A stretch of 64,000 nt of DNA from Vibrio sp. 16 (lineage in GTDB: Bacteria > Pseudomonadota > Gammaproteobacteria > Enterobacterales > Vibrionaceae). The translations under genes were made by a program, and so were the position numbers. This document shows, piece after piece, positions 1-64,000 of the stretch (its first letter is position 1; every line of letters starts with the position of its first letter). The stretch lies in NCBI RefSeq assembly GCF_963681195.1, contig NZ_OY808997.1:1116001-1180000 (forward strand). The letters run 5' to 3'. The notes beneath the pieces were generated by a model that saw only the letters and a program-made list of their open reading frames with translations, was not told the DNA's origin and made no database searches.

Positions 1-164
1 AGTGGAATGATCTTTGCGAACGAATCATCGGGATTGGATGCTTCTACATACGCGATAGTACTGCTGTTAAAGTGGCGGTTGAGCTTATTACTATCTAAGT
101 AAGAAGCGGCGCCACCAATGACAGCGCCCAACGCAACCGCGCCTATGATTATCTTATTGTTCAC
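1..164 (-). CDS. ToxS/VtrC-like membrane partner protein (partial, runs off left edge)
   Basis: Only the first 54 or so codons are inside the window. The GTG start at 164 is preceded by a GGGGTG ribosome-binding sequence and overlaps the end of the winged-helix regulator gene by 11 bases, so the two are probably translationally coupled. The visible product begins VNNKIII and continues as a glycine/alanine-rich hydrophobic segment (about residues 4-20), fitting a single N-terminal membrane anchor with a periplasmic body. The start matches that of the partner gene at 5273-5722 (VNKLLIG). Regulator-plus-small-partner pairs of this layout include ToxR/ToxS and VtrA/VtrC. Assignment to that class is inference from layout and topology. 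Confidence 0.6.
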   Translation of the reverse strand, partial: MNNKIIIGAVALGAVIGGAASYLDSNKLNRHFNSSTIAYVEASNPDDSFAKIIP

Positions 165-843
165 AGTGCACCCCATTACTCTCGCTTGCAAAACTCAAGG
201 AACGCCCATCAGCACTCACCAACAATGATAGGTCGTCAAATCTATACACAGTCACATCTTGATAATGGATGTTTGCCTGCTCTGTTTTAGGTGAAAACGT
301 ACACTGACTGTAGTGCAGTTGCTCGAAGCTGGTCGTTTGTATCGGCGAATGAAGCTTCTCGACGAGTGCATAGCTCAGCCCTGCACTGGCTAAGACCACC
401 CCAGCAACCAGCGCCCATTGCTTCATAGACGTGCGTTGTGAAGCTGGCTCAATCGCCAGCTCCTCAATCTGCCCGACGGCTGATTCGACCTGCTCCTCTT
501 GAGTCTCCTCAGCAGCATTCAACTCTTGGAAAGGTTCAATGCAAGCGTCAAACTCATAGCCAATTCCTCGCACCGTGCGTATCACCATGGCCGCTTTGTC
601 TTCCAGCGCTCGGCGGCAGTTTGAAATACAATGCAACAAACTGCTGCTCTCAACCACAATGCCACGCTTTAGCCAGACTTCATGCATGATTTCATCTTTA
701 GTTAGCGTTTCACCTTTGCGCTCAATCATGTAATTGAGCAGGGTGATTTCGTTAATCCCAATCGGATGACGAACATGAGTGTTCAGGCTCTGAATGAAAC
801 CCTGATCTGGATTGAGTAAATGGGTGCCATTAATCACCAACAT
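154..843 (-). CDS. ToxR-like winged-helix transmembrane regulator (copy A)
   Basis: The protein has 229 residues. Residues 1-98 form an OmpR/ToxR-type winged-helix DNA-binding domain ending in the typical RTVRGIGYEF motif. An acidic linker (about 100-138) is followed by one transmembrane helix (about 141-161) and a 68-residue periplasmic tail with two cysteines (C181, C227). This is the architecture of one-step membrane regulators such as ToxR, TcpP and VtrA. The gene starts 3 bases after the RND permease stop and overlaps the following small partner gene, so it should be co-transcribed with the pump. It is a paralogue of the regulator at 5715-6380: both share an HCxSNCR segment in the DNA-binding domain. 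The sensed signal is unknown; bile or envelope stress is a guess from VtrA and ToxR. Confidence 0.8.
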   Translation of the reverse strand: MLVINGTHLLNPDQGFIQSLNTHVRHPIGINEITLLNYMIERKGETLTKDEIMHEVWLKRGIVVESSSLLHCISNCRRALEDKAAMVIRTVRGIGYEFDACIEPFQELNAAEETQEEQVESAVGQIEELAIEPASQRTSMKQWALVAGVVLASAGLSYALVEKLHSPIQTTSFEQLHYSQCTFSPKTEQANIHYQDVTVYRFDDLSLLVSADGRSLSFASESNGVHCEQ

Positions 844-846
844 AAA

Positions 847-3800
847 TTACGCCTCCACCAGCTGAGATTTGTTTCGCATTTTTTCACGTACTTTGGCGAT
901 AGCCACATACGCCATTGGTACGATGAACAGGGAGAAGAAAGTACCCACAGTTAACCCGCCAACCAGTACTAAACCGATGTTCACTCGACCTAACGAGCCC
1001 GGGCCTTCGGCTAGTGCCAGTGGCAAAGAGCCGACTATCATGGTCAACGACGTCATCAAGATAGGACGCAGTCGAGAACGTGCACTCTCTACCGCCGCAT
1101 CGTAAACGCCTAAGCCTTCTTTACGCTTCAAGTTGGCAAACTCAACCATCAAAATGCCGTGTTTGGTCACCAAGCCAACCAGAGTTAGCAAGCCAATCTT
1201 CGAGTACAAGTTAATGCTTTGGCCAAACACACTCAGCGTTAGCACCGCGCCAACCAGACATAACGGTACGGTAATCATGATCACTAGAGGGTCAATGAAG
1301 CTTTCAAATTGAGCCGCCAGGATTAGGAAGATGAAAATCAAGGCTAAACCAAACAACATTTGCATCCCCGCCGACGACTCATTGAGCTCTTTCACCACGC
1401 CGTCATATTGGTAGCTTTGACCCGCTTTCAGCAGCGCCGGTAATTCAGTGTCAATAAAGGTCTGAATATCTGTTGCGCTGTAACCCGGAGCAAGGTCCGC
1501 GGTAATTTCTGCTGCATCTTTGCCCGCATACGTTTTGATGTTCGACTCTGCAGTCACAGGCTTGATCGAAACAAACTGAGACAACGGCAGTCGCTGGCCC
1601 GATTCAGAGCTGACGTACAGCTTATCGAGTACTTTAAAGTCACCTAATGCTTTGCGGTTAACCTGAACCTGAATGGGATAAGTAAAACCATCATCCGCTT
1701 GTAGATCAGCTGCTTTCACTGAACCAAGGAAAGTAGAAATCGCATTGGTCACATTGCCATAATCAACACCCGATAAAACAATCGCGTTACGGTCAATCGA
1801 CAAGTCAAAGCGCATTTGATCTCGGTGAGTTGAGTTATCTACATTGGTTAACCCTTCATAGCCTTCAAGCAACTCCACCACTTTCGCTGCCGTGTCTGAC
1901 AATTCATCTAAGTCACGGTTGACCGTTGTAACTTGCAAAATCAAATTGTCCGCCACATCAAGGTTGTCGGCAGAGCGCACAGAGAAGGAAGTCGTGTACG
2001 CTGAGATACTTTCTTTAACCTTAGCGATCATCTCATCAATGACCTCATCGGCACTTTGGTTACGCTCTTCCCAAGGTTTTAGTAGCACATGATTTGTTGG
2101 CGCACTTTCGATGTAGGCCAAGTTTGCTTCAATTTGTTGGTTGCCTTTAAATACCGCGTTGATCTGATCCGCGTTTTCGAGGTCGTACAGTCGACCTGCC
2201 CCCGCCGGGCCATGAGACGTGACTTCGATGAAACCAGTATCTTCTGTTGGCAGTAAAACTTTTGGCATGGTCCAGACTGCTACAATAGACAGCGCCGTTA
2301 ACAACGTTGTACCTGCGATAACCAGCATTGGGCGTTTAAACCAAGCACTGAGGAATGTCATGTACTTGTCTGTCATGGCATTTAGCTTTGTCTCAACCCA
2401 TTGAAACCATTTTGGTGACGTTGTCACTGATTTCAACATGTAAGCACTCATCATTGGTGACAACGTTAACGCAACAAAGCCAGAAATGATCACAGACGCC
2501 GCTAAGGTAAACGCAAATTGTTGGAACAGATCCGCCGTTAAGCCAGACATTAAACCGATAGGTAAATAGACCACTGCCAGAGTTAATGTCATCGCGATAA
2601 CTGGGAAGACGATCTCTTTACAGCTCTTAAGTGCTGCTTCAAACGGTGATAGCCCCTCTTCGATGTGACGATAACAGTTTTCTACTACCACAATTGCGTC
2701 GTCCACCACCAAGCCAATGGCTAGGATGATCGCCAGTATGGTCAATACGTTGATACTAAATCCAAGCATTGCCATTACCGCAAATACGCCAATGATACAC
2801 ACAGGAATAGTGATCAATGGAATGGCCGCGACACGCAGTGAGCCTAAGAACAACACCACAATCACAGAAACCAACACAATCGCTTCGACTAGAGTCATAA
2901 AACCTTGATCGATGGCTTCTTCAATAAAGTCCGCCTGGTTGTAGACCATCTTCATTTCAATGCCTTCAGGCACCTGCATGGTCTCCATGGTTGCTTTCAC
3001 TCGGTTAGCAACCGTCACTGGGTTTTCAGATTTAAGCGGTAGCACCTGAAGAGACATCGCCATGTTACCATCGACGCTAAGCATACTTGGCTCTAGGCTC
3101 TCTTCTCCCATTTGAATATCTGCTACGTCATTGACGCGGATGATGTTGCCATTGTCGACACGAATAACAAGGTCGCGCACGTCTTCAATTGAAGTGACTT
3201 GGTTAACCGGGTTGATTGAGAAATCACGGACTTCACCTTTGATCGTACCTGCAGTAAAGGTCGCGTTGTAAGTACTTAACGTGCCTACCACATCGGAAGC
3301 ACTGACGTTCAGTGCCGCCATACGCTCAGGCTGTAACCAAACGCGAATCGCTCGGTTTGAGCCACCATATGGCCCCCATACACCGCCGACACCCAGTACA
3401 TTCTTAAACTGAGGAGCCAATTGCTGGCTAATGAAATCAAACATTTCCTGCTTGTCCATCTCGCCGCGATTCACAAAGGTGATGATGTTACTTGGCATTG
3501 ACGTTTCCGATGAGTCATCCGTTACGGTTGGCTTATCTGTCATTGCCGGTGGAAAATCGGAAATACCGTCCACTTTGCTACGCAAGTTGTTCATAAGACT
3601 CGCGTATTCAACGTCACTGACCCCATCTTCGAACTGAATTTTCAGAGAGCAACTGCCCTCCTGACAATCCGTCGTCATGGTTTTAATCTTATCTAGCCCC
3701 GTCACCGCGGTGATCAGCTCATCAGCCACGTTCTGCGACATAAACTCTGCACTCGCACCGGTAATCGAAGCGTTCACTGTTGCTGATGCTGTTTGACGCT

Positions 3801-3915
3801 CAGGGAAATACTGAATCGCCAACTTTTGATAAGAGACAATGCCCAGTAGGACAATTGCAATGCTCAGCACGGATGCGAGCACCGGATGTTTAATGCATAT
3901 CTCAGGCAGCTTCAT
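847..3915 (-). CDS. RND-family efflux permease (HAE1/AcrB type)
   Basis: The 1022-residue protein has the RND layout: an N-terminal helix (about 10-30), a large periplasmic loop, helices from about 340, a second large loop (about 560-840) and the last helix set. The proton-relay pair GLVVDDA is at 401-407 (D405, D406), as in AcrB. It would be the inner-membrane proton-driven pump of a tripartite multidrug exporter. Its start overlaps the adaptor gene by 14 bases. No outer-membrane channel gene is adjacent, so it probably uses a TolC encoded elsewhere. It is shorter than AcrB (1049), as are several Vibrio Vme/Vex pumps; I cannot say which one it corresponds to. Confidence 0.93.
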   Translation of the reverse strand: MKLPEICIKHPVLASVLSIAIVLLGIVSYQKLAIQYFPERQTASATVNASITGASAEFMSQNVADELITAVTGLDKIKTMTTDCQEGSCSLKIQFEDGVSDVEYASLMNNLRSKVDGISDFPPAMTDKPTVTDDSSETSMPSNIITFVNRGEMDKQEMFDFISQQLAPQFKNVLGVGGVWGPYGGSNRAIRVWLQPERMAALNVSASDVVGTLSTYNATFTAGTIKGEVRDFSINPVNQVTSIEDVRDLVIRVDNGNIIRVNDVADIQMGEESLEPSMLSVDGNMAMSLQVLPLKSENPVTVANRVKATMETMQVPEGIEMKMVYNQADFIEEAIDQGFMTLVEAIVLVSVIVVLFLGSLRVAAIPLITIPVCIIGVFAVMAMLGFSINVLTILAIILAIGLVVDDAIVVVENCYRHIEEGLSPFEAALKSCKEIVFPVIAMTLTLAVVYLPIGLMSGLTADLFQQFAFTLAASVIISGFVALTLSPMMSAYMLKSVTTSPKWFQWVETKLNAMTDKYMTFLSAWFKRPMLVIAGTTLLTALSIVAVWTMPKVLLPTEDTGFIEVTSHGPAGAGRLYDLENADQINAVFKGNQQIEANLAYIESAPTNHVLLKPWEERNQSADEVIDEMIAKVKESISAYTTSFSVRSADNLDVADNLILQVTTVNRDLDELSDTAAKVVELLEGYEGLTNVDNSTHRDQMRFDLSIDRNAIVLSGVDYGNVTNAISTFLGSVKAADLQADDGFTYPIQVQVNRKALGDFKVLDKLYVSSESGQRLPLSQFVSIKPVTAESNIKTYAGKDAAEITADLAPGYSATDIQTFIDTELPALLKAGQSYQYDGVVKELNESSAGMQMLFGLALIFIFLILAAQFESFIDPLVIMITVPLCLVGAVLTLSVFGQSINLYSKIGLLTLVGLVTKHGILMVEFANLKRKEGLGVYDAAVESARSRLRPILMTSLTMIVGSLPLALAEGPGSLGRVNIGLVLVGGLTVGTFFSLFIVPMAYVAIAKVREKMRNKSQLVEA

Positions 3916-5089
3916 TCGTTACCTCCTCAGATTGCTCATTGGTTGGTTTTACTTCTTTACTCACGTCTTTGTTTACCGGCTGCTTCACTTCCTCGCTTGG
4001 TGCGGGTTTAGGTGTAGCAGGTAAAGTTCGCGAAGGTAGCGTCACTTTTGACACAGAGTTTTGCACCGCTACAGAAGAGTGCTCATTTAGATTTTGACGG
4101 CCAGTGACCACCACAATCTCACCCAATTCCAAGCCCGACTTAATCGTGACATAGCCATTATTTGTATTATCGCCCAGCTCAACCGAGCGCTTAACTGCTT
4201 TGTCATTTTCAATCACCCAGACAAAACGCTGGTCACCATTAGTATCAACAGCGGTCTGTGACACCACCAACTCTGCACTGTCTTTACCAACGGTTTGTGA
4301 CACCTTGGCAAACATACCTGGCACCAGTTGGTTATTTTGATTCTCTAAATGGGCATGAATTTCAACGCGGCCAGAGCTTTCATCGACCAAAGGCGCAATG
4401 TAGTTCACTTTGCCAACAAAAGATTGGTTAGGATAAGCGTCAACCGAAATCGATACTGGTTGGCCAAGCTGCGCTTTACCGACTTCGTTTTGGCTGATTG
4501 AGTAGTGAACTTCTACAGGATCGAGCTTGATTAAGCTGACCAACGCCGTCGCAGCCTCAACTCGGCTGCCTACTGAGTGGGTAAAATTAGTCAGTTGGCC
4601 GTTAAACGGAGCCACCAATTGGTAGTTTTGCAGATCGGTTTTCTTTTGACGGAAGTCGGCGCGAGCCAGATTGGCTTGTTGCTTAAGCTCTTCGACATCT
4701 TGTGCAGACATCGAATCAGGTTGCTTTTTCAATAATGCGAGCACGCGATCCAGCTTGGATTCTGCCAGCGCTAATGAGCTTTTGGCTTTATCCAATTCTG
4801 CTCGTGCTTGTGCATCATCTAGCTGAGCGATCAAATCGCCTTTGTTAACTTGGTCGCCATCTTCAAAATTCAGGGCTTTAAGTTTTTCACCCGCACTGAA
4901 CGTTAGCGCCGCTGAATCGGTTGCTTTTACTTTCCCTACTTCCTCAATCGAAGATTGATGGACTTGTTTCGCCACCACTTCTACCGTTACAGGGATAGCA
5001 GGTTGAGTCTCTTCGGCAGAAACGTGTGTTGCAAAAAGTGCACTTACTGCGCAGAAAACCGACAGTGGAGAATTTAGGTACTGAGTCAT
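3902..5089 (-). CDS. RND efflux periplasmic adaptor (membrane fusion protein)
   Basis: The 395-residue product begins with a cleavable signal peptide (about 1-25, ending THVSA). It has the adaptor fold: a lipoyl half-motif near GDQVNKGDLIAQLD (about 78-91), an alpha-helical hairpin (about 95-160), the second lipoyl half, then beta-barrel and membrane-proximal domains. The C-terminal 60 residues are a low-complexity Lys/Glu/Pro tail not needed by the family. It would couple the permease to an outer-membrane channel. It is the first gene of the pump operon and overlaps the permease by 14 bases. The 183 bases before it contain the terminator of the upstream partner gene, so it should have its own promoter. 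Confidence 0.92.
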   Translation of the reverse strand: MTQYLNSPLSVFCAVSALFATHVSAEETQPAIPVTVEVVAKQVHQSSIEEVGKVKATDSAALTFSAGEKLKALNFEDGDQVNKGDLIAQLDDAQARAELDKAKSSLALAESKLDRVLALLKKQPDSMSAQDVEELKQQANLARADFRQKKTDLQNYQLVAPFNGQLTNFTHSVGSRVEAATALVSLIKLDPVEVHYSISQNEVGKAQLGQPVSISVDAYPNQSFVGKVNYIAPLVDESSGRVEIHAHLENQNNQLVPGMFAKVSQTVGKDSAELVVSQTAVDTNGDQRFVWVIENDKAVKRSVELGDNTNNGYVTIKSGLELGEIVVVTGRQNLNEHSSVAVQNSVSKVTLPSRTLPATPKPAPSEEVKQPVNKDVSKEVKPTNEQSEEVTNEAA

Positions 5090-5232
5090 AGCTTGTCTCT
5101 AATTGATGAAACTTGCGGTTGTTATACCTAAGATTTCTCCTACAAAGTTAACGCTTTGTCAGCGAAAGGATTTTTAATAATGAGCGATTATAAAAAAATA
5201 TCAAACCTTTGATTTTATTGAATTTAAAGCCA

Positions 5233-5255
5233 TAAAAAAGCCAGTAAAACTGGCT
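5233..5255 (-). terminator. Rho-independent terminator behind the partner gene 5273-5722
   Basis: Read on the minus strand, AGCCAG - TTTTA - CTGGCT is followed by a run of six T. It lies 18 bases after the stop of the small partner gene and separates the regulator pair from the efflux operon. Confidence 0.75.
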
Positions 5256-5272
5256 CTTAAAGTCCCCTATGA

Positions 5273-5722
5273 TTAAGGGGTAACTTCGCTAAACAGATAA
5301 GAGTATCGAGGCGCGACCATGATCATCTGCTTATCAGAGAGTGGAATGATGGTTAACCCTTCCATAGAGTGCATACCTCGCTGCGAGAACATCATCTCAA
5401 TCAGGCTTAGCTTTTTACCTTCTGGAATCACCTTCTCCGATGAGGTCGGCGTTAACGACAAACCGTGGTAATCAAACACATAATTGCCCGATGCGTTATA
5501 GCCCACTTTTTTGTCGGTAAAGAAATACGCTTCATACTGCCCCGAGCGTTTAAGTGTGATGGTCGCGTGCATGTTTAACTGTTCAGTCTTCTGTTTAGTC
5601 GGGACTAAAATCGAGGTTTTGCTGACGATATTAAGGCTAACCGTCGGCGAAGAGATGTACGCCGCCATTGCGCCAACGGCCGCACCTGAGACTAAACTCA
5701 ACCCAATAAGAAGCTTATTCAC
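5273..5722 (-). CDS. ToxS/VtrC-like membrane partner protein (copy B)
   Basis: The product has 149 residues if the GTG at 5722 is used. That start is chosen because GGAGGT lies 6 bases upstream, it overlaps the regulator gene by 8 bases, and it aligns with the GTG start of the partial copy at 1-164. An N-terminal hydrophobic anchor (about 4-24, glycine/alanine rich) is followed by a periplasmic domain of about 125 residues rich in beta-type sequence. This is the size and topology of ToxS and VtrC, which pair with the periplasmic domain of the cognate regulator; in VtrA/VtrC the pair forms a lipocalin-like bile-salt site. Function here is inferred from position and architecture, since identity to ToxS cannot be judged by eye. 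Confidence 0.6.
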   Translation of the reverse strand: MNKLLIGLSLVSGAAVGAMAAYISSPTVSLNIVSKTSILVPTKQKTEQLNMHATITLKRSGQYEAYFFTDKKVGYNASGNYVFDYHGLSLTPTSSEKVIPEGKKLSLIEMMFSQRGMHSMEGLTIIPLSDKQMIMVAPRYSYLFSEVTP

Positions 5723-6380
5723 ATTGCACCTCCACTTCATCAACAAGGTAGCTGATTGAATGGCCATCTGCGTCAACCAGTATCACCTGATTATTGGTCG
5801 TGAACATGCGCACGTTGGTCATCACAATGGGTTTATCTTGCGTATTGGCTTGGATAGTACAACCAATAAATCGTTGTTCTTGATAGTCAGCTTGCACCCA
5901 AGGAGAACGAGTAAAGGAAAAAAGGGCAAAACTGACGACGGCGGCAAGCGTGAATAGTGAAATACAGATCAGGTTACGCTTCTTGATCTGAGACTCTTCA
6001 GCTTCAACAATCTGAGGTTGGAGGATTGCTGGCTGGGGTGCCAGCTCTGGTACTTCTTCACGTTCTTCTTCGCTTGAAACTTGGCCATTAAATTGATAAC
6101 CAACTCCGCGAACCGTGGTGATGATTTCTCCGCTGTCACCTATCGCCTTACGACAGTTAGAGACACAGTGAAGCAGACTACTCTCTTCAACGATCACTCC
6201 TTTTTGGTGCCATACGTATTCCAATAGTTCTAATTTAGACAAAGGTCTGTGAGGATTATCCACCATGTACTGCAGCAAAGCGGTTTCATTGGTGCCAAGG
6301 GACGCCTTATGTCCCGTGGAAAGGTTCTCTATGAATCCCGCCAACAAATTAAGACGATAAATTTGATTAATTATGAGCAT
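5715..6380 (-). CDS. ToxR-like winged-helix transmembrane regulator (copy B)
   Basis: The protein has 221 residues. An N-terminal winged-helix domain (about 1-98, ending TTVRGVGYQF) is followed by a Glu/Pro-rich linker (about 100-132), one transmembrane helix (about 136-156) and a periplasmic tail with two cysteines (C174, C220) at positions equivalent to those of the paralogue at 154-843. The two regulators share start, domain spacing and the HCxSNCRxAxxD stretch, so they are duplicates. The gene heads a two-gene unit with its partner and sits directly upstream of the efflux adaptor on the same strand, which makes the pump an obvious candidate target. Confidence 0.8.
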   Translation of the reverse strand: MLIINQIYRLNLLAGFIENLSTGHKASLGTNETALLQYMVDNPHRPLSKLELLEYVWHQKGVIVEESSLLHCVSNCRKAIGDSGEIITTVRGVGYQFNGQVSSEEEREEVPELAPQPAILQPQIVEAEESQIKKRNLICISLFTLAAVVSFALFSFTRSPWVQADYQEQRFIGCTIQANTQDKPIVMTNVRMFTTNNQVILVDADGHSISYLVDEVEVQCE

Positions 6381-6467
6381 GATGATCGATTAGGTAAGCG
6401 ATTTAGTGTGCCTCTTACCCTAGCGCAATTTGCTAAAAAATAAAGACCGTATTTGGCAAGTATTCAG

Positions 6468-7760
6468 TTAACGTTCGGCTATCTGAAGTTCGTTGTCTCG
6501 AATGAACAAAACTTTACCATCTGAGTAATAATCGTGCTCTTCATCAAGGCTAGTCGGCAACGCGGTCGCATTAAGTGACACTTGGCGTAAACCCGGTAAC
6601 TGCATAACTTGCAGTGCCAGTTTATCTCGTTCGACATCAACATTGGGGTCAATGCTGTGCAAAACAGTGACAATGCCTGAGTAAGGCGTAAGTTGCAGGC
6701 CATTGTCATAGCTCAGCGCACCAACCCAAAACAGCGTCTCTGATTGAGGATCAACCCCTCCCTTCCACCAACGAATATGGCTACGTTTTAGCAAGTTTCC
6801 TGGCAGTTGAAACGCCATCTCTTGTGGCACCCCGTTCCAAAATAGATCCGAGACTGGCGGCGTATTCTGCTTGAGCAAAGATAGATAGTCCTCCAACTCT
6901 AGATCATTACGTGAGAAGGTTTGGTTCTCAATCCAACCCAAATCAAGCATTATTTGCCTTGGGTTCTCGCCATAGTAGATAACATTGACCGCTTGGGCAT
7001 CGAACACCGATGACCGCCCGGGGTACGCTTTTAGCTCTAACTCACTAAGCTCAACATACGCAATATCATTCGATTTTTCTGCTGTTTTCTCGACCTGCAA
7101 AAAGTCGTCTGAGTAGAGAAAAAAGTGCAGGTAGTTCGCAAGCAGGGCTGACCCCATGAGAACAGCAAAAGACGCACTCACTTTATAGCGCCAGTTGAAC
7201 GCCCTCGCGACGAGATAAAACAGCCCTGTTGCAGCCAAAGCGTACAGAGACAGTTTGTGCTCTATCAGAAACGTCTTTGCTTCATTTAATAGTGGAAACT
7301 TCTCGACGCCATACGCCAACAAGTAGCCCCAGAAAACGAACTGACCCACGCCCAGTAATAGCCCAATAGATGAGTAAAACGAAAAGCGCTTCCAGCCTAT
7401 CTTCTGTGTTCCGGCCATAAACGGAACAACCCAAGCAACAGGCCCAAGAAGGCGAGCAAACATCAAAATCGCGTTACCTTGTGTTGCCATTAAATGACGG
7501 CAACGCGCTATAGGTCTTTTCGTTTTAGGCTGCCAGTTAATCAGTTTTCTCTGGGCGGGTTTGCCCAATCGACGGCCAATAAAGTAACTGGCTTGATCTC
7601 CAATCAACCCACCCAACAGTACTGCCAACACACCAGTAACGATGCCTTGATGCAATTGGTACCCAGCGGCCAATAGAAATGGCTCACCGGGTACAAATAA
7701 ATTGGGGCCAATTAAAGCATCCATTAACGCCCCAAAGAATAGGCTGCCTACACCTTCCAT
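6468..7760 (-). CDS. DedA-family membrane protein with C-terminal LssY-like domain
   Basis: The 430-residue product has a DedA/SNARE-associated domain in its first 165 residues, with the FVPGEPFLLAAG and GDQASYFIGRRLG motifs and the arginine-containing FARLLGPVAWVVPFMAG segment. Three or four further helices run to about residue 215. The last 200 residues form a soluble LssY_C-type domain (from about VNVIYYGENPRQ). DedA proteins act in undecaprenyl-phosphate or phospholipid flipping and membrane-potential homeostasis; fusions to LssY_C are known in proteobacteria, but the role of that domain is unclear. It lies 17 bases after a glycosyltransferase gene on the same strand, suggesting an envelope function for both. 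Confidence 0.85.
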   Translation of the reverse strand: MEGVGSLFFGALMDALIGPNLFVPGEPFLLAAGYQLHQGIVTGVLAVLLGGLIGDQASYFIGRRLGKPAQRKLINWQPKTKRPIARCRHLMATQGNAILMFARLLGPVAWVVPFMAGTQKIGWKRFSFYSSIGLLLGVGQFVFWGYLLAYGVEKFPLLNEAKTFLIEHKLSLYALAATGLFYLVARAFNWRYKVSASFAVLMGSALLANYLHFFLYSDDFLQVEKTAEKSNDIAYVELSELELKAYPGRSSVFDAQAVNVIYYGENPRQIMLDLGWIENQTFSRNDLELEDYLSLLKQNTPPVSDLFWNGVPQEMAFQLPGNLLKRSHIRWWKGGVDPQSETLFWVGALSYDNGLQLTPYSGIVTVLHSIDPNVDVERDKLALQVMQLPGLRQVSLNATALPTSLDEEHDYYSDGKVLFIRDNELQIAER

Positions 7761-7777
7761 TTCATCACCACTAACGC

Positions 7778-8506
7778 TTATTGCTCTTTATAGTGGCCGA
7801 ACTGGTAGTTCATCTCGTTTTTACGCATTTCCCCAAAGATGAATCGACGAACATTGGCAGATAAATAGGTGTAACCCATTTTAAAAACACCATCTTGATC
7901 CAACCTGCGCGGGTCAAAGCGGAAGGTAAGGTTTAGAAAGCGGAATCGCCAAGTTTGACTGGCACGTTTGACGTAGTCGCAGTCTTCGCATAAAACAATC
8001 TCTTCATCAAACCCTCCGATTTCTTTATGCACGCGCTTAGTCGAGAAGATACAAGCCCCCACTGCCGTCGGAAAAAAGAACTGAGTCAGGTATAAGCCAA
8101 CGTTAAACAAACCGTAACCCAGCTTGTGAATCAGTGGTAAGCCGTTAGCCCCCATAAACACACCCGCGACCTCAAGCTTCTTCTCTTCAAGTTGCATCAT
8201 CGCTTCTTGCAGGAAATTAGCTCTTAGCTGTACATCGGCATCAAGGAATAGAATACGTTGATACTGCGCCAACTCTGCTCCCGTATTACGGCCTAAGCTG
8301 GTACCGCGACCTGCCATTCTATGGACGGTTAGCTTCGGCAAGGCATTGCTGTAAGCTTTAGCCACATCGCACGTGGCGTCATCACTGTTTGAATCAACGA
8401 CAATGACTTCAAAGTTTTGATACGTTTGCTGACTTAGGTTTTCAAGTAAACGACCAATGCGTTTCTCTTCATTGAGTGTGATAATGACAATACTTAACTG
8501 TTCCAT
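7778..8506 (-). CDS. Family 2 glycosyltransferase
   Basis: The 242-residue protein has a GT-A fold. An N-terminal IVIITLNEE strand (6-14), the VVDSNSDD nucleotide-binding segment (36-43) and FLDADVQL (87-94), where the DxD motif binds metal and sugar nucleotide, are all visible. A hydrophobic stretch near residues 130-150 may sit in the membrane. It would transfer an activated sugar to a lipid or polysaccharide acceptor; the acceptor cannot be read from the sequence. It forms a short operon with the downstream DedA-LssY gene. Confidence 0.88.
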   Translation of the reverse strand: MEQLSIVIITLNEEKRIGRLLENLSQQTYQNFEVIVVDSNSDDATCDVAKAYSNALPKLTVHRMAGRGTSLGRNTGAELAQYQRILFLDADVQLRANFLQEAMMQLEEKKLEVAGVFMGANGLPLIHKLGYGLFNVGLYLTQFFFPTAVGACIFSTKRVHKEIGGFDEEIVLCEDCDYVKRASQTWRFRFLNLTFRFDPRRLDQDGVFKMGYTYLSANVRRFIFGEMRKNEMNYQFGHYKEQ

Positions 8507-8813
8507 AGCGATACCCTTTTATTAAACTGTTGTGCTGTTGATAAACAATTTAACCAAGGTAGACTTAACCGCCCGTGAGAAAGCCATTCAGATTCGATTC
8601 ACTTCTGAGGCCAACGCCCAATTTCAAAATAACGCGGATTGGCTGACTTTGCGCTCATGAATTCAGCACGACGAACAATAACCACAACCTCTTGCTAACT
8701 AATTGAATAGATTTACCCAAAAGATGTTCCGTTAGCATGATTATCTATTGCTTGAACCCCCGTACAGTGTTAGTATCCGCGCTCGCTTATAGAGTTACTA
8801 CCAATTACTCTTA

Positions 8814-8854
8814 AGCGATTAGCACATTCGAGCGAGGTCGCATCGCTGAATGTG
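8814..8854 (+). promoter_or_regulatory. Hairpin leader upstream of rplY (candidate L25 autoregulatory element)
   Basis: CACATTC (8823-8829) pairs with GAATGTG (8848-8854). Inside it AGCGA (8831-8835) pairs with TCGCT (8843-8847), giving a 12-bp hairpin with one bulged G and the loop GGTCGCA. A competing arm AGCGAT (8814-8819) is complementary to ATCGCT (8842-8847). The structure ends 34 bases before the rplY ATG. Leaders that bind L25 are described in gammaproteobacteria; identity with that family is inference. Confidence 0.45.
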
Positions 8855-8888
8855 AATTTAAATTTTTTCATATTTGAGAGTAAATACT

Positions 8889-9167
8889 ATGAAATTTGAA
8901 GCAGTAGTACGTACTGAACTAGGTAAAGGTGCGAGCCGCCGCCTACGTCACGCTGGTAAATTCCCTGCAGTTGTATACGGCGGTGAAGAAGCAGCAGTTT
9001 CTATCGTTCTTAACCACGATGACGTTGTTAACCAAATGGACAAGCCTGAGTTCTACGAAGGTATCGTTCTAGTAATCGACGGCGCTGAAGTTAAAGTTAA
9101 GCCACAAGACGTTCAACGTCACGCGTTCAAGCCAAAAGTTGAGCACATGGACTTCATCCGCATCTAA
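8889..9167 (+). CDS. rplY: 50S ribosomal protein L25
   Basis: The 92-residue product starting [20 protein letters not shown] is a canonical single-domain L25, the 5S rRNA loop-E binding protein (E. coli 94 residues). The ATG at 8889 is used because it matches the conserved N-terminus and has a GAG upstream; a TTG at 8874 would add five unconserved residues. There is a 380-base non-coding stretch before it carrying the hairpin leader. The terminator directly downstream is disrupted in its second copy at 17592, which makes the rplY 3' side an integration site. Confidence 0.97.
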
Positions 9168-9257
9168 TTCCCTACCAAGGAATTAATTCGGATTTAATCC
9201 AACCTTTTGCATAAAAGATTATCGGACTTACCAACCGAGACATCTAAAAATTCGAAA

Positions 9258-9308
9258 CCCCGATGCTACCAACATCGGGGCTTCACCGTTTTTGATCCCT
9301 CAAAAACG
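9258..9308 (+). terminator. rplY transcription terminator region (two adjacent hairpins)
   Basis: CCCCGATG (9258-9265), a 7-base loop CTACCAA and CATCGGGG (9273-9280) make a perfect 8-bp stem. A second symmetric hairpin, CGTTTTTGA-TCCC-TCAAAAACG (9287-9308), provides the T-run. The direct repeat that recurs at 17592 starts exactly at the loop, so only the left arm is unique to rplY. Confidence 0.75.
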
Positions 9309-9314
9309 CTCTCA
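9266..9314 (+). repeat. Left copy of 49-bp direct repeat A (candidate attL)
   Basis: The 49 bases starting CTACCAACATCGGGG match 17592-17640 at 46 of 49 positions. Weaker similarity continues for about 100 bases to a shared GTGTGGACGA (9390-9397 and about 17716). It begins inside the loop of the rplY terminator. The enclosed 8.3 kb carries two tyrosine recombinases and an excisionase gene, as expected of an integrated element. Confidence 0.65.
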
Positions 9315-9401
9315 ATTCTCTTCAACTTACTGAAAATTCGCCACTTTACCCAACCCCACAATAACCACATCATTTATGGGTGGATTAAGTGTGGACGAAT
9401 A

Positions 9402-9419
9402 GTGGACTTATACAGTAGT
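9402..9419 (+). repeat. Left copy of 18-bp direct repeat B
   Basis: GTGGACTTATACAGTAGT differs by one base from 17439-17456. It lies just inside repeat A, while its partner lies just upstream of the xis-int pair. It may be the core of a second attachment-site pair, or a recombinase arm site. Confidence 0.45.
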
Positions 9420-9593
9420 TTCTCTCTCAACTATCTTAGACCCATTTTCACCACGGCTCAAATCACTGCCCTACTTCCCCTACTTTATTCTTTACTCTAA
9501 AACATGCCTGAAAGAGCCTCTAAACGGCTTCCGAGTAAATCCTACATCAGTGTTATACTTCCGATTAAATTGCTCACTAGTGAGGCTACAGAA

Positions 9594-9728
9594 ATGGATA
9601 AGAAGACTTTGACCGAGCAAGAGCTACTCGAAGGATTAGATGCTTATACTGCACATGCAGATGAGTTGGCGGAACTGGTTGAGGGTGAGATGGATTTAGA
9701 TGAAGTTGAAGAAGATTGCAGCCACTAA
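9594..9728 (+). CDS. Small acidic protein of unknown function
   Basis: The 44-residue product starts MDKKTLTEQELLEGLD at an ATG preceded by GAGG 8 bases upstream; the longer upstream frame has no ribosome-binding site. It is highly acidic in its second half and has a THxADELA-like stretch (about TAHADELAEL). I do not recognise it. Short acidic proteins of this kind can be antitoxin tails, but no toxin gene is adjacent. It is the first gene inside the direct-repeat-bounded region. Confidence 0.5.
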   Translation: MDKKTLTEQELLEGLDAYTAHADELAELVEGEMDLDEVEEDCSH

Positions 9729-9776
9729 TAAAGTGATCATTGGCAGCTGCTTATCTTTAAATTGACTTAAGGGACT

Positions 9777-9802
9777 AACTCATTTTTGGATATAAATGAG
9801 TT
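9777..9802 (+). terminator. Inverted repeat behind the small acidic gene
   Basis: AACTCATTT (9777-9785) and AAATGAGTT (9794-9802) form a perfect 9-bp stem with an 8-base loop. It lies 49 bases after the stop codon. The T-run is weak, so termination is uncertain. Confidence 0.35.
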
Positions 9803-9876
9803 TCATGAACCTTAACATTAGTGATTCATGAATAACTTTTTATAAGGAAAATTTGCCAATTAATACGCCTTTGTGT

Positions 9877-9904
9877 AGTGCGCACTTTGTCTGTATATAT
9901 TCTA
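9877..9904 (+). other. dif-like (XerC/XerD-type) motif, possible filamentous-phage attachment remnant
   Basis: AGTGCGCACTTTGTCTGTAT and the following AT-rich bases resemble the XerC half (AGTGCGCA) and spacing of Vibrio dif and of the attP sites of dif-integrating filamentous phages. The XerD half is poorly matched. It lies about 100 bases before an interrupted phage-like gene. Confidence 0.25.
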
Positions 9905-10002
9905 TAGCGTGCATCCAGTCAATTCAGTTCAACCTATTGTATTTATCCGTGAAACATCGAGAAATAAGTAATAATTACATTTTTCGATAATTAGAATGCC
10001 AA

Positions 10003-10317
10003 ATGACCAAGGAAGAGGTCGCTGAACTGTGTTTTAAAAGTGTAAGAACCATCACTGGTTGGGATGAGTAGAAACCGATACCGCCAGAATGTAAAAGGAT
10101 CATGAGAATGGCAAAAGGACGAGAGCTAAGTGCAAGTGAGGATTAGGAGCAGTTTCAAATGCACTATGACCGTATGGAATTACCAACAAGGAAAACTGTT
10201 TCGCCTCAACAAATCTTAGCGGGGATTACTCTATTTAGTATTCAACCTGAACTAGAAATAAACACATCGAGTCATTTGATAAATGATTGCACGTTCAATC
10301 GCGAAGATTATTTATAA
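10003..10317 (+). pseudogene. Phage-like regulatory gene interrupted by two amber codons
   Basis: One frame of 104 codons runs from ATG 10003 to TAA 10315 with protein-like content (MTKEEVAELCFKSVRT, then KPIPPEC, then QQILAGITLF). It is broken by TAG at 10069 and TAG at 10144. The first part looks like a small helix-turn-helix domain, and the KPIPPEC segment recalls small vibriophage proteins of the DUF3653 kind (low-certainty recollection). Both lesions are single-base changes to TAG with no frameshift, so decay is recent or the stops are read through in a suppressor background. The bidirectional terminator at 10331 follows. Confidence 0.5.
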
Positions 10318-10330
10318 GTAGTTTGGACCG

Positions 10331-10358
10331 AAAAAAGGCTTCCAAGGAAGCCTTTTTA
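10331..10358. terminator. Bidirectional Rho-independent terminator
   Basis: AAAAAAGGCTTCC-AA-GGAAGCCTTTTT is near symmetric with an A-run on one side and a T-run on the other. It lies between the phage-like pseudogene (+) and the end of the SIR2-like gene (-) and can serve both. Confidence 0.8.
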
Positions 10359-10372
10359 TAATATTTACTTAA

Positions 10373-12856
10373 CTAATTCGTTCCATTTTTCTCAGGCCAC
10401 TTACCGGTCAGGTAGTACTTCATAAGATTTGCAAGAGTAGTCTGGATTCTCGAGTTTTCAACCAAGTCACTATTATCGCTAATTCTAGTGTGATATTGCT
10501 TCGCGACGATTTTAGCTTCGTTAACATGACCAAAATTATCTAACACTTTTACGTGCCCTTCTGACAGAGTGATAATTGGATAACGGTCGGAGGCACCTAC
10601 TTGCGATCTTATATTATTACTATTCAAACGATTCAGAACTTGTTCTGCTTCTTCTAGATAAGCCATAGCAATTGTTTCATCTGTTTCTTGACAAGCTAGT
10701 ATTATGCGTTGCTGCGCTAATGCATGTTCAATTTGAGGTGAATCCTTGAATGCTTGGTTAGCAATACGGAGCTTTTCATAGGCAGCCTCATTAAGGCCAA
10801 AAGAACGTAGTGCCAATCCATACTGCATCAGAAAAAGCCCCTCATTTTCGAATGCTTTTTCAAACGATTCATAGATCGATAGGACCTTTGTCTTATCATC
10901 CTTAAACGCTTTCCCAAGTGCCTTCGCATTTACCAAATGCTTATAGATAGTGGACTCATTGCGGCTTATATTTTTAACAATTGGGAAATGGTACACGGAA
11001 AAGGACTTAATATAAGCATGGTAGATTCTATATAGCTCTTCGCTTGATATATATAACTTAAATAGGCGCTCAATATAAACACGATGGCGAGTTGTAACGG
11101 AACCATTAATGTACCTAACTATACCATCCATTTGAGAAGCTAAATAATGAACGTCCGAGTTTAAACCAAGATATGACATCGCACGCGTTAAAGTTGCTTC
11201 GCTTGCTGGTACACGTTGTGTTGTCGCTAGTCCAGCTAACAATAGTAATGCCTGCTCGGAATCACAGGTAATACTCTTATAGTCATTTTGAATTATTTTG
11301 TTGTAGCCTTCGCCTGATGTAGCTTCTATTAAACCAATTAAAAGTTGTTTCTTAGACTTTTGTAAGAGCTCTTTCTTCCTATCTCTTTTCGACATTTGAG
11401 CTAAGCGAGTCCAGTTGCCATAAATCTCTAACTTCTCGAGAATACTGTCAGCATCGGAGTTTTGCAGCTCAGATACGTCAGCTTCAAATGGTCGATAGGT
11501 GCTTAAATGATCTTTACCTCTAGACTTCCAAATTTTAGGGTTTTCGGCACTAACGAAGATCGCTTTAGTTGACTTAGAACCTTTAATAATTGTCGCTATT
11601 TGCGGCGCGAGGTCGGAAATGCGGTCAACAAAAAGATAGTATGGTTTTGGGTTTCGAAAATCTAACTCTCTGACTAAATCTACTAAATTATCTTTATATT
11701 CATCGATATAGTAGACGTTACGGTCGCCTTCATCGGCAATTTTTAAAGCTATCTGTTTTAAAGCTGTAGTCTTACCACATCCCGCAAAGCCAAGCATAAG
11801 AAAGACGTCCAACGGATTTGCTTTTTTATTGGCCAGATAATCATCAAAAAATAACTTAGTATTTTGAAGATATGCAGGAACTGCGTCCATAATGTCAAAC
11901 CACGTAGGTTTAAAACCCTTATAGAAGTCACGTATTTTAGACATAGATGGTGGTCTGTTCATTAAAGCTAGAGAAGACCTGCTCACAGGAGTTACCCCAG
12001 AAAACAATTCAAGCTTTTTATTATCTCTATTGGACTCTTCAATCAACTCCGGTCGAGTGTGTCTAACGATATCTTCACTTGTTGGAATTTTTGGAAACTC
12101 AGCTTTTAGCCAAGAAACAAAGTCACCCAGCGTCCCTGGGATATGGTGAATGTTTGAAGATTCTAAACTGGTTTTTTGAATACTGGAAAGGCTAGGAATC
12201 AATAGGTAGCTTTTTAAATCACTTACTCCAGTTCGCGCTTTATACTTTTGTATTTGATGAAAAAACAATGGCTCTTTGAGTTTGGTTCCAATAAAAATAA
12301 AAGTGTATTTGTGATAATCGCGACCTAACTCACTATACCAGAGCGGCTCCTTTGCAGCACCTTCGCCATATTCTTGTGGCGAAAAGATAAAGCCATCTTT
12401 TGTGCGTGATATGTCGCCATTAAGTTTCACTAGATCAAGGGTTTTGTAGAATTGGTCTACTTCTGTAATATCATCATCACGTTGTTTAACATTAAAAAAT
12501 CTATTAGATTGATTTAACGCTGCTTTTTCAAATGCGTCGTCAATATTTAGAGTGTAAACCCTAAAGAATGGAAACTTCACTAATTCGTTGTATTCAATCG
12601 AAGGTGTACAATGCTTAAATTGTCTTTCTAAGATAGTATCTACTTGCGAACCAAGCTTTGCTCTTGCGGCAGAATAAACTTCAGATAGATCTTCTTCGCC
12701 TAGTTCTTCACCCATCTCTTCTGCAAGTATTTTGGCTAGTTCCCAACCTAAAGGAATATCTTTGTTTAGCTGATTCCTACAACCTCTAGATGCGCCAGCT
12801 CCTAGTAACAACACTAGACGGCCATTTAACAAAGCTGTTTTAATGTGAGAATTCAT
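10373..12856 (-). CDS. SIR2-like / P-loop NTPase (STAND-type) putative antiphage protein
   Basis: The 827-residue protein has an N-terminal SIR2-like domain (about 1-250): LLLGAGASRG (17-25), YTLNIDD (101-107, equivalent to the TxNxD motif) and KLNGDI (144-149). A P-loop NTPase follows, with Walker A GFAGCGKTT (356-364) and a Walker-B-like YLFVDR (407-412). The C-terminal 250 residues are helical and TPR-like. SIR2-NTPase-repeat proteins (SIR2-STAND, Avs5-like, Dsr) are known to stop phage by NAD depletion. Where most SIR2-type domains have HG, this one has NG (N146), so catalysis may differ. The start has AAGGTG 5 bases upstream. It stands alone between a terminator and a 420-base gap inside the mobile region. 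Confidence 0.75.
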   Translation of the reverse strand: MNSHIKTALLNGRLVLLLGAGASRGCRNQLNKDIPLGWELAKILAEEMGEELGEEDLSEVYSAARAKLGSQVDTILERQFKHCTPSIEYNELVKFPFFRVYTLNIDDAFEKAALNQSNRFFNVKQRDDDITEVDQFYKTLDLVKLNGDISRTKDGFIFSPQEYGEGAAKEPLWYSELGRDYHKYTFIFIGTKLKEPLFFHQIQKYKARTGVSDLKSYLLIPSLSSIQKTSLESSNIHHIPGTLGDFVSWLKAEFPKIPTSEDIVRHTRPELIEESNRDNKKLELFSGVTPVSRSSLALMNRPPSMSKIRDFYKGFKPTWFDIMDAVPAYLQNTKLFFDDYLANKKANPLDVFLMLGFAGCGKTTALKQIALKIADEGDRNVYYIDEYKDNLVDLVRELDFRNPKPYYLFVDRISDLAPQIATIIKGSKSTKAIFVSAENPKIWKSRGKDHLSTYRPFEADVSELQNSDADSILEKLEIYGNWTRLAQMSKRDRKKELLQKSKKQLLIGLIEATSGEGYNKIIQNDYKSITCDSEQALLLLAGLATTQRVPASEATLTRAMSYLGLNSDVHYLASQMDGIVRYINGSVTTRHRVYIERLFKLYISSEELYRIYHAYIKSFSVYHFPIVKNISRNESTIYKHLVNAKALGKAFKDDKTKVLSIYESFEKAFENEGLFLMQYGLALRSFGLNEAAYEKLRIANQAFKDSPQIEHALAQQRIILACQETDETIAMAYLEEAEQVLNRLNSNNIRSQVGASDRYPIITLSEGHVKVLDNFGHVNEAKIVAKQYHTRISDNSDLVENSRIQTTLANLMKYYLTGKWPEKNGTN

Positions 12857-13225
12857 TTTACACCTTTAATTATAATTATATCAATTACTTATAAATCATC
12901 TATCACTAATGTACACCGTATGGTTAGAAACAACAACATCCAGTATGTTGATAAACCTCTAGAATGTCATGAAATTTAGCATTAGCTACCTGAATATATA
13001 AGGGCGAGCCTAGTATCTCTCTCGAATTTACTCCCCGTGATACAACACGGGGATTCACAACGAACATTATTAGAAGAATGGATAATTTTTAGTCGGACAA
13101 AAGCTCATGTACAGGATGGGAGTGAGTAAAGGTCTAAGCTACTTTGGGGCAAGAACAAATTAGAACAACTTGGATAAGCAGCTAAAATGTTCTGACTTTG
13201 AATGTTTTGCTCCTACGAAAACGAC

Positions 13226-13252
13226 AAAAGTGTTCTAACCTAGAACACTTTT
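13226..13252. terminator. Hairpin terminator behind recombinase gene 13282-14145
   Basis: AAAAGTGTTCT-AACCT-AGAACACTTTT is a perfect 11-bp symmetric stem with flanking T/A runs. It lies 30 bases after the recombinase stop on the minus strand. The rest of the 12857-13281 gap shows no coding content. Confidence 0.7.
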
Positions 13253-13281
13253 AGATCAGTTTTTGGGATCTGACCGTTAAT

Positions 13282-14145
13282 TCAACGCCCTAAATAAACC
13301 GCAGTCACTTCCTCTCGGCTATGCCCTAACTCTTCGCTAATGATCATTCTGGCTTCATAGTCACGCTGTTTGTCTGCACCACTCAACCCTTTCGTTGACG
13401 GGCCTCCCGCAGCAGGAGCGCTATTCCCCGTCAACTCAAGGTATCGCTGGTGCGCATACGCATGTCTCAGGCCATGTGCACGATCCAGCCCCATCTTGAT
13501 ACACGCTCGTTCATATCTACCTTGGTGAGTTTTATACCTATCCTCTTTCGGTATAAGTGAGCCATCCCCCACCCACTTTTTTATTGAGTCGATGAGTTCA
13601 CGCTGTGCTTGGGTTCTGATTGGTACGGTTCGGGGTCTACCGCCCTTCGTTTTCGTCAAAGCTAAGTAATCACCTTTATCTGAAAAGCGCAGTATTATCT
13701 TCATGCATTCTTCACGGCGAAGACCAAAAGCGGCTTGTAATCTGAAACTCGCTTCTAAATAGCGGTTATTGAGCCTAGATAATTGTTCATTTGATATGTG
13801 ACGGGACCGATTGATGTTTGTAACGTAGTGGCGCTTTTCAATACCGAGAGATGTATTGCTAGCTGGTATAAGGCCAGGCTTACCAATTTTTTCTGATAGC
13901 CATCTTAGGTGGGACATTCGATTCTTGATTGTACTTGCCGACAAACCTTGTGATTGCCACAGGTTTAAGAGCTTATCGATATGGCGCCGACCTAAGTTTC
14001 GCACTTGGAGCTTTCTTACATGCATCTCTTGTAACTGCTTATCCATCAGCTTTAGCGTTTTCTTGCGTTCCGCTTGTGTCGATTTCGAACCATCTGGATT
14101 TCGACGCAATATTTGTAATACCTGATAAGAGAAATCTGAAGCCAT
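13282..14145 (-). CDS. Tyrosine recombinase / integrase (Phage_int_N-Integrase_1 type)
   Basis: The 287-residue protein has an N-terminal SAM-like DNA-binding domain (about 5-110) and a catalytic domain with the tyrosine-recombinase set: R143 (FGLRREE), K167 (TKGGRPR), H224-x-x-R227 (HGLRH), H275 (LGHS) and the nucleophile Y284 (AVYLG). All catalytic residues are present, so it should be active. GGAGAAG precedes the ATG. This compact integrase class is common on Vibrio islands. It is a different family from the recombinase at 15815-17062, so the region carries two independent integration modules. Confidence 0.88.
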   Translation of the reverse strand: MASDFSYQVLQILRRNPDGSKSTQAERKKTLKLMDKQLQEMHVRKLQVRNLGRRHIDKLLNLWQSQGLSASTIKNRMSHLRWLSEKIGKPGLIPASNTSLGIEKRHYVTNINRSRHISNEQLSRLNNRYLEASFRLQAAFGLRREECMKIILRFSDKGDYLALTKTKGGRPRTVPIRTQAQRELIDSIKKWVGDGSLIPKEDRYKTHQGRYERACIKMGLDRAHGLRHAYAHQRYLELTGNSAPAAGGPSTKGLSGADKQRDYEARMIISEELGHSREEVTAVYLGR

Positions 14146-14170
14146 CTTTTACTTCTCCGTTAGAAGATGA

Positions 14171-14200
14171 AAAATAAAGAGCCGAGGCCATCGGCTCTTT
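14171..14200 (-). terminator. Terminator upstream of the recombinase gene
   Basis: On the minus strand AAAGAGCCGA-TGGCC-TCGGCTCTTT runs into ATTTTTC. It would stop transcripts arriving from the structured non-coding stretch before they enter the recombinase gene, which starts 26 bases further on. Confidence 0.6.
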
Positions 14201-14259
14201 CCATTTTGAAGCTGCGATTCTTATTTCACGGGTACAGTAGTTAAGTATCAATGCGATTT

Positions 14260-14860
14260 CAGATTAGTGTTATTGCTCCCGTTCATTTCGACAGAACGCC
14301 TATCACTTCGGTGAAGTAATTAGGTATTAGAGCGAGACTACTGCGCGGCAAAAATTCCGTACAATTGACTGACTGTAAGCCACGAACAATTGTTTTAATT
14401 CCCAGAAGCCCGTAAGGCTGGTGAGATAAGAATGCGCTGGTAAATTAAGTGGTTTCTTCTACGAGTAATCTGTGCAGCGATGGCTGCGTATTTAATTCCA
14501 TTTCATTGTGTGCGATGAGTGCTGAGTATTCAAATTTAGTGACGCTCTCAGCGTCAGTTTTAGTTCGGCGTCACGCGCTGATAATGCTCAGGTTCGGTCC
14601 GACAGGTAAGTAATGGCGGGCGCTATCCGTCCTGTCACTCCATGCTTGTAGTGACAGGCCTAGTAACCCGAATACATCTTCTAAAGGCGAGAGCCTGTCT
14701 AAATTCAATAACTCGATAACTTGCAGGAGATCTAACTGACGTCTAAATTTTGTACACCTTTAATGGGAATTTTTCTTTCGTCTATCGCAGTGATAGTAAA
14801 TACAGCCATTAAAGCAAAGCCTATTTGGGGCAAAGTATTTATCTAATTTGTTATGGAGGC
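14260..14860. other. Structured non-coding region (possible replication origin or regulatory RNA)
   Basis: About 600 bases without a convincing gene hold several clean inverted repeats: GACGC-TCTCA-GCGTC (14541-14555), CCTGTCACT/AGTGACAGG (14631-14639 and 14650-14658) and a nearby GGCGTCACGCGC element. The GACAGG/CCTGTC sequence recurs at 14610 and 14631. Such clusters are seen at phage or plasmid origins and in structured RNAs. The ParB-like gene follows immediately. Confidence 0.4.
14432..14518 (+). pseudogene. Short hydrophobic peptide frame broken by an early stop
   Basis: ATG CGC TGG TAA is followed in the same frame by 24 codons encoding a hydrophobic segment (IKWFLLRVICAAMAAYLIPF) and a TGA at 14516. 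GGTGAG lies before the ATG. It could be a decayed small membrane peptide of the mobile element or chance. Confidence 0.25.
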
Positions 14861-14863
14861 TTT

Positions 14864-15718
14864 ATGAAAGCACTGACAACTAAGAAAACCGAACTTCCAG
14901 AAGTTATTTACATGACACCCTCAGAATGGATGGAGCTCGACGATTGCTCAAGGCAACGAAACACTCCCAAGCATGCTAAAGCTGCAGTAGTTAGACATTT
15001 GTCAGACAGTCACAATACACATGCAGTAGTAAACGCAGCTAGGTGGCCTGACGGGAGTTTATCAAAACTAGACGGCCATACCAGAGCCTTCTTATGGGCC
15101 AGCGGTCAGCTCGCAGCACCGGAGCAACTATTAGTGGTTGTGTGGAACGTTCACTCAAAAGAAGAAGCTGAAAACTACTACTTAACATTTGATAATAGAT
15201 CTGCCTCTGAGTTGAATAATCAGCTTCTATTCGGGACCTTAAGAAAGTATGGCGTAGAATTACAATCATCACTGCTTATGCAAGGTGGCCTCTACGCTAG
15301 TTTACAGCACATCTATGGAGTCCGTGATATGGGCATCAACCTTCCAACAGAAATTGTTGAAACGATCGGTGCTATTGATAGGAAAAATTACAACAAAATC
15401 AAAACTGTTCCGATGTGTTCAGGGTTTATGGCAGCAATGCTCGCTACTGTTTATAGGGATGAAGACAACGCCTTCCACTTTTGGGACCGTTACTATGACG
15501 ATGGAGGAAAAAAAGATGGACGACATTGGGATGGAGTCCATGGACTAAGTGTAATTATCGCTAGAGAAACAAATAACGGTACGGGAAGAGATCAAGCACG
15601 GATTCGAATGCGTAGAGCTTTGAACTGCTATGAGGCCTTCAGAAACAACAAGATGCTAGGCAAAAACGTAACAGAATTACGCATCACAAAATTTGTTCCG
15701 AATGCTCAACACTATTAG
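14864..15718 (+). CDS. ParB/Srx-fold-like protein of unknown function
   Basis: The ATG at 14864 is chosen because GGAGG lies 4 bases before it; the product has 284 residues. The first third contains a segment like the ParB-type nuclease fold: CSRQRNTPKHAK (about 33-44), a predicted helix, then SLSKLDGHTRAFLWASGQ (about 65-82), where DGHTR is equivalent to the ParB GxxR/DGHRR motif. The remainder is unfamiliar, with a tryptophan/aspartate-rich stretch near WDRYYDDGG. ParB-like proteins on mobile elements act in partition, regulation or DNA nicking; none can be chosen here. The structured region lies upstream, and no terminator with a good T-run follows. Confidence 0.5.
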   Translation: MKALTTKKTELPEVIYMTPSEWMELDDCSRQRNTPKHAKAAVVRHLSDSHNTHAVVNAARWPDGSLSKLDGHTRAFLWASGQLAAPEQLLVVVWNVHSKEEAENYYLTFDNRSASELNNQLLFGTLRKYGVELQSSLLMQGGLYASLQHIYGVRDMGINLPTEIVETIGAIDRKNYNKIKTVPMCSGFMAAMLATVYRDEDNAFHFWDRYYDDGGKKDGRHWDGVHGLSVIIARETNNGTGRDQARIRMRRALNCYEAFRNNKMLGKNVTELRITKFVPNAQHY

Positions 15719-15733
15719 AAGTAATAACACTAG

Positions 15734-15759
15734 ACAATCCACATGCCTGTGTGGATTGT
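15734..15759. repeat. Perfect 10-bp inverted repeat
   Basis: ACAATCCACA (15734-15743) and TGTGGATTGT (15750-15759) form a stem with a 6-base loop between the convergent ParB-like and integrase genes. There is no T-run. It may be a weak terminator or a recombinase binding site on the 3' side of int. Confidence 0.4.
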
Positions 15760-15814
15760 TCACATACCGACAGGGGTTCTCCGTCTAATAATTACCCACA
15801 AAATCAATTTAAAT

Positions 15815-17062
15815 CTAGCGCTTCACCTTAATCGCCGGCACATGATTCCAGCGAATATCATTCTCTCTTGTGTATATCTTCGTTGTATCAGCATTCGCAT
15901 GAGCCATCCGCTCAGTTGCGCTTATGCCCTGCTCTTCAATCATTCTGGCCGATAAACCTCGTATCTCGTGATAGGTTGGTCGAAGGGCTTTTTTAAGGTG
16001 ACCGTATAGGCCCAAAGAGTCTCTCACCTTGCTGAACTCTTTGCTTATATTGTGATGGTGAACCTGATAAAGATGATCCGTTTCCTTAGAGATGCCTCGC
16101 TGTAACTGTCGAGGTTTTCTATGCACCACATAGGGGCAATGCAGTCTTGAGGTTTTAGAGAGATCGACAATGTCTTTAATCGCCTGAGTAACAGGAATCG
16201 CTACTGCAGATGTCTCCGACTTTTGAACTTTCTGGCGATGGATATAAAGCGTGCCGTAGATGGCTTGGCCGTCAATGTAATCCACCCTACCCTCTGCATT
16301 CCAAAGGATGCCGCATACGCCTTCTCTGGGCTTCTTGATTCGATACCGCAATCGGTAGATTTCGCGCACAGCATGAGTCGTCTCTAAGGTTAAAGACATA
16401 GCGACTTTCAAGAACAGTGGTGCTGCTTCGTAGATCTGAAGATAGCTTTCGTAGTCTAAGTTGTGACGCGCTTTGGTGTAATCCTCTTTGGATAAACGTC
16501 GCTGTTTCTTGTTGAGAACAAAGTTACTCTCTATCGCACTCTCATCAGCCAAATATGAAAATATCTTTTTCAGATTGCTGATTTTTCCATTTAGCTGTCG
16601 ATTATTAAGGTCTTCATAGTATTTACAAATGTGCTCATTGATATGTTGTAACTTCAGTGATTTTGTTAAGCACTTGCCCATGTGCTCTTCCAACCTTTCG
16701 CAGTCACGCTCTAAGTTTCTAAAGACATCTTTTGAGAGTTTCTCTTCGGCTTTAACACGAGCCAACACGACAGGAAGCCAATCTTTTAAAGGCCGATTGA
16801 ATTTATCCTTTCGGCCTTTAGAAACAGCTTTGCGAAATGGGGTCATCTCGGATAGGGAAAACGCACTTCCTAGCTCAGGACGATATTGCAAGTTGTAAAC
16901 ATGCGCAGCTTGTATCGCTTCTTGCTCTGCAGTCCCGAGAGGAAATAGCTTCTTCACACCATCTACGGTAGTAAACCGAAATCGAGGTTGACCCCTATGG
17001 CTCATTTTCACCAAGAATGGAGGATAATGAGCCGTTTCTTTACTTCTAGCTCTACCAACCAT
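15815..17062 (-). CDS. Site-specific tyrosine integrase
   Basis: The 415-residue protein has a short N-terminal arm-binding-like domain, a core-binding domain (about 90-190) and a C-terminal catalytic domain. The catalytic residues visible are the arginine in the THAVREIYRLRY region, HEIR (HxxR), the histidine in MAHANADTT and the tyrosine in KIYTR, so it should be functional. It begins directly after the excisionase stop codon with no spacer, a lambda-like xis-int order. The gene lies about 380 bases inside repeat copy 17439 and 530 bases inside repeat copy 17592, fitting an integrase at the end of its element. Confidence 0.88.
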   Translation of the reverse strand: MVGRARSKETAHYPPFLVKMSHRGQPRFRFTTVDGVKKLFPLGTAEQEAIQAAHVYNLQYRPELGSAFSLSEMTPFRKAVSKGRKDKFNRPLKDWLPVVLARVKAEEKLSKDVFRNLERDCERLEEHMGKCLTKSLKLQHINEHICKYYEDLNNRQLNGKISNLKKIFSYLADESAIESNFVLNKKQRRLSKEDYTKARHNLDYESYLQIYEAAPLFLKVAMSLTLETTHAVREIYRLRYRIKKPREGVCGILWNAEGRVDYIDGQAIYGTLYIHRQKVQKSETSAVAIPVTQAIKDIVDLSKTSRLHCPYVVHRKPRQLQRGISKETDHLYQVHHHNISKEFSKVRDSLGLYGHLKKALRPTYHEIRGLSARMIEEQGISATERMAHANADTTKIYTRENDIRWNHVPAIKVKR

Positions 17063-17272
17063 TTATGACTCTAAGAATCTTAGGAGCTCACTCACCCTGT
17101 CTGCAGGGTTCCCTATTTCGTCGTCAACACAGACTAAATATCGGCCCGTTGGCGTTCTAGTGCCCTCAAGCTTGCCGTGTTTAATCCAATTTATGATGGT
17201 GGTAGTGCATATCCCTGAATCAGGATAAAACTCATCAATAAATTGTCTAGGTCTGATTTTACGTGTCGCCAT
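17063..17272 (-). CDS. Excisionase-like small DNA-binding protein
   Basis: The 69-residue protein has a winged-helix/MerR-like recognition segment (ICTTTIINWIKHGKLEG, about residues 20-36) followed by a wing (TPTGRYLV), the pattern of lambda-type Xis/Exc proteins. These bend DNA at attachment sites and steer the integrase toward excision. Its TAA directly abuts the integrase ATG, so the two are translated from one message. Assignment rests on size, motif and position. Confidence 0.75.
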   Translation of the reverse strand: MATRKIRPRQFIDEFYPDSGICTTTIINWIKHGKLEGTRTPTGRYLVCVDDEIGNPADRVSELLRFLES

Positions 17273-17438
17273 GTCGTTCTCCTTACCTTTTTCACTACAT
17301 GAAAATTAAGATTTTTCATCTACTGGTAGAAAAACTATGCACGATTTATTCAGTGATATTCTATTTGCGCAGCAATTAAAAAAAATGTTTCCCGAAGCGT
17401 AAAATGATTCATCGAATCGATTTCAAGCCCACTTTAAG

Positions 17439-17456
17439 GTGGACTAATACAGTAGT
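17439..17456 (+). repeat. Right copy of 18-bp direct repeat B
   Basis: GTGGACTAATACAGTAGT is identical to 9402-9419 except at one base. It lies 167 bases upstream of the excisionase start. The region 17273-17686 holds no gene; it contains this repeat, repeat A and AT-rich DNA that may carry the xis promoter. Confidence 0.45.
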
Positions 17457-17591
17457 ACCAAGTTGCTAATGCATTGATTTAATTTCACTATTTTATTGGC
17501 CTTTTTAACCGTTTTTTAGGCCAGCTAGAGCTTAACCACCAGCTATAAACACATGAAATTATTACAAATAAACACAAGACAGCGAAGATTA

Positions 17592-17640
17592 CTACCAACA
17601 TCGGGGTTTCACCGTTTTTGAGCCCTCAAAAACACTCTCA
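17592..17640 (+). repeat. Right copy of 49-bp direct repeat A (candidate attR)
   Basis: It matches 9266-9314 at 46 of 49 positions and then more loosely for about 100 bases. Here the left arm of the rplY terminator (CCCCGATG) is replaced by unrelated sequence, so the similarity starts sharply at CTACCAAC. Recombination between the copies would remove about 8.3 kb and restore an intact terminator. Confidence 0.65.
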
Positions 17641-17805
17641 CCTCTATTCAACTTACTGCCACTCAACCACTTTGTCCCAAATCGCGATAACCAAATATTT
17701 TTAGAGAGGACTAAGTGTGGACGATAGGTGTAATTGTTCCTGCCCTAAAAGGATCTTACTCAGGTCAGTGGAAACCATACATCGTAGTGATGTGAATAAG
17801 AAACT

Positions 17806-17835
17806 CAACGCAACGCAACGCAACGCAACGCAACG
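17806..17835 (+). repeat. (CAACG)6 pentanucleotide microsatellite
   Basis: Six perfect copies of CAACG are followed by a partial CAA. The equivalent place in unit 2 (near 19420) has only CCGCAACACAAG. It is non-coding and lies about 110 bases behind the terminator of the large gene. Confidence 0.9.
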
Positions 17836-17946
17836 CAAGAGTCGATCAGCAGATTATAGACGCAGCAAGCATTTGATAATAATCTCCGTCCATTCCGGAT
17901 AATAACCATTAAAAATCAAAGCTTTACCATAGTTAGTGTGATTTAT

Positions 17947-17978
17947 AAAAAAGGCCACTCAACAACGAGAGGCCTTTC
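17947..17978 (-). terminator. Terminator of unit 1 genes
   Basis: On the minus strand GGCC, a 14-base loop and GGCC are extended by AAA/TTT pairing and followed by six T, 8 bases after the stop of the gene at 17986. An equivalent hairpin lies at 19542-19573. Confidence 0.7.
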
Positions 17979-17985
17979 GGATTAT

Positions 17986-18975
17986 TTATGCTTTCTCAAG
18001 AATGTTCTCTAAGTCGAACACAGGTGGATTAGCAAGTACCTCATCGCGGGTGGGACCTTCACCTTTGATTACCCATTGGGGAATATAGTCACTTTGGAAA
18101 GAGACCGTTTTCCCTGTGTGGCGATAATGTACGGCTAAAAACGCCATAATGTGGTGATGGATATAAGCCTCAGCCCCAAACAAATCTAGAGATTCATCGC
18201 CCTTTTTCTGACCTGGTTGAGGTGCAAAGTAGGCATGGTATTCGTAATTTGCCTCCATGGCGGCTTTGATGGTGGTATCCAAATCTGTGTCATCATACCC
18301 CCAAGAGTGAGCAACAATGCTGTAGAGAGGCATAAACAGGAACTGATAATACCGCTCTACAAATTGTTCCGATTTCGCTTCAATGGCACCCATTTGCAGA
18401 TACGGATATACGTTATCCATTAGGGCATCGCGAACGCATTGATCTTGTTCGTTAGCGAAGTATGCCTTAAACAAATCAAAGAAAGCCTCACAGACATCAG
18501 GTACCGGTGACGTCATGGCATTTTTGAAGTCGGAGAACGCAAAGTCTAAGATCTCTTGCTCTGCTTCGGTATAGCCAAGTAAGGTATTTAAGCACAACCC
18601 TGTTAAGTAAAACTCAACAGTTAAGTGCTTATACTCTCCAGGTCGTAAGGTTAACTCATGCTCCAAGCTCGTTACCTTGACTTCATTTCCCGCATGGCGT
18701 TGCATCCGTAATACCATTTGATGAGCTTCTGCTGCACGAGCAAGAATGTAGTTCGAGTGCACTCGAGGTACTTCAAGTATTAAGGAATTCGACCAATAGC
18801 TAAACAGGTTGTCTGTATTGAAATCGATAGCATTTTGATACAAGCTTACTGTAAATATTTCACTGAAGTCTTGTTGAATGCGAACAATATCCTCGCAAAG
18901 AAACTTCGTATCATTTAATTGGCGAGATTGATTTTTAATCAACTGCTTAAAATGATTTTTATTAATATTTATCAT
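17986..18975 (-). CDS. Putative Imm49-like immunity protein (copy 1)
   Basis: The 329-residue, mostly helical, acidic cytoplasmic protein has no signal peptide or membrane segment. From about residue 80 (AAEAHQMVLRMQRH) to the end it is nearly identical to the product of 19581-20567; before that the two differ at most positions. Its ATG overlaps the stop of the short upstream frame by ATGA. Size, helical content and position directly behind a short orphan C-terminal-like frame fit an immunity gene of a polymorphic toxin, and the sequence recalls the Imm49 family. That family assignment is from memory and low in certainty. The terminator at 17947 follows. Confidence 0.5.
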   Translation of the reverse strand: MININKNHFKQLIKNQSRQLNDTKFLCEDIVRIQQDFSEIFTVSLYQNAIDFNTDNLFSYWSNSLILEVPRVHSNYILARAAEAHQMVLRMQRHAGNEVKVTSLEHELTLRPGEYKHLTVEFYLTGLCLNTLLGYTEAEQEILDFAFSDFKNAMTSPVPDVCEAFFDLFKAYFANEQDQCVRDALMDNVYPYLQMGAIEAKSEQFVERYYQFLFMPLYSIVAHSWGYDDTDLDTTIKAAMEANYEYHAYFAPQPGQKKGDESLDLFGAEAYIHHHIMAFLAVHYRHTGKTVSFQSDYIPQWVIKGEGPTRDEVLANPPVFDLENILEKA

Positions 18976-19274
18976 AACGGTAATACCTCAGAGCGCTCCT
19001 GCTTATAATCGGTGATAGTGAGTTTGCCTAACTGGCCATTTGAGTCAATACGTTGATGAACAACCTTATACGCTAATTGTCCGCGATTAGCAGCACTTTC
19101 TATCAAACTTAGAGTTTCTCTCAAATCAGGATCACCAGTTAGCTCTACTTTTTCTTTCCTCGCACGAGCAGTAGCCAAAGGTCTTCCCAAAGCTTTATCC
19201 GGGGCTACGTGTGCAGCTGCGGCTTCACCAATTTGAGATGCATAGAACTTCAGGTTTACCAGTAGTTTTCCCCT
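18972..19274 (-). pseudogene. Orphan C-terminal-like frame paired with copy 1
   Basis: The frame is open from 19274 with no ATG or GTG; a TTG at 19190 would give 72 residues. The translation (NLKFYASQIGEAAAAHVAPD, then LGRPLATARARKEKVELTG, then DYKQE) reads like the tail of a longer protein and overlaps the next gene by ATGA. The stretch from APDK on is shared with the frame at 20564-20809; upstream of it the two diverge abruptly. I read it as the detached tail of a toxin or effector gene kept with its immunity gene. No toxin catalytic motif is visible. Confidence 0.45.
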
Positions 19275-19541
19275 TTATGAGGAGTAGTCTTGTCTCTAGC
19301 AATAACCAAATAATTTTTGAGAGAACTAGATGTGGACGATAGGTGTATTTATTCCTGCCCCAAAAGGATCTTACTCAGGCCAGTGGTAACCATACATCGT
19401 AGTGATTGAATAAGAAGATCACCGCAACACAAGAGTCAATCAGCAAGTTATAGACGCAACAAACATTTGATACTATCTCCTGTTTAGGTGGGATAAAAAT
19501 CACGAAAAATCATAATATGATCTCAGTGAATGTAATTTTAT

Positions 19542-19573
19542 AAAAAAGGCCACTCAACAACGAGAGGCCTTTC
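19542..19573 (-). terminator. Terminator of unit 2 genes
   Basis: Same hairpin as at 17947-17978: on the minus strand GGCC...GGCC followed by six T, 8 bases behind the stop at 19581. Confidence 0.7.
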
Positions 19574-19580
19574 GGCTTAT

Positions 19581-20567
19581 TTATGCTTTCTCAAGAACGT
19601 GCTCTAAATCAAACACAGGTGGATTAGCAAGTACCTCATCTCGGGTGGGACCTTCACCTTTAATTACCCATTGGGGCATATAATCACTTTGGAAAGAGAC
19701 CATTTTCCCTGTATGGCGATAATGTACAGCTAAAAACGCCATAATGTGGTGATGGATATATGCCTCAGCCCCAAACAAATCTAGAGATTCATCACCCTTC
19801 TTCTGACCTGGTTGAGGCGCAAAGTAGGCATGATATTCGTAATTTGCCTCCATGGCGGCTTTGATGGTGGTATCCAAATCTGTGTCATCATAACCCCAAG
19901 AATGAGCAACAATGCTGTAGAGTGGCATAAACAGGAACTGATAATAACGCTCTACAAATTGTTCAGACTTCGCTTCAATGGCACCCATTTGCAGATACGG
20001 ATATAAGTTATCCATTAGAGCATCACGAATGCATTGATCTTGTTCGTTAGCGAAGTATGCCTTAAACAAATCAAAGAAAGCCTCACAGGCATCAGGCACG
20101 GGTGACGTCATGGCATTTTTGAAGTCGGAGAACGCAAAGTCTAAGATCTCTTGCTCAGCTTCTTTATAGCCAAGTAAGGTATTTAAGCACAACCCTGTTA
20201 AGTAAAACTCAAAAGTTAAGTGCTTGTACTCTCCAGGTCGTAAGATTAACTCACGCTCCAAACTCGTTACCTTGACTTCATTTCCAGCATGACGTTGCAT
20301 CCGTAATACCATTTGATGAGCTTCGGCGGCATAAGCCAACAGATATTGACTGTGATGCTTAGGAATTCCTATTACAAGTGAAGTTGCCCAAGAAGCATGT
20401 AGCCCACAATCGCACATAACGGCATTTTGATACAAAGAGGGAGTAAATATTTTGTGGAAAATATCTTCTATATTGTGTAAACCATCAACCAAATCCTCCA
20501 TCGTTAGCTTGTTCCAGCCTTTGGTATCAATATGTCGCTTGTAATGATTTTGATTAAAATCAATCAT
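19581..20567 (-). CDS. Putative Imm49-like immunity protein (copy 2)
   Basis: The 328-residue paralogue of 17986-18975 differs strongly in its first 80 residues (MIDFNQNHYKRHID at the start) but is almost identical after AAEAHQM. It too starts inside the stop of a short frame (ATGA overlap) and ends before the duplicated terminator. A divergent N-terminal part on a conserved C-terminal part is expected when paralogous immunity genes exchange segments or adapt to different toxins. Function is inferred; the family name is uncertain. Confidence 0.5.
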   Translation of the reverse strand: MIDFNQNHYKRHIDTKGWNKLTMEDLVDGLHNIEDIFHKIFTPSLYQNAVMCDCGLHASWATSLVIGIPKHHSQYLLAYAAEAHQMVLRMQRHAGNEVKVTSLERELILRPGEYKHLTFEFYLTGLCLNTLLGYKEAEQEILDFAFSDFKNAMTSPVPDACEAFFDLFKAYFANEQDQCIRDALMDNLYPYLQMGAIEAKSEQFVERYYQFLFMPLYSIVAHSWGYDDTDLDTTIKAAMEANYEYHAYFAPQPGQKKGDESLDLFGAEAYIHHHIMAFLAVHYRHTGKMVSFQSDYMPQWVIKGEGPTRDEVLANPPVFDLEHVLEKA

Positions 20568-20809
20568 ATTGTCGGTACCTTAATATTTTCTTGTTTATAA
20601 TCCGTAATTGTCAATTTACCTAGACTACCATTGCCGTCAATCCGCTGGTGAACAACCTTATACGCTAATTGTCCGCTATTAGCAGCACTTTCTATCAAAC
20701 TTAAAGTTTCTCTCAATTCAGGACCACCAGTTAGCTCTACTTTTTCTTTCCTCGCACGAGCAGTAGCCAAAGGTCTTCCCAAACCTTTATCCGGGGCTCC
20801 GTCTCGACA
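20564..20809 (-). pseudogene. Orphan C-terminal-like frame paired with copy 2
   Basis: It is open from 20809 to the TGA at 20564; a TTG at 20782 would give 72 residues. Most of the shared part is identical to the frame at 18972-19274 (LATARARKEKVELTG, ETLSLIESAAN). No credible start codon or ribosome-binding site is present. Upstream of APDK the sequence differs from copy 1, marking the junction of the duplication. The region 20810-21189 holds no gene I can support; it includes AAGGAGG followed by GTG AAT AAA TCA TAA (20822-20848), probably a gene-start relic. Confidence 0.45.
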
Positions 20810-21189
20810 CTACTAGACGCTAAGGAGGAATACTGTGAATAAATCATAATACCTTTCATACTGTCTACTGTTGTGTTTTCTTGCCAAATCTTGTAGCGCT
20901 GAATGCGATTACGTTAAGCGCTTTAACTGTGTTGCGATCAATGAAAAACAAGCCAAGGAAGCATTAAAAATAGTCCCCCTCTAAATATCAAGCAGCATCA
21001 AGACAAGAAGATTGAATGCTACCTTTTTACAACGGCTCACATATTGGACGCTTCGGGTTTAATGGTCGTGGTGTTGGAGCGATTGACCATAAAACAGAAA
21101 CGCTTCCCGCTATACCCTTGTTTTCTGTGGGTGGTCCCTATTTACTTTGGCAGTTAGACTGTTCATGCAAATTAAAAATGGAGGTGCAC

Positions 21190-21666
21190 ATGATCAAAAA
21201 AGGCCAAACAATACCTACTGCAGCCCTAAGCGAACTCGGCGAGGAAGGAATGGTAACTCACAACACAGATGAGCTTTTTGCAAACAAGCGAGCGGTGCTT
21301 TTCGCTGTGCCAGGTGCATTTACGCCAACATGTTCTGAGGCTCATTTACCAGGATACGTTGTACTGGCTGACGAAATTAAAGCGGCAGGCGTCGATATCA
21401 TTGCGTGTGTATCAGTCAACGATGCTTTTGTGATGCAAGCTTGGGGAGAAGCGCAGAATGCCACAGAAATTATGATGTTGGCCGATGGTGACGCTAGCTT
21501 TACTAAAGCTCTAGGCCTTGAAATGGATACGGCTACATTCGGTGGAATTCGCTCACAACGATACGCAATGATTATCGAAGATGGTGTGGTAACACAATTG
21601 AATGTTGAAGAACCCAAGCAGTTCGAAGCAAGTAAAGCCGAAACTATTTTAGCTGCTCTAAAGTGA
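21190..21666 (+). CDS. Peroxiredoxin (Prx5/AhpE-like, thioredoxin fold)
   Basis: The 158-residue protein carries the Prx5 signature PGAFTPTCSEAHLPGY (41-56) with peroxidatic C48 preceded by T45. It would reduce hydrogen and organic peroxides using a thiol donor. The ATG at 21190 is chosen because GGAGGT lies 7 bases before it and the product then has the family length. The frame is open 58 codons further upstream, but that part is not conserved-looking and has no ribosome-binding site. It stands alone with its own terminator and marks the return to ordinary chromosome. Confidence 0.9.
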   Translation: MIKKGQTIPTAALSELGEEGMVTHNTDELFANKRAVLFAVPGAFTPTCSEAHLPGYVVLADEIKAAGVDIIACVSVNDAFVMQAWGEAQNATEIMMLADGDASFTKALGLEMDTATFGGIRSQRYAMIIEDGVVTQLNVEEPKQFEASKAETILAALK

Positions 21667-21679
21667 TCTTAAGAGCTGT

Positions 21680-21717
21680 AAGGGTTCCGGATATTCCATT
21701 CTGAACCCTTTTCTTTG
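21680..21717 (+). terminator. Terminator of the peroxiredoxin gene
   Basis: AAGGGTTC (21680-21687) and GAACCCTT (21703-21710) form an 8-bp stem followed by TTCTTT, 14 bases behind the stop. Confidence 0.75.
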
Positions 21718-21802
21718 AATATAGAAAAAGAACCGTACTTCTACACACAAAACCTAACTTGAATTGAAATCTAAAGCATTGAGCATTGCGAGCTACGATC
21801 TG

Positions 21803-21979
21803 TTAGGCTCTCAGATCACTGACGACAGTCGTCTCGATTTTGGGCAAATAATTGGTTTTATTAACATAATCCATCGTCATAGAAGTACTTTCAATGTTGG
21901 GGGCTTTCCAAACGCCATTGTTCAAAGTTAAAGTCCATATTGTTTCCACATCTTTGAACTTTTTACTCACATCCAAGCT
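21803..21979 (-). pseudogene. C-terminal coding remnant directly behind the kinase gene
   Basis: Immediately after the TAA of the phosphotransferase gene, and in the same frame, 59 codons remain open with protein-like content (KKFKDVETIWTLTLNNG, then MTMDYVNKTNYLPKIE) and end in TAA at 21803. Only a weak GTG (21970) or TTG could start it. The IWTLTLNNGVW stretch recalls the end of Tim44/NTF2-like domains, without certainty. I read it as the tail of a gene whose front part was lost when the kinase gene arrived. Confidence 0.45.
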
Positions 21980-22783
21980 TTACCGCCCATCTTCTCTAAC
22001 AAAACGCTCTCCAATCAAAACATCTTCAATATACTGTTTGTGGCTGTTGATATATTGAATATCAGCGAGATAAGCCAAGTGGTGTCCGTCTGCAATATTT
22101 TCAATGAATGCTGTGTTGCCGTTATCGGCTTCGTTGAACATGTAATCGACTAACACTTGAATCCTATCTGTTATTGTCTCGACTAACCGCTCGCGCTCTG
22201 CTTCAAGCAACCCGTAAGCATCGCAAAACTGTTTAGCTCGCAAAGACTGCGACTCTAGGTTGCCCATTGCATCCGATTCATGGGTTTTGAATGGCGCCCA
22301 ACAGTAAACAGCATAAGCGACATCCCAAACCCTCGGCGCTGGATGCGCGGTATCAAAGTCAATGATCCCGACGGTTTCTGAACCAACGAGCGTTACATTG
22401 TAAGGAGCATAGTCTCCATGGCAGATGACCTCTCTGGGTTCACGACTCGGCAGCTTCCACACTAGTGACTCATTCGAGTGTGTTGATAAAAATGTGCGAG
22501 AGGCATCATGATACGAGCGAAGAAGCTTAGCGGCAGAAACCAGAGCCTCCGTCGTAGCAATATGTCCTTTCAGGGGATAATTAAAAACATCACCAACGAC
22601 ATACGACACAATCTCATTACCTTTGCAGTCAAAACCACATGGCTTAGGAGCCGCATTAAAACTATTTTCTGCGATGTGTGACAGTAAACGATGTACTGTT
22701 TCAGACCACACACCTCGTGGTCGATAAACTTTGTTATCGGAGCGAAAAATTTGCCCCTCTCGCCCACCTTGGAGTTCTTCCAT
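21980..22783 (-). CDS. Aminoglycoside-phosphotransferase-family kinase
   Basis: The 267-residue protein has a protein-kinase-like APH/ChoK fold with the catalytic loop CHGDYAPYN (121-129: H122, D124, N129) and the metal-binding IDFD (141-144). It phosphorylates a small molecule from ATP; the substrate is not readable, and most chromosomal members are not drug-resistance enzymes. AAGGAT precedes the ATG. It is probably transcribed alone; the frame behind its stop is a gene remnant. Confidence 0.85.
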   Translation of the reverse strand: MEELQGGREGQIFRSDNKVYRPRGVWSETVHRLLSHIAENSFNAAPKPCGFDCKGNEIVSYVVGDVFNYPLKGHIATTEALVSAAKLLRSYHDASRTFLSTHSNESLVWKLPSREPREVICHGDYAPYNVTLVGSETVGIIDFDTAHPAPRVWDVAYAVYCWAPFKTHESDAMGNLESQSLRAKQFCDAYGLLEAERERLVETITDRIQVLVDYMFNEADNGNTAFIENIADGHHLAYLADIQYINSHKQYIEDVLIGERFVREDGR

Positions 22784-22821
22784 TATTATCCTTATGTATC
22801 TTTCAACGCGCCATTAAGGTG

Positions 22822-22850
22822 TCAGCAAGGCGAATTATTGACCTTGCTGA
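22822..22850. repeat. 9-bp inverted repeat in the APH-RDD intergenic gap
   Basis: TCAGCAAGG (22822-22830) and CCTTGCTGA (22842-22850) form a perfect stem with an 11-base loop, without a T-run. It may be an operator or a cassette-end relic. Confidence 0.3.
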
Positions 22851-22913
22851 TACCCGTTTGACACAACCTTCAACTAGACACCACTAGCGCTGAACGTCAT
22901 GCTGAGCCATTTA

Positions 22914-23384
22914 TTAAGTGCGACTTTCAAATGTGACCGCTTCGACACCATGGTCTCTCGGTCTAACGACCACTGTATTTGCGATCATGTCATGCCAACC
23001 TTGTTTCTTTCCGCTGAACGCAATCCAGATAAAGCCTAAACACAAAGGAATGGTGCTAATGTAATAAGCCAAATATCTCACAACAGATTTACTGGTTGAT
23101 AAAGGCTCACCCGTTTTTGCATCAACAACTCTCAGTTTTAATGCCATCTTTCCTGGTGTCGCAGAACGATAAATCCAAAATAGTACTGTCGCGATAAAAG
23201 GAAATACCCAATTAAGCAATAGGTCCCAACCACCAATAATAAAACTATCAGATTCAAAGTAATAACTGCCATATACCCAATAAAGTAGTGGCATGGTCAA
23301 CATAAGAAATAGAATTGAATCTATAATTGTTGCACCAAATCGTACCCAAAAACCTGCATATTCATACTGATTATTAAATTCCAT
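22914..23384 (-). CDS. RDD-family membrane protein
   Basis: The 156-residue protein has three predicted membrane helices. The first helix begins with FWVRFGATIIDSILF (about 12-26), carrying the Arg and Asp typical of RDD, and the family motif ATPGKMALKLRVVD (about 80-93) lies before the last helix pair. RDD proteins are small inner-membrane proteins, some linked to ion antiport. A second RDD gene lies at 28898-29410; the two are not close paralogues by eye. Confidence 0.85.
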   Translation of the reverse strand: MEFNNQYEYAGFWVRFGATIIDSILFLMLTMPLLYWVYGSYYFESDSFIIGGWDLLLNWVFPFIATVLFWIYRSATPGKMALKLRVVDAKTGEPLSTSKSVVRYLAYYISTIPLCLGFIWIAFSGKKQGWHDMIANTVVVRPRDHGVEAVTFESRT

Positions 23385-23473
23385 GTATTTTCCTATCTAT
23401 TTTAAAAAAGGGCAAAATATCAAATTAAAGTGTCACTAACTCAGCCACGCAAAAAACCATTATGACTATCTCG

Positions 23474-24289
23474 CTATATGAGATTGTTCTCTACACTCCA
23501 AACATCAAGCTCGCGAGAAATAATGGATGCTCCTGATTCCTCGGGCGTATTTAAAAAGTGGTCACCACCGTCAACTTCAACATACTTTATATTGTGCAGA
23601 GGTAGCAGCGCCTTCCACATGCTGGCTTGGCTTCTATGAACTTCAGAATCGTTAGAGCCATGAAGAATCAGAGTCGGCAAATCCACATATTTTTGGAAGT
23701 AGACCCAATTGTCTTTCAGCATGGCTTCTTGCCAAAAGCGCTTCAGCGGACCGTCACCATTCGGTTTGTTGATTTTGTCTATCTCTTCCTCTGACAGCAA
23801 TCTAAAACACTCGATTTCCTCTTGGAAGCGTTTCCATTCACCTTTGTTTCTCACATTTAAGGCGGCATTGTGAAAACGGTTGGTACACAGACCACCCACA
23901 ATAACGACACCATCTATTTTTGATAGATCTAATTGGGAAACATGTATGCTTCCACCACTAAAAGCAAACAGTATTTTGGGCTTGTTTTTTGGCATTTCTT
24001 TCGCGATCTTTTCAATTTGACTTACTATTTGATAATGATCGACCTTGATGTACTCTTCCCAATTTACTTGGTTTTTATATACGCCCTCTCTTAAATACCG
24101 AACGGTAGAAAAAGAACGCTGATTTAATTCGTACGTTAACATATCATAAATAGGCGTAGTCCCTAATTGGTAGTCAGCTGAACAACCAGGAATTGTGCCG
24201 TCGTAATAGATTGGAGCGGTCCCGTGGATTAACAATATTGCCGCCTTCCATTCCTCTCCCTCAGGAACATCATACTTGACGCTTTTCAT
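23474..24289 (-). CDS. Alpha/beta hydrolase-like protein
   Basis: With the ATG at 24289 (AGGAAGG just before it) the product has 271 residues; a TTG at 24313 is the alternative. The visible fold elements are ILLIHGTAP (oxyanion region), a nucleophile-elbow-like ILFAFSGGSIHVS, LILHGSNDSEV near the acid residue and GGDHFLNTPEE with the likely catalytic histidine. The elbow reads FSGGS, so serine nucleophile placement is only probable. Substrate unknown. The 24290-24622 gap shows no gene. Confidence 0.75.
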   Translation of the reverse strand: MKSVKYDVPEGEEWKAAILLIHGTAPIYYDGTIPGCSADYQLGTTPIYDMLTYELNQRSFSTVRYLREGVYKNQVNWEEYIKVDHYQIVSQIEKIAKEMPKNKPKILFAFSGGSIHVSQLDLSKIDGVVIVGGLCTNRFHNAALNVRNKGEWKRFQEEIECFRLLSEEEIDKINKPNGDGPLKRFWQEAMLKDNWVYFQKYVDLPTLILHGSNDSEVHRSQASMWKALLPLHNIKYVEVDGGDHFLNTPEESGASIISRELDVWSVENNLI

Positions 24290-24622
24290 CCCTTCCTCAC
24301 ACCATAAACTCAACGGCTTCGTGATTAAGTCGTACCGTAAAGCTGTGACTAGATATAACGCCGCAAAATACTAAAGCGACACTTAAAATCAAACTGCCAA
24401 AAGTTGGCGGTCCATTTTAAGCCGATTCTTGATTGACCTATATTGATCCAATTCTGGTTTTGGGTGCGCAAATATAATCAACCAAATACATAGGCAGGGT
24501 GAATTTATAGTGAAGCGGTCAATACTTTTCGTTTAAAGCCCGTTCACTCCTAACTCGATTCGGCGTAGGTGATTTTTATATTCCACCTAAGGTGAGCATT
24601 CACGAGAATTAAAAACTGCGAG

Positions 24623-25162
24623 CTATCTCACCAAACTAAGGATGGGCTTAAACGCGGGATCCCGACAATCTTTGACAAGTTCGTAAAGACACATTTCCAA
24701 TCCAGTGACTTCAACGCCGCACCGCATTAATCTTTCAATGGCGAGCCGCACATCCGTCTCTGAGCGTGAAGAAATACAATCGCTAACAAGCTCGACATGA
24801 TACCCAAGTTCCGTCAACCCTCTCGCAGTTTGATATACGCAGATGTGAGCTTCAATACCACAGACCAGCCAAGAATCGACACTCGCCGCCTGAACGGCTT
24901 CTAAAAACGTGGGAGACTGACAAGCATTGAAAGTGGACTTAGTGATGGCAGCGGTATGAGTTAGGTGTCGCCCAACCTCTTCAACCGTAAGACCCAGTTT
25001 TTCGGGGTTTTGTTCAAGCAATACGATAGGCATATCGAGGGCTTTCACACCCAAAATCAATTTTTCACAGTTCGCTATCAACAGCGAGCTATTCTCAACC
25101 AAGCGCGCAAGTTTGCCTTGTACGTCAACAATGATAAGCCCAGCGTTGTCTCTTGAAAGCAT
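24623..25162 (-). CDS. Isochorismatase-family cysteine hydrolase
   Basis: The 179-residue protein has the catalytic triad of the family: D13 (LIIVDVQ), K75 (ITKSTF) and C108 (CGIEAHICVYQTA). Members hydrolyse isochorismate, nicotinamide or other amides; YcaC-like proteins of this length are of unknown substrate. AAGGATGG lies before the ATG. It ends the pair with the YdjM-like gene, whose stop is 9 bases upstream of this start. Confidence 0.88.
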   Translation of the reverse strand: MLSRDNAGLIIVDVQGKLARLVENSSLLIANCEKLILGVKALDMPIVLLEQNPEKLGLTVEEVGRHLTHTAAITKSTFNACQSPTFLEAVQAASVDSWLVCGIEAHICVYQTARGLTELGYHVELVSDCISSRSETDVRLAIERLMRCGVEVTGLEMCLYELVKDCRDPAFKPILSLVR

Positions 25163-25171
25163 ATTCCATCC

Positions 25172-26173
25172 TTAGTTATTCAGTATCATCTTGTAAAACA
25201 AACGTCTCGAATCGCCCGTGCTCTCTCGCTCAACAACATATTGGACATGACCTTCTTTATTTGCATTGGGCGACAACTGAATGCTCCACAATGGGTTAAT
25301 TTGATTTGGCACAATAGAGTAGCGCACATCCATGATTCGCATTGGATTGTTAGGATCCACAGCAAGGTATCCATTCGAAAAATGATCAAAACGACCAATA
25401 TCAATGGCCTGCTGGGAACTCAAATCAAGCCAAGAGAAGTCTCGTGCGATATCGAGCTTCTGAACGGACTCACCTTGATAGACTTTTGTGTTCACTCCAG
25501 CTCTTATCGCGTCAATGTAGAACTCGTCGTCGGTTTCATACACGACTTTCCAAAGCAAAAGGTTAGCAAAGCTGGGTTTGGCTGCTAGCCGGATAGGAGA
25601 ATGCTGGCGCTCGGTTGCTAACTGCCAGGCAACTTGCTCGACACGTTGTTTCTGAATGCCCCCTAATGAGAGGTAGACCAGCGCCCAAACGCAAGCGGCG
25701 CGTGCGAACACTGGGCTACGCCGCCATACAGCAAGGGCAACCAAGATTAAGACAGGCAACGTAAACATAGGATCCACAACAGAGACATTGCTCCAAGCAA
25801 CACGCTGCTGACTCAGAGGCCAAAACAGCTGAGTGCCGTAACTTGTGCAAGCATCCAGCAAAGCGTGAGTCGAAAAACCTAAAGCACAATATAACCAACT
25901 TCGTCCAAATGACAGTCCAACTCTTCTTGCCAATAACGGATACAAAACAAGTGTGCAAAGCAAGCTGCCGATGGGAATGAATAGTAATGAGTGGGTAAAC
26001 TGGCGATGGTATTGCAAATACAGTAGTGGGTCTTGAGAAGAACGGATCAGGACATCTAAATCTGGCGCCATTCCAGACAACATTCCTAAAACGCCAGCGA
26101 CAATTACGTGCTGTTTTTTACCCACAGATTGGGGTAACGAAGCACCAATTAGGCCTTGTGTTAGTGGGTCCAT
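25172..26173 (-). CDS. YdjM-like membrane-bound metal-dependent hydrolase (DUF457)
   Basis: The 333-residue protein begins MDPLTQGLIGASL and has the family metal-binding pattern GMAPDLDVL (about 34-42) and HRQFTHSL (about 56-63), followed by four or five membrane helices and a periplasmic C-terminal half. Members are inner-membrane hydrolases, some LexA-regulated, with unknown substrate. The ATG at 26173 is preferred to the TTG one codon earlier. The 26174-26512 gap contains a perfect 9-bp inverted repeat (26423-26443) but no convincing gene. Confidence 0.85.
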   Translation of the reverse strand: MDPLTQGLIGASLPQSVGKKQHVIVAGVLGMLSGMAPDLDVLIRSSQDPLLYLQYHRQFTHSLLFIPIGSLLCTLVLYPLLARRVGLSFGRSWLYCALGFSTHALLDACTSYGTQLFWPLSQQRVAWSNVSVVDPMFTLPVLILVALAVWRRSPVFARAACVWALVYLSLGGIQKQRVEQVAWQLATERQHSPIRLAAKPSFANLLLWKVVYETDDEFYIDAIRAGVNTKVYQGESVQKLDIARDFSWLDLSSQQAIDIGRFDHFSNGYLAVDPNNPMRIMDVRYSIVPNQINPLWSIQLSPNANKEGHVQYVVERESTGDSRRLFYKMILNN

Positions 26174-26422
26174 CAAATCTACTCATCTATCGTGCGTAAT
26201 ACGCAAAAATCTCGCGACATATTCAGGCGTCATCTCTTCTCTCTCAAAGCATAGACGCGCAGCAGAGAATAGGTAAATAGAGGGATCTGAAGCCTTGCCC
26301 CAAACAGAGCGCATTAGCTAGGAAAAAAGCAATACAAAGGCTTGAAACCTCAACCTAAGATGGGGGCCAAAGAACAGAAGAGAAAGGATTGATGGAGTAA
26401 GCGACGAACTCGATGATTAGAA

Positions 26423-26443
26423 CAGCGCAGTGGTACTGCGCTG
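26423..26443. repeat. Perfect inverted repeat CAGCGCAGT/ACTGCGCTG
   Basis: A 9-bp stem with a 3-base loop lies 70 bases behind the stop of the gene at 26513-27052. No clear T-run follows on either strand; it may act as a weak terminator. Confidence 0.4.
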
Positions 26444-26512
26444 CTCTATGTGCGGTTTCAATCTAAGCCAGCGTCATCTAAAGCGCTGTGAACTAAATAA
26501 TAGACGCGTATG

Positions 26513-27052
26513 CTACTCAGTTAGCATTTGTTCATGAGAGGCGGACTCGTCAGCCGAATTAGAAAATGAATCTTTGAGTCTTTGAGTAAGCACTGGTAAA
26601 TCATTGCGATAAAACCCAGCAGTGTAACCGTCCACTCGCGGAGGCAGCGACTGCACTAAGCTCATCAGGACGTTTTGAGTAAACTCCGCGGCATCTTCAT
26701 CGCGACTCAATGAGGCCAAAACATCCACCTCTATTACATTGAGCAGATCACTGGTTAACTGCTCATAGTGAGCAACGTTCTCTGGCGTCACCGTCTGATA
26801 AACAAAATAGTAGTTTGCAATACGATATAACGCATCGCTCTCTTTCTGGGACAAACAGCCCGATTGAGTCAACGGCTTGAGGCTAGCCTTGAAGCGTTTT
26901 TTCAGCTTTTCAACTCGAGAGCTGAGTGATTTTTTCTCATTTTGCTCCTGAGCTTTCTTCTTGTTGTAGTGATAAAAATAGAACGTAATAAGTAAAAACA
27001 TCGCAATCAGTAATGCGATAATGAGAAAGAAAGGCATAAGTAACTGATTCAA
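26513..27052 (-). CDS. Hypothetical protein with one N-terminal membrane anchor
   Basis: The 179-residue product starts with a long hydrophobic helix (about 5-28), followed by a very basic stretch (HYNKKKAQEQNEKK), which fits an N-out, C-in anchor. The cytoplasmic part is mainly helical with no recognised motif. It diverges from the MFS gene at 27187. I do not recognise the family. Confidence 0.7.
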   Translation of the reverse strand: MNQLLMPFFLIIALLIAMFLLITFYFYHYNKKKAQEQNEKKSLSSRVEKLKKRFKASLKPLTQSGCLSQKESDALYRIANYYFVYQTVTPENVAHYEQLTSDLLNVIEVDVLASLSRDEDAAEFTQNVLMSLVQSLPPRVDGYTAGFYRNDLPVLTQRLKDSFSNSADESASHEQMLTE

Positions 27053-27186
27053 ATAAGGCTATAGTTATTACAAGGTGAGAATTATAGGCAATCCACTCGA
27101 AGCAATCAAAAGCTCTTTGTATCTAATGATGTCTATTTCGCAACTTGATTTGAGCTTTGCTTTTATGGGACAGACTGGAGCGACAC

Positions 27187-28521
27187 ATGACAGTTAGGGA
27201 AATTTTGCTCGTTAACAACGTTCGCTGCTTTTTGATGTTTCGAAGCAGTTACTTTGCCCGTTTTTACTATCCGGTATTTACGCTCCTTTATTTGGACTAC
27301 GGCCTCACTCTATCTCAGTTCGCTATGCTCAATGTGGTTTGGGCTGTGACCATCGTCATCGCCGAAGTTCCCTCTGGCGCGTTTGCCGATACCCTCGGGC
27401 GCAAAAAGCTTGTCGTCATATCTTCGTTGGTGATGTTCATCGAAATTGCCATGATCGCCTTTGTACCGACAGGAAACGCTACACTGGTGTTTTATGTCTT
27501 TCTGGTCAACCGAGTGCTGAGTGGACTGGCGATGGCACTGGCAAGCGGCGCAGATGAAGCCCTCGCGTATGACACATTAAAAGAGCAAGGCAAAGAAGAT
27601 GCTTGGCCGCATGTCTTGCAACTGCAATTGCGTATTTCCGCTACGGTGGGGATCATTGTGACTTTGCTTGGTGCAGCAATGTATGACGTTAATTTTATGG
27701 CGGCTCTGTATGGATTTTTGGGATGGGATCAACCACAAAGCACCCAAGATATTATGCGAACGCCTGTCTACGCCACGTTGTTTGTTGCTTTAGTTGCGAT
27801 TTATTCCGCTTATAGCATGAAAGAAGAACCGAAAACGTCACCGGAAACACATCACTCAACAAATTCAACATTGGCAAGTTTGAAGTTAACGCTAAATACC
27901 GGAAAGTGGGTCCTCTCTACACCTGTCGTGCTATTTGTACTGCTCTACTACAGCTTATTCGAGCATACGTCGCGCATGTTGTTGACAATGAATAGCCAGT
28001 ACTATCTCGCGATTCATATCCCGATCATTTATTTTGGTTTAATTGGCGCAGGGATCAGCGTGTTGCAAATTCTACTTGCCGGCCAAAGCAGGAAACTAGC
28101 AGAACGCTGTGAGCCCAGAGTCTTCCTTGTAGGCGTGGGGTTACTGACTCTAGCCACTTACTATTTGATCAGTTTAGGCTGGCCAATTTTCGGCTTGCTC
28201 CCGGCACTTGCGTTGATCTTTCTGACAATGACGATGAATATCTTCATCAGCTACCATTTAAACAGAAACACCGAGTCACACAATCGTGCAACGGTTCTTA
28301 GCTTTAAAGGACTCATGTTCAACATTGGCTATGGAACAATCGGTATGCTATATGCCTACTACTACAAACTATTGTCAAAAAACTATTCCGAACAAGAGAT
28401 TGAACAACACACCGCGTTTTTGGATTCACTCTCCGCTTTCACTTATTACTTCGCAGCTTTGTTTATCCTTGTGAGCGTCTTTTTCGTTATCAGAAACAAT
28501 AAAGAGGCGATATTCAGATAG
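27187..28521 (+). CDS. MFS transporter
   Basis: The ATG at 27187 with GGAG 6 bases before it gives 444 residues; a TTG at 27157 is less likely. Twelve hydrophobic segments are seen, with the MFS inter-helix motif ADTLGRKKLVV (loop 2-3). The AEVPSGAFADTLGRK signature is that of the drug-H+ antiporter-like MFS group. The substrate is unknown. It is monocistronic. Confidence 0.85.
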   Translation: MTVREILLVNNVRCFLMFRSSYFARFYYPVFTLLYLDYGLTLSQFAMLNVVWAVTIVIAEVPSGAFADTLGRKKLVVISSLVMFIEIAMIAFVPTGNATLVFYVFLVNRVLSGLAMALASGADEALAYDTLKEQGKEDAWPHVLQLQLRISATVGIIVTLLGAAMYDVNFMAALYGFLGWDQPQSTQDIMRTPVYATLFVALVAIYSAYSMKEEPKTSPETHHSTNSTLASLKLTLNTGKWVLSTPVVLFVLLYYSLFEHTSRMLLTMNSQYYLAIHIPIIYFGLIGAGISVLQILLAGQSRKLAERCEPRVFLVGVGLLTLATYYLISLGWPIFGLLPALALIFLTMTMNIFISYHLNRNTESHNRATVLSFKGLMFNIGYGTIGMLYAYYYKLLSKNYSEQEIEQHTAFLDSLSAFTYYFAALFILVSVFFVIRNNKEAIFR

Positions 28522-28565
28522 CGTCACCAAAACGCTCACAGGGCAGATTTTAGAGCGGAAAGGTA

Positions 28566-28787
28566 CTATTTGCAGAAGGTATCGATATAAAGCGCTTCTA
28601 CTTTATCTCTCGCCCATTGCGTTCGGCGAAGAAACTTAAGCGAAGACTTAATTGAAGGGTTGTTATAAAAACAGTTGATTTGGATTTCGGCGTCTAACCC
28701 TTCCCAACCATAGTGTTCTTGTAAGCGAACAAGAATTTTTTCTAAAGTCAGACCATGTAAGGGGTTATTGGGTTGTTCTTGGCTCAT
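28566..28787 (-). CDS. VF530-family DNA-binding protein (DUF2132)
   Basis: The 73-residue protein matches the VF530 family throughout: [12 protein letters not shown] near the start, YGWEGLD (about 26-32) and a C-terminal [16 protein letters not shown]. The founding member from Vibrio fischeri has a small helical fold reported to bind DNA. The cellular role is unknown. Confidence 0.88.
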
Positions 28788-28897
28788 AACAGAGACTCCT
28801 GACGAACGGCTCTAAACCGCTATGGTAGCAGATTAGACCCGCTCTGTTCGACGTTTTATCTCAGATGAACTTTGCAATGCCCCACGGAAGAGGTCGT

Positions 28898-29410
28898 TTA
28901 GTCTGTAAACACGAGCTCTTTCTTTTTAGCAACAGAAACAACCTGTGTGCCGGCAATGAGATCATGAATACAGCGGCGATCCTTTCTGAAAATAAAGAGA
29001 ATATTGATGATAATCAACAAACTCCCAATAGGGCCCAAAAAAGAAATGATAGCCAAAGGTAACCAACGTTTTAATATCAGCTTTGGCAGACCCACTCGCT
29101 GGTTTTCCATTGTGACAATGGCGATTTCGAACACGTTTTTTCCAATGCTTTGCCCATACTTATGGAGCAGATAGCCATGCAAAAGCAGATAGATTGCCCC
29201 CGAGTAGACTAATATTAGAAGCGAGAATAGGGGGGACCCATTCGCGTTTGCTAGATCCTCGGGGAGAGGATAGATATAAACGGGTACGACGAAAATAATA
29301 GTAATTAAACTATCTATCAACCAAGCCCAAAAACGCGACCAACGAGAGGCAAGGACCGTTTCGGGAGCCCCTATTTCATTATTTGTATCCGTTGTCTGCG
29401 CGCTATCCAT
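28898..29410 (-). CDS. RDD-family membrane protein (second copy type)
   Basis: The 170-residue protein has the RDD pattern: RFWAWLIDSLITIIF (about 26-40) at the first helix and YGQSIGKNVFEIAIV before the second half, with three to four helices. It starts 4 bases behind a lipoprotein gene read in the same direction, so the two are probably one operon. Confidence 0.85.
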   Translation of the reverse strand: MDSAQTTDTNNEIGAPETVLASRWSRFWAWLIDSLITIIFVVPVYIYPLPEDLANANGSPLFSLLILVYSGAIYLLLHGYLLHKYGQSIGKNVFEIAIVTMENQRVGLPKLILKRWLPLAIISFLGPIGSLLIIINILFIFRKDRRCIHDLIAGTQVVSVAKKKELVFTD

Positions 29411-29414
29411 TGCC

Positions 29415-29888
29415 TTACTCTGCCGACGTTAATTGACAGTCCAACGTCTTGCCACCATTGACTGATATCATTCGCATTTTATTCGCAGAGAGGAACTCTA
29501 AATCATCTAAGCTAGTATGTGAGTCTGGCACCTTGCGCTTAATTGCGTACGCGACAAAATTCGATTTCTGGTTGTTGGCGACAACCTCGTTACTTGATGA
29601 CACCGACTTCAGCTGATGTCCTGAGATAGACCATTCTCCTGCTGATTTCACTGTCACCGAAACCGGTTCTTGTGACTTATCGATGACTTCTTCAAATTCA
29701 GCACTCATCGTAAAACGGCCATCGGAAAAGTAAGTCGCTGTAACAGTCGCATCTAAAGAATCATCCTGACACAGCCAACTTCCCAACAATTGTTCTTCAC
29801 TGACATCTGGTAGTTGTTTGGGTTCGATTTCATTGGCGGCACAGCCACTTAAAGCAAGACTTACAAGTAAAAAAGAGACGTTTTTCAT
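29415..29888 (-). CDS. Predicted lipoprotein
   Basis: The 157-residue product begins with a signal peptide and lipobox LSGC (C16). The mature part is a beta-rich domain with two further cysteines (about LLGSWLCQDD and TLDCQL), like small META or lipocalin-type lipoproteins. No family can be named. It is upstream of and probably co-transcribed with the RDD gene. Confidence 0.75.
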   Translation of the reverse strand: MKNVSFLLVSLALSGCAANEIEPKQLPDVSEEQLLGSWLCQDDSLDATVTATYFSDGRFTMSAEFEEVIDKSQEPVSVTVKSAGEWSISGHQLKSVSSSNEVVANNQKSNFVAYAIKRKVPDSHTSLDDLEFLSANKMRMISVNGGKTLDCQLTSAE

Positions 29889-30131
29889 TATTTATAGACC
29901 TAACCTAACTACATAACTGAGCAATTCAGTGTTCATCACCCAGTTAATTCGATTTTATAATAATTAAGGCGAGATTTATAAGCCACACAAATAAAAAAGT
30001 AAATACATTTAGTGCCTATATAACAGAGACTTATATTGGGTTCAGAATAAACGTCCATTTGGTACTTTGCTTTCCAAACAGAGAGCTTTGCAGCGCCAAG
30101 AGCAATGTAAAATATGCCTATGTTCCGATAA

Positions 30132-30632
30132 TCAAAAAACCGCACACATAATATGTTGAGGCCCAGCGTCTCCACCAAGATACTGTAACTGAGTATCTTC
30201 AAAACCAGCTTTTTGGTAACAAGAAAACGCGCGCGGGTTCTTGCAGTTGACGGTGAGATAAATCGAGTGATAGCTGGCGTAGTTTTCTTTTAAGTAAGCC
30301 AGTAGCGCAACAACAGCTTGCGTTCCAATTCCTTTGCCTTGGTAGTTTTTATCAACCGCAAATGCACGAAGCCCAATCGCGCCACTGGGACAAAACTCGT
30401 AGTTATCCGAATAGGCAACGTCTAGTTTAAAGAAACCGACTATATGTTCTTGGTGTTTAATCACGTGTAAATGCGTGGTTTCGCAGTCATCCAACAGAAA
30501 TTCTTCTGCGGTACCAGCAAACTTGATCTGTTCTTGCGCGATTTCTACTTTCCTTACCTCTTCCTTTTGGTCGCAACTGAGTTTTTCGATTTTTATCATT
30601 TTGTTTTCCACATACATTTCATTAAAAGCCAT
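30132..30632 (-). CDS. GNAT-family N-acetyltransferase
   Basis: The 166-residue protein has the GNAT acetyl-CoA site in the segment AVDKNYQGKGIGTQAVV (Q/RxxGxG/A motif QGKGIG) and the C-terminal NPRAFSCYQKAGFED motif. The substrate is unknown. A shorter start at 30599 is possible. The 30-240 bases behind its stop show no gene. Confidence 0.88.
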   Translation of the reverse strand: MAFNEMYVENKMIKIEKLSCDQKEEVRKVEIAQEQIKFAGTAEEFLLDDCETTHLHVIKHQEHIVGFFKLDVAYSDNYEFCPSGAIGLRAFAVDKNYQGKGIGTQAVVALLAYLKENYASYHSIYLTVNCKNPRAFSCYQKAGFEDTQLQYLGGDAGPQHIMCAVF

Positions 30633-30771
30633 TTAGACTCTTCATTCTTGGGGATCAACAGCGAACAGCCATGGATTCGCCTAGAGTTGAGATAATATGC
30701 GCAACCGCTAGCCACATCAAAAAGTGTCACTCAAATATTTAAGCTAACCCTAACAATCGTCGTTTTCACTG

Positions 30772-31479
30772 TTAGTCAATCAAATCCAATGTAAGTAGTA
30801 AACGGTGAGTGTTTTCTGAGGTCGTAGGCGAACGATGCACGATTCCAGCCCCTTCATTTCCTTGCCATAGCTCTCCTTTAAGCAAAGCCACATCTCCAAT
30901 ATTCAACTGCTGCACGTCATTCGATGCTCCATATAACCCTGATAGATCATCCGGCATACCTTGGTTCCCCGCCGCTAGACGCGAACGATCGACGCATTCA
31001 TCCGCTAACCATTCTGTTGCAACACCATTGTAGGTTGTAACAAGTCGGACAGGCACTTTATCTACATGGAACCGAGGACACATTGCGCCATTGAGTGTTG
31101 TAAGCCTTAAACCAGCGCGTTCGACGTCAAATAAGCAGCAAAACATATCAACCAGACTGGCTATATCATCACCGATGATTTCGAGGCCTTCTACATCATC
31201 CAACAAGTCAGAAACTTGCTGCTTTGCGCTGCTTGGAGTGACAACAATAGATGCTCTCAGACTCGGTTTGTGAGCGACAACGAAATTGGCCGCCTCATGA
31301 AGTTCGTTGGCAATGCTACGGCGCCAAACGGCAATATTAACGTTTGGCTGGTAGACATGGCCGAGGGTGATGGGGCTATCCCCGATACTTGCAATTTTAA
31401 ATGTGAGTGAATCACTAGAGGCGGCATTGCTCCCAAGTGACTCTACTTCGAATTGTCTGTCTTTTGTGCTTGTGCTCAT
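30772..31479 (-). CDS. DUF1826 protein, probably zinc-starvation induced
   Basis: The 235-residue product (ATG at 31479, GGAGG before it) matches DUF1826: a CPRFHVD segment and a C-terminal GIVHRSP segment, an arrangement reminiscent of Fe(II)- or Zn-binding double-stranded beta-helix proteins. DUF1826 genes are repeatedly found near COG0523 metallochaperones in Zur regulons. Here a strong Zur-type palindrome lies 25 bases before the start codon, supporting zinc control. The biochemical role is unknown. Confidence 0.8.
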   Translation of the reverse strand: MSTSTKDRQFEVESLGSNAASSDSLTFKIASIGDSPITLGHVYQPNVNIAVWRRSIANELHEAANFVVAHKPSLRASIVVTPSSAKQQVSDLLDDVEGLEIIGDDIASLVDMFCCLFDVERAGLRLTTLNGAMCPRFHVDKVPVRLVTTYNGVATEWLADECVDRSRLAAGNQGMPDDLSGLYGASNDVQQLNIGDVALLKGELWQGNEGAGIVHRSPTTSENTHRLLLTLDLID

Positions 31480-31503
31480 AGGATACCTCCTTTTGATACA
31501 AAC

Positions 31504-31521
31504 CAAATGTTATAACATAAC
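31504..31521 (-). promoter_or_regulatory. Zur-type operator upstream of DUF1826 gene
   Basis: CAAATGTTATAACATAAC contains the perfect palindrome TGTTATAACA, the core of the gammaproteobacterial Zur box. It lies 25-42 bases upstream of the ATG at 31479, where a repressor would block the promoter. Confidence 0.7.
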
Positions 31522-31641
31522 AATTAATACAATTAAATGGGCATCATAGACTTAGTTAATGAGGAGAGGTTTGGGTAGATCAAGGTCGGGAAAAGCTTTA
31601 AATTTCTTCGATTAAGAAATCTTTGCCTATCAGATAAGATC

Positions 31642-31674
31642 AAAAAAGCGCGCTAAACCAGAGGTCTGCGCGCC
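31642..31674 (-). terminator. Terminator of the Bor-like lipoprotein gene
   Basis: On the minus strand GCGCGC, a 14-base loop and GCGCGC are followed by six T, 25 bases behind the stop at 31699. Confidence 0.75.
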
Positions 31675-31698
31675 AATTAATTTCACCGATTAAGTCGA

Positions 31699-31986
31699 TT
31701 ACTTACAGTAAACTCGAGCTTCGCGTGGAGTGTAAATACCAAGTGTCACAACCTCAAGAAGTCCGTTAACGAATGTTTTTTGAACTTCAACTTTTGCTAC
31801 TTTGTCTGCACTACCACAGGTACCTGCTGCGTCTACTTCTTTCTTCTGAGCTAAACCGTCAATGAAAAAGTGATGTGATTGTGTGGTTGCCGGCTTAGAC
31901 GTTTCTTCTTTTGACATAACAAATGTCTGCTGCGCACAACCAGTAGCCAAAACAGATAAGGCTGCGATAATCATTACTTTCTTCAT
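31699..31986 (-). CDS. Bor/Iss-family lipoprotein
   Basis: The 95-residue product (ATG at 31986 with GGAGAG before it) has a signal peptide with lipobox ATGC and matches phage-lambda Bor along its length: TGCAQQTF, HHFFIDG, VDAAGTCG, KTFVNGLLEVVTLGIYTP and ARVYC. Bor and its relative Iss are outer-membrane lipoproteins linked to serum resistance. The protein is a lysogenic-conversion type, but no phage genes surround it here. Confidence 0.88.
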   Translation of the reverse strand: MKKVMIIAALSVLATGCAQQTFVMSKEETSKPATTQSHHFFIDGLAQKKEVDAAGTCGSADKVAKVEVQKTFVNGLLEVVTLGIYTPREARVYCK

Positions 31987-32110
31987 TGTTCTCTCCAAAT
32001 TCAATATCGATCTTGAACGCTAACCGCAAAGTTTTTAACGCTGCTTAGCGACGGAGAGGATTATTGCAAATTGTTCTGCGAGCGACTGTATGGGTTTGTC
32101 ATTGAAATCA

Positions 32111-33409
32111 TTACAAAACAGGGAACGTTAGTTTAAACTCTGCACCTTGTAATAACGCACTGCGCCCAACTTCCACTTTGCCATCATGTTGTTCACATAT
32201 TTTATGAACAATCGACAAACCAAGCCCATGCCCACTTTTCGCCTTGTTCCGCGCTTTGCTTCCTACATAAAACGGTTCAAATAGGTTTGCAATGTGCTCT
32301 TCATCAACACCTGGTCCATCATCATGAACCGATACAGTGACCGCTTGCGCTTGCTTCTCAAACTCGATAAGGATCTTTTGATCGGCGAACTTCATCGCAT
32401 TACGCACAACGTTGTCGAGTGCGCGTTTTAGCAATCTTTCATCGGCAAATACGGATACGTTGCTCGCAAACTGCTTGGGTTGGATCGAGAGTTCAAGTTG
32501 CGTCTCTTTATTCCAACGTACGTTACCTTTGCTTAACAGCTCGCCCACATCAACCGTCGTCTTAGTAAGCTCAAGACGATGGCTATCAAGCCGAGCGTAA
32601 CAGAGCAACTCATCAACCATGGTTTCCATTTCTTCAGTATCTTCAACAATACTGTCGATTGTCTGCCTTTGCTCCTCATCCAAGTTGGTATCTTTGAGCA
32701 ACTCTGCCTGCCATTGAATCCGAAACACTGGCGTGCGCAGTTCATGAGCCACAGCATTGGTCAGTGCCCTGTTGCTGTCGATTAGATTTTGGATGCGATC
32801 CGCCATATGGTTAAATGACTGGTTTAGTGAGCCAATTGCACGTCCTGATGCGGTCTCTGCACGAGCAGAAAGTTCACCTTGGGCGAAGCTAAGTGTTGCG
32901 GTTTCGAGCTTTTTCACCCGCCAAAAAATCACCAGCAGGTGACACAAGCTATACAAGATGAAGCTGGCAATAAAAAACATCCAGACAATATCATTTTGCA
33001 GGTCTGCATTTTGTCGAATGGGGTTTTCATCATCAGGGAGGTAGTGATAAGTCGCGTCTGAGCCTGCTAATTTAAACCACAGCTCTCGCTCTTCATCATG
33101 AAAGATAGGCATATCAAATCCGCCAGAAAAGTAATGCTTTACCTCGTCTGGCAAACTGTCGTTGGGCGTATAAATAAAGAGAGACAGCTTCGACAGCTGC
33201 GTAAACTCTTTCATGCTTTGCTGCGCCGCTTCTATGCCTTGCGCGTTGGCGATAGTTTGTAAAAGCTGTTGATGCGCAGCCGCTTCATAATCCTTTAGTA
33301 AATAGTCGTGGTCCGTCGTGATTTCGTACATGGTTATTTCATAGGCAAAAACGCCAATGAAAAAACAAGTCATCAATCCAAGTATGGATTCCAAGTACAT
33401 CCTTCGCAT
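32111..33409 (-). CDS. Sensor histidine kinase (RstB-like)
   Basis: The ATG at 33409 (AAGAG before it) gives 432 residues and a 23-base gap to the regulator gene; a TTG at 33451 would overlap it. Two membrane helices (about 10-28 and 145-167) enclose a periplasmic domain of about 115 residues. HAMP, HisKA (VAHELRTPV) and HATPase (DDGPGVDEEH, HGLGLSIV) domains follow. Length and layout resemble RstB, but the periplasmic part is not obviously the same. It forms an operon with the OmpR-type regulator. Confidence 0.88.
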   Translation of the reverse strand: MRRMYLESILGLMTCFFIGVFAYEITMYEITTDHDYLLKDYEAAAHQQLLQTIANAQGIEAAQQSMKEFTQLSKLSLFIYTPNDSLPDEVKHYFSGGFDMPIFHDEERELWFKLAGSDATYHYLPDDENPIRQNADLQNDIVWMFFIASFILYSLCHLLVIFWRVKKLETATLSFAQGELSARAETASGRAIGSLNQSFNHMADRIQNLIDSNRALTNAVAHELRTPVFRIQWQAELLKDTNLDEEQRQTIDSIVEDTEEMETMVDELLCYARLDSHRLELTKTTVDVGELLSKGNVRWNKETQLELSIQPKQFASNVSVFADERLLKRALDNVVRNAMKFADQKILIEFEKQAQAVTVSVHDDGPGVDEEHIANLFEPFYVGSKARNKAKSGHGLGLSIVHKICEQHDGKVEVGRSALLQGAEFKLTFPVL

Positions 33410-33432
33410 CAAAATTCTCTTATTAAGGTCAG

Positions 33433-34155
33433 TTAAGCGATTGACTTCCAAGCACTTGAAACGAATAGGTACCCTTTTCCTCTCACAGTTTGAATTTTCA
33501 CTGCTGGGTTGGAATCATCGCCAAGTAGCTTGCGTAAGCGAACGATTTTGTTATCAATCGTTCGGTCTAAGCCATCGTATTCAATACCACGCAACTCAAG
33601 CGTTAATTTGTCTCTTGATAGCGCCTCATCTGGGTAAGTGGCCAAAAACCACAACAAATCAAACTCACTGTCTGTCATGGCAATGTTTTGACCATCGAGT
33701 TCGCAGCGCTTGTACGTTTTTCTTAGCACTAAGTTGTCGAAATGACGCTCATTCTCGTTTGTTTCCAACTCGGGTTGCTCCATCCTGCGTAACAACGTCC
33801 TTATCCGAGCAAGCAACACTCGCGGCTTGATCGGTTTGGTCACGTAATCATCAGCACCTGTTTCTAAACCTGCCACATGATCGAAATCGTCATCACTGGC
33901 AGTGAGCATTAAGATCTTACCTTTGTAATGAGTACGCGTCTGTCGACAAATTGTAAGCCCGTCCATGACAGGCAACATCAAATCCAAAAGAACGACGTCA
34001 GGTTGGTTGTCGATGATATAGCGAGTTGCCGTTTCACCATCATCCAATGTATCTACAGCAAAACCTTGCGTTACAAAATAATCCTTAAGCATTCGTTGAA
34101 GTTTTAAATCATCTTCAACGATCAGCATTGAATGTTGTTTTATCGAGTTATTCAT
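33433..34155 (-). CDS. OmpR-family response regulator (RstA-like)
   Basis: The 240-residue protein has a receiver domain with the acidic pocket EDD, phospho-acceptor in VVLLDLMLPVMDG and the conserved lysine in VTKPIKP, then a winged-helix domain ending VRGKGYLFV. It is the first gene of the two-component operon and diverges from the lipoprotein gene at 34355, a natural candidate target. The ATG at 34155 is chosen over a TTG two codons earlier. Confidence 0.9.
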   Translation of the reverse strand: MNNSIKQHSMLIVEDDLKLQRMLKDYFVTQGFAVDTLDDGETATRYIIDNQPDVVLLDLMLPVMDGLTICRQTRTHYKGKILMLTASDDDFDHVAGLETGADDYVTKPIKPRVLLARIRTLLRRMEQPELETNENERHFDNLVLRKTYKRCELDGQNIAMTDSEFDLLWFLATYPDEALSRDKLTLELRGIEYDGLDRTIDNKIVRLRKLLGDDSNPAVKIQTVRGKGYLFVSSAWKSIA

Positions 34156-34354
34156 TAGCAAATGGTCTCGCTATATTTTATGGGATGTGAAATCCCGAAC
34201 TGCTTGAATTAGCTGGCGCAATGAGGAGCGCAACCGCCATTTATTTTGTGAGCGTATTGTAACGGCATGCTCATACATTTCCATACATGAACACGACAGT
34301 CAGTGTCCATTTTTGAGAATAGAATTCCTCACATCAAACCTAAGGGGAAAAACA

Positions 34355-35467
34355 ATGAAACATCTCAAATCTATTTTGTTAGCCGCGCCTTTACTTGTTC
34401 TAGCTGGCTGCAACTCTGGCTCAAGTTCTAATACAAATAACAACGTCGATAAAAACTCGAAAGTCACCAAACCTGCCGCGGACTATAAGTTTTCGCAAAA
34501 AGATGTAGATGCTTTGATGAGCGAGCGCGAAGTTATTTTTGACGCTTTACGTGTCACTTATGCGGGCACATCCTATGAAAACGTTCTGTTTGCTGAAAGC
34601 ATGAGTGAAGAGATACTGGTGATTAAGCTCGCTGATGCAGACAAAAACACGATCGACTTAGTGCTGTCATCTGACGATGCGATGGATTGTATGATTTATC
34701 GTGCAAAAGAACCGGTCCAAGGCTTCAAATGTGACGAAACCAAACAGTCAACATCAGGAGAAAACACATTAATACAGTCGACAATCACTGGCTCATCGAC
34801 GTCAATTCAAGTCGAATTTAACGTTGAGGCACCAGAGTTTCTCCCAAGCATTGGCTCTACTGTTTTAACCGCTACGCATGCTGACAGCAAAGTGGACATC
34901 GTGACCTCATTTGCGTTTAACGATCTTTATCGCGATGCGTTTAGCATGACCAGTGACAAAGAACGAATTCACTCGACGCTTGGAGCGACAACCTATCTAC
35001 AACTCTCTGATATCGTGAAGAATTACTCAGGTACAGAGATGACATTCAAGTTCAACAACAACATTGGCGGAAGTGCGGACGACGACATTAACCTCTACAC
35101 TGGTCTGATGATTCACGACAATAATATAACCACAATGGTAACGAAAACTGGTTCCGTGTTCTCGGGGGGAACTGACCTCTTTGCTGCGGGCAAGAAGCGT
35201 GTTCTACAGCGTAAGAATGCCATCGACGCGTTTGAAGGCAACAAGCAAGTGGGGGTCCACAGCTGGGCACAAGGCGATAAAGAGGCAAAAGCGTTCCCAT
35301 TCACACACGAAAGCCACCGAAGACAAGCCACTTTCTTCAATAAAGTAATGGGTGATAAAGGGATTGATTTTTATCTCTTCACTTTAGATGCAGCACCTGC
35401 AGCTGGTGAACACTGGATCACGAAAGCGGACTCAGACAAGTACGGGTTTATTACTGAAATCCAATAA
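34355..35467 (+). CDS. Predicted surface or periplasmic lipoprotein
   Basis: The ATG at 34355 has AAGGGG before it; 370 residues follow. The signal peptide ends in lipobox LAGC, then a Ser/Asn-rich linker (NSGSSSNTNNN) and a beta-rich domain with a cysteine pair (DCMIY, GFKCDE). No family is recognised. It is divergent from the two-component operon and monocistronic with a good terminator. Confidence 0.75.
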   Translation: MKHLKSILLAAPLLVLAGCNSGSSSNTNNNVDKNSKVTKPAADYKFSQKDVDALMSEREVIFDALRVTYAGTSYENVLFAESMSEEILVIKLADADKNTIDLVLSSDDAMDCMIYRAKEPVQGFKCDETKQSTSGENTLIQSTITGSSTSIQVEFNVEAPEFLPSIGSTVLTATHADSKVDIVTSFAFNDLYRDAFSMTSDKERIHSTLGATTYLQLSDIVKNYSGTEMTFKFNNNIGGSADDDINLYTGLMIHDNNITTMVTKTGSVFSGGTDLFAAGKKRVLQRKNAIDAFEGNKQVGVHSWAQGDKEAKAFPFTHESHRRQATFFNKVMGDKGIDFYLFTLDAAPAAGEHWITKADSDKYGFITEIQ

Positions 35468-35488
35468 ATCCCACCCACATTGTGATAA

Positions 35489-35518
35489 CGTGCTGGCACC
35501 TTGTCGGCACGTTTTTTT
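35489..35518 (+). terminator. Terminator of the lipoprotein gene
   Basis: CGTGC-TGGCACCTTGTCG-GCACG is followed by seven T, 21 bases behind the stop. Confidence 0.8.
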
Positions 35519-35655
35519 AACCAGTAATCGACACTCCTCTCAAAGTCACCATGACGGGCCAGTTCAACCTTACATTCAATCTGCAACAGGTTGTTTTGCT
35601 TACCAAATAGTGACACCCTCAATCAATAATAAACCAGAAGGAGTCTCCCCCGAAT

Positions 35656-36195
35656 ATGGACATTATCTTCGTCAGACACGGCGTACCCGATTATGCATTA
35701 AGTGATGCCAGGCAAATGACCCAGCTAGAAAAAGACTACACGCCACTGGATAGAGCACATCTGCGCCCCATTCACGATTTACCTGAGCAGTTTAGCAAAT
35801 TAAACCCCGACGCCATCCTCTCATCCCCTTACACGCGTGCTCTTCAAACGGCCGAAATCATAAACCGAAAGTTAAATTTAGAGTTATTCGTCGAACACGA
35901 TTTACGCGAATGGAAAGCGGACAAATTGGGCGGGTACATATCACTGGAAGAAAGAGATCGCCGCTGGCTAGAATATCGAAACGCACTCAAACAGCGCGCC
36001 TGTCAACCCGAAAAGAGTTATGAATCTCACCAAGAATTAAGATCAAGGGTACTCAATGTGTTGGAAAGATACGCCCACTACTCTACGGTGGTTGTCGTAT
36101 CTCATTTCAACGTATACGAGAGTTTGGTCGGTCATCAAGAAAACTCCATGCAATGCGCTGATTACCGATTGATGACACTGCGAGACTGCACCTAA
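35656..36195 (+). CDS. Histidine-phosphatase (phosphoglycerate-mutase-like) family protein
   Basis: The 179-residue protein has the catalytic RHG at 7-9 (FVRHG), SSPYTRALQTAEI with the second phosphate-binding arginine, and the C-terminal VVVVSHFN histidine. These enzymes use a phospho-histidine intermediate to dephosphorylate proteins or small molecules. The substrate is unknown. It stands alone; a 9-bp hairpin follows at 36213. Confidence 0.87.
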   Translation: MDIIFVRHGVPDYALSDARQMTQLEKDYTPLDRAHLRPIHDLPEQFSKLNPDAILSSPYTRALQTAEIINRKLNLELFVEHDLREWKADKLGGYISLEERDRRWLEYRNALKQRACQPEKSYESHQELRSRVLNVLERYAHYSTVVVVSHFNVYESLVGHQENSMQCADYRLMTLRDCT

Positions 36196-36212
36196 TTGCG
36201 AGTATGATATAA

Positions 36213-36235
36213 GACAGGCTGACACACAGCCTGTC
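36213..36235 (+). terminator. Hairpin behind the histidine-phosphatase gene
   Basis: GACAGGCTG-ACACA-CAGCCTGTC is a perfect 9-bp stem, 17 bases after the stop, followed by only a short ATTT. Confidence 0.5.
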
Positions 36236-36256
36236 ATTTAGCGGCTTGTTAACAAG

Positions 36257-36589
36257 CTAAGCTTTCTTGACAAACTTCGCGGTAACCATCATTTCCCCGG
36301 CACCATCCACTTTGCAATCAAGCTCGTGATCTTTACCTTCAACGATGCGTCGCACAACAGCTTTCGTGCCGATTTTTAAGACCAGTGAACTGCCTTTTAC
36401 TTTCAGATCTTTTGCCAAAGTGACTTTGTCCCCTTCCTCAAGTGCTGTGCCGTTGGCATCTTTAGCAATGAAAACACTTTCATCGACTTCTGTTGGGTTC
36501 CATTCATGAGCACATTCAGGGCAAACCAATTGACTTTGGTCTTGATAAACATATTGAGATTGGCAATTAGGGCAAGGAGGTAATGACAT
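36257..36589 (-). CDS. yjdM: YjdM (PhnA-like) zinc-ribbon protein
   Basis: The 110-residue protein has a zinc ribbon at the N-terminus (CPNCQSQYVYQ at 6-16 and VCPECAHEW, two CxxC knuckles) and the conserved SH3-like C-terminal domain (GDKVTLAKDLKVKGS, HELDCKVDG). This family was called PhnA in E. coli but is not a phosphonoacetate hydrolase; its role is unknown. It is monocistronic. Confidence 0.92.
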   Translation of the reverse strand: MSLPPCPNCQSQYVYQDQSQLVCPECAHEWNPTEVDESVFIAKDANGTALEEGDKVTLAKDLKVKGSSLVLKIGTKAVVRRIVEGKDHELDCKVDGAGEMMVTAKFVKKA

Positions 36590-36694
36590 CGTTTTTCATT
36601 TAATCAAAGAATTGTACGGGCATGATAATGGCAGCTATGTAACCGAGTCAAAATCAATTGCCCGTTTATACTTTTCAACATCAAACTATTGTTG

Positions 36695-37336
36695 TTAACG
36701 TTGAAAAGGTGTGAGATCAATCTGCTCGATTTCACATACGGCTTGGACGGTAGGGTGATGGGATAACTTGCTCAAATACGCCGAGAGATGAGTATACGCC
36801 ATCGGTGATCGTTTAGCGGGAAGTGACCACTCAGCCAACATAAACAAGAAGAAGTCACATGCCGACAAACGCTCACCGAGCAAATATTCATGAGTTTCCA
36901 ACTGGGCATCAATAATTGCCAACGCGTCTGAAATACGTGCATCTTGAGCTTCAATGATACTTGGGATTGCCGTTTCATCCGTAGTGTGGCGATGGGGATA
37001 GTAACGGACCATCAGCTCAGCTTGCAGCGTGTTATTAAGAAACGCTAACCACTGAAAGAACAAAGGACGAAGCGGGTCACCGATGGCAGGCATTAACCTT
37101 GACTCTGGGTGCTGCTCACAAAGGTGGATGCAGATTGCAGGGCTTTCAAATATTGGTAGCCCTGAATCAACTAGAGTCGGGATTCTTCCCGCAGGATTGA
37201 GCTTTAAATACTCCGCCGATTTTTGCCCGTTGGACTTTTTATCCACCAGCACCAGTTCGTATTGAGCCCCCATGTGGTGAAGTAGAAAGTGTGGTGCCAA
37301 ACTGGCGTTATTCGGATAGTAATAGAGAGTGTACAT
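36695..37336 (-). CDS. Glutathione S-transferase-like protein
   Basis: The ATG at 37336 gives 213 residues. The thioredoxin-like N-terminal domain (MYTLYYYPNNASLAPHFLL) includes NPAGRIPTL with the cis-proline and IFESPAICIHL where the glutathione gamma-glutamyl group binds (ES motif). An all-helical C-terminal domain follows. It probably conjugates or reduces electrophiles with glutathione; the substrate is unknown. Confidence 0.88.
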   Translation of the reverse strand: MYTLYYYPNNASLAPHFLLHHMGAQYELVLVDKKSNGQKSAEYLKLNPAGRIPTLVDSGLPIFESPAICIHLCEQHPESRLMPAIGDPLRPLFFQWLAFLNNTLQAELMVRYYPHRHTTDETAIPSIIEAQDARISDALAIIDAQLETHEYLLGERLSACDFFLFMLAEWSLPAKRSPMAYTHLSAYLSKLSHHPTVQAVCEIEQIDLTPFQR

Positions 37337-37376
37337 AGGTGATATCAATCCTTGTCTTTTTGGTCTCCTCGACCTG

Positions 37377-37445
37377 TTAAACCGTTATTTCGATTCGATT
37401 GCCATCTGGATCAAGTACAACGCTGCCAATACTGACCTTAATCCT
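37377..37445 (-). pseudogene. Remnant of a VOC/glyoxalase-family gene (C-terminal end only)
   Basis: Twenty-odd codons end in TAA at 37377 and read IKVSIGSVVLDPDGNRIEIT, the hallmark C-terminal strand of vicinal-oxygen-chelate proteins (DPDGNxIEI with the metal-binding Glu). No start codon or body is present; it abuts the stop of the Rof gene. I read it as a deletion scar. Confidence 0.55.
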
Positions 37446-37456
37446 ATTGGTTGCTT

Positions 37457-37723
37457 TTACTCTTTATCTTGGGGCTCATTGACAAAAACTTTCTTCTTAA
37501 AATGAGGATTGTCTACCGAGACCTCGAGTTGCACGATACTGTCGAGTAAAACGTAGCTCGCTCCATTCAGCGTCTCCAGCAGCACGCATTCTTCCTTGTT
37601 ATCATTGCGAACCGTATCAATGGCCGTGCCTTGAACCTTGTCTCCGGATTTTAAGGTCAGCACGACAGGGTAACGAAACATGCAAACTATCTCGATATAA
37701 TCATAATCACTGCAACTGATCAT
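37457..37723 (-). CDS. rof: Rho-binding antiterminator Rof (YaeO)
   Basis: The 88-residue protein starts MISCSDYDYIEIVC, matching the E. coli Rof N-terminal INCDDYDNLELAC, and continues with the same small beta-barrel pattern (LTLKSGDKVQGTA, VLLETLNG, DSIVQLEV). Rof binds Rho and inhibits its RNA binding, reducing factor-dependent termination. AAGGAGG lies before the ATG. It starts 21 bases behind the GNAT gene stop and may share its message. Confidence 0.87.
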   Translation of the reverse strand: MISCSDYDYIEIVCMFRYPVVLTLKSGDKVQGTAIDTVRNDNKEECVLLETLNGASYVLLDSIVQLEVSVDNPHFKKKVFVNEPQDKE

Positions 37724-37744
37724 TCTGCCCTCCTTAATTTCAGG

Positions 37745-38266
37745 CTAAAACATATACCCTAGCCAATCTACATGACCGGAAGGCCATGGTTTTTCTCTCA
37801 TTGGTTTCACATAAAGTTCATCTAGTTCTTCAACCGCCACACCATAGTTTCGATGCTGATGAATTCTCAACCAAGACTGCGTAGCGGTAATCTGTTGGTA
37901 ACCACTAGCCAAATAGAACTCTTTTAAGTCAGAGATAAGAATAACGAAATCAACTTGTTTGGTGCGCGCAAATTGCTCGACACTTTGCAACATTTGACGA
38001 CCAATTCCTTGTCCCCTTGCGTTTTTCTCAACGCAAAAATCAATGACACCCAGAACTTTTAAGGGCTGCCCATCAACACTGATAACCCGATAATCTAACC
38101 CCATATAGCCAATCAACTCGCCACCTTTCATCTCAAGTACCCTTACATGGGGAAGCTGCTTCAAGTAAGACGATGTGGCTTGGTGTTCAACAAACGAATC
38201 ATTTCTCAGTTGGCGGATAAGATGATGCTGTTCAGGTGTCACGTCCAACTCATGAATAAAGTCCAT
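37745..38266 (-). CDS. GNAT-family N-acetyltransferase
   Basis: The 173-residue protein contains VIDFCVEKNARGQGIGRQML with the acetyl-CoA motif RGQGIG, and a GNAT C-terminal half (FYLASGYQQI). The target is unknown. It diverges from the LysE-type exporter gene across a 227-base gap. Confidence 0.88.
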   Translation of the reverse strand: MDFIHELDVTPEQHHLIRQLRNDSFVEHQATSSYLKQLPHVRVLEMKGGELIGYMGLDYRVISVDGQPLKVLGVIDFCVEKNARGQGIGRQMLQSVEQFARTKQVDFVILISDLKEFYLASGYQQITATQSWLRIHQHRNYGVAVEELDELYVKPMREKPWPSGHVDWLGYMF

Positions 38267-38493
38267 ATCTATTCCTAATCGTTAATCGTTAAACTAGGAA
38301 ATCAATAACTTTGTATGTTCCTAGTATTGTTTTTGAATTGAAGTGCGGGAAACATAATACAAAAAGTCGCAAAGCCAAGAACTTGTTGCCCATCAAGAAA
38401 AACAAAACGAGCACATTCACAAAAATGGAATTGATCAGTGAGCAATAATTCGCCATATTGATGTCAATGTTTCCCGAATAGTGCAAGGAACAC

Positions 38494-39114
38494 ATGGACT
38501 ATTTTCTAGCGGTCGTGCTGTTTGCCATCTCTTCTTCAGTAACGCCTGGTCCAAACAATATTATGGTGATGGCATCGGGCGTCAATTTTGGAATTAAGAA
38601 GAGTTTACCTTTGCTGACTGGTATCTGCGTCGGCTTTTCAGTCATGCTGTTATTGGTTGGACTTGGGTTTTCTCAATTATTCGAACTCTTTCCTAGCTTA
38701 CATTTCGTCATCAAGTGCACTGGCACTGCATACCTGCTTTACCTAGCCTTTCTGATTGCTCGCTCTACTGGTGATATAAAAGGTGAACAACAAGCGCAGC
38801 CTCTGTCATTTACTAAAGGGGCTCTCTTTCAATGGGTCAACGCCAAAGCATGGGTTGTTGCGACTGGTGCAATCGCCGCATTTACCAGTGTCGGAGCAGA
38901 TTTTGTGGCGCAAAATACACTTATTGCCGCCACTTTTTTTGTCGTCTCTTTCCCTTGTGTCGGGGTTTGGCTCGCGTTTGGTTCTTTGCTTAAAAAATGG
39001 CTAAACAAGGCTGAACAACGTCAACGATTCAACTGGTTTATGTCTGCGTTGTTAGTTGTCTCTGTACTGCCAGTGATACGAGAAATTTTCCTTCACGTGT
39101 CGCCAATGAGTTGA
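38494..39114 (+). CDS. LysE-family amino-acid exporter
   Basis: The 206-residue protein has about six membrane helices, with the LysE/RhtB signature SVTPGPNNIMVMASG (15-29) in the first loop and the QWVNAKAWVVA segment. It would export an amino acid or homoserine lactone by proton exchange. AAGGA lies 4 bases before the ATG. It is monocistronic. Confidence 0.9.
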   Translation: MDYFLAVVLFAISSSVTPGPNNIMVMASGVNFGIKKSLPLLTGICVGFSVMLLLVGLGFSQLFELFPSLHFVIKCTGTAYLLYLAFLIARSTGDIKGEQQAQPLSFTKGALFQWVNAKAWVVATGAIAAFTSVGADFVAQNTLIAATFFVVSFPCVGVWLAFGSLLKKWLNKAEQRQRFNWFMSALLVVSVLPVIREIFLHVSPMS

Positions 39115-39174
39115 CGTACTTCTCTACCTGTAGAGTCTTACGAGCGCCTTCTGATAATACTCCGCATAGTCACA

Positions 39175-39522
39175 TCACCCACCATGTACACTCACTTCTC
39201 GCCCGTGAGTTCTAAGATAAAACTGGCGCTCCCGAATATAGAGATAAAGAGGCAAACCTAATGAAACACCGACAGCCAATGTGCCCAAGATGGGATAGAT
39301 CACTCCCTTAACTTGATTCGTTTTACTGTCTGTGGCGATGAAGGTTAACAAGCACAACGCAGCGACCACAACGTCTAGCCATGCAAATATACTGATGGGG
39401 TTCGCTGCCGCTTGCTCTAGCAACAAGCCAATATTCAAGCCGTTCTCCAACAACCACGGCAACAGTGCCCCATATGGGATGGCTATACCTAGCACACTGA
39501 ACATCAAATATACATGTCTCAT
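39175..39522 (-). CDS. DUF2834 membrane protein
   Basis: The 115-residue product (ATG at 39522) has three hydrophobic helices, with a glutamine- and asparagine-flanked AAANPISIFAWLDV segment (about 38-51) typical of DUF2834. The function of the family is unknown. It lies behind the acetyltransferase gene on the same strand. Confidence 0.75.
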   Translation of the reverse strand: MRHVYLMFSVLGIAIPYGALLPWLLENGLNIGLLLEQAAANPISIFAWLDVVVAALCLLTFIATDSKTNQVKGVIYPILGTLAVGVSLGLPLYLYIRERQFYLRTHGREVSVHGG

Positions 39523-39547
39523 CAACACTCCTTGTTCACAATTGTTT

Positions 39548-40087
39548 TCAACGATTTTGCTTCCAATCGCTTCTCAATATCGCAAAAACAACCGTATCCC
39601 ACCAACGCTGCTTAAAAAAGCGATTTTCTCTGAAATGAGCCTCCTGCTTCATTCCCAACGAGCGACAAAGTCGAATCGCCCCATGATTGAGACTGATTGT
39701 TTCCGCGTAAACACGGTGAATATCCAGCTCAGAAAAACCAAAATTAACGAGGGCATAAGCCGCTTCTCGAATAAGCCCCGCTCCTTGATAGTCACGAGAT
39801 AAACCACACCCTATTGAGGCTTGGTTGTCATTTTCGACTCTCAAGCAGACCGTTCCGATAAACTGTCCATCAGCCTTGTGTTCAATCGCAAGTTGATAAG
39901 ACGTTCTAGGATGCTCTTTCGCTTGGGCAACAAACAATTTGGTTAACTCTTGATACTTCGAAGGAGAACAATCCGCTTCACTGTAAAATCGCTGATACTT
40001 CTCATCCTGTGAGATAGCGACAAATGCAGCCTCATCGGTGTCCTGCATATCCCTGATAATCAAATGTTCCGTTTCTAGTCTAAACAC
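39548..40087 (-). CDS. GNAT acetyltransferase (RimJ/RimL type)
   Basis: The GTG at 40087 is chosen because it overlaps the metalloprotease stop (TAGTG) with GGGAAG upstream; 179 residues begin VFRLETEHLIIRD, the RimJ N-terminal signature LxTxxLxIR. IGCGLSRDYQGAG holds the acetyl-CoA loop, and AVxLNHGAIRLCRSLGM-like sequence follows. It probably acetylates a ribosomal or other N-terminus. Translational coupling to the protease gene is unusual for this family. Confidence 0.85.
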   Translation of the reverse strand: MFRLETEHLIIRDMQDTDEAAFVAISQDEKYQRFYSEADCSPSKYQELTKLFVAQAKEHPRTSYQLAIEHKADGQFIGTVCLRVENDNQASIGCGLSRDYQGAGLIREAAYALVNFGFSELDIHRVYAETISLNHGAIRLCRSLGMKQEAHFRENRFFKQRWWDTVVFAILRSDWKQNR

Positions 40088-40908
40088 TACTCTTCCCTGA
40101 TATTTAATTTGCTGAGCTGTTCCCATGCGTATTCTCGCAACACGCGCGCATTGTCTGCAACCTTTGGGTCACCGCATTGCTCTCCTCGATAGTGAATGAG
40201 TGGGCTGGAATAAATAGGGATAATCCTCTCCTCGTAACTCATTACCGTACCTGCATTTGTGCATGTATAAGCTCTTGCATAGCGTTTTAACTTGTCATGA
40301 AACCTCTTCTCTACCGCAAGCTTCAACGTCCCTTCCATACTCGGGAAGGGCCAAGTATCTTTGTGCTGCGCCCAGGCGAGGTGACCAAACTCATGTTCTA
40401 ATACGTGAACCTTTGCAACATCAGACAGCAATACACTTCGGCTACCGTCGTTGTTCAAGTCAGCGATTCCGGTTGTGCCATCATCGAATACTGTGTGTTC
40501 ATCTCCAATGACGATGACATAGTAATGGTGTATATCTAAGTCGTGCTGAACCATTTTGTCTGCGCCAACCGCGTCGAGCAGTCGGTAGTAAATACCGTAT
40601 TCGTCTTCCTGACCCGATAAATTGAGATCCACCGACACCATTGCGTCGAGTGTTCTACGCATCGGAATACAAGAATTATCGAGCACCTGATTCGCGTACT
40701 CGATCGCGGCGGTTAAGCGGTTTTGAAGTTTTGGAGTAAACGCACTCCGATCAACGTAAAAAGTGATGGTCGTATTCAATCGTTCAGTGATGTCGCATTT
40801 GGGAAGTTCGAGCTCGTCAAGCAAGAGCTCAGTTCTGTCAGGTCGGTAGGCGAACAAGAAAAGCATCGCTAAAACGCTCACAAATACCCATTTCGTTTTA
40901 CTACTCAT
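40087..40908 (-). CDS. Metzincin-like zinc metalloprotease
   Basis: The 273-residue protein has an N-terminal signal anchor (about 7-21), a pro- or accessory region, then the zinc site HEFGHLAWAQH (172-182) with three histidines spaced as in metzincins, though W replaces the usual glycine at position eight. A methionine-turn candidate GTVMSYE (M223) follows 41 residues after the third histidine. It would be a secreted or membrane-anchored peptidase. The gene overlaps the acetyltransferase start. Substrate unknown. Confidence 0.75.
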   Translation of the reverse strand: MSSKTKWVFVSVLAMLFLFAYRPDRTELLLDELELPKCDITERLNTTITFYVDRSAFTPKLQNRLTAAIEYANQVLDNSCIPMRRTLDAMVSVDLNLSGQEDEYGIYYRLLDAVGADKMVQHDLDIHHYYVIVIGDEHTVFDDGTTGIADLNNDGSRSVLLSDVAKVHVLEHEFGHLAWAQHKDTWPFPSMEGTLKLAVEKRFHDKLKRYARAYTCTNAGTVMSYEERIIPIYSSPLIHYRGEQCGDPKVADNARVLREYAWEQLSKLNIREE

Positions 40909-41013
40909 TTGAGATGATATCTGCCTTATGGGCTATGACTTGAATGTCTGCCCATTCCTATCCAAATCAATAGAGCCTCAAATAGAAGTGTGTTGATGTG
41001 GATTTAAATGAAC

Positions 41014-41038
41014 AAATAGCCTCTGACTGAGGCTATTT
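41014..41038 (-). terminator. Hairpin behind the gene at 41044-41448
   Basis: AAATAGCCTC-TGACT-GAGGCTATTT is a perfect 10-bp symmetric stem, 6 bases behind the stop on the minus strand, with TTTGTTC following. Confidence 0.7.
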
Positions 41039-41043
41039 GGTGT

Positions 41044-41448
41044 TTAGTGAGCTGTTAGGCTTTTTACCACCAAGACTTGAGCATCAAATAAAACTTCGTC
41101 TTGATGCGCATAAGATTTGGCAACATTCACCCACTGCAATCCCGTTTCATCAACGTGTTTAAACTCCACCTGCAAGGCATATCGCGAGCAACGCAACACT
41201 GCAAACAAAAAACCGAAGAGTGTCAACGCACCGGTTGTTGCTTGTAACCATAAGGGAGCAAGCATTATATCCGGCACCGCAAGCCATAAGCCTCCAGAGA
41301 ATAAGGCAATCCAAAACACGATTTGTGCCAAATTATCAATCAAGGTTAATCGCTTTACTCGTATATCGTTGATTCGCTTGAGTGGGTAAGCATCTTTCCT
41401 AAACCTAAACTGACCTTCGTCAATAGAAAAGTCGCAACTCTTATACAT
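41044..41448 (-). CDS. Small membrane protein (two helices), possibly DUF6232-like
   Basis: The 134-residue product has a short N-terminal beta-type segment with a KRINDIRVKRL stretch, two membrane helices (about 38-60 and 68-90), and a polar C-terminal half. The N-terminal strand plus twin helices recall DUF6232, without certainty. It is monocistronic. Confidence 0.6.
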   Translation of the reverse strand: MYKSCDFSIDEGQFRFRKDAYPLKRINDIRVKRLTLIDNLAQIVFWIALFSGGLWLAVPDIMLAPLWLQATTGALTLFGFLFAVLRCSRYALQVEFKHVDETGLQWVNVAKSYAHQDEVLFDAQVLVVKSLTAH

Positions 41449-41498
41449 GATGTGTTTCCTTTTACTGGTTAAAACGGTAAGAAAATCGAGTAAAAGAT

Positions 41499-41906
41499 CT
41501 ACACTGTCTGCTTAGAAGTTACCGACTCGACCCATTGAGATCGCCATTCAGGGGCTAGGTAGTTATCTGGCCAGAACTCGGTTTGTTTGACGATTTTTCC
41601 GTCTACAACCGTATGAAACGTAATGGCTCGGTCGATGCGACTTCCGTCGGTGACGGATACATCAGTTACGACCTGATTACCCTCGACTACGATTGTATTC
41701 AGAGTAAAACGCCACAAGCCTTCACTGGGGTATGCACTGTTTAGGGCGGCGAAGTTCTCTCGACCTTTAATCAGCTCATTCGACTGTGGCCAGTAGCATT
41801 CAAACTCATGCTCGCATAGCCATTCGCTTGCCGCTGTGAAATCATTCGTTTCCATCGCAGCCCAATACGCGAGTACCACCGCCTTCGAATCCATCTCGCT
41901 TTTCAT
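41499..41906 (-). CDS. NTF2-like (SnoaL-type) protein
   Basis: The 135-residue protein has the cone-shaped NTF2-like fold pattern: helix VVLAYWAAMETND, then GRENFAALN, then strands ending FHTVVDGKIVKQTEFWPDNY. Such proteins are isomerases, cyclases or simple binders. No substrate can be read. Confidence 0.78.
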   Translation of the reverse strand: MKSEMDSKAVVLAYWAAMETNDFTAASEWLCEHEFECYWPQSNELIKGRENFAALNSAYPSEGLWRFTLNTIVVEGNQVVTDVSVTDGSRIDRAITFHTVVDGKIVKQTEFWPDNYLAPEWRSQWVESVTSKQTV

Positions 41907-42242
41907 TTGATAACCCTAACTGACTCAGCAACCTTATTATTGCCCGCACATATAACCATAATTCATATGAATATAACCAGCTAAAAATCAGAGTCACGGA
42001 TCACACTTTTATCTCCTCCACCCAAAGCAAACGTTTGGCTAAACATCTGATTAAAAAAGGCTTGTTACTCAATTGTTCACAGATTGTCCATTTGCGACCC
42101 ACCTCTAGCTATTTCCCTGTTTTTATTGAGAAAACAAATAGCCCTGGGTTGATTTAGCAAAATTCATGTTGCATCCTCTATTACGCAACTAATTTCAATA
42201 ACAGAGTATTATTGATTGATATCAAACATTTAGGATAACACT

Positions 42243-43877
42243 ATGCGAAGCAGACTTACGATTAAGCACAAGTTGGCCTTACCGATTGTGCTGTTGGCGG
42301 TCATCATTGCGATTACGACCTTGGTTAACGTACTTCAAGCCAATCAACAAGAATCGTTGAACGAGCAACTTAACAAGGATGTTCAGCCCGTCATGGAGGC
42401 CCTTGAAGACGGCTACCGCGATCTCTACCAAGTAATCACCGCTGCCCAAGGGTTGATGTTGGCAAAAAATCAGCAAGAGGTTGACTACAACATTGCTGAA
42501 TTTAAAGACAACGCCTACAAAGCAGAGCCACGTCTAAGTCAGGTTCGCGAACTTATTAGCAAAGGCTACCTGCCTCAAAACCAACTTCGAGTCGCAGACC
42601 AACTCACCAAAGCAACAAATACTTGGATCAGTTTGTATGAACCAATGTTTAGCTCCCCAAGTAGCGCAAATGACTACTATGAAGCGAATCAAACTAAGCT
42701 GGACGCAGAGTTTCAAATCATACGCACCAACTTACGCTCGATCCGTTCGATGATTGATGAGGTTCAACTTGAGCTGCGTGCACAAGTTTCTGATTCCATC
42801 TCTTATAGTAAGTTTGTACTCGAGTTTGGTGCAGCGATCGCCGTTGTATTGGTCGTTCTTTCATTCTGGATCTCTCATCGACTCGTACTTGTACCAATTA
42901 AGAATATCGGGGTGGCGATGCAAGACATTGCCAGCGGAGATGGCGACTTATCGAAACGCATCGACGTGACCAGCAATGATGAACTGGGTAAGCTCGCCGA
43001 AGGATTCAACTCGTTTGTCAGCCGAATTCACTCAACGGTAGAGCAAGTCATTGTGTCATCGAATGCGGTTAGGGCTGAAATGGAGAACATTAAGTCGTTA
43101 ACTCAATCCGTCGCTGAGTTCTCTGGCCAACAACAGCAAGAAAGTGAAATGGTCGCCACTGCGGTAAATGAGATGCAAGCAACCAGTCAGACGGTGGCAT
43201 CGAATGCAGAGGAAGCAGCTCTAGCAAGCACCAAAGCCAATGGCGAAGCAACAAACACCGATAAGATCTTGTCGACAACGGTTGGCTCTATTGAAACATT
43301 GGCCAGTGAAATCGACAACGCGAGCCAAGTCATCCACAACCTTGATGCTGATGTCGGCAACATAGCCTCGATTCTTGATGTTATCCGTGGCATCGCTGAA
43401 CAAACAAACTTGCTGGCGTTGAATGCTGCGATTGAAGCCGCTCGTGCAGGAGATCAAGGGCGTGGGTTTGCTGTGGTTGCGGATGAGGTTCGATCACTCG
43501 CGAGTAGAACACAGGAAAGCACCGGTGAGATTCAAGCTATGATTGAGAAGCTTCAAGAAGGCGCACGTCAAGCGGTGACGGTAATGGAAGCGAGTAAAGA
43601 AAGTGGTCAGCAGACAATTTCAAGTGCGGGCAGTGCATCGGACTCTTTGAAAGAAATTATGGCGTCAATATCGTTGATGAATGAGATGAACACACATATC
43701 GCCACCGCTGCAAGCGAGCAAAATAGCGTAAGTGAAGATGTGAACAACAATGTCGTTCGTATCCTAGACAACAGCAATCATATGGTAGAAATGGTAAGCA
43801 GTGCCGAAAACGCGTGTTTATCGCTTTCAGCCCAATGTGAAACGCTTGACAACTTAGTCGCTCAATTCAAAGTCTAA
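42243..43877 (+). CDS. Methyl-accepting chemotaxis protein
   Basis: The 544-residue chemoreceptor has a first membrane helix (about 12-30), a four-helix-bundle-type periplasmic domain (about 31-190) and a second helix (about 192-212). A HAMP domain (about 214-268) and the long cytoplasmic coiled coil follow, with the hairpin tip [20 protein letters not shown], the most conserved chemoreceptor motif. The ligand is not readable. It stands alone behind a 336-base gap with no gene that should hold its promoter. Confidence 0.95.
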
Positions 43878-43975
43878 ACCTACGCAAATCGGCTTATATA
43901 ACATAAACCTCAGTGACTGCATTGTTCGTGTGGTCACTGTTTCCTTGCCAAGAACTCCCGCTTCTCCCCCACTAC

Positions 43976-44677
43976 TCATGGCTCGATCGGGCTAAGCTCC
44001 AATATTGTGGTATTAAGTTCATCCATAAATGTAGGATGACGATCGAGGTATTCGTTGGAGATGTAAATACCGAAAGCCTTTTCCGCCTGCAAAATCACAT
44101 CATAACTTGGGTTATCTTCAAAATGATGGTTAAACACTTCCTCAGCGACAAAGACGGCATCCACGGCTCCGTCGTCTAGCTTAGCAATCAATGAAACAAT
44201 ATTGTCTGCGGGGTCGATACGGTTGTATCCTGATGTCTTAAGCCACTTATCCGTATTGGTATTGAGTAAGCTAGCCACTCTAAACGCGGAATCAGGAGAG
44301 GCAGAGAAATCATGCTCGCTCCCTGTTAACATAACCCACACCCAACGATTAATCATGAGAGGAAGGGAAAAGACCGCGTGCTCATCTCTCTCTGCGTTTT
44401 TTGACGCCATAAAGAATCCATCAGAACGGCCTCTACGCAGCTCCGCCAGCGCACGACCATGGTTTGAACCCAATCTGATGCTGTATTTCACGCCCATGGT
44501 ATCCAAAATTGCCGTCACTTTATCGATACCGATGCCTACCAATTGCCCATCTTGATCCATCGTTGTGTAAGGCGGGAAGTCAGGCAGGAAAAATCTGATC
44601 TCGTCTTGTCCATAAACAAGCGGACTCGACAAAAACAAAATCGTCGCTAGATACCGTCTAAATAGCTTGGCAAACAT
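43976..44677 (-). CDS. Periplasmic solute-binding protein (family 3-like)
   Basis: The 233-residue protein has a signal peptide (about 1-23, ending VYG) and a bacterial family 3 solute-binding pattern: FPPYTTMDQDGQLVGIGIDKVTAIL, then LRRGRSDGFFMASKNAERDE, then LDDGAVDAVFVAEE. No permease or ATPase gene is adjacent, so it may be an orphan sensor domain or serve a remote ABC transporter. Many Vibrio proteins of this length have this lone arrangement. Confidence 0.85.
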   Translation of the reverse strand: MFAKLFRRYLATILFLSSPLVYGQDEIRFFLPDFPPYTTMDQDGQLVGIGIDKVTAILDTMGVKYSIRLGSNHGRALAELRRGRSDGFFMASKNAERDEHAVFSLPLMINRWVWVMLTGSEHDFSASPDSAFRVASLLNTNTDKWLKTSGYNRIDPADNIVSLIAKLDDGAVDAVFVAEEVFNHHFEDNPSYDVILQAEKAFGIYISNEYLDRHPTFMDELNTTILELSPIEP

Positions 44678-44756
44678 GAGAGCACCAATAATGAAACATA
44701 TTAATGACTATAGGCTGATTTTGTCGCTATCCCCAAGTATGGAGTTGAAAAACCAC

Positions 44757-44783
44757 ACAAAAAGCCCTCTGAGTAAGAGGGCT
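44757..44783 (-). terminator. Terminator behind the PilZ gene
   Basis: AGCCCTCT-GAGTA-AGAGGGCT has an adjacent A-run that becomes TTTTT on the minus strand, 69 bases behind the stop at 44852. Confidence 0.7.
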
Positions 44784-44851
44784 AAGATAAATTGCGAACA
44801 CGTAAAGCGTACAATGTAATGTTTTTTCTGTAAGCTGGCTAAACCACTACC

Positions 44852-45208
44852 TTAAGCTGCTTGCATTTTTAGCCGTTCAAAATGACGAGGAAATACATTT
44901 TTGATATGTCGCTGCTCTTCGACCATATTTTTAAAAGAAGGACCTTTTTTGAGCTGTACAATCACTTCATCGTTGTCAAAACGCAAAACAGCACCTTCGA
45001 TAGACACTTCACAATCGTTGTGCAGTGAAAGTACACCTTTCATCGTCAACCCTTTATATAGGCTGCTCAAATTATGCATAAGTACACGAATACCACCCTC
45101 AGACACTTCTGTAACGTGGTACAGTTCTTGTGAAAAGCGAACGCTAGGCCGGCCCCGCTTTGGGTACTTAAGGCGATAAAATTTACGCTTTTGCTCCATG
45201 TCACTCAT
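44852..45208 (-). CDS. PilZ-domain protein (cyclic di-GMP receptor)
   Basis: The 118-residue single-domain protein has the PilZ signature: KRKFYR near the N-terminus (RxxxR motif) and EVSEGGIRV (equivalent of DxSxxG), with E in place of the usual D. It would bind cyclic di-GMP and act on a partner in motility or biofilm control. AGGAG lies before the ATG. It is a lone gene, so the partner cannot be read from context. Confidence 0.85.
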   Translation of the reverse strand: MSDMEQKRKFYRLKYPKRGRPSVRFSQELYHVTEVSEGGIRVLMHNLSSLYKGLTMKGVLSLHNDCEVSIEGAVLRFDNDEVIVQLKKGPSFKNMVEEQRHIKNVFPRHFERLKMQAA

Positions 45209-45485
45209 GATCGTGCTCCTTTAACCATAAGTCTCCAGCTATCTCATTAGTATAGCGCTTTACTCGTTAGCTACACGTTACCAGAGTTTAAAAATCAATT
45301 CACTACTCATAATTATCGACCATTGCTCCCTTATCTTTAGATAAAAGCGTTGAATATTAAACCCTTACCTAAACAACCCAACCATAAGTCATTGAAATTA
45401 AAGGCTTTAAATCTAAAGCAAATCACTTTACTTTTCAGTGTGTTGGACGTACATTCCGTTCACTTTCTTATCTGTGAGCAAGAGC

Positions 45486-46376
45486 ATGTCTGAGCAACGT
45501 TTAGGCAATTGGATGGCCGCTATCTCGTTCTTTTTATGGGGGATTCTCCCTCTTTATTATCAATATTTGCCCAAGGCCGCGATGGATGAACTACTCGCCG
45601 TTCGTCTGTTGGCTTCCATTCCGTGCGGCTTCATTATCGTGCTTGCAGTCACAAAATCGTTACCAAACTGGAAAACGATTTGGGCAGACAAGTTTTCACT
45701 CAAGTTAACCTTCATTGGCAGCTTGATGATGTCTATTTCATGGACAGCTTTTACATGGGCGATGACTAACGACCGAGTGATTGATGCCAGTCTTGGCTTT
45801 TTTATCAGCCCATTAATGATGAGTGCGCTCGGTGTGTTCGTTTTAAAAGAAACACTATCGACAGGTAAAAAAGTCGCGCTTGTGTTGGCGTCTATCGGAC
45901 TTAGCTACCAAGTTGTTCAATATGGTCAGTTGCCAATCATTGCGCTTATTATGGCGACCTTCTTCACTTTGTACGGCTGGTGTAAGAAACGTATTCGTTA
46001 CGACTGGAGCACCTGCCTATTCATGGAAGCGGTTGTCATGCTTCCTCTTGCATTTGGCTATTTAGTTTACAAAGAACTGGCCGTTGGCACTCAAGTCTTA
46101 CACATGGGGTGGGAAACATTCGCTCTCTATTTTGGCGCCGCACCAGCCACGCTCATCCCGTTAGTGTTCTATTCCATTGCAATTCGCTTAACGACCATGT
46201 CGACGGTTGGTCTCATGCAGTACATCGAACCGTCCATTCAATTCATGATCGCGGTATTTTTGTTCGGCGAGATCTTTGACGAAGTAAAGCTGGTCAGTTT
46301 CAGCTTTATCTGGGCTGGATTACTGTTCACGATTCTTGAATCGATACGAGGACGTTACCGTCTCAACAAGATATAA
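45486..46376 (+). CDS. rarD: RarD-type EamA transporter
   Basis: The ATG at 45486 gives 296 residues, the length of E. coli RarD. Ten membrane helices are seen, with the family stretches SFFLWGILPLYY, SLGFFISPLMMSALGV and LMQYIEPSIQFMIAVFLFGE. RarD belongs to the drug/metabolite transporter superfamily; the substrate is not known with certainty. It converges on the antiporter gene at 46402, sharing the terminator between them. Confidence 0.88.
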   Translation: MSEQRLGNWMAAISFFLWGILPLYYQYLPKAAMDELLAVRLLASIPCGFIIVLAVTKSLPNWKTIWADKFSLKLTFIGSLMMSISWTAFTWAMTNDRVIDASLGFFISPLMMSALGVFVLKETLSTGKKVALVLASIGLSYQVVQYGQLPIIALIMATFFTLYGWCKKRIRYDWSTCLFMEAVVMLPLAFGYLVYKELAVGTQVLHMGWETFALYFGAAPATLIPLVFYSIAIRLTTMSTVGLMQYIEPSIQFMIAVFLFGEIFDEVKLVSFSFIWAGLLFTILESIRGRYRLNKI

Positions 46377-46400
46377 AAAATCCCCTTTCGGGGATTTTTT
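46375..46400. terminator. Bidirectional terminator between rarD and the antiporter gene
   Basis: AAAAAATCCCC-TTTC-GGGGATTTTTT serves both convergent genes. Confidence 0.88.
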
Positions 46401-46401
46401 A

Positions 46402-47820
46402 TTAAAGCTGAACGTCGAGCATTCCCTGCCACATCAAGCCAACTGCCAATAATGCCGCCACACTCAAAATACATGCGCCGACTCTCTCTTTGCCATTGAA
46501 AGGGTCAATCCCCTGCTCTCGCTTTGCTTGAATGTAAAAATACAGACCAGGAACATAGAGTACCGCGGACAGAAGTAAATAGTTCAAACCAGAGGCATAC
46601 AGAAGCCACAATCCATAAATCGTTGCTCCAGCGCCTACTAAAAGCAAGCTGCCGCGGTTTTTCTCTTCGATGGCGATTTTCAGCACAAATGCCCCGACTA
46701 GGAAGTACGGTACCAAGATCATCTCTGACGCGATAATCAACAAGGTGTCGTAAGTACTGCCTGCAAACATCACCACAATGAGCGAAATCTGAATCCATAC
46801 GTTAGTTAAGGTGAGTGGTTTTACTGGGCTTCCCGCTTGGTTCAGCTCACCATATCTTGATGGGAACATTTTTTCTTTCGCGCAAAGGTAAGGTGCTTCA
46901 GAAGCCAATACCGTCCAGCTTAAAAACGCACCACATACAGAAATCAGCAAACCGACGCTGATAATGTATTGCCCCCAAGGACCTAATATTTGCGTCAAAA
47001 CCGTCGCCATGGAAGGGTTTTGATATGTTGCTAGCTCCGTAGGTTTCACTACGCCCATGGACAATAACGTGACAAACACATAAATCGCCAGCGCGGTCAG
47101 CAAGCCAAGGATGGTCGCTCGACCAATGTCTTTGCGGTTTCGAGCACGACTCGACACCACGACCGCCCCCTCAATACCAATAAAGACCCAAACAGTCACC
47201 AGCATAGTACTTTTCACTTGTGCTAGAAGATCATGCTGATCGCCAAAATGCACGCCCGTGAAGTCCAAAGTAAAGGTATCCCAGCTGAACGCGACAAACG
47301 CGCAAAACACAAAAATCAGTAAGGGGACCAGTTTAGCGTATGTGGTGACCATGTTGATCAAAGCAGCGGTTTGAACGCCACGAAGGACTAGAGCATGAAC
47401 CAACCACAGCAAGCAAGAAGCACCAGCGACCGATACCCAGGTATTGCCCTGTCCGAAAATAACGTTATCTGGCGTATCGAAAAGCATGCCCAAGGTACTG
47501 AAAACAATCACCAGATAAGAGACGTTTGCCAGCATTGCACTGAGCCAGTAACCCCAAGCGGAACAAAAACCGACAAAGTCACCAAAGCCTTCTTTTGCAT
47601 AGCCAAATACACCGCTATCGACATGAGGTCGATGGAACGCGAGTTTCTGGAAAGATAACGCTAAAAAAATCATACCTATGCCTGTGATTGTCCAGCCAAT
47701 CATCACAGCGGCAGGGCTTGCGACAGACGCCATATTCTGGGGCAAGCTAAATACACCGGCACCGATCATTGAACCAATGACGATTGCGGTAAGCGAGCCC
47801 AAGCCAAGTTTATTATCCAT
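46402..47820 (-). CDS. Basic amino-acid/polyamine antiporter (ArcD-like, APC family)
   Basis: The 472-residue protein has twelve membrane helices. The APC signature IGSMIGAGVFSLPQNMA (15-31) forms the unwound first helix, and VTVWVFIGIEGAVVVSSRARN (about 207-227) is typical of the arginine/ornithine and arginine/agmatine antiporters. It probably exchanges arginine or lysine against its product in acid resistance or anaerobic catabolism. No arginine deiminase or decarboxylase gene is adjacent. The 517-base gap upstream (47821-48338) holds its promoter. Confidence 0.85.
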   Translation of the reverse strand: MDNKLGLGSLTAIVIGSMIGAGVFSLPQNMASVASPAAVMIGWTITGIGMIFLALSFQKLAFHRPHVDSGVFGYAKEGFGDFVGFCSAWGYWLSAMLANVSYLVIVFSTLGMLFDTPDNVIFGQGNTWVSVAGASCLLWLVHALVLRGVQTAALINMVTTYAKLVPLLIFVFCAFVAFSWDTFTLDFTGVHFGDQHDLLAQVKSTMLVTVWVFIGIEGAVVVSSRARNRKDIGRATILGLLTALAIYVFVTLLSMGVVKPTELATYQNPSMATVLTQILGPWGQYIISVGLLISVCGAFLSWTVLASEAPYLCAKEKMFPSRYGELNQAGSPVKPLTLTNVWIQISLIVVMFAGSTYDTLLIIASEMILVPYFLVGAFVLKIAIEEKNRGSLLLVGAGATIYGLWLLYASGLNYLLLSAVLYVPGLYFYIQAKREQGIDPFNGKERVGACILSVAALLAVGLMWQGMLDVQL

Positions 47821-48305
47821 TTTTATTATCCGAGGGAACAGGTTTCTCTATTTTGGGAAGACGCATTTTACGCCTAAAAAACGCTAAGAGGCAGATCAGG
47901 TGTGAGCGATATCGCATAGATTGGGAGTAAAACCGAACTTTCATTGTTACTGATCAATTCCGGCGCCGCATTATATGAATTTTACTCTGCCTTACAACTG
48001 TAATTTAAAAGAATAACACCAAATAACAGAAATATATGGAACATTTCACTAACATGCACACATTGGTTGAAATTATGAAAAGAATAAAAAGACATCATTA
48101 AGGTGACTAATTATCCACAAATCAACAGAAATAATGCGAAAAACTCTGAATTAATCAGCACAAGGTTTCAGATAGTCTAAACTGAAAGAAGCACTCAGTT
48201 ACAGCCACTGAGTCTCCATTACTTCCTGTGTTGCGGCCGCTGTTTGGTGTCATTGTCAAAAATTACACTAACAACACGCGGTCTTTTTTTGCGCGCAATA
48301 AAGCG
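47821..48305. other. Long intergenic gap, possible small RNA
   Basis: About 485 bases without a coding frame. An inverted repeat ACTCAGT-TACAGCC-ACTGAGT lies at 48193-48213. A T-run (48282-48290) after the G/C-rich ACACGCGGTC could end a short transcript. The upstream part is AT-rich and probably carries the antiporter promoter. Confidence 0.25.
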
Positions 48306-48330
48306 AAAGGGAAACGCTGGGCTTCCCTTT
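48306..48330 (-). terminator. Hairpin behind the small gene 48339-48560
   Basis: AAAGGGAA-ACGCTGGGC-TTCCCTTT lies 8 bases after the stop on the minus strand. Confidence 0.55.
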
Positions 48331-48338
48331 GTTTGAAA

Positions 48339-48560
48339 TTAATGAGATCGCTCACCTGAATCGGGCGAGAGGTCAGTTGGTTTATATATGTCGGCTAACG
48401 TACGCTCTTTCACTTTTTTACTGCGTTTAACCGATGTGAAATCAGAATTTTCTTGAACACGGATCGCTTGCTCGTGCGCTTTTGCTGATTGAATAAACTC
48501 AGGATCGGAAAGCGCCTTTTGACGCAGGCGGTTTACTCGTTCAATGGTTTCCCAGATCAT
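48339..48560 (-). CDS. Small hypothetical protein
   Basis: The 73-residue product is charged and helical (MIWETIERVNRLRQKALSD at the start; a basic SVKRSKKVKERT later) with no recognised motif. GGAGGTGGC before the ATG is a strong ribosome-binding site and a terminator follows, so it is likely a real gene. The function is unknown. Confidence 0.65.
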   Translation of the reverse strand: MIWETIERVNRLRQKALSDPEFIQSAKAHEQAIRVQENSDFTSVKRSKKVKERTLADIYKPTDLSPDSGERSH

Positions 48561-48764
48561 ATGCCACCTCCTTTATCTGTTTATACATACAGTATAGTTA
48601 AGTTCTGTAGATCGTCAAATAATACTGTGTATAAAAACAGGTTATCAAAAACCAGAGAAGCGACCATTTGGTTTTGCCTATTCCAATAATTAGTAAAGCC
48701 GATTAGACCGTCTTGGCGCACTTTCATAGGATCACAACTATCCTGAACCAGATAGAAAAAAGTT

Positions 48765-49631
48765 ATGAAAGCATTGGTTGTTGAAGGCGGAGCGATGCGT
48801 GGTATTTTTGCTGCGGGCGTCTTAGATCGCTTTATTGAAGAGGATTACTATGAGTTTGACTTTGCCATCGGAGTGTCTGCTGGGGCATCAAATCTTGTTG
48901 GTTATTTGTCTAAACAGCATGGCAGAAGCCAAAAAGTGATTTGTGAATTAGCGACTGATAGCGCGTTTTTCAATCCAAAGCGGTTCGTCAAAGGCGGAAA
49001 TTTAGTGGATGTAAAATGGCTGGTTGCTGAATCGAATAAACGCTTTCCTCTTGATGATGCGGCGTTATTCTCAAACCTACCCCTGATTGCCACAACAACC
49101 AATATTGAAACAGGCAATGCGGAGTATTACCAAGTAAATACAGAGAACATCACTGCTGTTCTTGAAGCCACCAGCGCGCTGCCTATTGCTTATAAAGCAA
49201 CACCATGCTTTTCTGGCGGCTGTTATACCGACGGCGGAGTGGCGGATTCCATTCCTGTTATCGAAGCCTATCGCCAAGGTGCAAACGAGATCACCGTCAT
49301 TCTCTCTCATCCACTCAGCTATGAAATGCCACCTATGCGTCATTCATGGTTGATGGATAAACTATTGGCAAAGCAGCCAATGATCGCCAAAGCCATGGCA
49401 CAAAGAGCTAGCCGTTATAACCAATCGCTTGAGTTCATCCGCAATCCACCGACTGGCGTCACGGTACGAGTGATCGCCCCCGATGATACATTTAACGTTA
49501 AACGATTGACCATGAATCACAACGTTTTAATGCGGGGCTATGAGATGGGTAAGAAAGAGGGAGCAAAACATATCGCGAGCCGCGAAGGACGATTTGGTTT
49601 AACCAAAGAGAACTGCCATTTTTGCTTTTAA
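48765..49631 (+). CDS. Patatin-like phospholipase (YjjU-like)
   Basis: The 288-residue protein has the patatin catalytic elements: oxyanion EGGAMRG (7-13), nucleophile GVSAG (S38) and the dyad aspartate in YTDGGVAD (D156). The layout is that of YjjU-type cytoplasmic patatins. It would hydrolyse acyl esters, perhaps of phospholipids. It converges on the oxygenase gene with a hairpin between them. Confidence 0.9.
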   Translation: MKALVVEGGAMRGIFAAGVLDRFIEEDYYEFDFAIGVSAGASNLVGYLSKQHGRSQKVICELATDSAFFNPKRFVKGGNLVDVKWLVAESNKRFPLDDAALFSNLPLIATTTNIETGNAEYYQVNTENITAVLEATSALPIAYKATPCFSGGCYTDGGVADSIPVIEAYRQGANEITVILSHPLSYEMPPMRHSWLMDKLLAKQPMIAKAMAQRASRYNQSLEFIRNPPTGVTVRVIAPDDTFNVKRLTMNHNVLMRGYEMGKKEGAKHIASREGRFGLTKENCHFCF

Positions 49632-49641
49632 GATCAAATTG

Positions 49642-49668
49642 CCAAGATCGCAAACAACGCGATCTTGG
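49642..49668. terminator. Hairpin between patatin and oxygenase genes
   Basis: CCAAGATCGC-AAACAAC-GCGATCTTGG is a perfect 10-bp stem shared by the convergent genes; the T-run is poor. Confidence 0.5.
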
Positions 49669-49678
49669 TAAACGGTCT

Positions 49679-50284
49679 CTAGCGAGCAATATCAAGTTGG
49701 TTATCTTTTACGCCGTTAACGCGAAACCAACCTGCGATGCTAAAGCGCTCGGTATTGGTGGGCAATACTTCGTGTGGAAACTGCTCAGATAAGAACACAA
49801 ACAGGCGACCAGACTTTGGTGGCAGGGTCATCAGCGGATTGTCATCTAAATCATACACAACCAACTCTCCGGCATCTTCCTTACTCCACTCGTCGTTCAT
49901 ATAAAAGACCGTGGTCAAGCGACGGTTTTCATTGCCTTGAAAGCAGTCCAGATGCTTTTGATAAAAATCACCTTTCTCATACTTGGCAAAGTGCGCTTCG
50001 TACTCGAATAACCCCAAGAAGAAATGGCGATTCGCTTCCAAACGAATTTGCTCCATCTTGCTCAGGTAATTGGCGACGGGCGTCCCCATACTTGGTGTGA
50101 GCCACTGAATTTTGTCACTGCGAATGGAAGATTCTCGAGTCACTTCTTCATTGCGACCAATACGAGCTTTCTTCCAATTCTCAGGTATACACTCTTTGAG
50201 TTCTGAAACCTCTTGAGCGGATAGAAAATCATCCCAAACATAGTAGCCCTGAGTAAACAAAGCGTCGATAAGTGGGTTCATCAT
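49679..50284 (-). CDS. 2-oxoglutarate/Fe(II)-dependent oxygenase
   Basis: The 201-residue protein has the prolyl-hydroxylase-like double-stranded beta-helix: iron ligands HLD (H111, D113) and H171 (FPHEV), and the 2-oxoglutarate arginine R180 (ERFSIAGWF). GELVVYD and SGRLFVFLS are typical strands. It would hydroxylate a peptide or small molecule; the target is unknown. It is a single gene. Confidence 0.9.
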   Translation of the reverse strand: MMNPLIDALFTQGYYVWDDFLSAQEVSELKECIPENWKKARIGRNEEVTRESSIRSDKIQWLTPSMGTPVANYLSKMEQIRLEANRHFFLGLFEYEAHFAKYEKGDFYQKHLDCFQGNENRRLTTVFYMNDEWSKEDAGELVVYDLDDNPLMTLPPKSGRLFVFLSEQFPHEVLPTNTERFSIAGWFRVNGVKDNQLDIAR

Positions 50285-50383
50285 AATAGTTGTCCAATGA
50301 ATAGATTCAGAGGACGCCTTATACAGGTAAGGTTATTTTAGTGACAAATCAGGTTCTTTGTCGTGAAGGACAAAGTTCGTTGA

Positions 50384-50728
50384 TTAAGCATCAAAAATTG
50401 ACAACTTAAGAGGAAGAGGCTCACCTAACCAGTAGGCGAAATCCGTATGGTCTTGGTATTCGTTGTCGGTCACGGCGTGCACCAACACAGACATCTCCTG
50501 ACGATTTTTATCAAGCCAGTCAATAACCTTGTCAAACTGCTTTGAGTCAAAATCGATGGAAAAACTCCAGCTTAGATGCGGACCAACAAGACCACGGTTA
50601 AAGCGCCCAACAGAAAGCTCTAACTCCTCGCGAGCATAATCACGAAGCGAATAGGCGATATCACTTGTGTGCTCATCAAAATAAACGTGGGCATGATAAT
50701 GTTGGTGAAGATTCTTAGGGTAACTCAT
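50384..50728 (-). CDS. DOPA 4,5-dioxygenase family protein
   Basis: The 114-residue protein matches the family: HYHAHVYFD (10-18), GPHLSWSFSIDF with the second histidine, and VHAVTDNEYQDHTDFAYWLGEPLPL. These small cupin-like or ferredoxin-like proteins include fungal DOPA dioxygenase; bacterial members have unknown substrates. Confidence 0.88.
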   Translation of the reverse strand: MSYPKNLHQHYHAHVYFDEHTSDIAYSLRDYAREELELSVGRFNRGLVGPHLSWSFSIDFDSKQFDKVIDWLDKNRQEMSVLVHAVTDNEYQDHTDFAYWLGEPLPLKLSIFDA

Positions 50729-50779
50729 TGTGCATACTTGATTTGTTCGGTCAAACGCATACTAACTAACCCGATATCA

Positions 50780-51418
50780 CTAGTCTACCAATCCACGTTC
50801 AACCGCATATTTGGCGAGCTCTGCCGTACTGTGTAAGTCGAGCTTGTGTTTGATGTTCTGTCGATGAGTCTCAACGGTTCGATAGCTGATGTTGAGCATT
50901 GCAGCGACCTTTTTGCTGCTATGGCCCTGTGCGACAAGCTTGAGTACCGCCTCTTCTCGTCGGCTCAGTGGATTTGGCTTTTGGCTAGCGGGAACAACGT
51001 CTTGAGAAAACAGCGTTTGAGTCACGGACTCACAAAAGTACGTTGAACCTTGATTAACCGTTTTGATGGCCTGAACCATCTTATCCGCACTGATTTCCTT
51101 AAGCATGTAACCGACGGCGCCCACTTGCATTACCTTCATTATGTATTCGCGGTTGTCATGCATGGTTAACATCAAAATTTTCGCTTGCGGGTTTTCTTCG
51201 CGGATCATATTTGTCGCCTCGATGCCATTCATGATTGGCATACTGACATCCATCAAAACCACATCGGGCTTCAACTGTTTCACCCTTTCTACCGCCTCTA
51301 ACCCATTACTTGCTGTCCCGATAACCTCGATTTCAGGCTCCATTTGTAAACGAGCCATAAATCCATCGAGTACCACCTGGTGGTCGTCTGCGATAACAAC
51401 TTTGATTACATCACCCAT
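50780..51418 (-). CDS. NarL/FixJ-family response regulator
   Basis: The ATG at 51418 overlaps the kinase stop by 8 bases; 212 residues follow. The receiver domain has ADD, the phospho-acceptor in VVLMDVSMP and the KEI lysine (MLKEISADK). The C-terminal LuxR-type helix-turn-helix contains LSRREEAVLKLVAQGHSSKK and SYRTVETHRQNI. It is the last gene of a run with the TRAP transporter and the Cache kinase and probably controls that transporter. Confidence 0.92.
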   Translation of the reverse strand: MGDVIKVVIADDHQVVLDGFMARLQMEPEIEVIGTASNGLEAVERVKQLKPDVVLMDVSMPIMNGIEATNMIREENPQAKILMLTMHDNREYIMKVMQVGAVGYMLKEISADKMVQAIKTVNQGSTYFCESVTQTLFSQDVVPASQKPNPLSRREEAVLKLVAQGHSSKKVAAMLNISYRTVETHRQNIKHKLDLHSTAELAKYAVERGLVD

Positions 51419-52772
51419 ACACCAATCCATCCAGTTCTAAGAGCACAGTGATCTCGGTTCCAAAGCCCGGCTCACTTTCAATTTCAAAATCTCCGCCGAT
51501 AAACTCGACGCGCTCACGCATGTTACGTAAGCCAATCCCTCGTTTACGCATGGCTGTAGAAACGTCAAACCCTACACCATCATCTCTAATAATAAGCTGT
51601 AGCATATTGCCCATTTGCTGCAAAATCACGCTGACTTTGTTGGCATTGGCGTGTTTTCCGATGTTGGTCAAGGATTCTTGCGCCACCCGATAAAGCGTCG
51701 TTGCCACTTCGGACTTTAACTTGCCTGACTCGGTCGTCAGTGACGACTCCACCTCGACACCGGAATGCGCTTTGAAGTCTTGCAGCAGACTGTTCATGGC
51801 AGCCTGTAAGCCAATGTCATCCAAAGCACTGGGGCGAAGTTGGTGTGAGATATGACGAACTTCATTGATTGCTGTCATCAAGGAATGCTGAGACTTGACG
51901 AGATGCTGCTGCAACTCGGGCTGTTCAATTTTATTGCTGAGCAGTTCGAGATGGCATTTACTCGACACCAAAAGTTGATTGATGCCATCATGCAACTCTC
52001 TGGCAAGATGCTTTTTCTCATCTTCTTGAAACATCACGGTTTTGTGCGCCAACTCTTTTAAGCTTCGATCTGCTAGCTTGTGCTCGTGTAGATTAACCGC
52101 CAACGTAATCACGACGATAACGGCAACCGTGACAATCATGATGACAATCACTGTAAAAAAGGTGGTTTCGATGTTCTTGTTGATTTCAGATTGAAGCCGA
52201 GCCACTTCTTTAGAAATGTCTTCAATGTAGAGACCCGTTCCGATCATCCAATTCCATTTATCTAGCCAAGCGGCATAGCTTAGCTTCGGAACACTTTCCC
52301 CAGAGGAGGGTTTTTGCCAAAGATATTCGTGATAGCCTCCCCCGTTTCGAGCTTGGTGTAACAAGGCTGCAATCAGAAAGTCACCATTTTCATCCTGAAT
52401 ATCAATCAGGTTCTGACCCACTAATTCAGGAATGATGGGATGAACAAGATTAACGCCCGTCTCGTCATAAGCGAAGAAATATCCATCCCCTTCTGTGCCA
52501 TAACGCAGCTTGTCGATGATCTGTTTTACTTCTTGTTTCGCAACCTCTTCCGGTAGATTCGGGTCATTATAAATATGAGAAATGGCGTCAAACGCGAGAT
52601 CCACACTGTCTTTAAGTGCGGTCTCTTTAGATTTGATCAAACCAGCACGAAATAACTCGACTTCCTTTTTGCCAAGGGTTTGAGCTTGGTAAATAGAGAT
52701 CCAACTGGTGATCGCCGTTACGAGTAATAACGGGACAAGGCTGAGCAAAATGAGTTTAGCTTGTAGAGGCAT
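51411..52772 (-). CDS. Sensor histidine kinase with periplasmic Cache domain
   Basis: The 453-residue protein has a first membrane helix (about 6-26), a single Cache domain (about 30-190, with YGTEGDGYFFAYDETGVNLVHP, then WNWMIGTGLYIEDI) that binds small organic acids in many sensors, and a second helix (about 197-220). HisKA_3 follows with phospho-accepting LARELHDGINQ, then HATPase (DDGVGFDVS, GIGLRNMRERV). It is translationally coupled to the NarL-type regulator and lies 88 bases behind the TRAP permease, so it likely senses the transported acid. Confidence 0.9.
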   Translation of the reverse strand: MPLQAKLILLSLVPLLLVTAITSWISIYQAQTLGKKEVELFRAGLIKSKETALKDSVDLAFDAISHIYNDPNLPEEVAKQEVKQIIDKLRYGTEGDGYFFAYDETGVNLVHPIIPELVGQNLIDIQDENGDFLIAALLHQARNGGGYHEYLWQKPSSGESVPKLSYAAWLDKWNWMIGTGLYIEDISKEVARLQSEINKNIETTFFTVIVIMIVTVAVIVVITLAVNLHEHKLADRSLKELAHKTVMFQEDEKKHLARELHDGINQLLVSSKCHLELLSNKIEQPELQQHLVKSQHSLMTAINEVRHISHQLRPSALDDIGLQAAMNSLLQDFKAHSGVEVESSLTTESGKLKSEVATTLYRVAQESLTNIGKHANANKVSVILQQMGNMLQLIIRDDGVGFDVSTAMRKRGIGLRNMRERVEFIGGDFEIESEPGFGTEITVLLELDGLVYG

Positions 52773-52793
52773 TCCATTCCCCTTAATACAACG

Positions 52794-52822
52794 AAAGCCG
52801 CTTACGGCCAGTAAGCGGCTTA
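52794..52822 (-). terminator. Hairpin between TRAP operon and kinase gene
   Basis: AAGCCGCTTAC-TGGCC-GTAAGCGGCTT on the minus strand has a 10-11-bp stem followed by TTTCGTT. It may attenuate rather than stop readthrough into the kinase gene. Confidence 0.55.
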
Positions 52823-52860
52823 ACTATAGCAATGATTGTTAATTATCTGTAACTATGCGG

Positions 52861-54144
52861 TCACATTCCGTAAAACTCGGGGAAAACCAACAAACTAGCG
52901 AGAACCAGTATCTGAATTGCGATAAATGGCATTACCCCTCGGTAGATGTCTTGTGTTGTGACGCCTTTCGGTGCTACCCCTTTTAGATAGAACAAGCTAA
53001 AACCAAATGGAGGCGTTAGGAATGAGGTCTGAAGGTTCATAGCGATAAGAATTGCAAACCACGTCATATTGATGCCTAGGATCTCGGCAACAGGCGCCAA
53101 AATAGGAACAATGATGAAACAGATTTCCACGAAGTCGATAAAGAAACCAAGCACCAAAATGACAAGCATCGTGATGATGAGGAAGCCCCATTTCTCACCT
53201 GGGATATTCAACATCCACTCTTCGACTAAGTAGTCACCGCCCGTATAGGTGAACGCCATAGAGAAAGCCGTTGCACCGAGTAGAATCGCGAACACCATTG
53301 CCGTTACTTTGACGGTTTCTTTGGCTGCCTCATAGACCATCGACCAACTAAACTGACCGTATAGAAGTGCAAGAATAATCGCACCGGCACCACCTAGCGC
53401 TGCCGATTCTGTTGGCGTTGCAACACCTGCGAAGATAGAACCGAGAACCACAACAATCAGTGCGAGTGGCGGGATAACCGCTTTCAATGCCGTGATTACC
53501 TCTTGCTTGCGATCCATCGTGCCATCGCTAGGGATAGGTTGCGCAGCCTCTGGGTTTAGCTTCGCGTAGATAAGGATATAGATGACATAAGCCCCCACTA
53601 AGACAAGGCCCGGCCAAACCGCCGCTTGGAAAAGATCACCAACAGGCACGCCCAATACATCACCCAGCAGAATCAAAACGATAGAAGGCGGGATGATCTG
53701 TCCCAACGTTCCTGAGGCACAAATCGTACCGCAGGCAAGACCTTTATCGTAGTTGTACTTGAGCATCACAGGCAATGAGATAAGCCCCATCGCAACGACC
53801 GAAGCCCCTACCACACCCGTTGATGCCGCGAGCAGTGCACCAACTAATACGGTTGAGATCGCAATCCCCCCACGTACACCGCCAAACAACTTGCCCATTG
53901 ACTCAAGTAACTGTTCCGCAAGGCGAGTTTTTTGCAGCACCAGCCCCATGAAAACAAACAGTGGCACAGCCATCAGGACGGTGTTTTCCATGATCGACTG
54001 AATTCGATACGGCATGAAGGCAAACATCTCCCAACCTTCTGCCCAAACACCAAAGATTAACGCGATACCACCAAAGGTAAACGCAACAGGGAAGCCAAGT
54101 AGCAGAGCGAACAAGGCAACGAAAAACATTACAATACCGACCAT
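52861..54144 (-). CDS. dctM: TRAP transporter large permease (DctM)
   Basis: The 427-residue protein has about twelve hydrophobic segments with the DctM pattern: FPVAFTFGGIALIFG, then GTLGQIIPPSIVLILLGDVLG, then TAFSMAFTYTGG, then MNLQTSFLTPPFGFSLFYLKG. It forms the sodium-coupled permease with DctQ, whose gene ends 3 bases upstream. The solute is inferred from the binding protein (2-oxoacids). Confidence 0.93.
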   Translation of the reverse strand: MVGIVMFFVALFALLLGFPVAFTFGGIALIFGVWAEGWEMFAFMPYRIQSIMENTVLMAVPLFVFMGLVLQKTRLAEQLLESMGKLFGGVRGGIAISTVLVGALLAASTGVVGASVVAMGLISLPVMLKYNYDKGLACGTICASGTLGQIIPPSIVLILLGDVLGVPVGDLFQAAVWPGLVLVGAYVIYILIYAKLNPEAAQPIPSDGTMDRKQEVITALKAVIPPLALIVVVLGSIFAGVATPTESAALGGAGAIILALLYGQFSWSMVYEAAKETVKVTAMVFAILLGATAFSMAFTYTGGDYLVEEWMLNIPGEKWGFLIITMLVILVLGFFIDFVEICFIIVPILAPVAEILGINMTWFAILIAMNLQTSFLTPPFGFSLFYLKGVAPKGVTTQDIYRGVMPFIAIQILVLASLLVFPEFYGM

Positions 54145-54146
54145 GA

Positions 54147-54695
54147 TTAGCTCTCCGACTTTTGGTTCTGACTTGCTTGGTAAAGAAGGTGAGGATTCAC
54201 AATCTTATTGATTGAATGCAGCAACAAGCCTACGCCACTGACTGCCATAAAGAAGAATGATAAAGGGATCATCGCTTTAATGATCCAGCGATAAGGTAAG
54301 CCACCAGGGTCACCCGAAGTCTCTCCTAGCGCGTAACTCTCCTTCGCAAAGTCGATACCGTAATAGGCAACCAGTAGGCAAAATGGGAAAAGAAAAAAAA
54401 GTGTGCCTAACACATCGATAATGGCCTGCGCTTTATTCGATAAGCGCTCATAGAAAAGGTCGACTCGTACATGGCCCCCAGCTTTGATCGCGTAGGGAAC
54501 ACCTAATAAAAATACGGCAGAAAACAGGTGCCATTCCATCTCTTGGAATGCAATAGAGACATCGTTAAACACGTAACGCATTACAACGTCATAGACGACA
54601 TTGGCAAGCAACAAGATAAACAAAATGCTTGATAACCATCCAAGGAAGTCACCAAAGCGATTAAACGCTCGCTCAATATAAATTAGGCTTCTCAT
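54147..54695 (-). CDS. dctQ: TRAP transporter small permease (DctQ)
   Basis: The 182-residue protein has four membrane helices and the DctQ motifs RYVFNDVSIAFQEMEWHLFS and GGHVRVDLFYERLS. It is the small subunit of the TRAP permease and is coupled to dctM (3-base gap). The longer size compared with typical DctQ is common in 2-oxoacid and mannitol-type systems. Confidence 0.9.
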   Translation of the reverse strand: MRSLIYIERAFNRFGDFLGWLSSILFILLLANVVYDVVMRYVFNDVSIAFQEMEWHLFSAVFLLGVPYAIKAGGHVRVDLFYERLSNKAQAIIDVLGTLFFLFPFCLLVAYYGIDFAKESYALGETSGDPGGLPYRWIIKAMIPLSFFFMAVSGVGLLLHSINKIVNPHLLYQASQNQKSES

Positions 54696-54719
54696 TCCCT
54701 ACTCCATGGAATTTTGAAT

Positions 54720-54745
54720 GAAACGCCACTTAAAGGTGGCGTTTA
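54720..54745 (-). terminator. Hairpin in the dctP-dctQ gap (attenuator)
   Basis: AAACGCCACCTTTAAGTGGCGTTT reads as a stem on the minus strand, behind dctP and before dctQ. Such elements let the binding protein be made in excess of the permease. A second palindrome, GGTGACAGTGTCACC (54779-54793), lies in the same gap. Confidence 0.55.
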
Positions 54746-54821
54746 GTTTGATTAGATTTCTTGGGCTTCGCCAACAAGGTGACAGTGTCACCCTGTCAGC
54801 ATTTTTATTTATATGTTTTTG

Positions 54822-55910
54822 TTATTGAGCTTGGCTATTTAGGTAAGCACGGTGCGAAATGTTAGACCACGGACGAACTTGGTTGATGTAGTCTGCTTGC
54901 GATTGTTGGATTTCTTTCGCCATTGCATCTTTCTCAGCGTGTGCCTTCAATAGACGATCATTTGCTTCACGCAGCGCCGTCATGACCTCTTCTGGGAAGT
55001 CTTTAACCTGAACATTCGGGTACTCAGATTGGATAGACGCCCAGTTTTTGCCACTTTCATGCTTAGATTGAGTGTACATATCGTAAGCAGCGGTTTTCAT
55101 TGCCACTTGAAGGATCGCTTTTAGATCATCTGGTAGACGTTCCCACACACGTTTGTTGACTAAGAACTGAAGTTCCGTCCCTGGCTCATGCCAACCTGTG
55201 TAGTAGTAAGGTGCAATTTTGTGGAAACCCATACGCAAATCGAGTGATGGACCAACCCACTCAAGCGCATCGATGGTACGACGCTCTAAAGAAGTGTATA
55301 GCTCACCAGGGGCAATGTTCGTCGGTTTAGCGCCAAGCTCAGCAAGGATTTCACCGGCAAAACCTGGAATACGCATTTTCAAACCTTGTAGGTCTTCAAC
55401 CGAATTGATCTCTTTTTGGAACCAGCCGCCCATCTGGGTATCCGTGTTACCACCAGGGAAAGAAAGCAGGTTATGAGGAGCGTAAACCTTTTCCATCAAC
55501 TCCATACCGCCACCGTAGTAGAACCAAGCGTACTGTTCTGTTGGCAGCATACCGAAAGGCATTGAAGTGAAATAAAGAGTGTTAGGTACTTTGCCTTTCC
55601 AGTAGTAAGACGCAGAGTGGCCAAGATCATACTGGCCGGATTTCACCATATCGAAAACACCCAATGGCGCTTTGTGCTTGTTTGCAGAGTCGATGCGAAT
55701 TTGCAAACGACCGTTCGACATTTCCTCAGCCATCTTTGCCATGTTTTTGGTCGCGTCACCAAAAATCGGGAAATTTGGTCCCCACGTTTCCGCCAGTTTC
55801 AAGCGATACACTTTTTCTGCAGCACTAACCGATGTCGCCGCCATCATTAGCGCCGCAGCCACTGCTGTACCTTTTAGTACTCGTTTTAAAGATTGTTTGA
55901 TAAGACTCAT
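54822..55910 (-). CDS. dctP: TRAP periplasmic binding protein (DctP; TakP-like, probably 2-oxoacid)
   Basis: The ATG at 55910 (AAGGA before it) gives 362 residues with a signal peptide ending SVSAAEK. The mature protein carries the TakP-type segments FPGGNTDTQMGGWFQKEI, GLKMRIPGFAGE (with the carboxylate-binding arginine) and IDALEWVGPSLD. These match 2-keto-acid-binding TakP more closely than C4-dicarboxylate DctP. It leads the operon dctP-dctQ-dctM. A palindrome lies about 140 bases upstream of its start. Confidence 0.88.
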   Translation of the reverse strand: MSLIKQSLKRVLKGTAVAAALMMAATSVSAAEKVYRLKLAETWGPNFPIFGDATKNMAKMAEEMSNGRLQIRIDSANKHKAPLGVFDMVKSGQYDLGHSASYYWKGKVPNTLYFTSMPFGMLPTEQYAWFYYGGGMELMEKVYAPHNLLSFPGGNTDTQMGGWFQKEINSVEDLQGLKMRIPGFAGEILAELGAKPTNIAPGELYTSLERRTIDALEWVGPSLDLRMGFHKIAPYYYTGWHEPGTELQFLVNKRVWERLPDDLKAILQVAMKTAAYDMYTQSKHESGKNWASIQSEYPNVQVKDFPEEVMTALREANDRLLKAHAEKDAMAKEIQQSQADYINQVRPWSNISHRAYLNSQAQ

Positions 55911-56048
55911 GTTCACGTCCTTTGTTAGCCGACATACCTTCATAGGTAGTTTCTGTTCCGGTTAAAGAGTCGTACAAGACATGAAAAGATGAAATCAGCG
56001 AGAACACGCACTGTTATTAACAATTACAAACAGCGTAATACTTATGGC

Positions 56049-56066
56049 GTACGTAGTAATACGTAC
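56049..56066. promoter_or_regulatory. Palindrome upstream of the TRAP operon (candidate operator)
   Basis: GTACGTA-GTAA-TACGTAC is a perfect 7-bp inverted repeat, about 140 bases before the dctP start. It could be the binding site of the NarL-type regulator encoded at the end of the same gene run; this is inference from position. Confidence 0.4.
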
Positions 56067-56225
56067 TACAAATTATCCAGCACTATGAGAATTAATAAGT
56101 TAGAAACAAGAGACAGGAAAAAACAAGCGAGATATACGTAGAAACAAATTTTGACTAGAAATGTAGGAAAAATGTAATAAGTGTGACAAGCGGGTCGTTT
56201 TTATGCGCTTGAGTTTATAAAACAG

Positions 56226-56249
56226 AAAGCCTCGAACACGTCGAGGCTT
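56226..56249 (-). terminator. Terminator of the gene at 56297
   Basis: AAGCCTCGA-CGTGT-TCGAGGCTT on the minus strand is followed by TCTGTTTT, about 48 bases behind the stop. Confidence 0.7.
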
Positions 56250-56296
56250 CTAAAGCATTATGCCTAATGAATATCACTAGGTAAGCAGAGCGGTTA

Positions 56297-56668
56297 CTAA
56301 ACAGCTTTGTAGATAACCTTGTTGCCCGCTAGCTGCTCTTTGACCACTAGATTCTCTTCTAGTAGTTTTTTAAGAGCACCTGTCGCCCAAGATGCTGCTT
56401 TCGCATCTTCCTGGCCTGCTTCTAGGCCGATACCTTTAGGGTTAATGCCTTCAGCATTTGCCACAACGATATCCAGAACTTGTTGTTGTTTTGGCGTTAA
56501 TGCAACGTCAGTTGCTTTAGCTACAACAACTTTCTCCGCTGCTGGCGCTGCAGCTACTTTCTTCTCAACTACAGGCTTCGCTTTCTTTGTTGCTGCTACA
56601 TTTGCAACTGTCGCTTTAATACGCTTTTGCAGTTTCATCTGCACTTTGCGCTTATGAGCAAGTCTCAT
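56297..56668 (-). CDS. Lysine/alanine-rich protein with C-terminal winged-helix-like domain
   Basis: With the ATG at 56668 the product has 123 residues; an ATG five codons earlier is possible. The N-terminal 50 residues are a basic Lys/Ala-rich tail (HKRKVQMKLQKRIKA, KPVVEKKVAAAPAAEK), like histone-H1-type or HU-associated tails. The last 65 residues (LTPKQQQVLDIVVANAEGIN, then ATGALKKLLEENLVVKEQ) read as a winged-helix MarR-like fold. It is probably a nucleoid-associated DNA-binding protein. I do not know a family name. Confidence 0.65.
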   Translation of the reverse strand: MRLAHKRKVQMKLQKRIKATVANVAATKKAKPVVEKKVAAAPAAEKVVVAKATDVALTPKQQQVLDIVVANAEGINPKGIGLEAGQEDAKAASWATGALKKLLEENLVVKEQLAGNKVIYKAV

Positions 56669-56886
56669 CGAGTATTTCTCCATTTCACTGCATACGGAGC
56701 AGTGGTGAAAATTTGAAGCGCGATTTATACCAAAATTTTGCAGTCATTTACAGCGTATGGTCAGCTTTATAGACCAAAAATGCGTGATATCCGGTTATCA
56801 GACTACAATTTAATCAATAGGGTTTATGATCTTTTTCCTAACTACTGAATATATAAACAGAGGTTTAAACGTCACGAGTGGCCGCT

Positions 56887-57552
56887 ATGGAAACACTGCA
56901 CTTATCCAATCAACCGCTAGATTTTCGCTCACCATTTGCCAAGATAGTCGGATGGTTGCTCACGATCGGCGTCTTGTTTCTGGTTATGTATGCGCCGGGA
57001 TTACAACAAGCCCTTTTAACCCTAGTGGCGGTTTGCTCAGTGATTGGCTTTGCCTACCTGATGATTCAAAAAGCAACCGTCGGCTACACCTTAACTGCCA
57101 CTCATTTTCAGCAACACCTGTTCAAAGGTGGTTGGGTCGTAAAATGGACGAACATAAGTAAAATCGGTATTTGTCATTGCGATCAAGAAGGGTGGCAACA
57201 ACCCCTCCCCTGGATTGGCATCAAGCTCAAAGACTACTCGCCCTACCTAGAGAGCATTTGTCCTCGGATTGCGACAGAAATACTGTTGAGCCAACGGGCA
57301 CTGCTTTACCTTGGCGCACGGCAACACAATCAAGGCACCCGATTTGAGGACATTGTGCTTGATTCAACGCCCTACAAAAACAGCCGTGGTGAAGAGTTTA
57401 AAGGGTTGCAAGCCATGCTCGCTAACCGAATGGCTTATCAAAGACGTTATTTTGATTACGATATTTTTATCTCGGCACAAGATCTCGATCGACCCATAGA
57501 AGAGTTCGTTGGTTTGACGCGGCGCTACCTTGCCGCCGCAGAAGCAGATTGA
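56887..57552 (+). CDS. DUF2982-type membrane protein
   Basis: The ATG at 56887 gives 221 residues; the GTG at 56878 is alternative. Two adjacent membrane helices (about 20-65) are followed by a cytoplasmic domain with YTLTATHFQQHL and an arginine/aromatic-rich end. I recall this as DUF2982, restricted to gammaproteobacteria. The function is unknown. A good terminator follows. Confidence 0.7.
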   Translation: METLHLSNQPLDFRSPFAKIVGWLLTIGVLFLVMYAPGLQQALLTLVAVCSVIGFAYLMIQKATVGYTLTATHFQQHLFKGGWVVKWTNISKIGICHCDQEGWQQPLPWIGIKLKDYSPYLESICPRIATEILLSQRALLYLGARQHNQGTRFEDIVLDSTPYKNSRGEEFKGLQAMLANRMAYQRRYFDYDIFISAQDLDRPIEEFVGLTRRYLAAAEAD

Positions 57553-57570
57553 GATCCTGCATAGAAAACT

Positions 57571-57598
57571 AAAAAGACCGCACTAAGCGGTCTTTTTG
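57571..57598. terminator. Bidirectional terminator
   Basis: AAAAAGACCGC-ACTAA-GCGGTCTTTTT serves the convergent genes at 56887 and 57617. Confidence 0.85.
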
Positions 57599-57616
57599 CA
57601 ATATCTATACGGCCAT

Positions 57617-58273
57617 TTAGTACAACGGCATCTCATCGGCCACAAACGGGTTTGATGCTCGCTCGCGGCCAAAAGTGGATTCTGGACCATGACCAGGGAC
57701 GAAGCGCACCTCGTTTCCTAAAGGCCAGAGCTTAGTCTTGATAGAGCTAATCAATGTATTGAAGTCGCCTTTGGGAAAATCAGTACGGCCAATAGAACCG
57801 TTAAACAGTACATCCCCGACAAAGGCAAGTTTGGCTTCGTTACTAAACAGCACCACATGACCTGGCGTGTGCCCTGGTGTATGAATCACGTCCATAACCT
57901 GATTCCCGAACACGACTTTGTCACCCTCTTCCAACCATTGATGAGGTTCAAACGCTTCGGTAAGCGGAAAACCAAACATCTGGCTTTGGTTTTCTAGACC
58001 TTGAAGCCAAAAGTTGTCATCTTTATGAGGGCCAACGATCTCAATTCCGCCAAGCTCTGCCGCAAGCGGTTCAGTGCCCCCTACGTGGTCTAAGTGGCCA
58101 TGAGTCAGTACGAGTTTGACAACCTTCACACCGAGCTCTTTGATAAGCATTGCAAGTTGTTTTACATCACCGCCGGGATCCACCACTACCCCTTCCATTG
58201 TTTCATCGCACCAAACGATAGAACAATTTTGAGAAAACGAGGTAACGGGAACAACTTGGTACTTCAAAGACAT
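57617..58273 (-). CDS. ycbL: YcbL-like metallo-beta-lactamase-fold hydrolase
   Basis: The 218-residue protein has the zinc site THGHLDH (57-63), TPGHTPGH, FVGDVLF and the terminal PGHGPESTFGRE. Length and spacing match YcbL, a glyoxalase-II-type hydrolase. It is the third gene of the conserved ycbB-ycbK-ycbL order, read on the minus strand, with gaps of 185 and 89 bases. Confidence 0.9.
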   Translation of the reverse strand: MSLKYQVVPVTSFSQNCSIVWCDETMEGVVVDPGGDVKQLAMLIKELGVKVVKLVLTHGHLDHVGGTEPLAAELGGIEIVGPHKDDNFWLQGLENQSQMFGFPLTEAFEPHQWLEEGDKVVFGNQVMDVIHTPGHTPGHVVLFSNEAKLAFVGDVLFNGSIGRTDFPKGDFNTLISSIKTKLWPLGNEVRFVPGHGPESTFGRERASNPFVADEMPLY

Positions 58274-58362
58274 AAACGAACCTTTATCTATAGCTAAACT
58301 GGCTGAACTATGACATCTGACTGGTTATTTGACAATAGTCGCAACCTTATTGCCTTAGCGTG

Positions 58363-58905
58363 CTACGACCAATAGCGTACTGGACCGGTGTCAATATGAA
58401 TAAAGTTACTGCGAGGGTAATAGCCAACGCCACCCGCTTTTAAGCTGATTGCAGCATCTCTCACTTGTTTTAGATTGACACCATCAAGACGGAAATCGAT
58501 GGCTTGACCAAGCATGTGATAGCTTTTCTTCGCGACACCACCAGAATTGCTTCGAAGCGCTTCATTCGTCGCAGGAGAGCGATACCCAGAAATGACAATC
58601 ACTTCAGACTCAACCCCCAACTCTGACTGAATGAGAGAGATTTGGTCAAATAGGTATTTATCCATGGTGTGAACTTCATTACGGCGGAAATCGCGGCACA
58701 AATGGTCAATGCGAGAAAGTTCGTTTTTGACATATTTCTGACCATCAAAGTAGCACGCTTCTAGTTCTTCACCGGTATTAAGCGCTTTAAGTGCTAATGC
58801 TCTCGGTTCATCGGGGAGTGAAGCGAAAGCCAAACTTGGCGCACAACTCGCAACGACTAAGCCACTCCCTGCTAATTTAATAAAATCTCTTCGTGAAAAA
58901 TCCAC
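58363..58905 (-). CDS. mepK: Murein endopeptidase MepK (YcbK; DUF882)
   Basis: The 180-residue protein starts with a Tat signal (SRRDFIK at 4-10, cleavage after about 28) and has the M15-like zinc site: H130 (SYHMLG), D137 (AIDFR) and H170 (FIHIDTG). It is a D-Ala-type peptidoglycan endopeptidase family member that opens 3-3 cross-links in E. coli. It lies between ldtD, which makes such cross-links, and ycbL. Confidence 0.9.
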   Translation of the reverse strand: MDFSRRDFIKLAGSGLVVASCAPSLAFASLPDEPRALALKALNTGEELEACYFDGQKYVKNELSRIDHLCRDFRRNEVHTMDKYLFDQISLIQSELGVESEVIVISGYRSPATNEALRSNSGGVAKKSYHMLGQAIDFRLDGVNLKQVRDAAISLKAGGVGYYPRSNFIHIDTGPVRYWS

Positions 58906-59090
58906 AACAAAATGCCTTCATATAACGGTTTATTGGAAACGTGTCGCGAAATGACACTACCTAACTCTTATATGAAGTGCAAATGCATAAATCGTGCTCA
59001 CAATATGCAAAATCGCAGCTTTTATTGCTTAACCTTTGAACGAAATACAAAAAATAGTTCGATGAGTGAATTGTCATTTTTAGGTCAATC

Positions 59091-60644
59091 TCACCCTTTT
59101 GTGTAACCAAAGGTATCTAGCTGATAAATATCTTCTCTGTAGTGGGTTTTGCCTTCTTCAAACCAAGCGGTTTGATAGATGATGTGTACGGGGATACGTT
59201 TACGAAGAGGGATTTTCTTGTTCGAGCGATCCGCCTCCGCTGAGAGTTTACTTTTCGTCAGCCCTTGATGTTCAAGTAGGCGAGAAGCAAAAACATCCGC
59301 GTGTTCGACTCGAATACACCCAGAACTAAACGCTCGCTGAGGCTCGTTAAAAAGCCCTTTGCTCGGAGTATCATGCAGGTAAATAGCACGTTTGTTCGGG
59401 GTGTTGAACTTATAAAGTCCTAGTGCATTTTGGTTGCCAGAGAGTTGGGTCATCCGATAAGGAAACGACTTAGGGTTCATCGCGTCCCAATCTATTTGCT
59501 GCGGATCAATACGTTCTTTCGAACCCCACTTGGGCAAAATCTCAATGTGTTGTCTGGTGAGGTATTCAGGATCCTCTTTCATTTTAGGAATGATGTCCTC
59601 AACCATAATTTTCCACGGTACATTCCAAGTCGGATTGAGGATCAATGTATCAAGGTTGGTGATCATCAGAGGGGTCGGTCTTGCTTGGCGACCCACCACC
59701 ACTTTCGATTCAAATACGTTTTTTCCCCCATGCCAGTAGGTCATTTCATAACTGGGCACATTAACGACAATTATGGTGTCTTTATCGCTCGGCCAATAGC
59801 GAATCCGTTCGGCATTCAACGCCAATGTTGTTAATCGATCTTTCATCGACACATTGAGCCACTTAGCTGTTTCAGGACCGATGACACCGTCTTCTTTTAG
59901 TCCATGCAACTTCTGAAACTGCTTAATCGCTGGGACTAGACTCATGTCGTAATAAGTAACATCACGCCTAACGTTTGCCAAATCGACATCAACGACGCTT
60001 AGGCGCTCTAAAAGCAGCTCTCTATCAAGTAGCTTGTCGCCGACTTTGATCAAACCGCCTTGCTCAAGCAAAGGAATATTGCGTTTGTCGTGTTTGGAAA
60101 TATGTAGGTAGGTATCAATCAAGCGAAGGTAGTCTGGGCTGTCTGGCGTATAGGACTCAATCAGCGCAGACAACTGCTGATTGGCAACGGCTCGTCGGAC
60201 TGCGACCACAGCACCTGTCGGGATCGGCTGCAGCGATTCAGTCAACTTGCGCTCAAAAAACCATTCTCCACCATTGGTTTTGGCTTTTTCCGCATAGTTG
60301 AGATATAGGAGTAAGGTATCAGTCGCCAAGAGATCATATTCAAACCAGCGATTGCTCTTACGATAAAACTGCAAATAGCTTAATTGTCGGGAAAACAGCG
60401 GGCTAAACCCTGCGTGTTGTATCACCTCCAACTGGAACTCGAGACTGCTGCCCTGCTGAAGATCAAACCAAATAAGCTGTTCGCCGTTTTCTTGGTAGAT
60501 TTGTTCGACCACAGACGGATACTGTAGCAACTCATTCAGTTTGCTATCAGCACTTGTCCACCCTAATTGATGGAAATAATCTGAGGCAAAAACCTGTAAC
60601 GGAAACAACCACACCATCAACAACCAAGTTTTCCAAACCCTCAT
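59091..60644 (-). CDS. ldtD: L,D-transpeptidase LdtD (YcbB)
   Basis: The 517-residue protein has a signal peptide (about 1-20, ending VFASD), a helical scaffold, a peptidoglycan-binding domain (about 240-270, FQKLHGLKEDGVIGPETAKW) and a YkuD catalytic domain with HDTPSKGLFNEPQRAFSSG and the catalytic cysteine in SSGCIRVEH. It forms 3-3 (mDAP-mDAP) cross-links. It is about 100 residues shorter than E. coli LdtD (615) and is missing part of the capping subdomain region. Confidence 0.92.
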   Translation of the reverse strand: MRVWKTWLLMVWLFPLQVFASDYFHQLGWTSADSKLNELLQYPSVVEQIYQENGEQLIWFDLQQGSSLEFQLEVIQHAGFSPLFSRQLSYLQFYRKSNRWFEYDLLATDTLLLYLNYAEKAKTNGGEWFFERKLTESLQPIPTGAVVAVRRAVANQQLSALIESYTPDSPDYLRLIDTYLHISKHDKRNIPLLEQGGLIKVGDKLLDRELLLERLSVVDVDLANVRRDVTYYDMSLVPAIKQFQKLHGLKEDGVIGPETAKWLNVSMKDRLTTLALNAERIRYWPSDKDTIIVVNVPSYEMTYWHGGKNVFESKVVVGRQARPTPLMITNLDTLILNPTWNVPWKIMVEDIIPKMKEDPEYLTRQHIEILPKWGSKERIDPQQIDWDAMNPKSFPYRMTQLSGNQNALGLYKFNTPNKRAIYLHDTPSKGLFNEPQRAFSSGCIRVEHADVFASRLLEHQGLTKSKLSAEADRSNKKIPLRKRIPVHIIYQTAWFEEGKTHYREDIYQLDTFGYTKG

Positions 60645-60781
60645 AACACATCCCTTTTTACGCTGATAAAAGAAAGTATGGCAGAGAAGATTGAAGATAG
60701 TGTGACTTGTTTTTAAGAATTTAATAAAGGTCTTGGTAATTCAAACTTTTATTAATAATTTACTGTTCTAACGCAGCGCAC

Positions 60782-61861
60782 CTAGGCGATTGCTGACCAA
60801 TGGTTATCCCACTGCACTCCAGACTGAAATGTGCTTTTATCACTCGGAGAAGACTGAGTGATCACACTGCCCGCTCCGGAGCTGACTCGAAAATGCCCAT
60901 CATGCGCGACGACACCGGAAGCATCTGGCAATGGGGCCAACTCCACCAGCTGCCGACTTTGTTTCGACCATATCCCATAACAGTTACCTCGAGGCGATGT
61001 GGCCAAGATCCAATCTTCGGTCGCCGCGATGCTTGCGATGTAGTGATTGAACCTAGCCCACTGCTCAGGCTCTGCCTCAAGAGAGGTCAGCGATTCTCCC
61101 TTTTTATGTATCGCTAGCAACGCAGGGTATTCGTCTGGCTCACCTCGATATTGTTGACCACACAACACAGTCTCGCTTCCGTCATGGGCTAAGTGGCGAA
61201 TACTTAAGTGACGATCGGAAAGGGTCTGCTGTTCAATTAACTCGCCGTTGCGATCCAAATAACTCAAACTTGGCGTCATTGTCGACAAGTTAAGCGGCGT
61301 TCGACCGTCAGTATGGACACCGCCGACACCAATAGCCAAGGTGTCATTGGGCATCATGATCACTTCATGCGGGCCTAGACCAAAATTGGTGAACTCCGCG
61401 ACTTTCTCGTAACCCGCGACCACGTCATAAACGCCAATAATTCCTTTACTGGTATCACGCTCACCTTCGGTGGCATATAGCCATTGACCATCATTCGAGT
61501 AGACGCCATGGCCATAAAAGTGACGTTTTACATGGGCAGAACGAACGTTAACGACCTCGCCAGTTTGATAGTCAAAGACAACAAAAAACGTGCCCGGGCG
61601 ACGTGCAAATGCCACCCCATGGCGAAATCGCTTATTAGTTGCCACGCCATGACCGCGCTCTGGCAACGGAATGTGAAACAGTGGCGAGCCAAATTCATCG
61701 GCGACAACCGCACTGTACTTTCCTCGTCCCTTAATCGCGCAGCCTATCAAAGCAGGTTCTCGGCGTGAAGGTGTCGAGGTACAACCTAATGGCAGTATCG
61801 GGGCGGCAGCGCCAAAAAGTGCCGCTTTGAGCAATGAGCGCCTTGTCTTATCAGTCACCAT
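60782..61861 (-). CDS. DUF1513 protein with Tat signal, beta-propeller-like
   Basis: The 359-residue protein starts with a Tat-type signal (KTRRSLLKA, hydrophobic stretch, then PLGCTS, which could also be a lipobox). The rest is a repeated beta pattern with PERGHGVATN, GHGVYSNDGQWLYATEG and GLGPHEVIMM, as in DUF1513 proteins of imelysin clusters. It overlaps the imelysin gene by 11 bases, indicating one operon and a shared job in the periplasm, probably iron or haem handling. Confidence 0.85.
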   Translation of the reverse strand: MVTDKTRRSLLKAALFGAAAPILPLGCTSTPSRREPALIGCAIKGRGKYSAVVADEFGSPLFHIPLPERGHGVATNKRFRHGVAFARRPGTFFVVFDYQTGEVVNVRSAHVKRHFYGHGVYSNDGQWLYATEGERDTSKGIIGVYDVVAGYEKVAEFTNFGLGPHEVIMMPNDTLAIGVGGVHTDGRTPLNLSTMTPSLSYLDRNGELIEQQTLSDRHLSIRHLAHDGSETVLCGQQYRGEPDEYPALLAIHKKGESLTSLEAEPEQWARFNHYIASIAATEDWILATSPRGNCYGIWSKQSRQLVELAPLPDASGVVAHDGHFRVSSGAGSVITQSSPSDKSTFQSGVQWDNHWSAIA

Positions 61862-62882
61862 CAGTTGCGTTAAATCCTATTACTACACCCAGTTCAATCG
61901 CCACTTCTTCGTGAATCAAATATTTTAACTGCTCTAACTTGTTGTAGTTCGAGTAAGCCACGCGATACCCGTCTTTCGATTGGAGCAAATCAAACAAACT
62001 GACGTCAACAGGCCATGTCTCAATCGTCATATCGAACTGCCTCAAGATACGGTTTGCCAGATCCGAATATCCTCTTTGGCGAAGCGATGCATCCAACCCT
62101 TGTCCATTTGCTAGATAGAGTTCTCGCAGTGCGATGACATTCGCTTTCAATTGCATCATCGATGTTTGAGAGCGCCAAGATTCAGCAAAGTAAGGTCGAG
62201 GTTGGCCAAATTTAGCCAATGGTCGACTCATTTTCTTCATGCTGTATTCGAGCTGGTTAGACAGCAAAGCGATGTACTCAGATGTCCATGCTTTGTCATC
62301 TAAGCGCTTCCAAGGATTCGTTTGCCATGCAGCGTAAATCGCATTGGCGTTGTTATTTAAGTTCTGGCTAATCGCGATTGCCGTTTGACAGACACGACTT
62401 TGAGGCGCGAGCGATGAGCTCTCATCATAGAGCAGCCATTCCAGTGAGCCTAGACCTTGAACCGTCACGCTTTGCTGCGCTATCTCGGATGCGGACCACG
62501 CTTTGTCCTGTCCAATTAGGCTCGACATCTTCCGCCCTGTGGTATTTTTTTTGTCTGGCCAAAATTGGACATTCCAGCTTTGTGCAAGTGCCGCCTCTGG
62601 GCCACGCTCTTGACCTTGCAGCGCCATCCAGCTTTCCATCGTGCTGCGCCACTGCTGTCGAGTAGCATCGAGCGACACTGATTCTGCACAATACTGTTCA
62701 AACTGACGACTCAACAAATCACTCTGCTGGGCAAATTTCTGAGCGGCATAATACTCGACTTGATAGACGCCTTGACTGGCATGATTCGTCTGCTCAGGCT
62801 CGGTGATTTTGTCTGACTGAGACTGACAACCAACGAGCCCCATCAATGCAATGGATGCTGCCGTTATCTGAAACCTATTCAT
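61851..62882 (-). CDS. Imelysin-family lipoprotein
   Basis: The 343-residue protein has a lipoprotein signal (GLVGC) and the all-helical imelysin pattern: a GQDKAW stretch, GLGSLEWLLYDE (about 147-158) and a C-terminal AIELGVVIGFNATDGD. Imelysins bind iron-related ligands through a GxHxxE motif; here the histidine position is serine (GSLEW). It lies between DUF1513 and the di-haem protein genes in the order known from other gammaproteobacteria. Confidence 0.87.
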   Translation of the reverse strand: MNRFQITAASIALMGLVGCQSQSDKITEPEQTNHASQGVYQVEYYAAQKFAQQSDLLSRQFEQYCAESVSLDATRQQWRSTMESWMALQGQERGPEAALAQSWNVQFWPDKKNTTGRKMSSLIGQDKAWSASEIAQQSVTVQGLGSLEWLLYDESSSLAPQSRVCQTAIAISQNLNNNANAIYAAWQTNPWKRLDDKAWTSEYIALLSNQLEYSMKKMSRPLAKFGQPRPYFAESWRSQTSMMQLKANVIALRELYLANGQGLDASLRQRGYSDLANRILRQFDMTIETWPVDVSLFDLLQSKDGYRVAYSNYNKLEQLKYLIHEEVAIELGVVIGFNATDGD

Positions 62883-62891
62883 GTTGAACCC

Positions 62892-64000
62892 TTACAGTGA
62901 GTTGAGAAATGCGATTAACGCATCACGCTCAGTTTGACTAAAAGTAAGCACCGTTTGCTTCGCGTTTTCCGCTTCTCCGCCATGCCAAAGCACCGCTTCC
63001 ATTAGGTTTCGCGCTCGTCCATCGTGTAGGAAATAGGTGTGTCCGTTGACTTCTTCAGTGTAACCGATACCCCAAAGCGGCGCCGTGCGCCATTCGCGCC
63101 CATTGGCTAGATACTCAGGTCTGTTATCCGCGAGCCCCTCTCCCATGTCATGAAGCAACATGTCGGTATAAGGGTGGATTATCTGATTTGAAAGCGCAGG
63201 CAGCCCTTCACGCTCGCCAGTTTTCACATTCGTCTTATGGCAACTCTCACAGCCCGCTTTCGCGAACAGCGCCTGGCCTTTTTGAACCAAAGGATCATCT
63301 AAGTTGCGACGGATTGGCACCGCTAAATGTTGTGAATAGAATTCGACAAAGTTGAGAATTTTTTCACTGACTTCCGGGTTACCGCCATTTGGCAACTCGT
63401 CACACAGTGTCTGACTGGCGGTGCAGTTCTCTTTCGGAAACAGATGGCTTGTTAGACCGACATCGCCGTTAAATGCAGCGGCATTTTGCTGCATTAAATT
63501 TGGCTGACCCGCTTTCCAGCCAAATCGGCCAATCGCAAAATCATTCGCTTGCACATCCCACACTTTGTTGGTTTTACCGGAGATCCCGTCACCATCTCGG
63601 TCTTGCTCGTCAGCCCATTGTTGCAAGGTTTCATCGGGAATACTCTCAAGTAAACCTAATCCAATCATGGGTGGCGCTACTCGAGCAGAAAACTGCGTGT
63701 CTGGGTGCATCGCTCCATAACCAAGCTCAGTAATTTCGAGCTTAGGTTTTCTCAACGTAACCACGGTGCCATCTTTGAACGTGACAGGATGATCACTGTA
63801 GGTGATTTTGATCTGTCCTTCAGGTGTTTGGTCTTGAAGCGCAAAATCTTGTAGCTGACCACCGTAAGTGGGTTCTGGGATAACACCATCTTTAATAAAT
63901 GCGGCTTTCTGCTCTGGCGTCATTGCAGGGATACTTAGCCTCACTAGCATAGAGACTGCATGCAAATCACCCTTTTCCGGTGGGTGCCCTCGACCATCTT
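62892..64000 (-). CDS. Di-haem oxidoreductase (DUF1111) family protein, partial
   Basis: The frame is open to the right edge, and the first visible residues (DGRGHPPEKGDLHAVSM) belong to this family, so the start is outside the window. A CxxCH haem site CESCHKTN and its distal part (HDMGEGLADNRPEY, WRTAPLWGIGYT, HDGRARNLMEAVLWHGGEA) mark DUF1111/MauG-like peroxidases. Its stop is 9 bases before the imelysin start. It would be periplasmic and probably oxidises or transports iron with the neighbours. Confidence 0.9.
   Translation of the reverse strand, partial: DGRGHPPEKGDLHAVSMLVRLSIPAMTPEQKAAFIKDGVIPEPTYGGQLQDFALQDQTPEGQIKITYSDHPVTFKDGTVVTLRKPKLEITELGYGAMHPDTQFSARVAPPMIGLGLLESIPDETLQQWADEQDRDGDGISGKTNKVWDVQANDFAIGRFGWKAGQPNLMQQNAAAFNGDVGLTSHLFPKENCTASQTLCDELPNGGNPEVSEKILNFVEFYSQHLAVPIRRNLDDPLVQKGQALFAKAGCESCHKTNVKTGEREGLPALSNQIIHPYTDMLLHDMGEGLADNRPEYLANGREWRTAPLWGIGYTEEVNGHTYFLHDGRARNLMEAVLWHGGEAENAKQTVLTFSQTERDALIAFLNSL

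Follow-up and report, generated by a model that had tools for sequence, protein, structure and literature searches.

Two paralogous ToxR/VtrA-type regulator pairs bracket an RND efflux pump in Vibrio

The window, that is the whole stretch of DNA analysed, comprised 64,000 nucleotides (G000:C1:1116001-1180000), and the genus-mates of the source genome are named Vibrio. Its minus strand carried a cassette in the 5'->3' order R2-P2, MFP, RND permease and R1-P1, in which R is a regulator, P its partner and MFP the periplasmic adaptor. R2 (5715..6380, minus strand) encoded a ToxR-type one-pass membrane transcription factor of 221 aa (Pfam Trans_reg_C, 4.4e-15), and P2 (5273..5722, minus strand) encoded a partner of 149 aa, which had a GTG start and overlapped R2 by 8 nt. 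The RND periplasmic adaptor MFP (3902..5089, minus strand; 395 aa) matched Pfam HlyD_D23 (2.5e-23) and scored above the cut-off of TIGR01730, and it was followed by the RND permease (847..3915, minus strand; 1022 aa; Pfam ACR_tran, 8.9e-238). The paralogous regulator R1 (154..843, minus strand; 229 aa; Pfam Trans_reg_C, 1.4e-13) lay 3 nt past the permease, and this gap from 847 to 843 was the close attachment of the second pair that an earlier note on this DNA had pointed out. P1, the partner of R1, started with GTG and overlapped R1 by 11 nt; only its start was in the window (1..164, minus strand), and the entire gene (L011:11712-12164) encoded 150 aa. An HK/RR two-component pair converged on P1 from the opposite side.

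Both an AcrB-type permease and a HlyD-type adaptor were present according to Pfam and NCBIfam, which identified the two genes as an RND pump, and the permease scored under the NCBIfam cut-offs for permease subfamilies. No gene for an outer-membrane factor, an optional feature of RND pumps, was found in the cassette or among the next genes, and we assumed that a TolC shared with other systems serves the pump.

R1 and R2 both carried an OmpR/PhoB-type (CadC/ToxR-like) DNA-binding domain (Pfam Trans_reg_C), and a profile of 20 regulators matched the DNA-binding domain of ToxR at 3.5e-19. Hydropathy indicated one membrane-length hydrophobic segment in each of R1, R2, P1, and P2. The regulators had two periplasmic cysteines (181/227 in R1, 174/220 in R2), which were invariant in a 56-row alignment, and P1 and P2 were cysteine-free. 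In the AlphaFold model of R2 (pLDDT 82.1, pTM 0.46), the DNA-binding domain matched ToxR-DNA structures, and a helix at 129-157 was followed by five strands. The matches listed by the fold search with this model were all to the DNA-binding domain, and none of them bore on the periplasmic part. PHROGs placed the regulators in one family of unknown function and had no match for P1 or P2. The idea that R1 or R2 is the genome's own ToxR was rejected because a separate 288-aa ToxR-like gene and a ToxS-like neighbour, both named from sequence, were located elsewhere in the same genome (L003).

The predicted structure of P2 consisted of an N-terminal membrane helix and an eight-stranded, lipocalin-like periplasmic barrel. 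The five best entries in its fold search were ToxS and VtrC, with an identity of 6-7% to VtrA/VtrC in the aligned barrel. The assignment of the pairs to the ToxR/VtrA type in the earlier note thus held for both proteins: the DNA-binding domain was ToxR-like by sequence and fold, and the P2 model was closest to ToxS and VtrC and had the lipocalin-like fold proposed for the partner. Profile comparison showed that P1 is homologous to P2 (prob. 99.0, E 8.8e-18), and a barrel in P1 would follow by homology. P2 had no Pfam match, neither partner had an NCBIfam match, and a sequence search of the PDB with the partner profile gave no match.

In all 59 readable pairs, the GTG start of the partner lay within the 3' end of the regulator gene (a readable partner was missing in 10 of 69 regulator rows, six of them at the locus end). 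The overlap was 8 nt in 57 pairs and 11 nt in two (R1-P1 of the source genome and of G033), as measured by a script that favoured overlaps of ~8 nt and could hide other starts. A Shine-Dalgarno-like string was found in 57 of the 59 pairs. In the 8-nt overlap, the partner start was located within the Cys-Glu-stop codons of the regulator. The conserved final Cys codon of the regulator overlapped the partner GTG (e.g., window 5715-5722 and 154-164), so that protein sequence and start site constrain each other. The layout shared by the two pairs was therefore as previously claimed, with GTG start, gene overlap, one hydrophobic segment per protein and two periplasmic cysteines per regulator. The VtrAC-like family features given in the accessible part of PMC9214523 were used for comparison. 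Several of them were found here: the regulator had a single membrane helix and a C-terminal periplasmic domain, and the partner, with an N-terminal membrane helix, was adjacent, downstream, on the same strand and overlapping.

An R2 orthologue (48% identity or more) was detected in 19 of the 227 genomes of the genus surveyed, and R1 lay within about 6.5 kb of it in all 19. The pump was located between the pairs (type A) in 14 of these genomes, among them V. coralliilyticus, V. neptunius, V. bivalvicida, and V. europaeus. Twelve type A loci were intact; R1 was truncated and P1 absent in G131, and the R2 and RND frames were broken in G144. The flanking of the pump by two paralogous membrane regulator pairs was confirmed, and its recurrence in 14 of 227 genomes speaks for more than chance. 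The five other genomes, such as V. pectenicida and V. ostreicida, possessed the tandem R2-P2-R1-P1 without the pump (type B), and no pump orthologue was found in them at E 1e-250. These five species kept the pairs and their promoter without the pump, which indicated that the regulators have another role at least there.

In a third arrangement (type C), there was only one related pair, Rv-Pv; it was divergent from genes like volA (phospholipase) and fadL (fatty-acid porin), which were mostly followed by MFP-RND. The volA-fadL genes stood beside Rv in all 27 Vibrio genomes with Rv, including V. splendidus, V. lentus, and V. fortis; frames were broken in volA of G093 and G215 and in fadL of G018. 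The orthologous pump was present in 25 of the 27 (the permease of G177 was in two frames) and absent in G125 and G155. Four further genomes contained only Rv fragments. A pump orthologue at E 1e-250 was present in 48 genomes: 14 of type A, 29 carrying the type C pump (Rv being intact in 25), and five with more distant orthologues, which had no pair within the 15-16 kb read. No genome with both R1/R2 and Rv was found among the matches listed. Four loci (L132, L133, L134, and L135) represented decaying type C loci, in which Rv, volA or fadL was broken or missing and the MFP and RND frames were open. A third paralogue, X, occurred away from pump and volA in four genomes (L079:8948-10070, L080:8543-9677, L081:8691-9374, and L083:8055-9096). 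Its partner was found in L079, L080, and L083 and not in L081, and its neighbours in L080 were a periplasmic binding protein and a dienelactone-hydrolase-like protein.

Of 197 genomes of the family (Vibrio included), 26 were matched by the regulator profile at 1e-25, and three of these belonged to another genus. In all three, the pair was divergent from volA-fadL (fadL of G282 was in two frames). The reverse did not hold: volA-fadL was found without an R-P pair in all nine type A genomes checked (G144 left out), and volA without a pair in all seven genomes of other genera checked (the fragment G348 left out), with six of these seven only 35-39% identical to the query. This indicated that volA and fadL can do without these regulators. 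In the window's own genome, volA gave no match at the thresholds used. The VolA-like protein tested scored under the NCBIfam cut-off for VolA/Pla-1.

R1, R2, and Rv each formed one clade (R1 support 100/99), and R1 and R2 were sisters at 98/92 in a tree rooted on the other genus, which suggested a duplication within this lineage. X was closer than Rv to R1/R2 (92/75), and the order outward was X and then Rv. In the partner tree, P1 (100/99) and Pv (91/82) each formed a group, as did P2 with weaker support (77/86). Long-branch warnings accompanied all of these trees, and the root was an assumed one; should it be correct, the position beside volA-fadL is probably the older state. The trees and the profile comparison agreed with the expected paralogy of R1/R2 and of P1/P2. 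However, the "nearly identical" sensors of the earlier note were not found: R1 and R2 shared about 33% identity (BLAST 32-33%), P1 and P2 25%, and the periplasmic parts of the regulators only 15 of 61 aligned residues.

Type B was nested inside type A in the R2 tree and in the tree of flanking genes, at two places in the latter. This pattern suggests that the pump was lost twice while both pairs stayed in place. The R1 tree disagreed: in it, all R1 other than four of the five type B sequences grouped together (96/93 in one tree, only 85/65 in another), with those four beside them. Judging from the trees together, loss of the pump appeared likelier than its late insertion.

The region between P2 and MFP (5090..5272, minus strand; type A) and that between P2 and R1 in type B shared the same conserved block, recognisable in all 19 genomes. 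The mean identity of this promoter block between the two types was 0.63, compared with 0.43 for shuffled and realigned type B sequences (max 0.48, 10 trials), 0.52 for the terminator part and 0.48 for the region upstream of R2. In type B, the conserved promoter is thus predicted to serve R1-P1. In type A, R1 follows the permease by only 3 nt, so that R1-P1 most likely forms the tail of the pump transcript, barring an unseen promoter inside RND. A terminator-like hairpin with a T-run was seen by eye after P2 (5233..5255, minus strand) and in many other type A sequences, and it suggests that R2-P2 is a separate transcription unit. The terminator scanner did not list this hairpin in the window, and neither its results nor those of the promoter scan rose above chance level. 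A palindrome, ATCAAACCTTTGAT (5200..5213, strand not assigned; ATCAA-N4-TTGAT), was present in nine of the 19 MFP/R1 promoters, compared with a mean of 0.1 after shuffling, in sequences that are related. It was absent from the other ten and from all 18 R2 upstream regions, and none was printed for the 27 Rv upstream regions; we took it only as a lead to a candidate operator. The ToxR-box-like TNAAA-N5-TNAAA occurred in 12 of 19 MFP/R1 promoters and in seven of 18 R2 upstream regions (shuffle means 2.2 and 0.7), the sequences being related and AT-rich. A search for a motif common to the MFP, R2, and Rv promoters gave only AT-rich strings with two mismatches.

The cassette was compared with two close genomes. 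Strain G179, labelled as the same species, matched at 96-99% identity across about 9 kb on the HK side; it lacked about 7 kb (window -377 to 6624), where about 217 bp stood instead. Strain G033, labelled as another species, was 96.6-99.4% identical over window 1-6000, 86% over 6001-6500, and 74-89% from -12000 to -1000, with an unmatched gap. The best match to the cassette was thus in another species, and the cassette was absent from G179, which suggested that it is probably mobile as one piece. Had G179 simply lost it, the contrast in identity would still need explaining; the simplest reading is that the cassette was transferred with both pairs and the pump. Along window 6001-8500, identity to G033 (85-98%) and to G179 (88-96%) switched, a sign of recombination at the cassette edge, with the 5' half of R2 included. 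Further on, window 9294-20795 held a strain-specific insert of about 11.5 kb, compared with about 1.5 kb in G179; it included an 827-aa ORF (10373-12856, minus strand) with only a weak PADLOC match (mads_8, 4.6e-4). Because the contig of G033 ended, the comparison with G033 reached only a short way into the insert.

We propose, with somewhat better than even confidence, that the duplicated co-component pairs of the VtrAC/ToxRS kind not only bracket the RND pump but most likely control it. Each partner would line a periplasmic pocket that its regulator completes, and an amphipathic lipid (a fatty acid, a lysophospholipid or a bile-like compound) would alter the pair. R2-P2, expressed from its own transcription unit, would act on the MFP promoter. 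R1-P1 would rise along with the pump and either feed back on the MFP promoter or relay the signal to other genes. VolA and FadL take part in exogenous lipid uptake, as described in the accessible text of PMC12208996. Fatty acids affect TcpPH (PMC11323476, in the part available), and the structurally solved members of the fold class bind bile (PMC10624426 and PMC13042144, from the sections at hand). A lipid ligand would fit the fold class, the effects on TcpPH, and the neighbourhood of the related pairs: no intact Rv was found apart from volA-fadL-like genes, and most came with the orthologous pump as well. Bile is a possible signal; the volA-fadL neighbours point to lipids. More tentatively, a lipid-dedicated branch of co-component systems may couple VolA/FadL harvest to RND export of amphiphiles that are in surplus or toxic, and in one Vibrio lineage it may have become, by duplication around the pump, a mobile cassette with two sensors and feedback, able to lose the pump and retain the sensors. 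We regard this wider scenario as plausible without favouring it.

Three other explanations were considered. The first is that only R2-P2 drives the pump, and that the co-transcribed R1-P1 has a different regulon and is no second sensor of the pump. The partners conserve different residues: 38 columns were invariant in a set of 20 P2 proteins and 24 in a set of 18 P1 proteins, and only four were in the joint alignment of 67 partners (P1, P2, Pv, X). The pump-less species also keep R1-P1 behind the same promoter, as would fit a cascade in which R2 acts on R1 and R1 on other genes. However, the DNA-binding halves were the best conserved parts of R1 and R2 (46 of 100 residues identical in the window), so that a shared operator is possible, and we consider this explanation rather unlikely, although it is the strongest of the three.

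The second takes up the heteropairs of the earlier note: R1 would pair with R2 (or P1 with P2) in functional complexes, through which two signals are integrated. R1 accompanied R2 in 19 of 19 genomes, and ChiS/TfoS offer a precedent of membrane regulators in contact at one promoter (PMC11856585, in the part consulted). The divergence of the periplasmic parts (15 of 61) argues against it. The distance correlations did not single out crossed pairs either: mirror-tree partial correlations in 17 genomes were 0.93 for R1-P1, 0.86 for R1-P2, 0.79 for R2-P2 and 0.80 for R2-P1, which did not discriminate between cognate and crossed pairs. Such heteropairs seem improbable. The third explanation, that the pairs are mobile regulators with targets elsewhere and enclose the pump only incidentally, is just as improbable. 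In its favour are the five of 19 genomes with both pairs and no pump and the X paralogues in four genomes; against it, the orthologous pump stands in an operon beside Rv-Pv in 25 of 27 genomes and the promoter block is recognisable in all 19.

Literature searches, covering titles and the beginnings of abstracts for up to 20 papers per search, showed no paper that places such pairs around an RND pump or next to volA-fadL. The co-component family and neighbouring pairs, as in Salmonella, are known; the pairs around an RND pump and beside volA-fadL appear to be new within the literature searched. ToxR and TcpP are two membrane regulators acting at one promoter; however, neither they nor ChiS/TfoS are paralogous pairs that flank their own target. 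ChiS/TfoS resemble the present case as two membrane regulators at one promoter (PMC11856585, same part). Salmonella STM0341/0342 and STM0344/0345 are two neighbouring candidate co-component pairs, similar to those of the pump-less Vibrio; in contrast, no pump is reported for them and one partner is modelled as a half barrel (PMC9214523, in the part available). The same part describes co-component systems mainly for virulence genes, and it proposes that relatives of ToxS/VtrC are lipid sensors (PMC9214523). The volA-fadL neighbourhood provides a concrete ligand class, which makes this proposal directly testable. VolA/FadL relate to our locus through the pair Rv-Pv, which stands divergent from volA-fadL-like genes, although those genes are missing from the window's cassette. 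VtrA/VtrC, the bile receptor of T3SS2 in V. parahaemolyticus, is encoded in a type III island, whereas the pairs described here are two, paralogous, and linked to an RND pump. These loci would extend co-component systems to efflux and lipid scavenging in marine vibrios, and their natural variants (the bracketed pump, the pump-less tandem, and the single pair with volA-fadL and pump) offer comparisons for how membrane regulators acquire targets.
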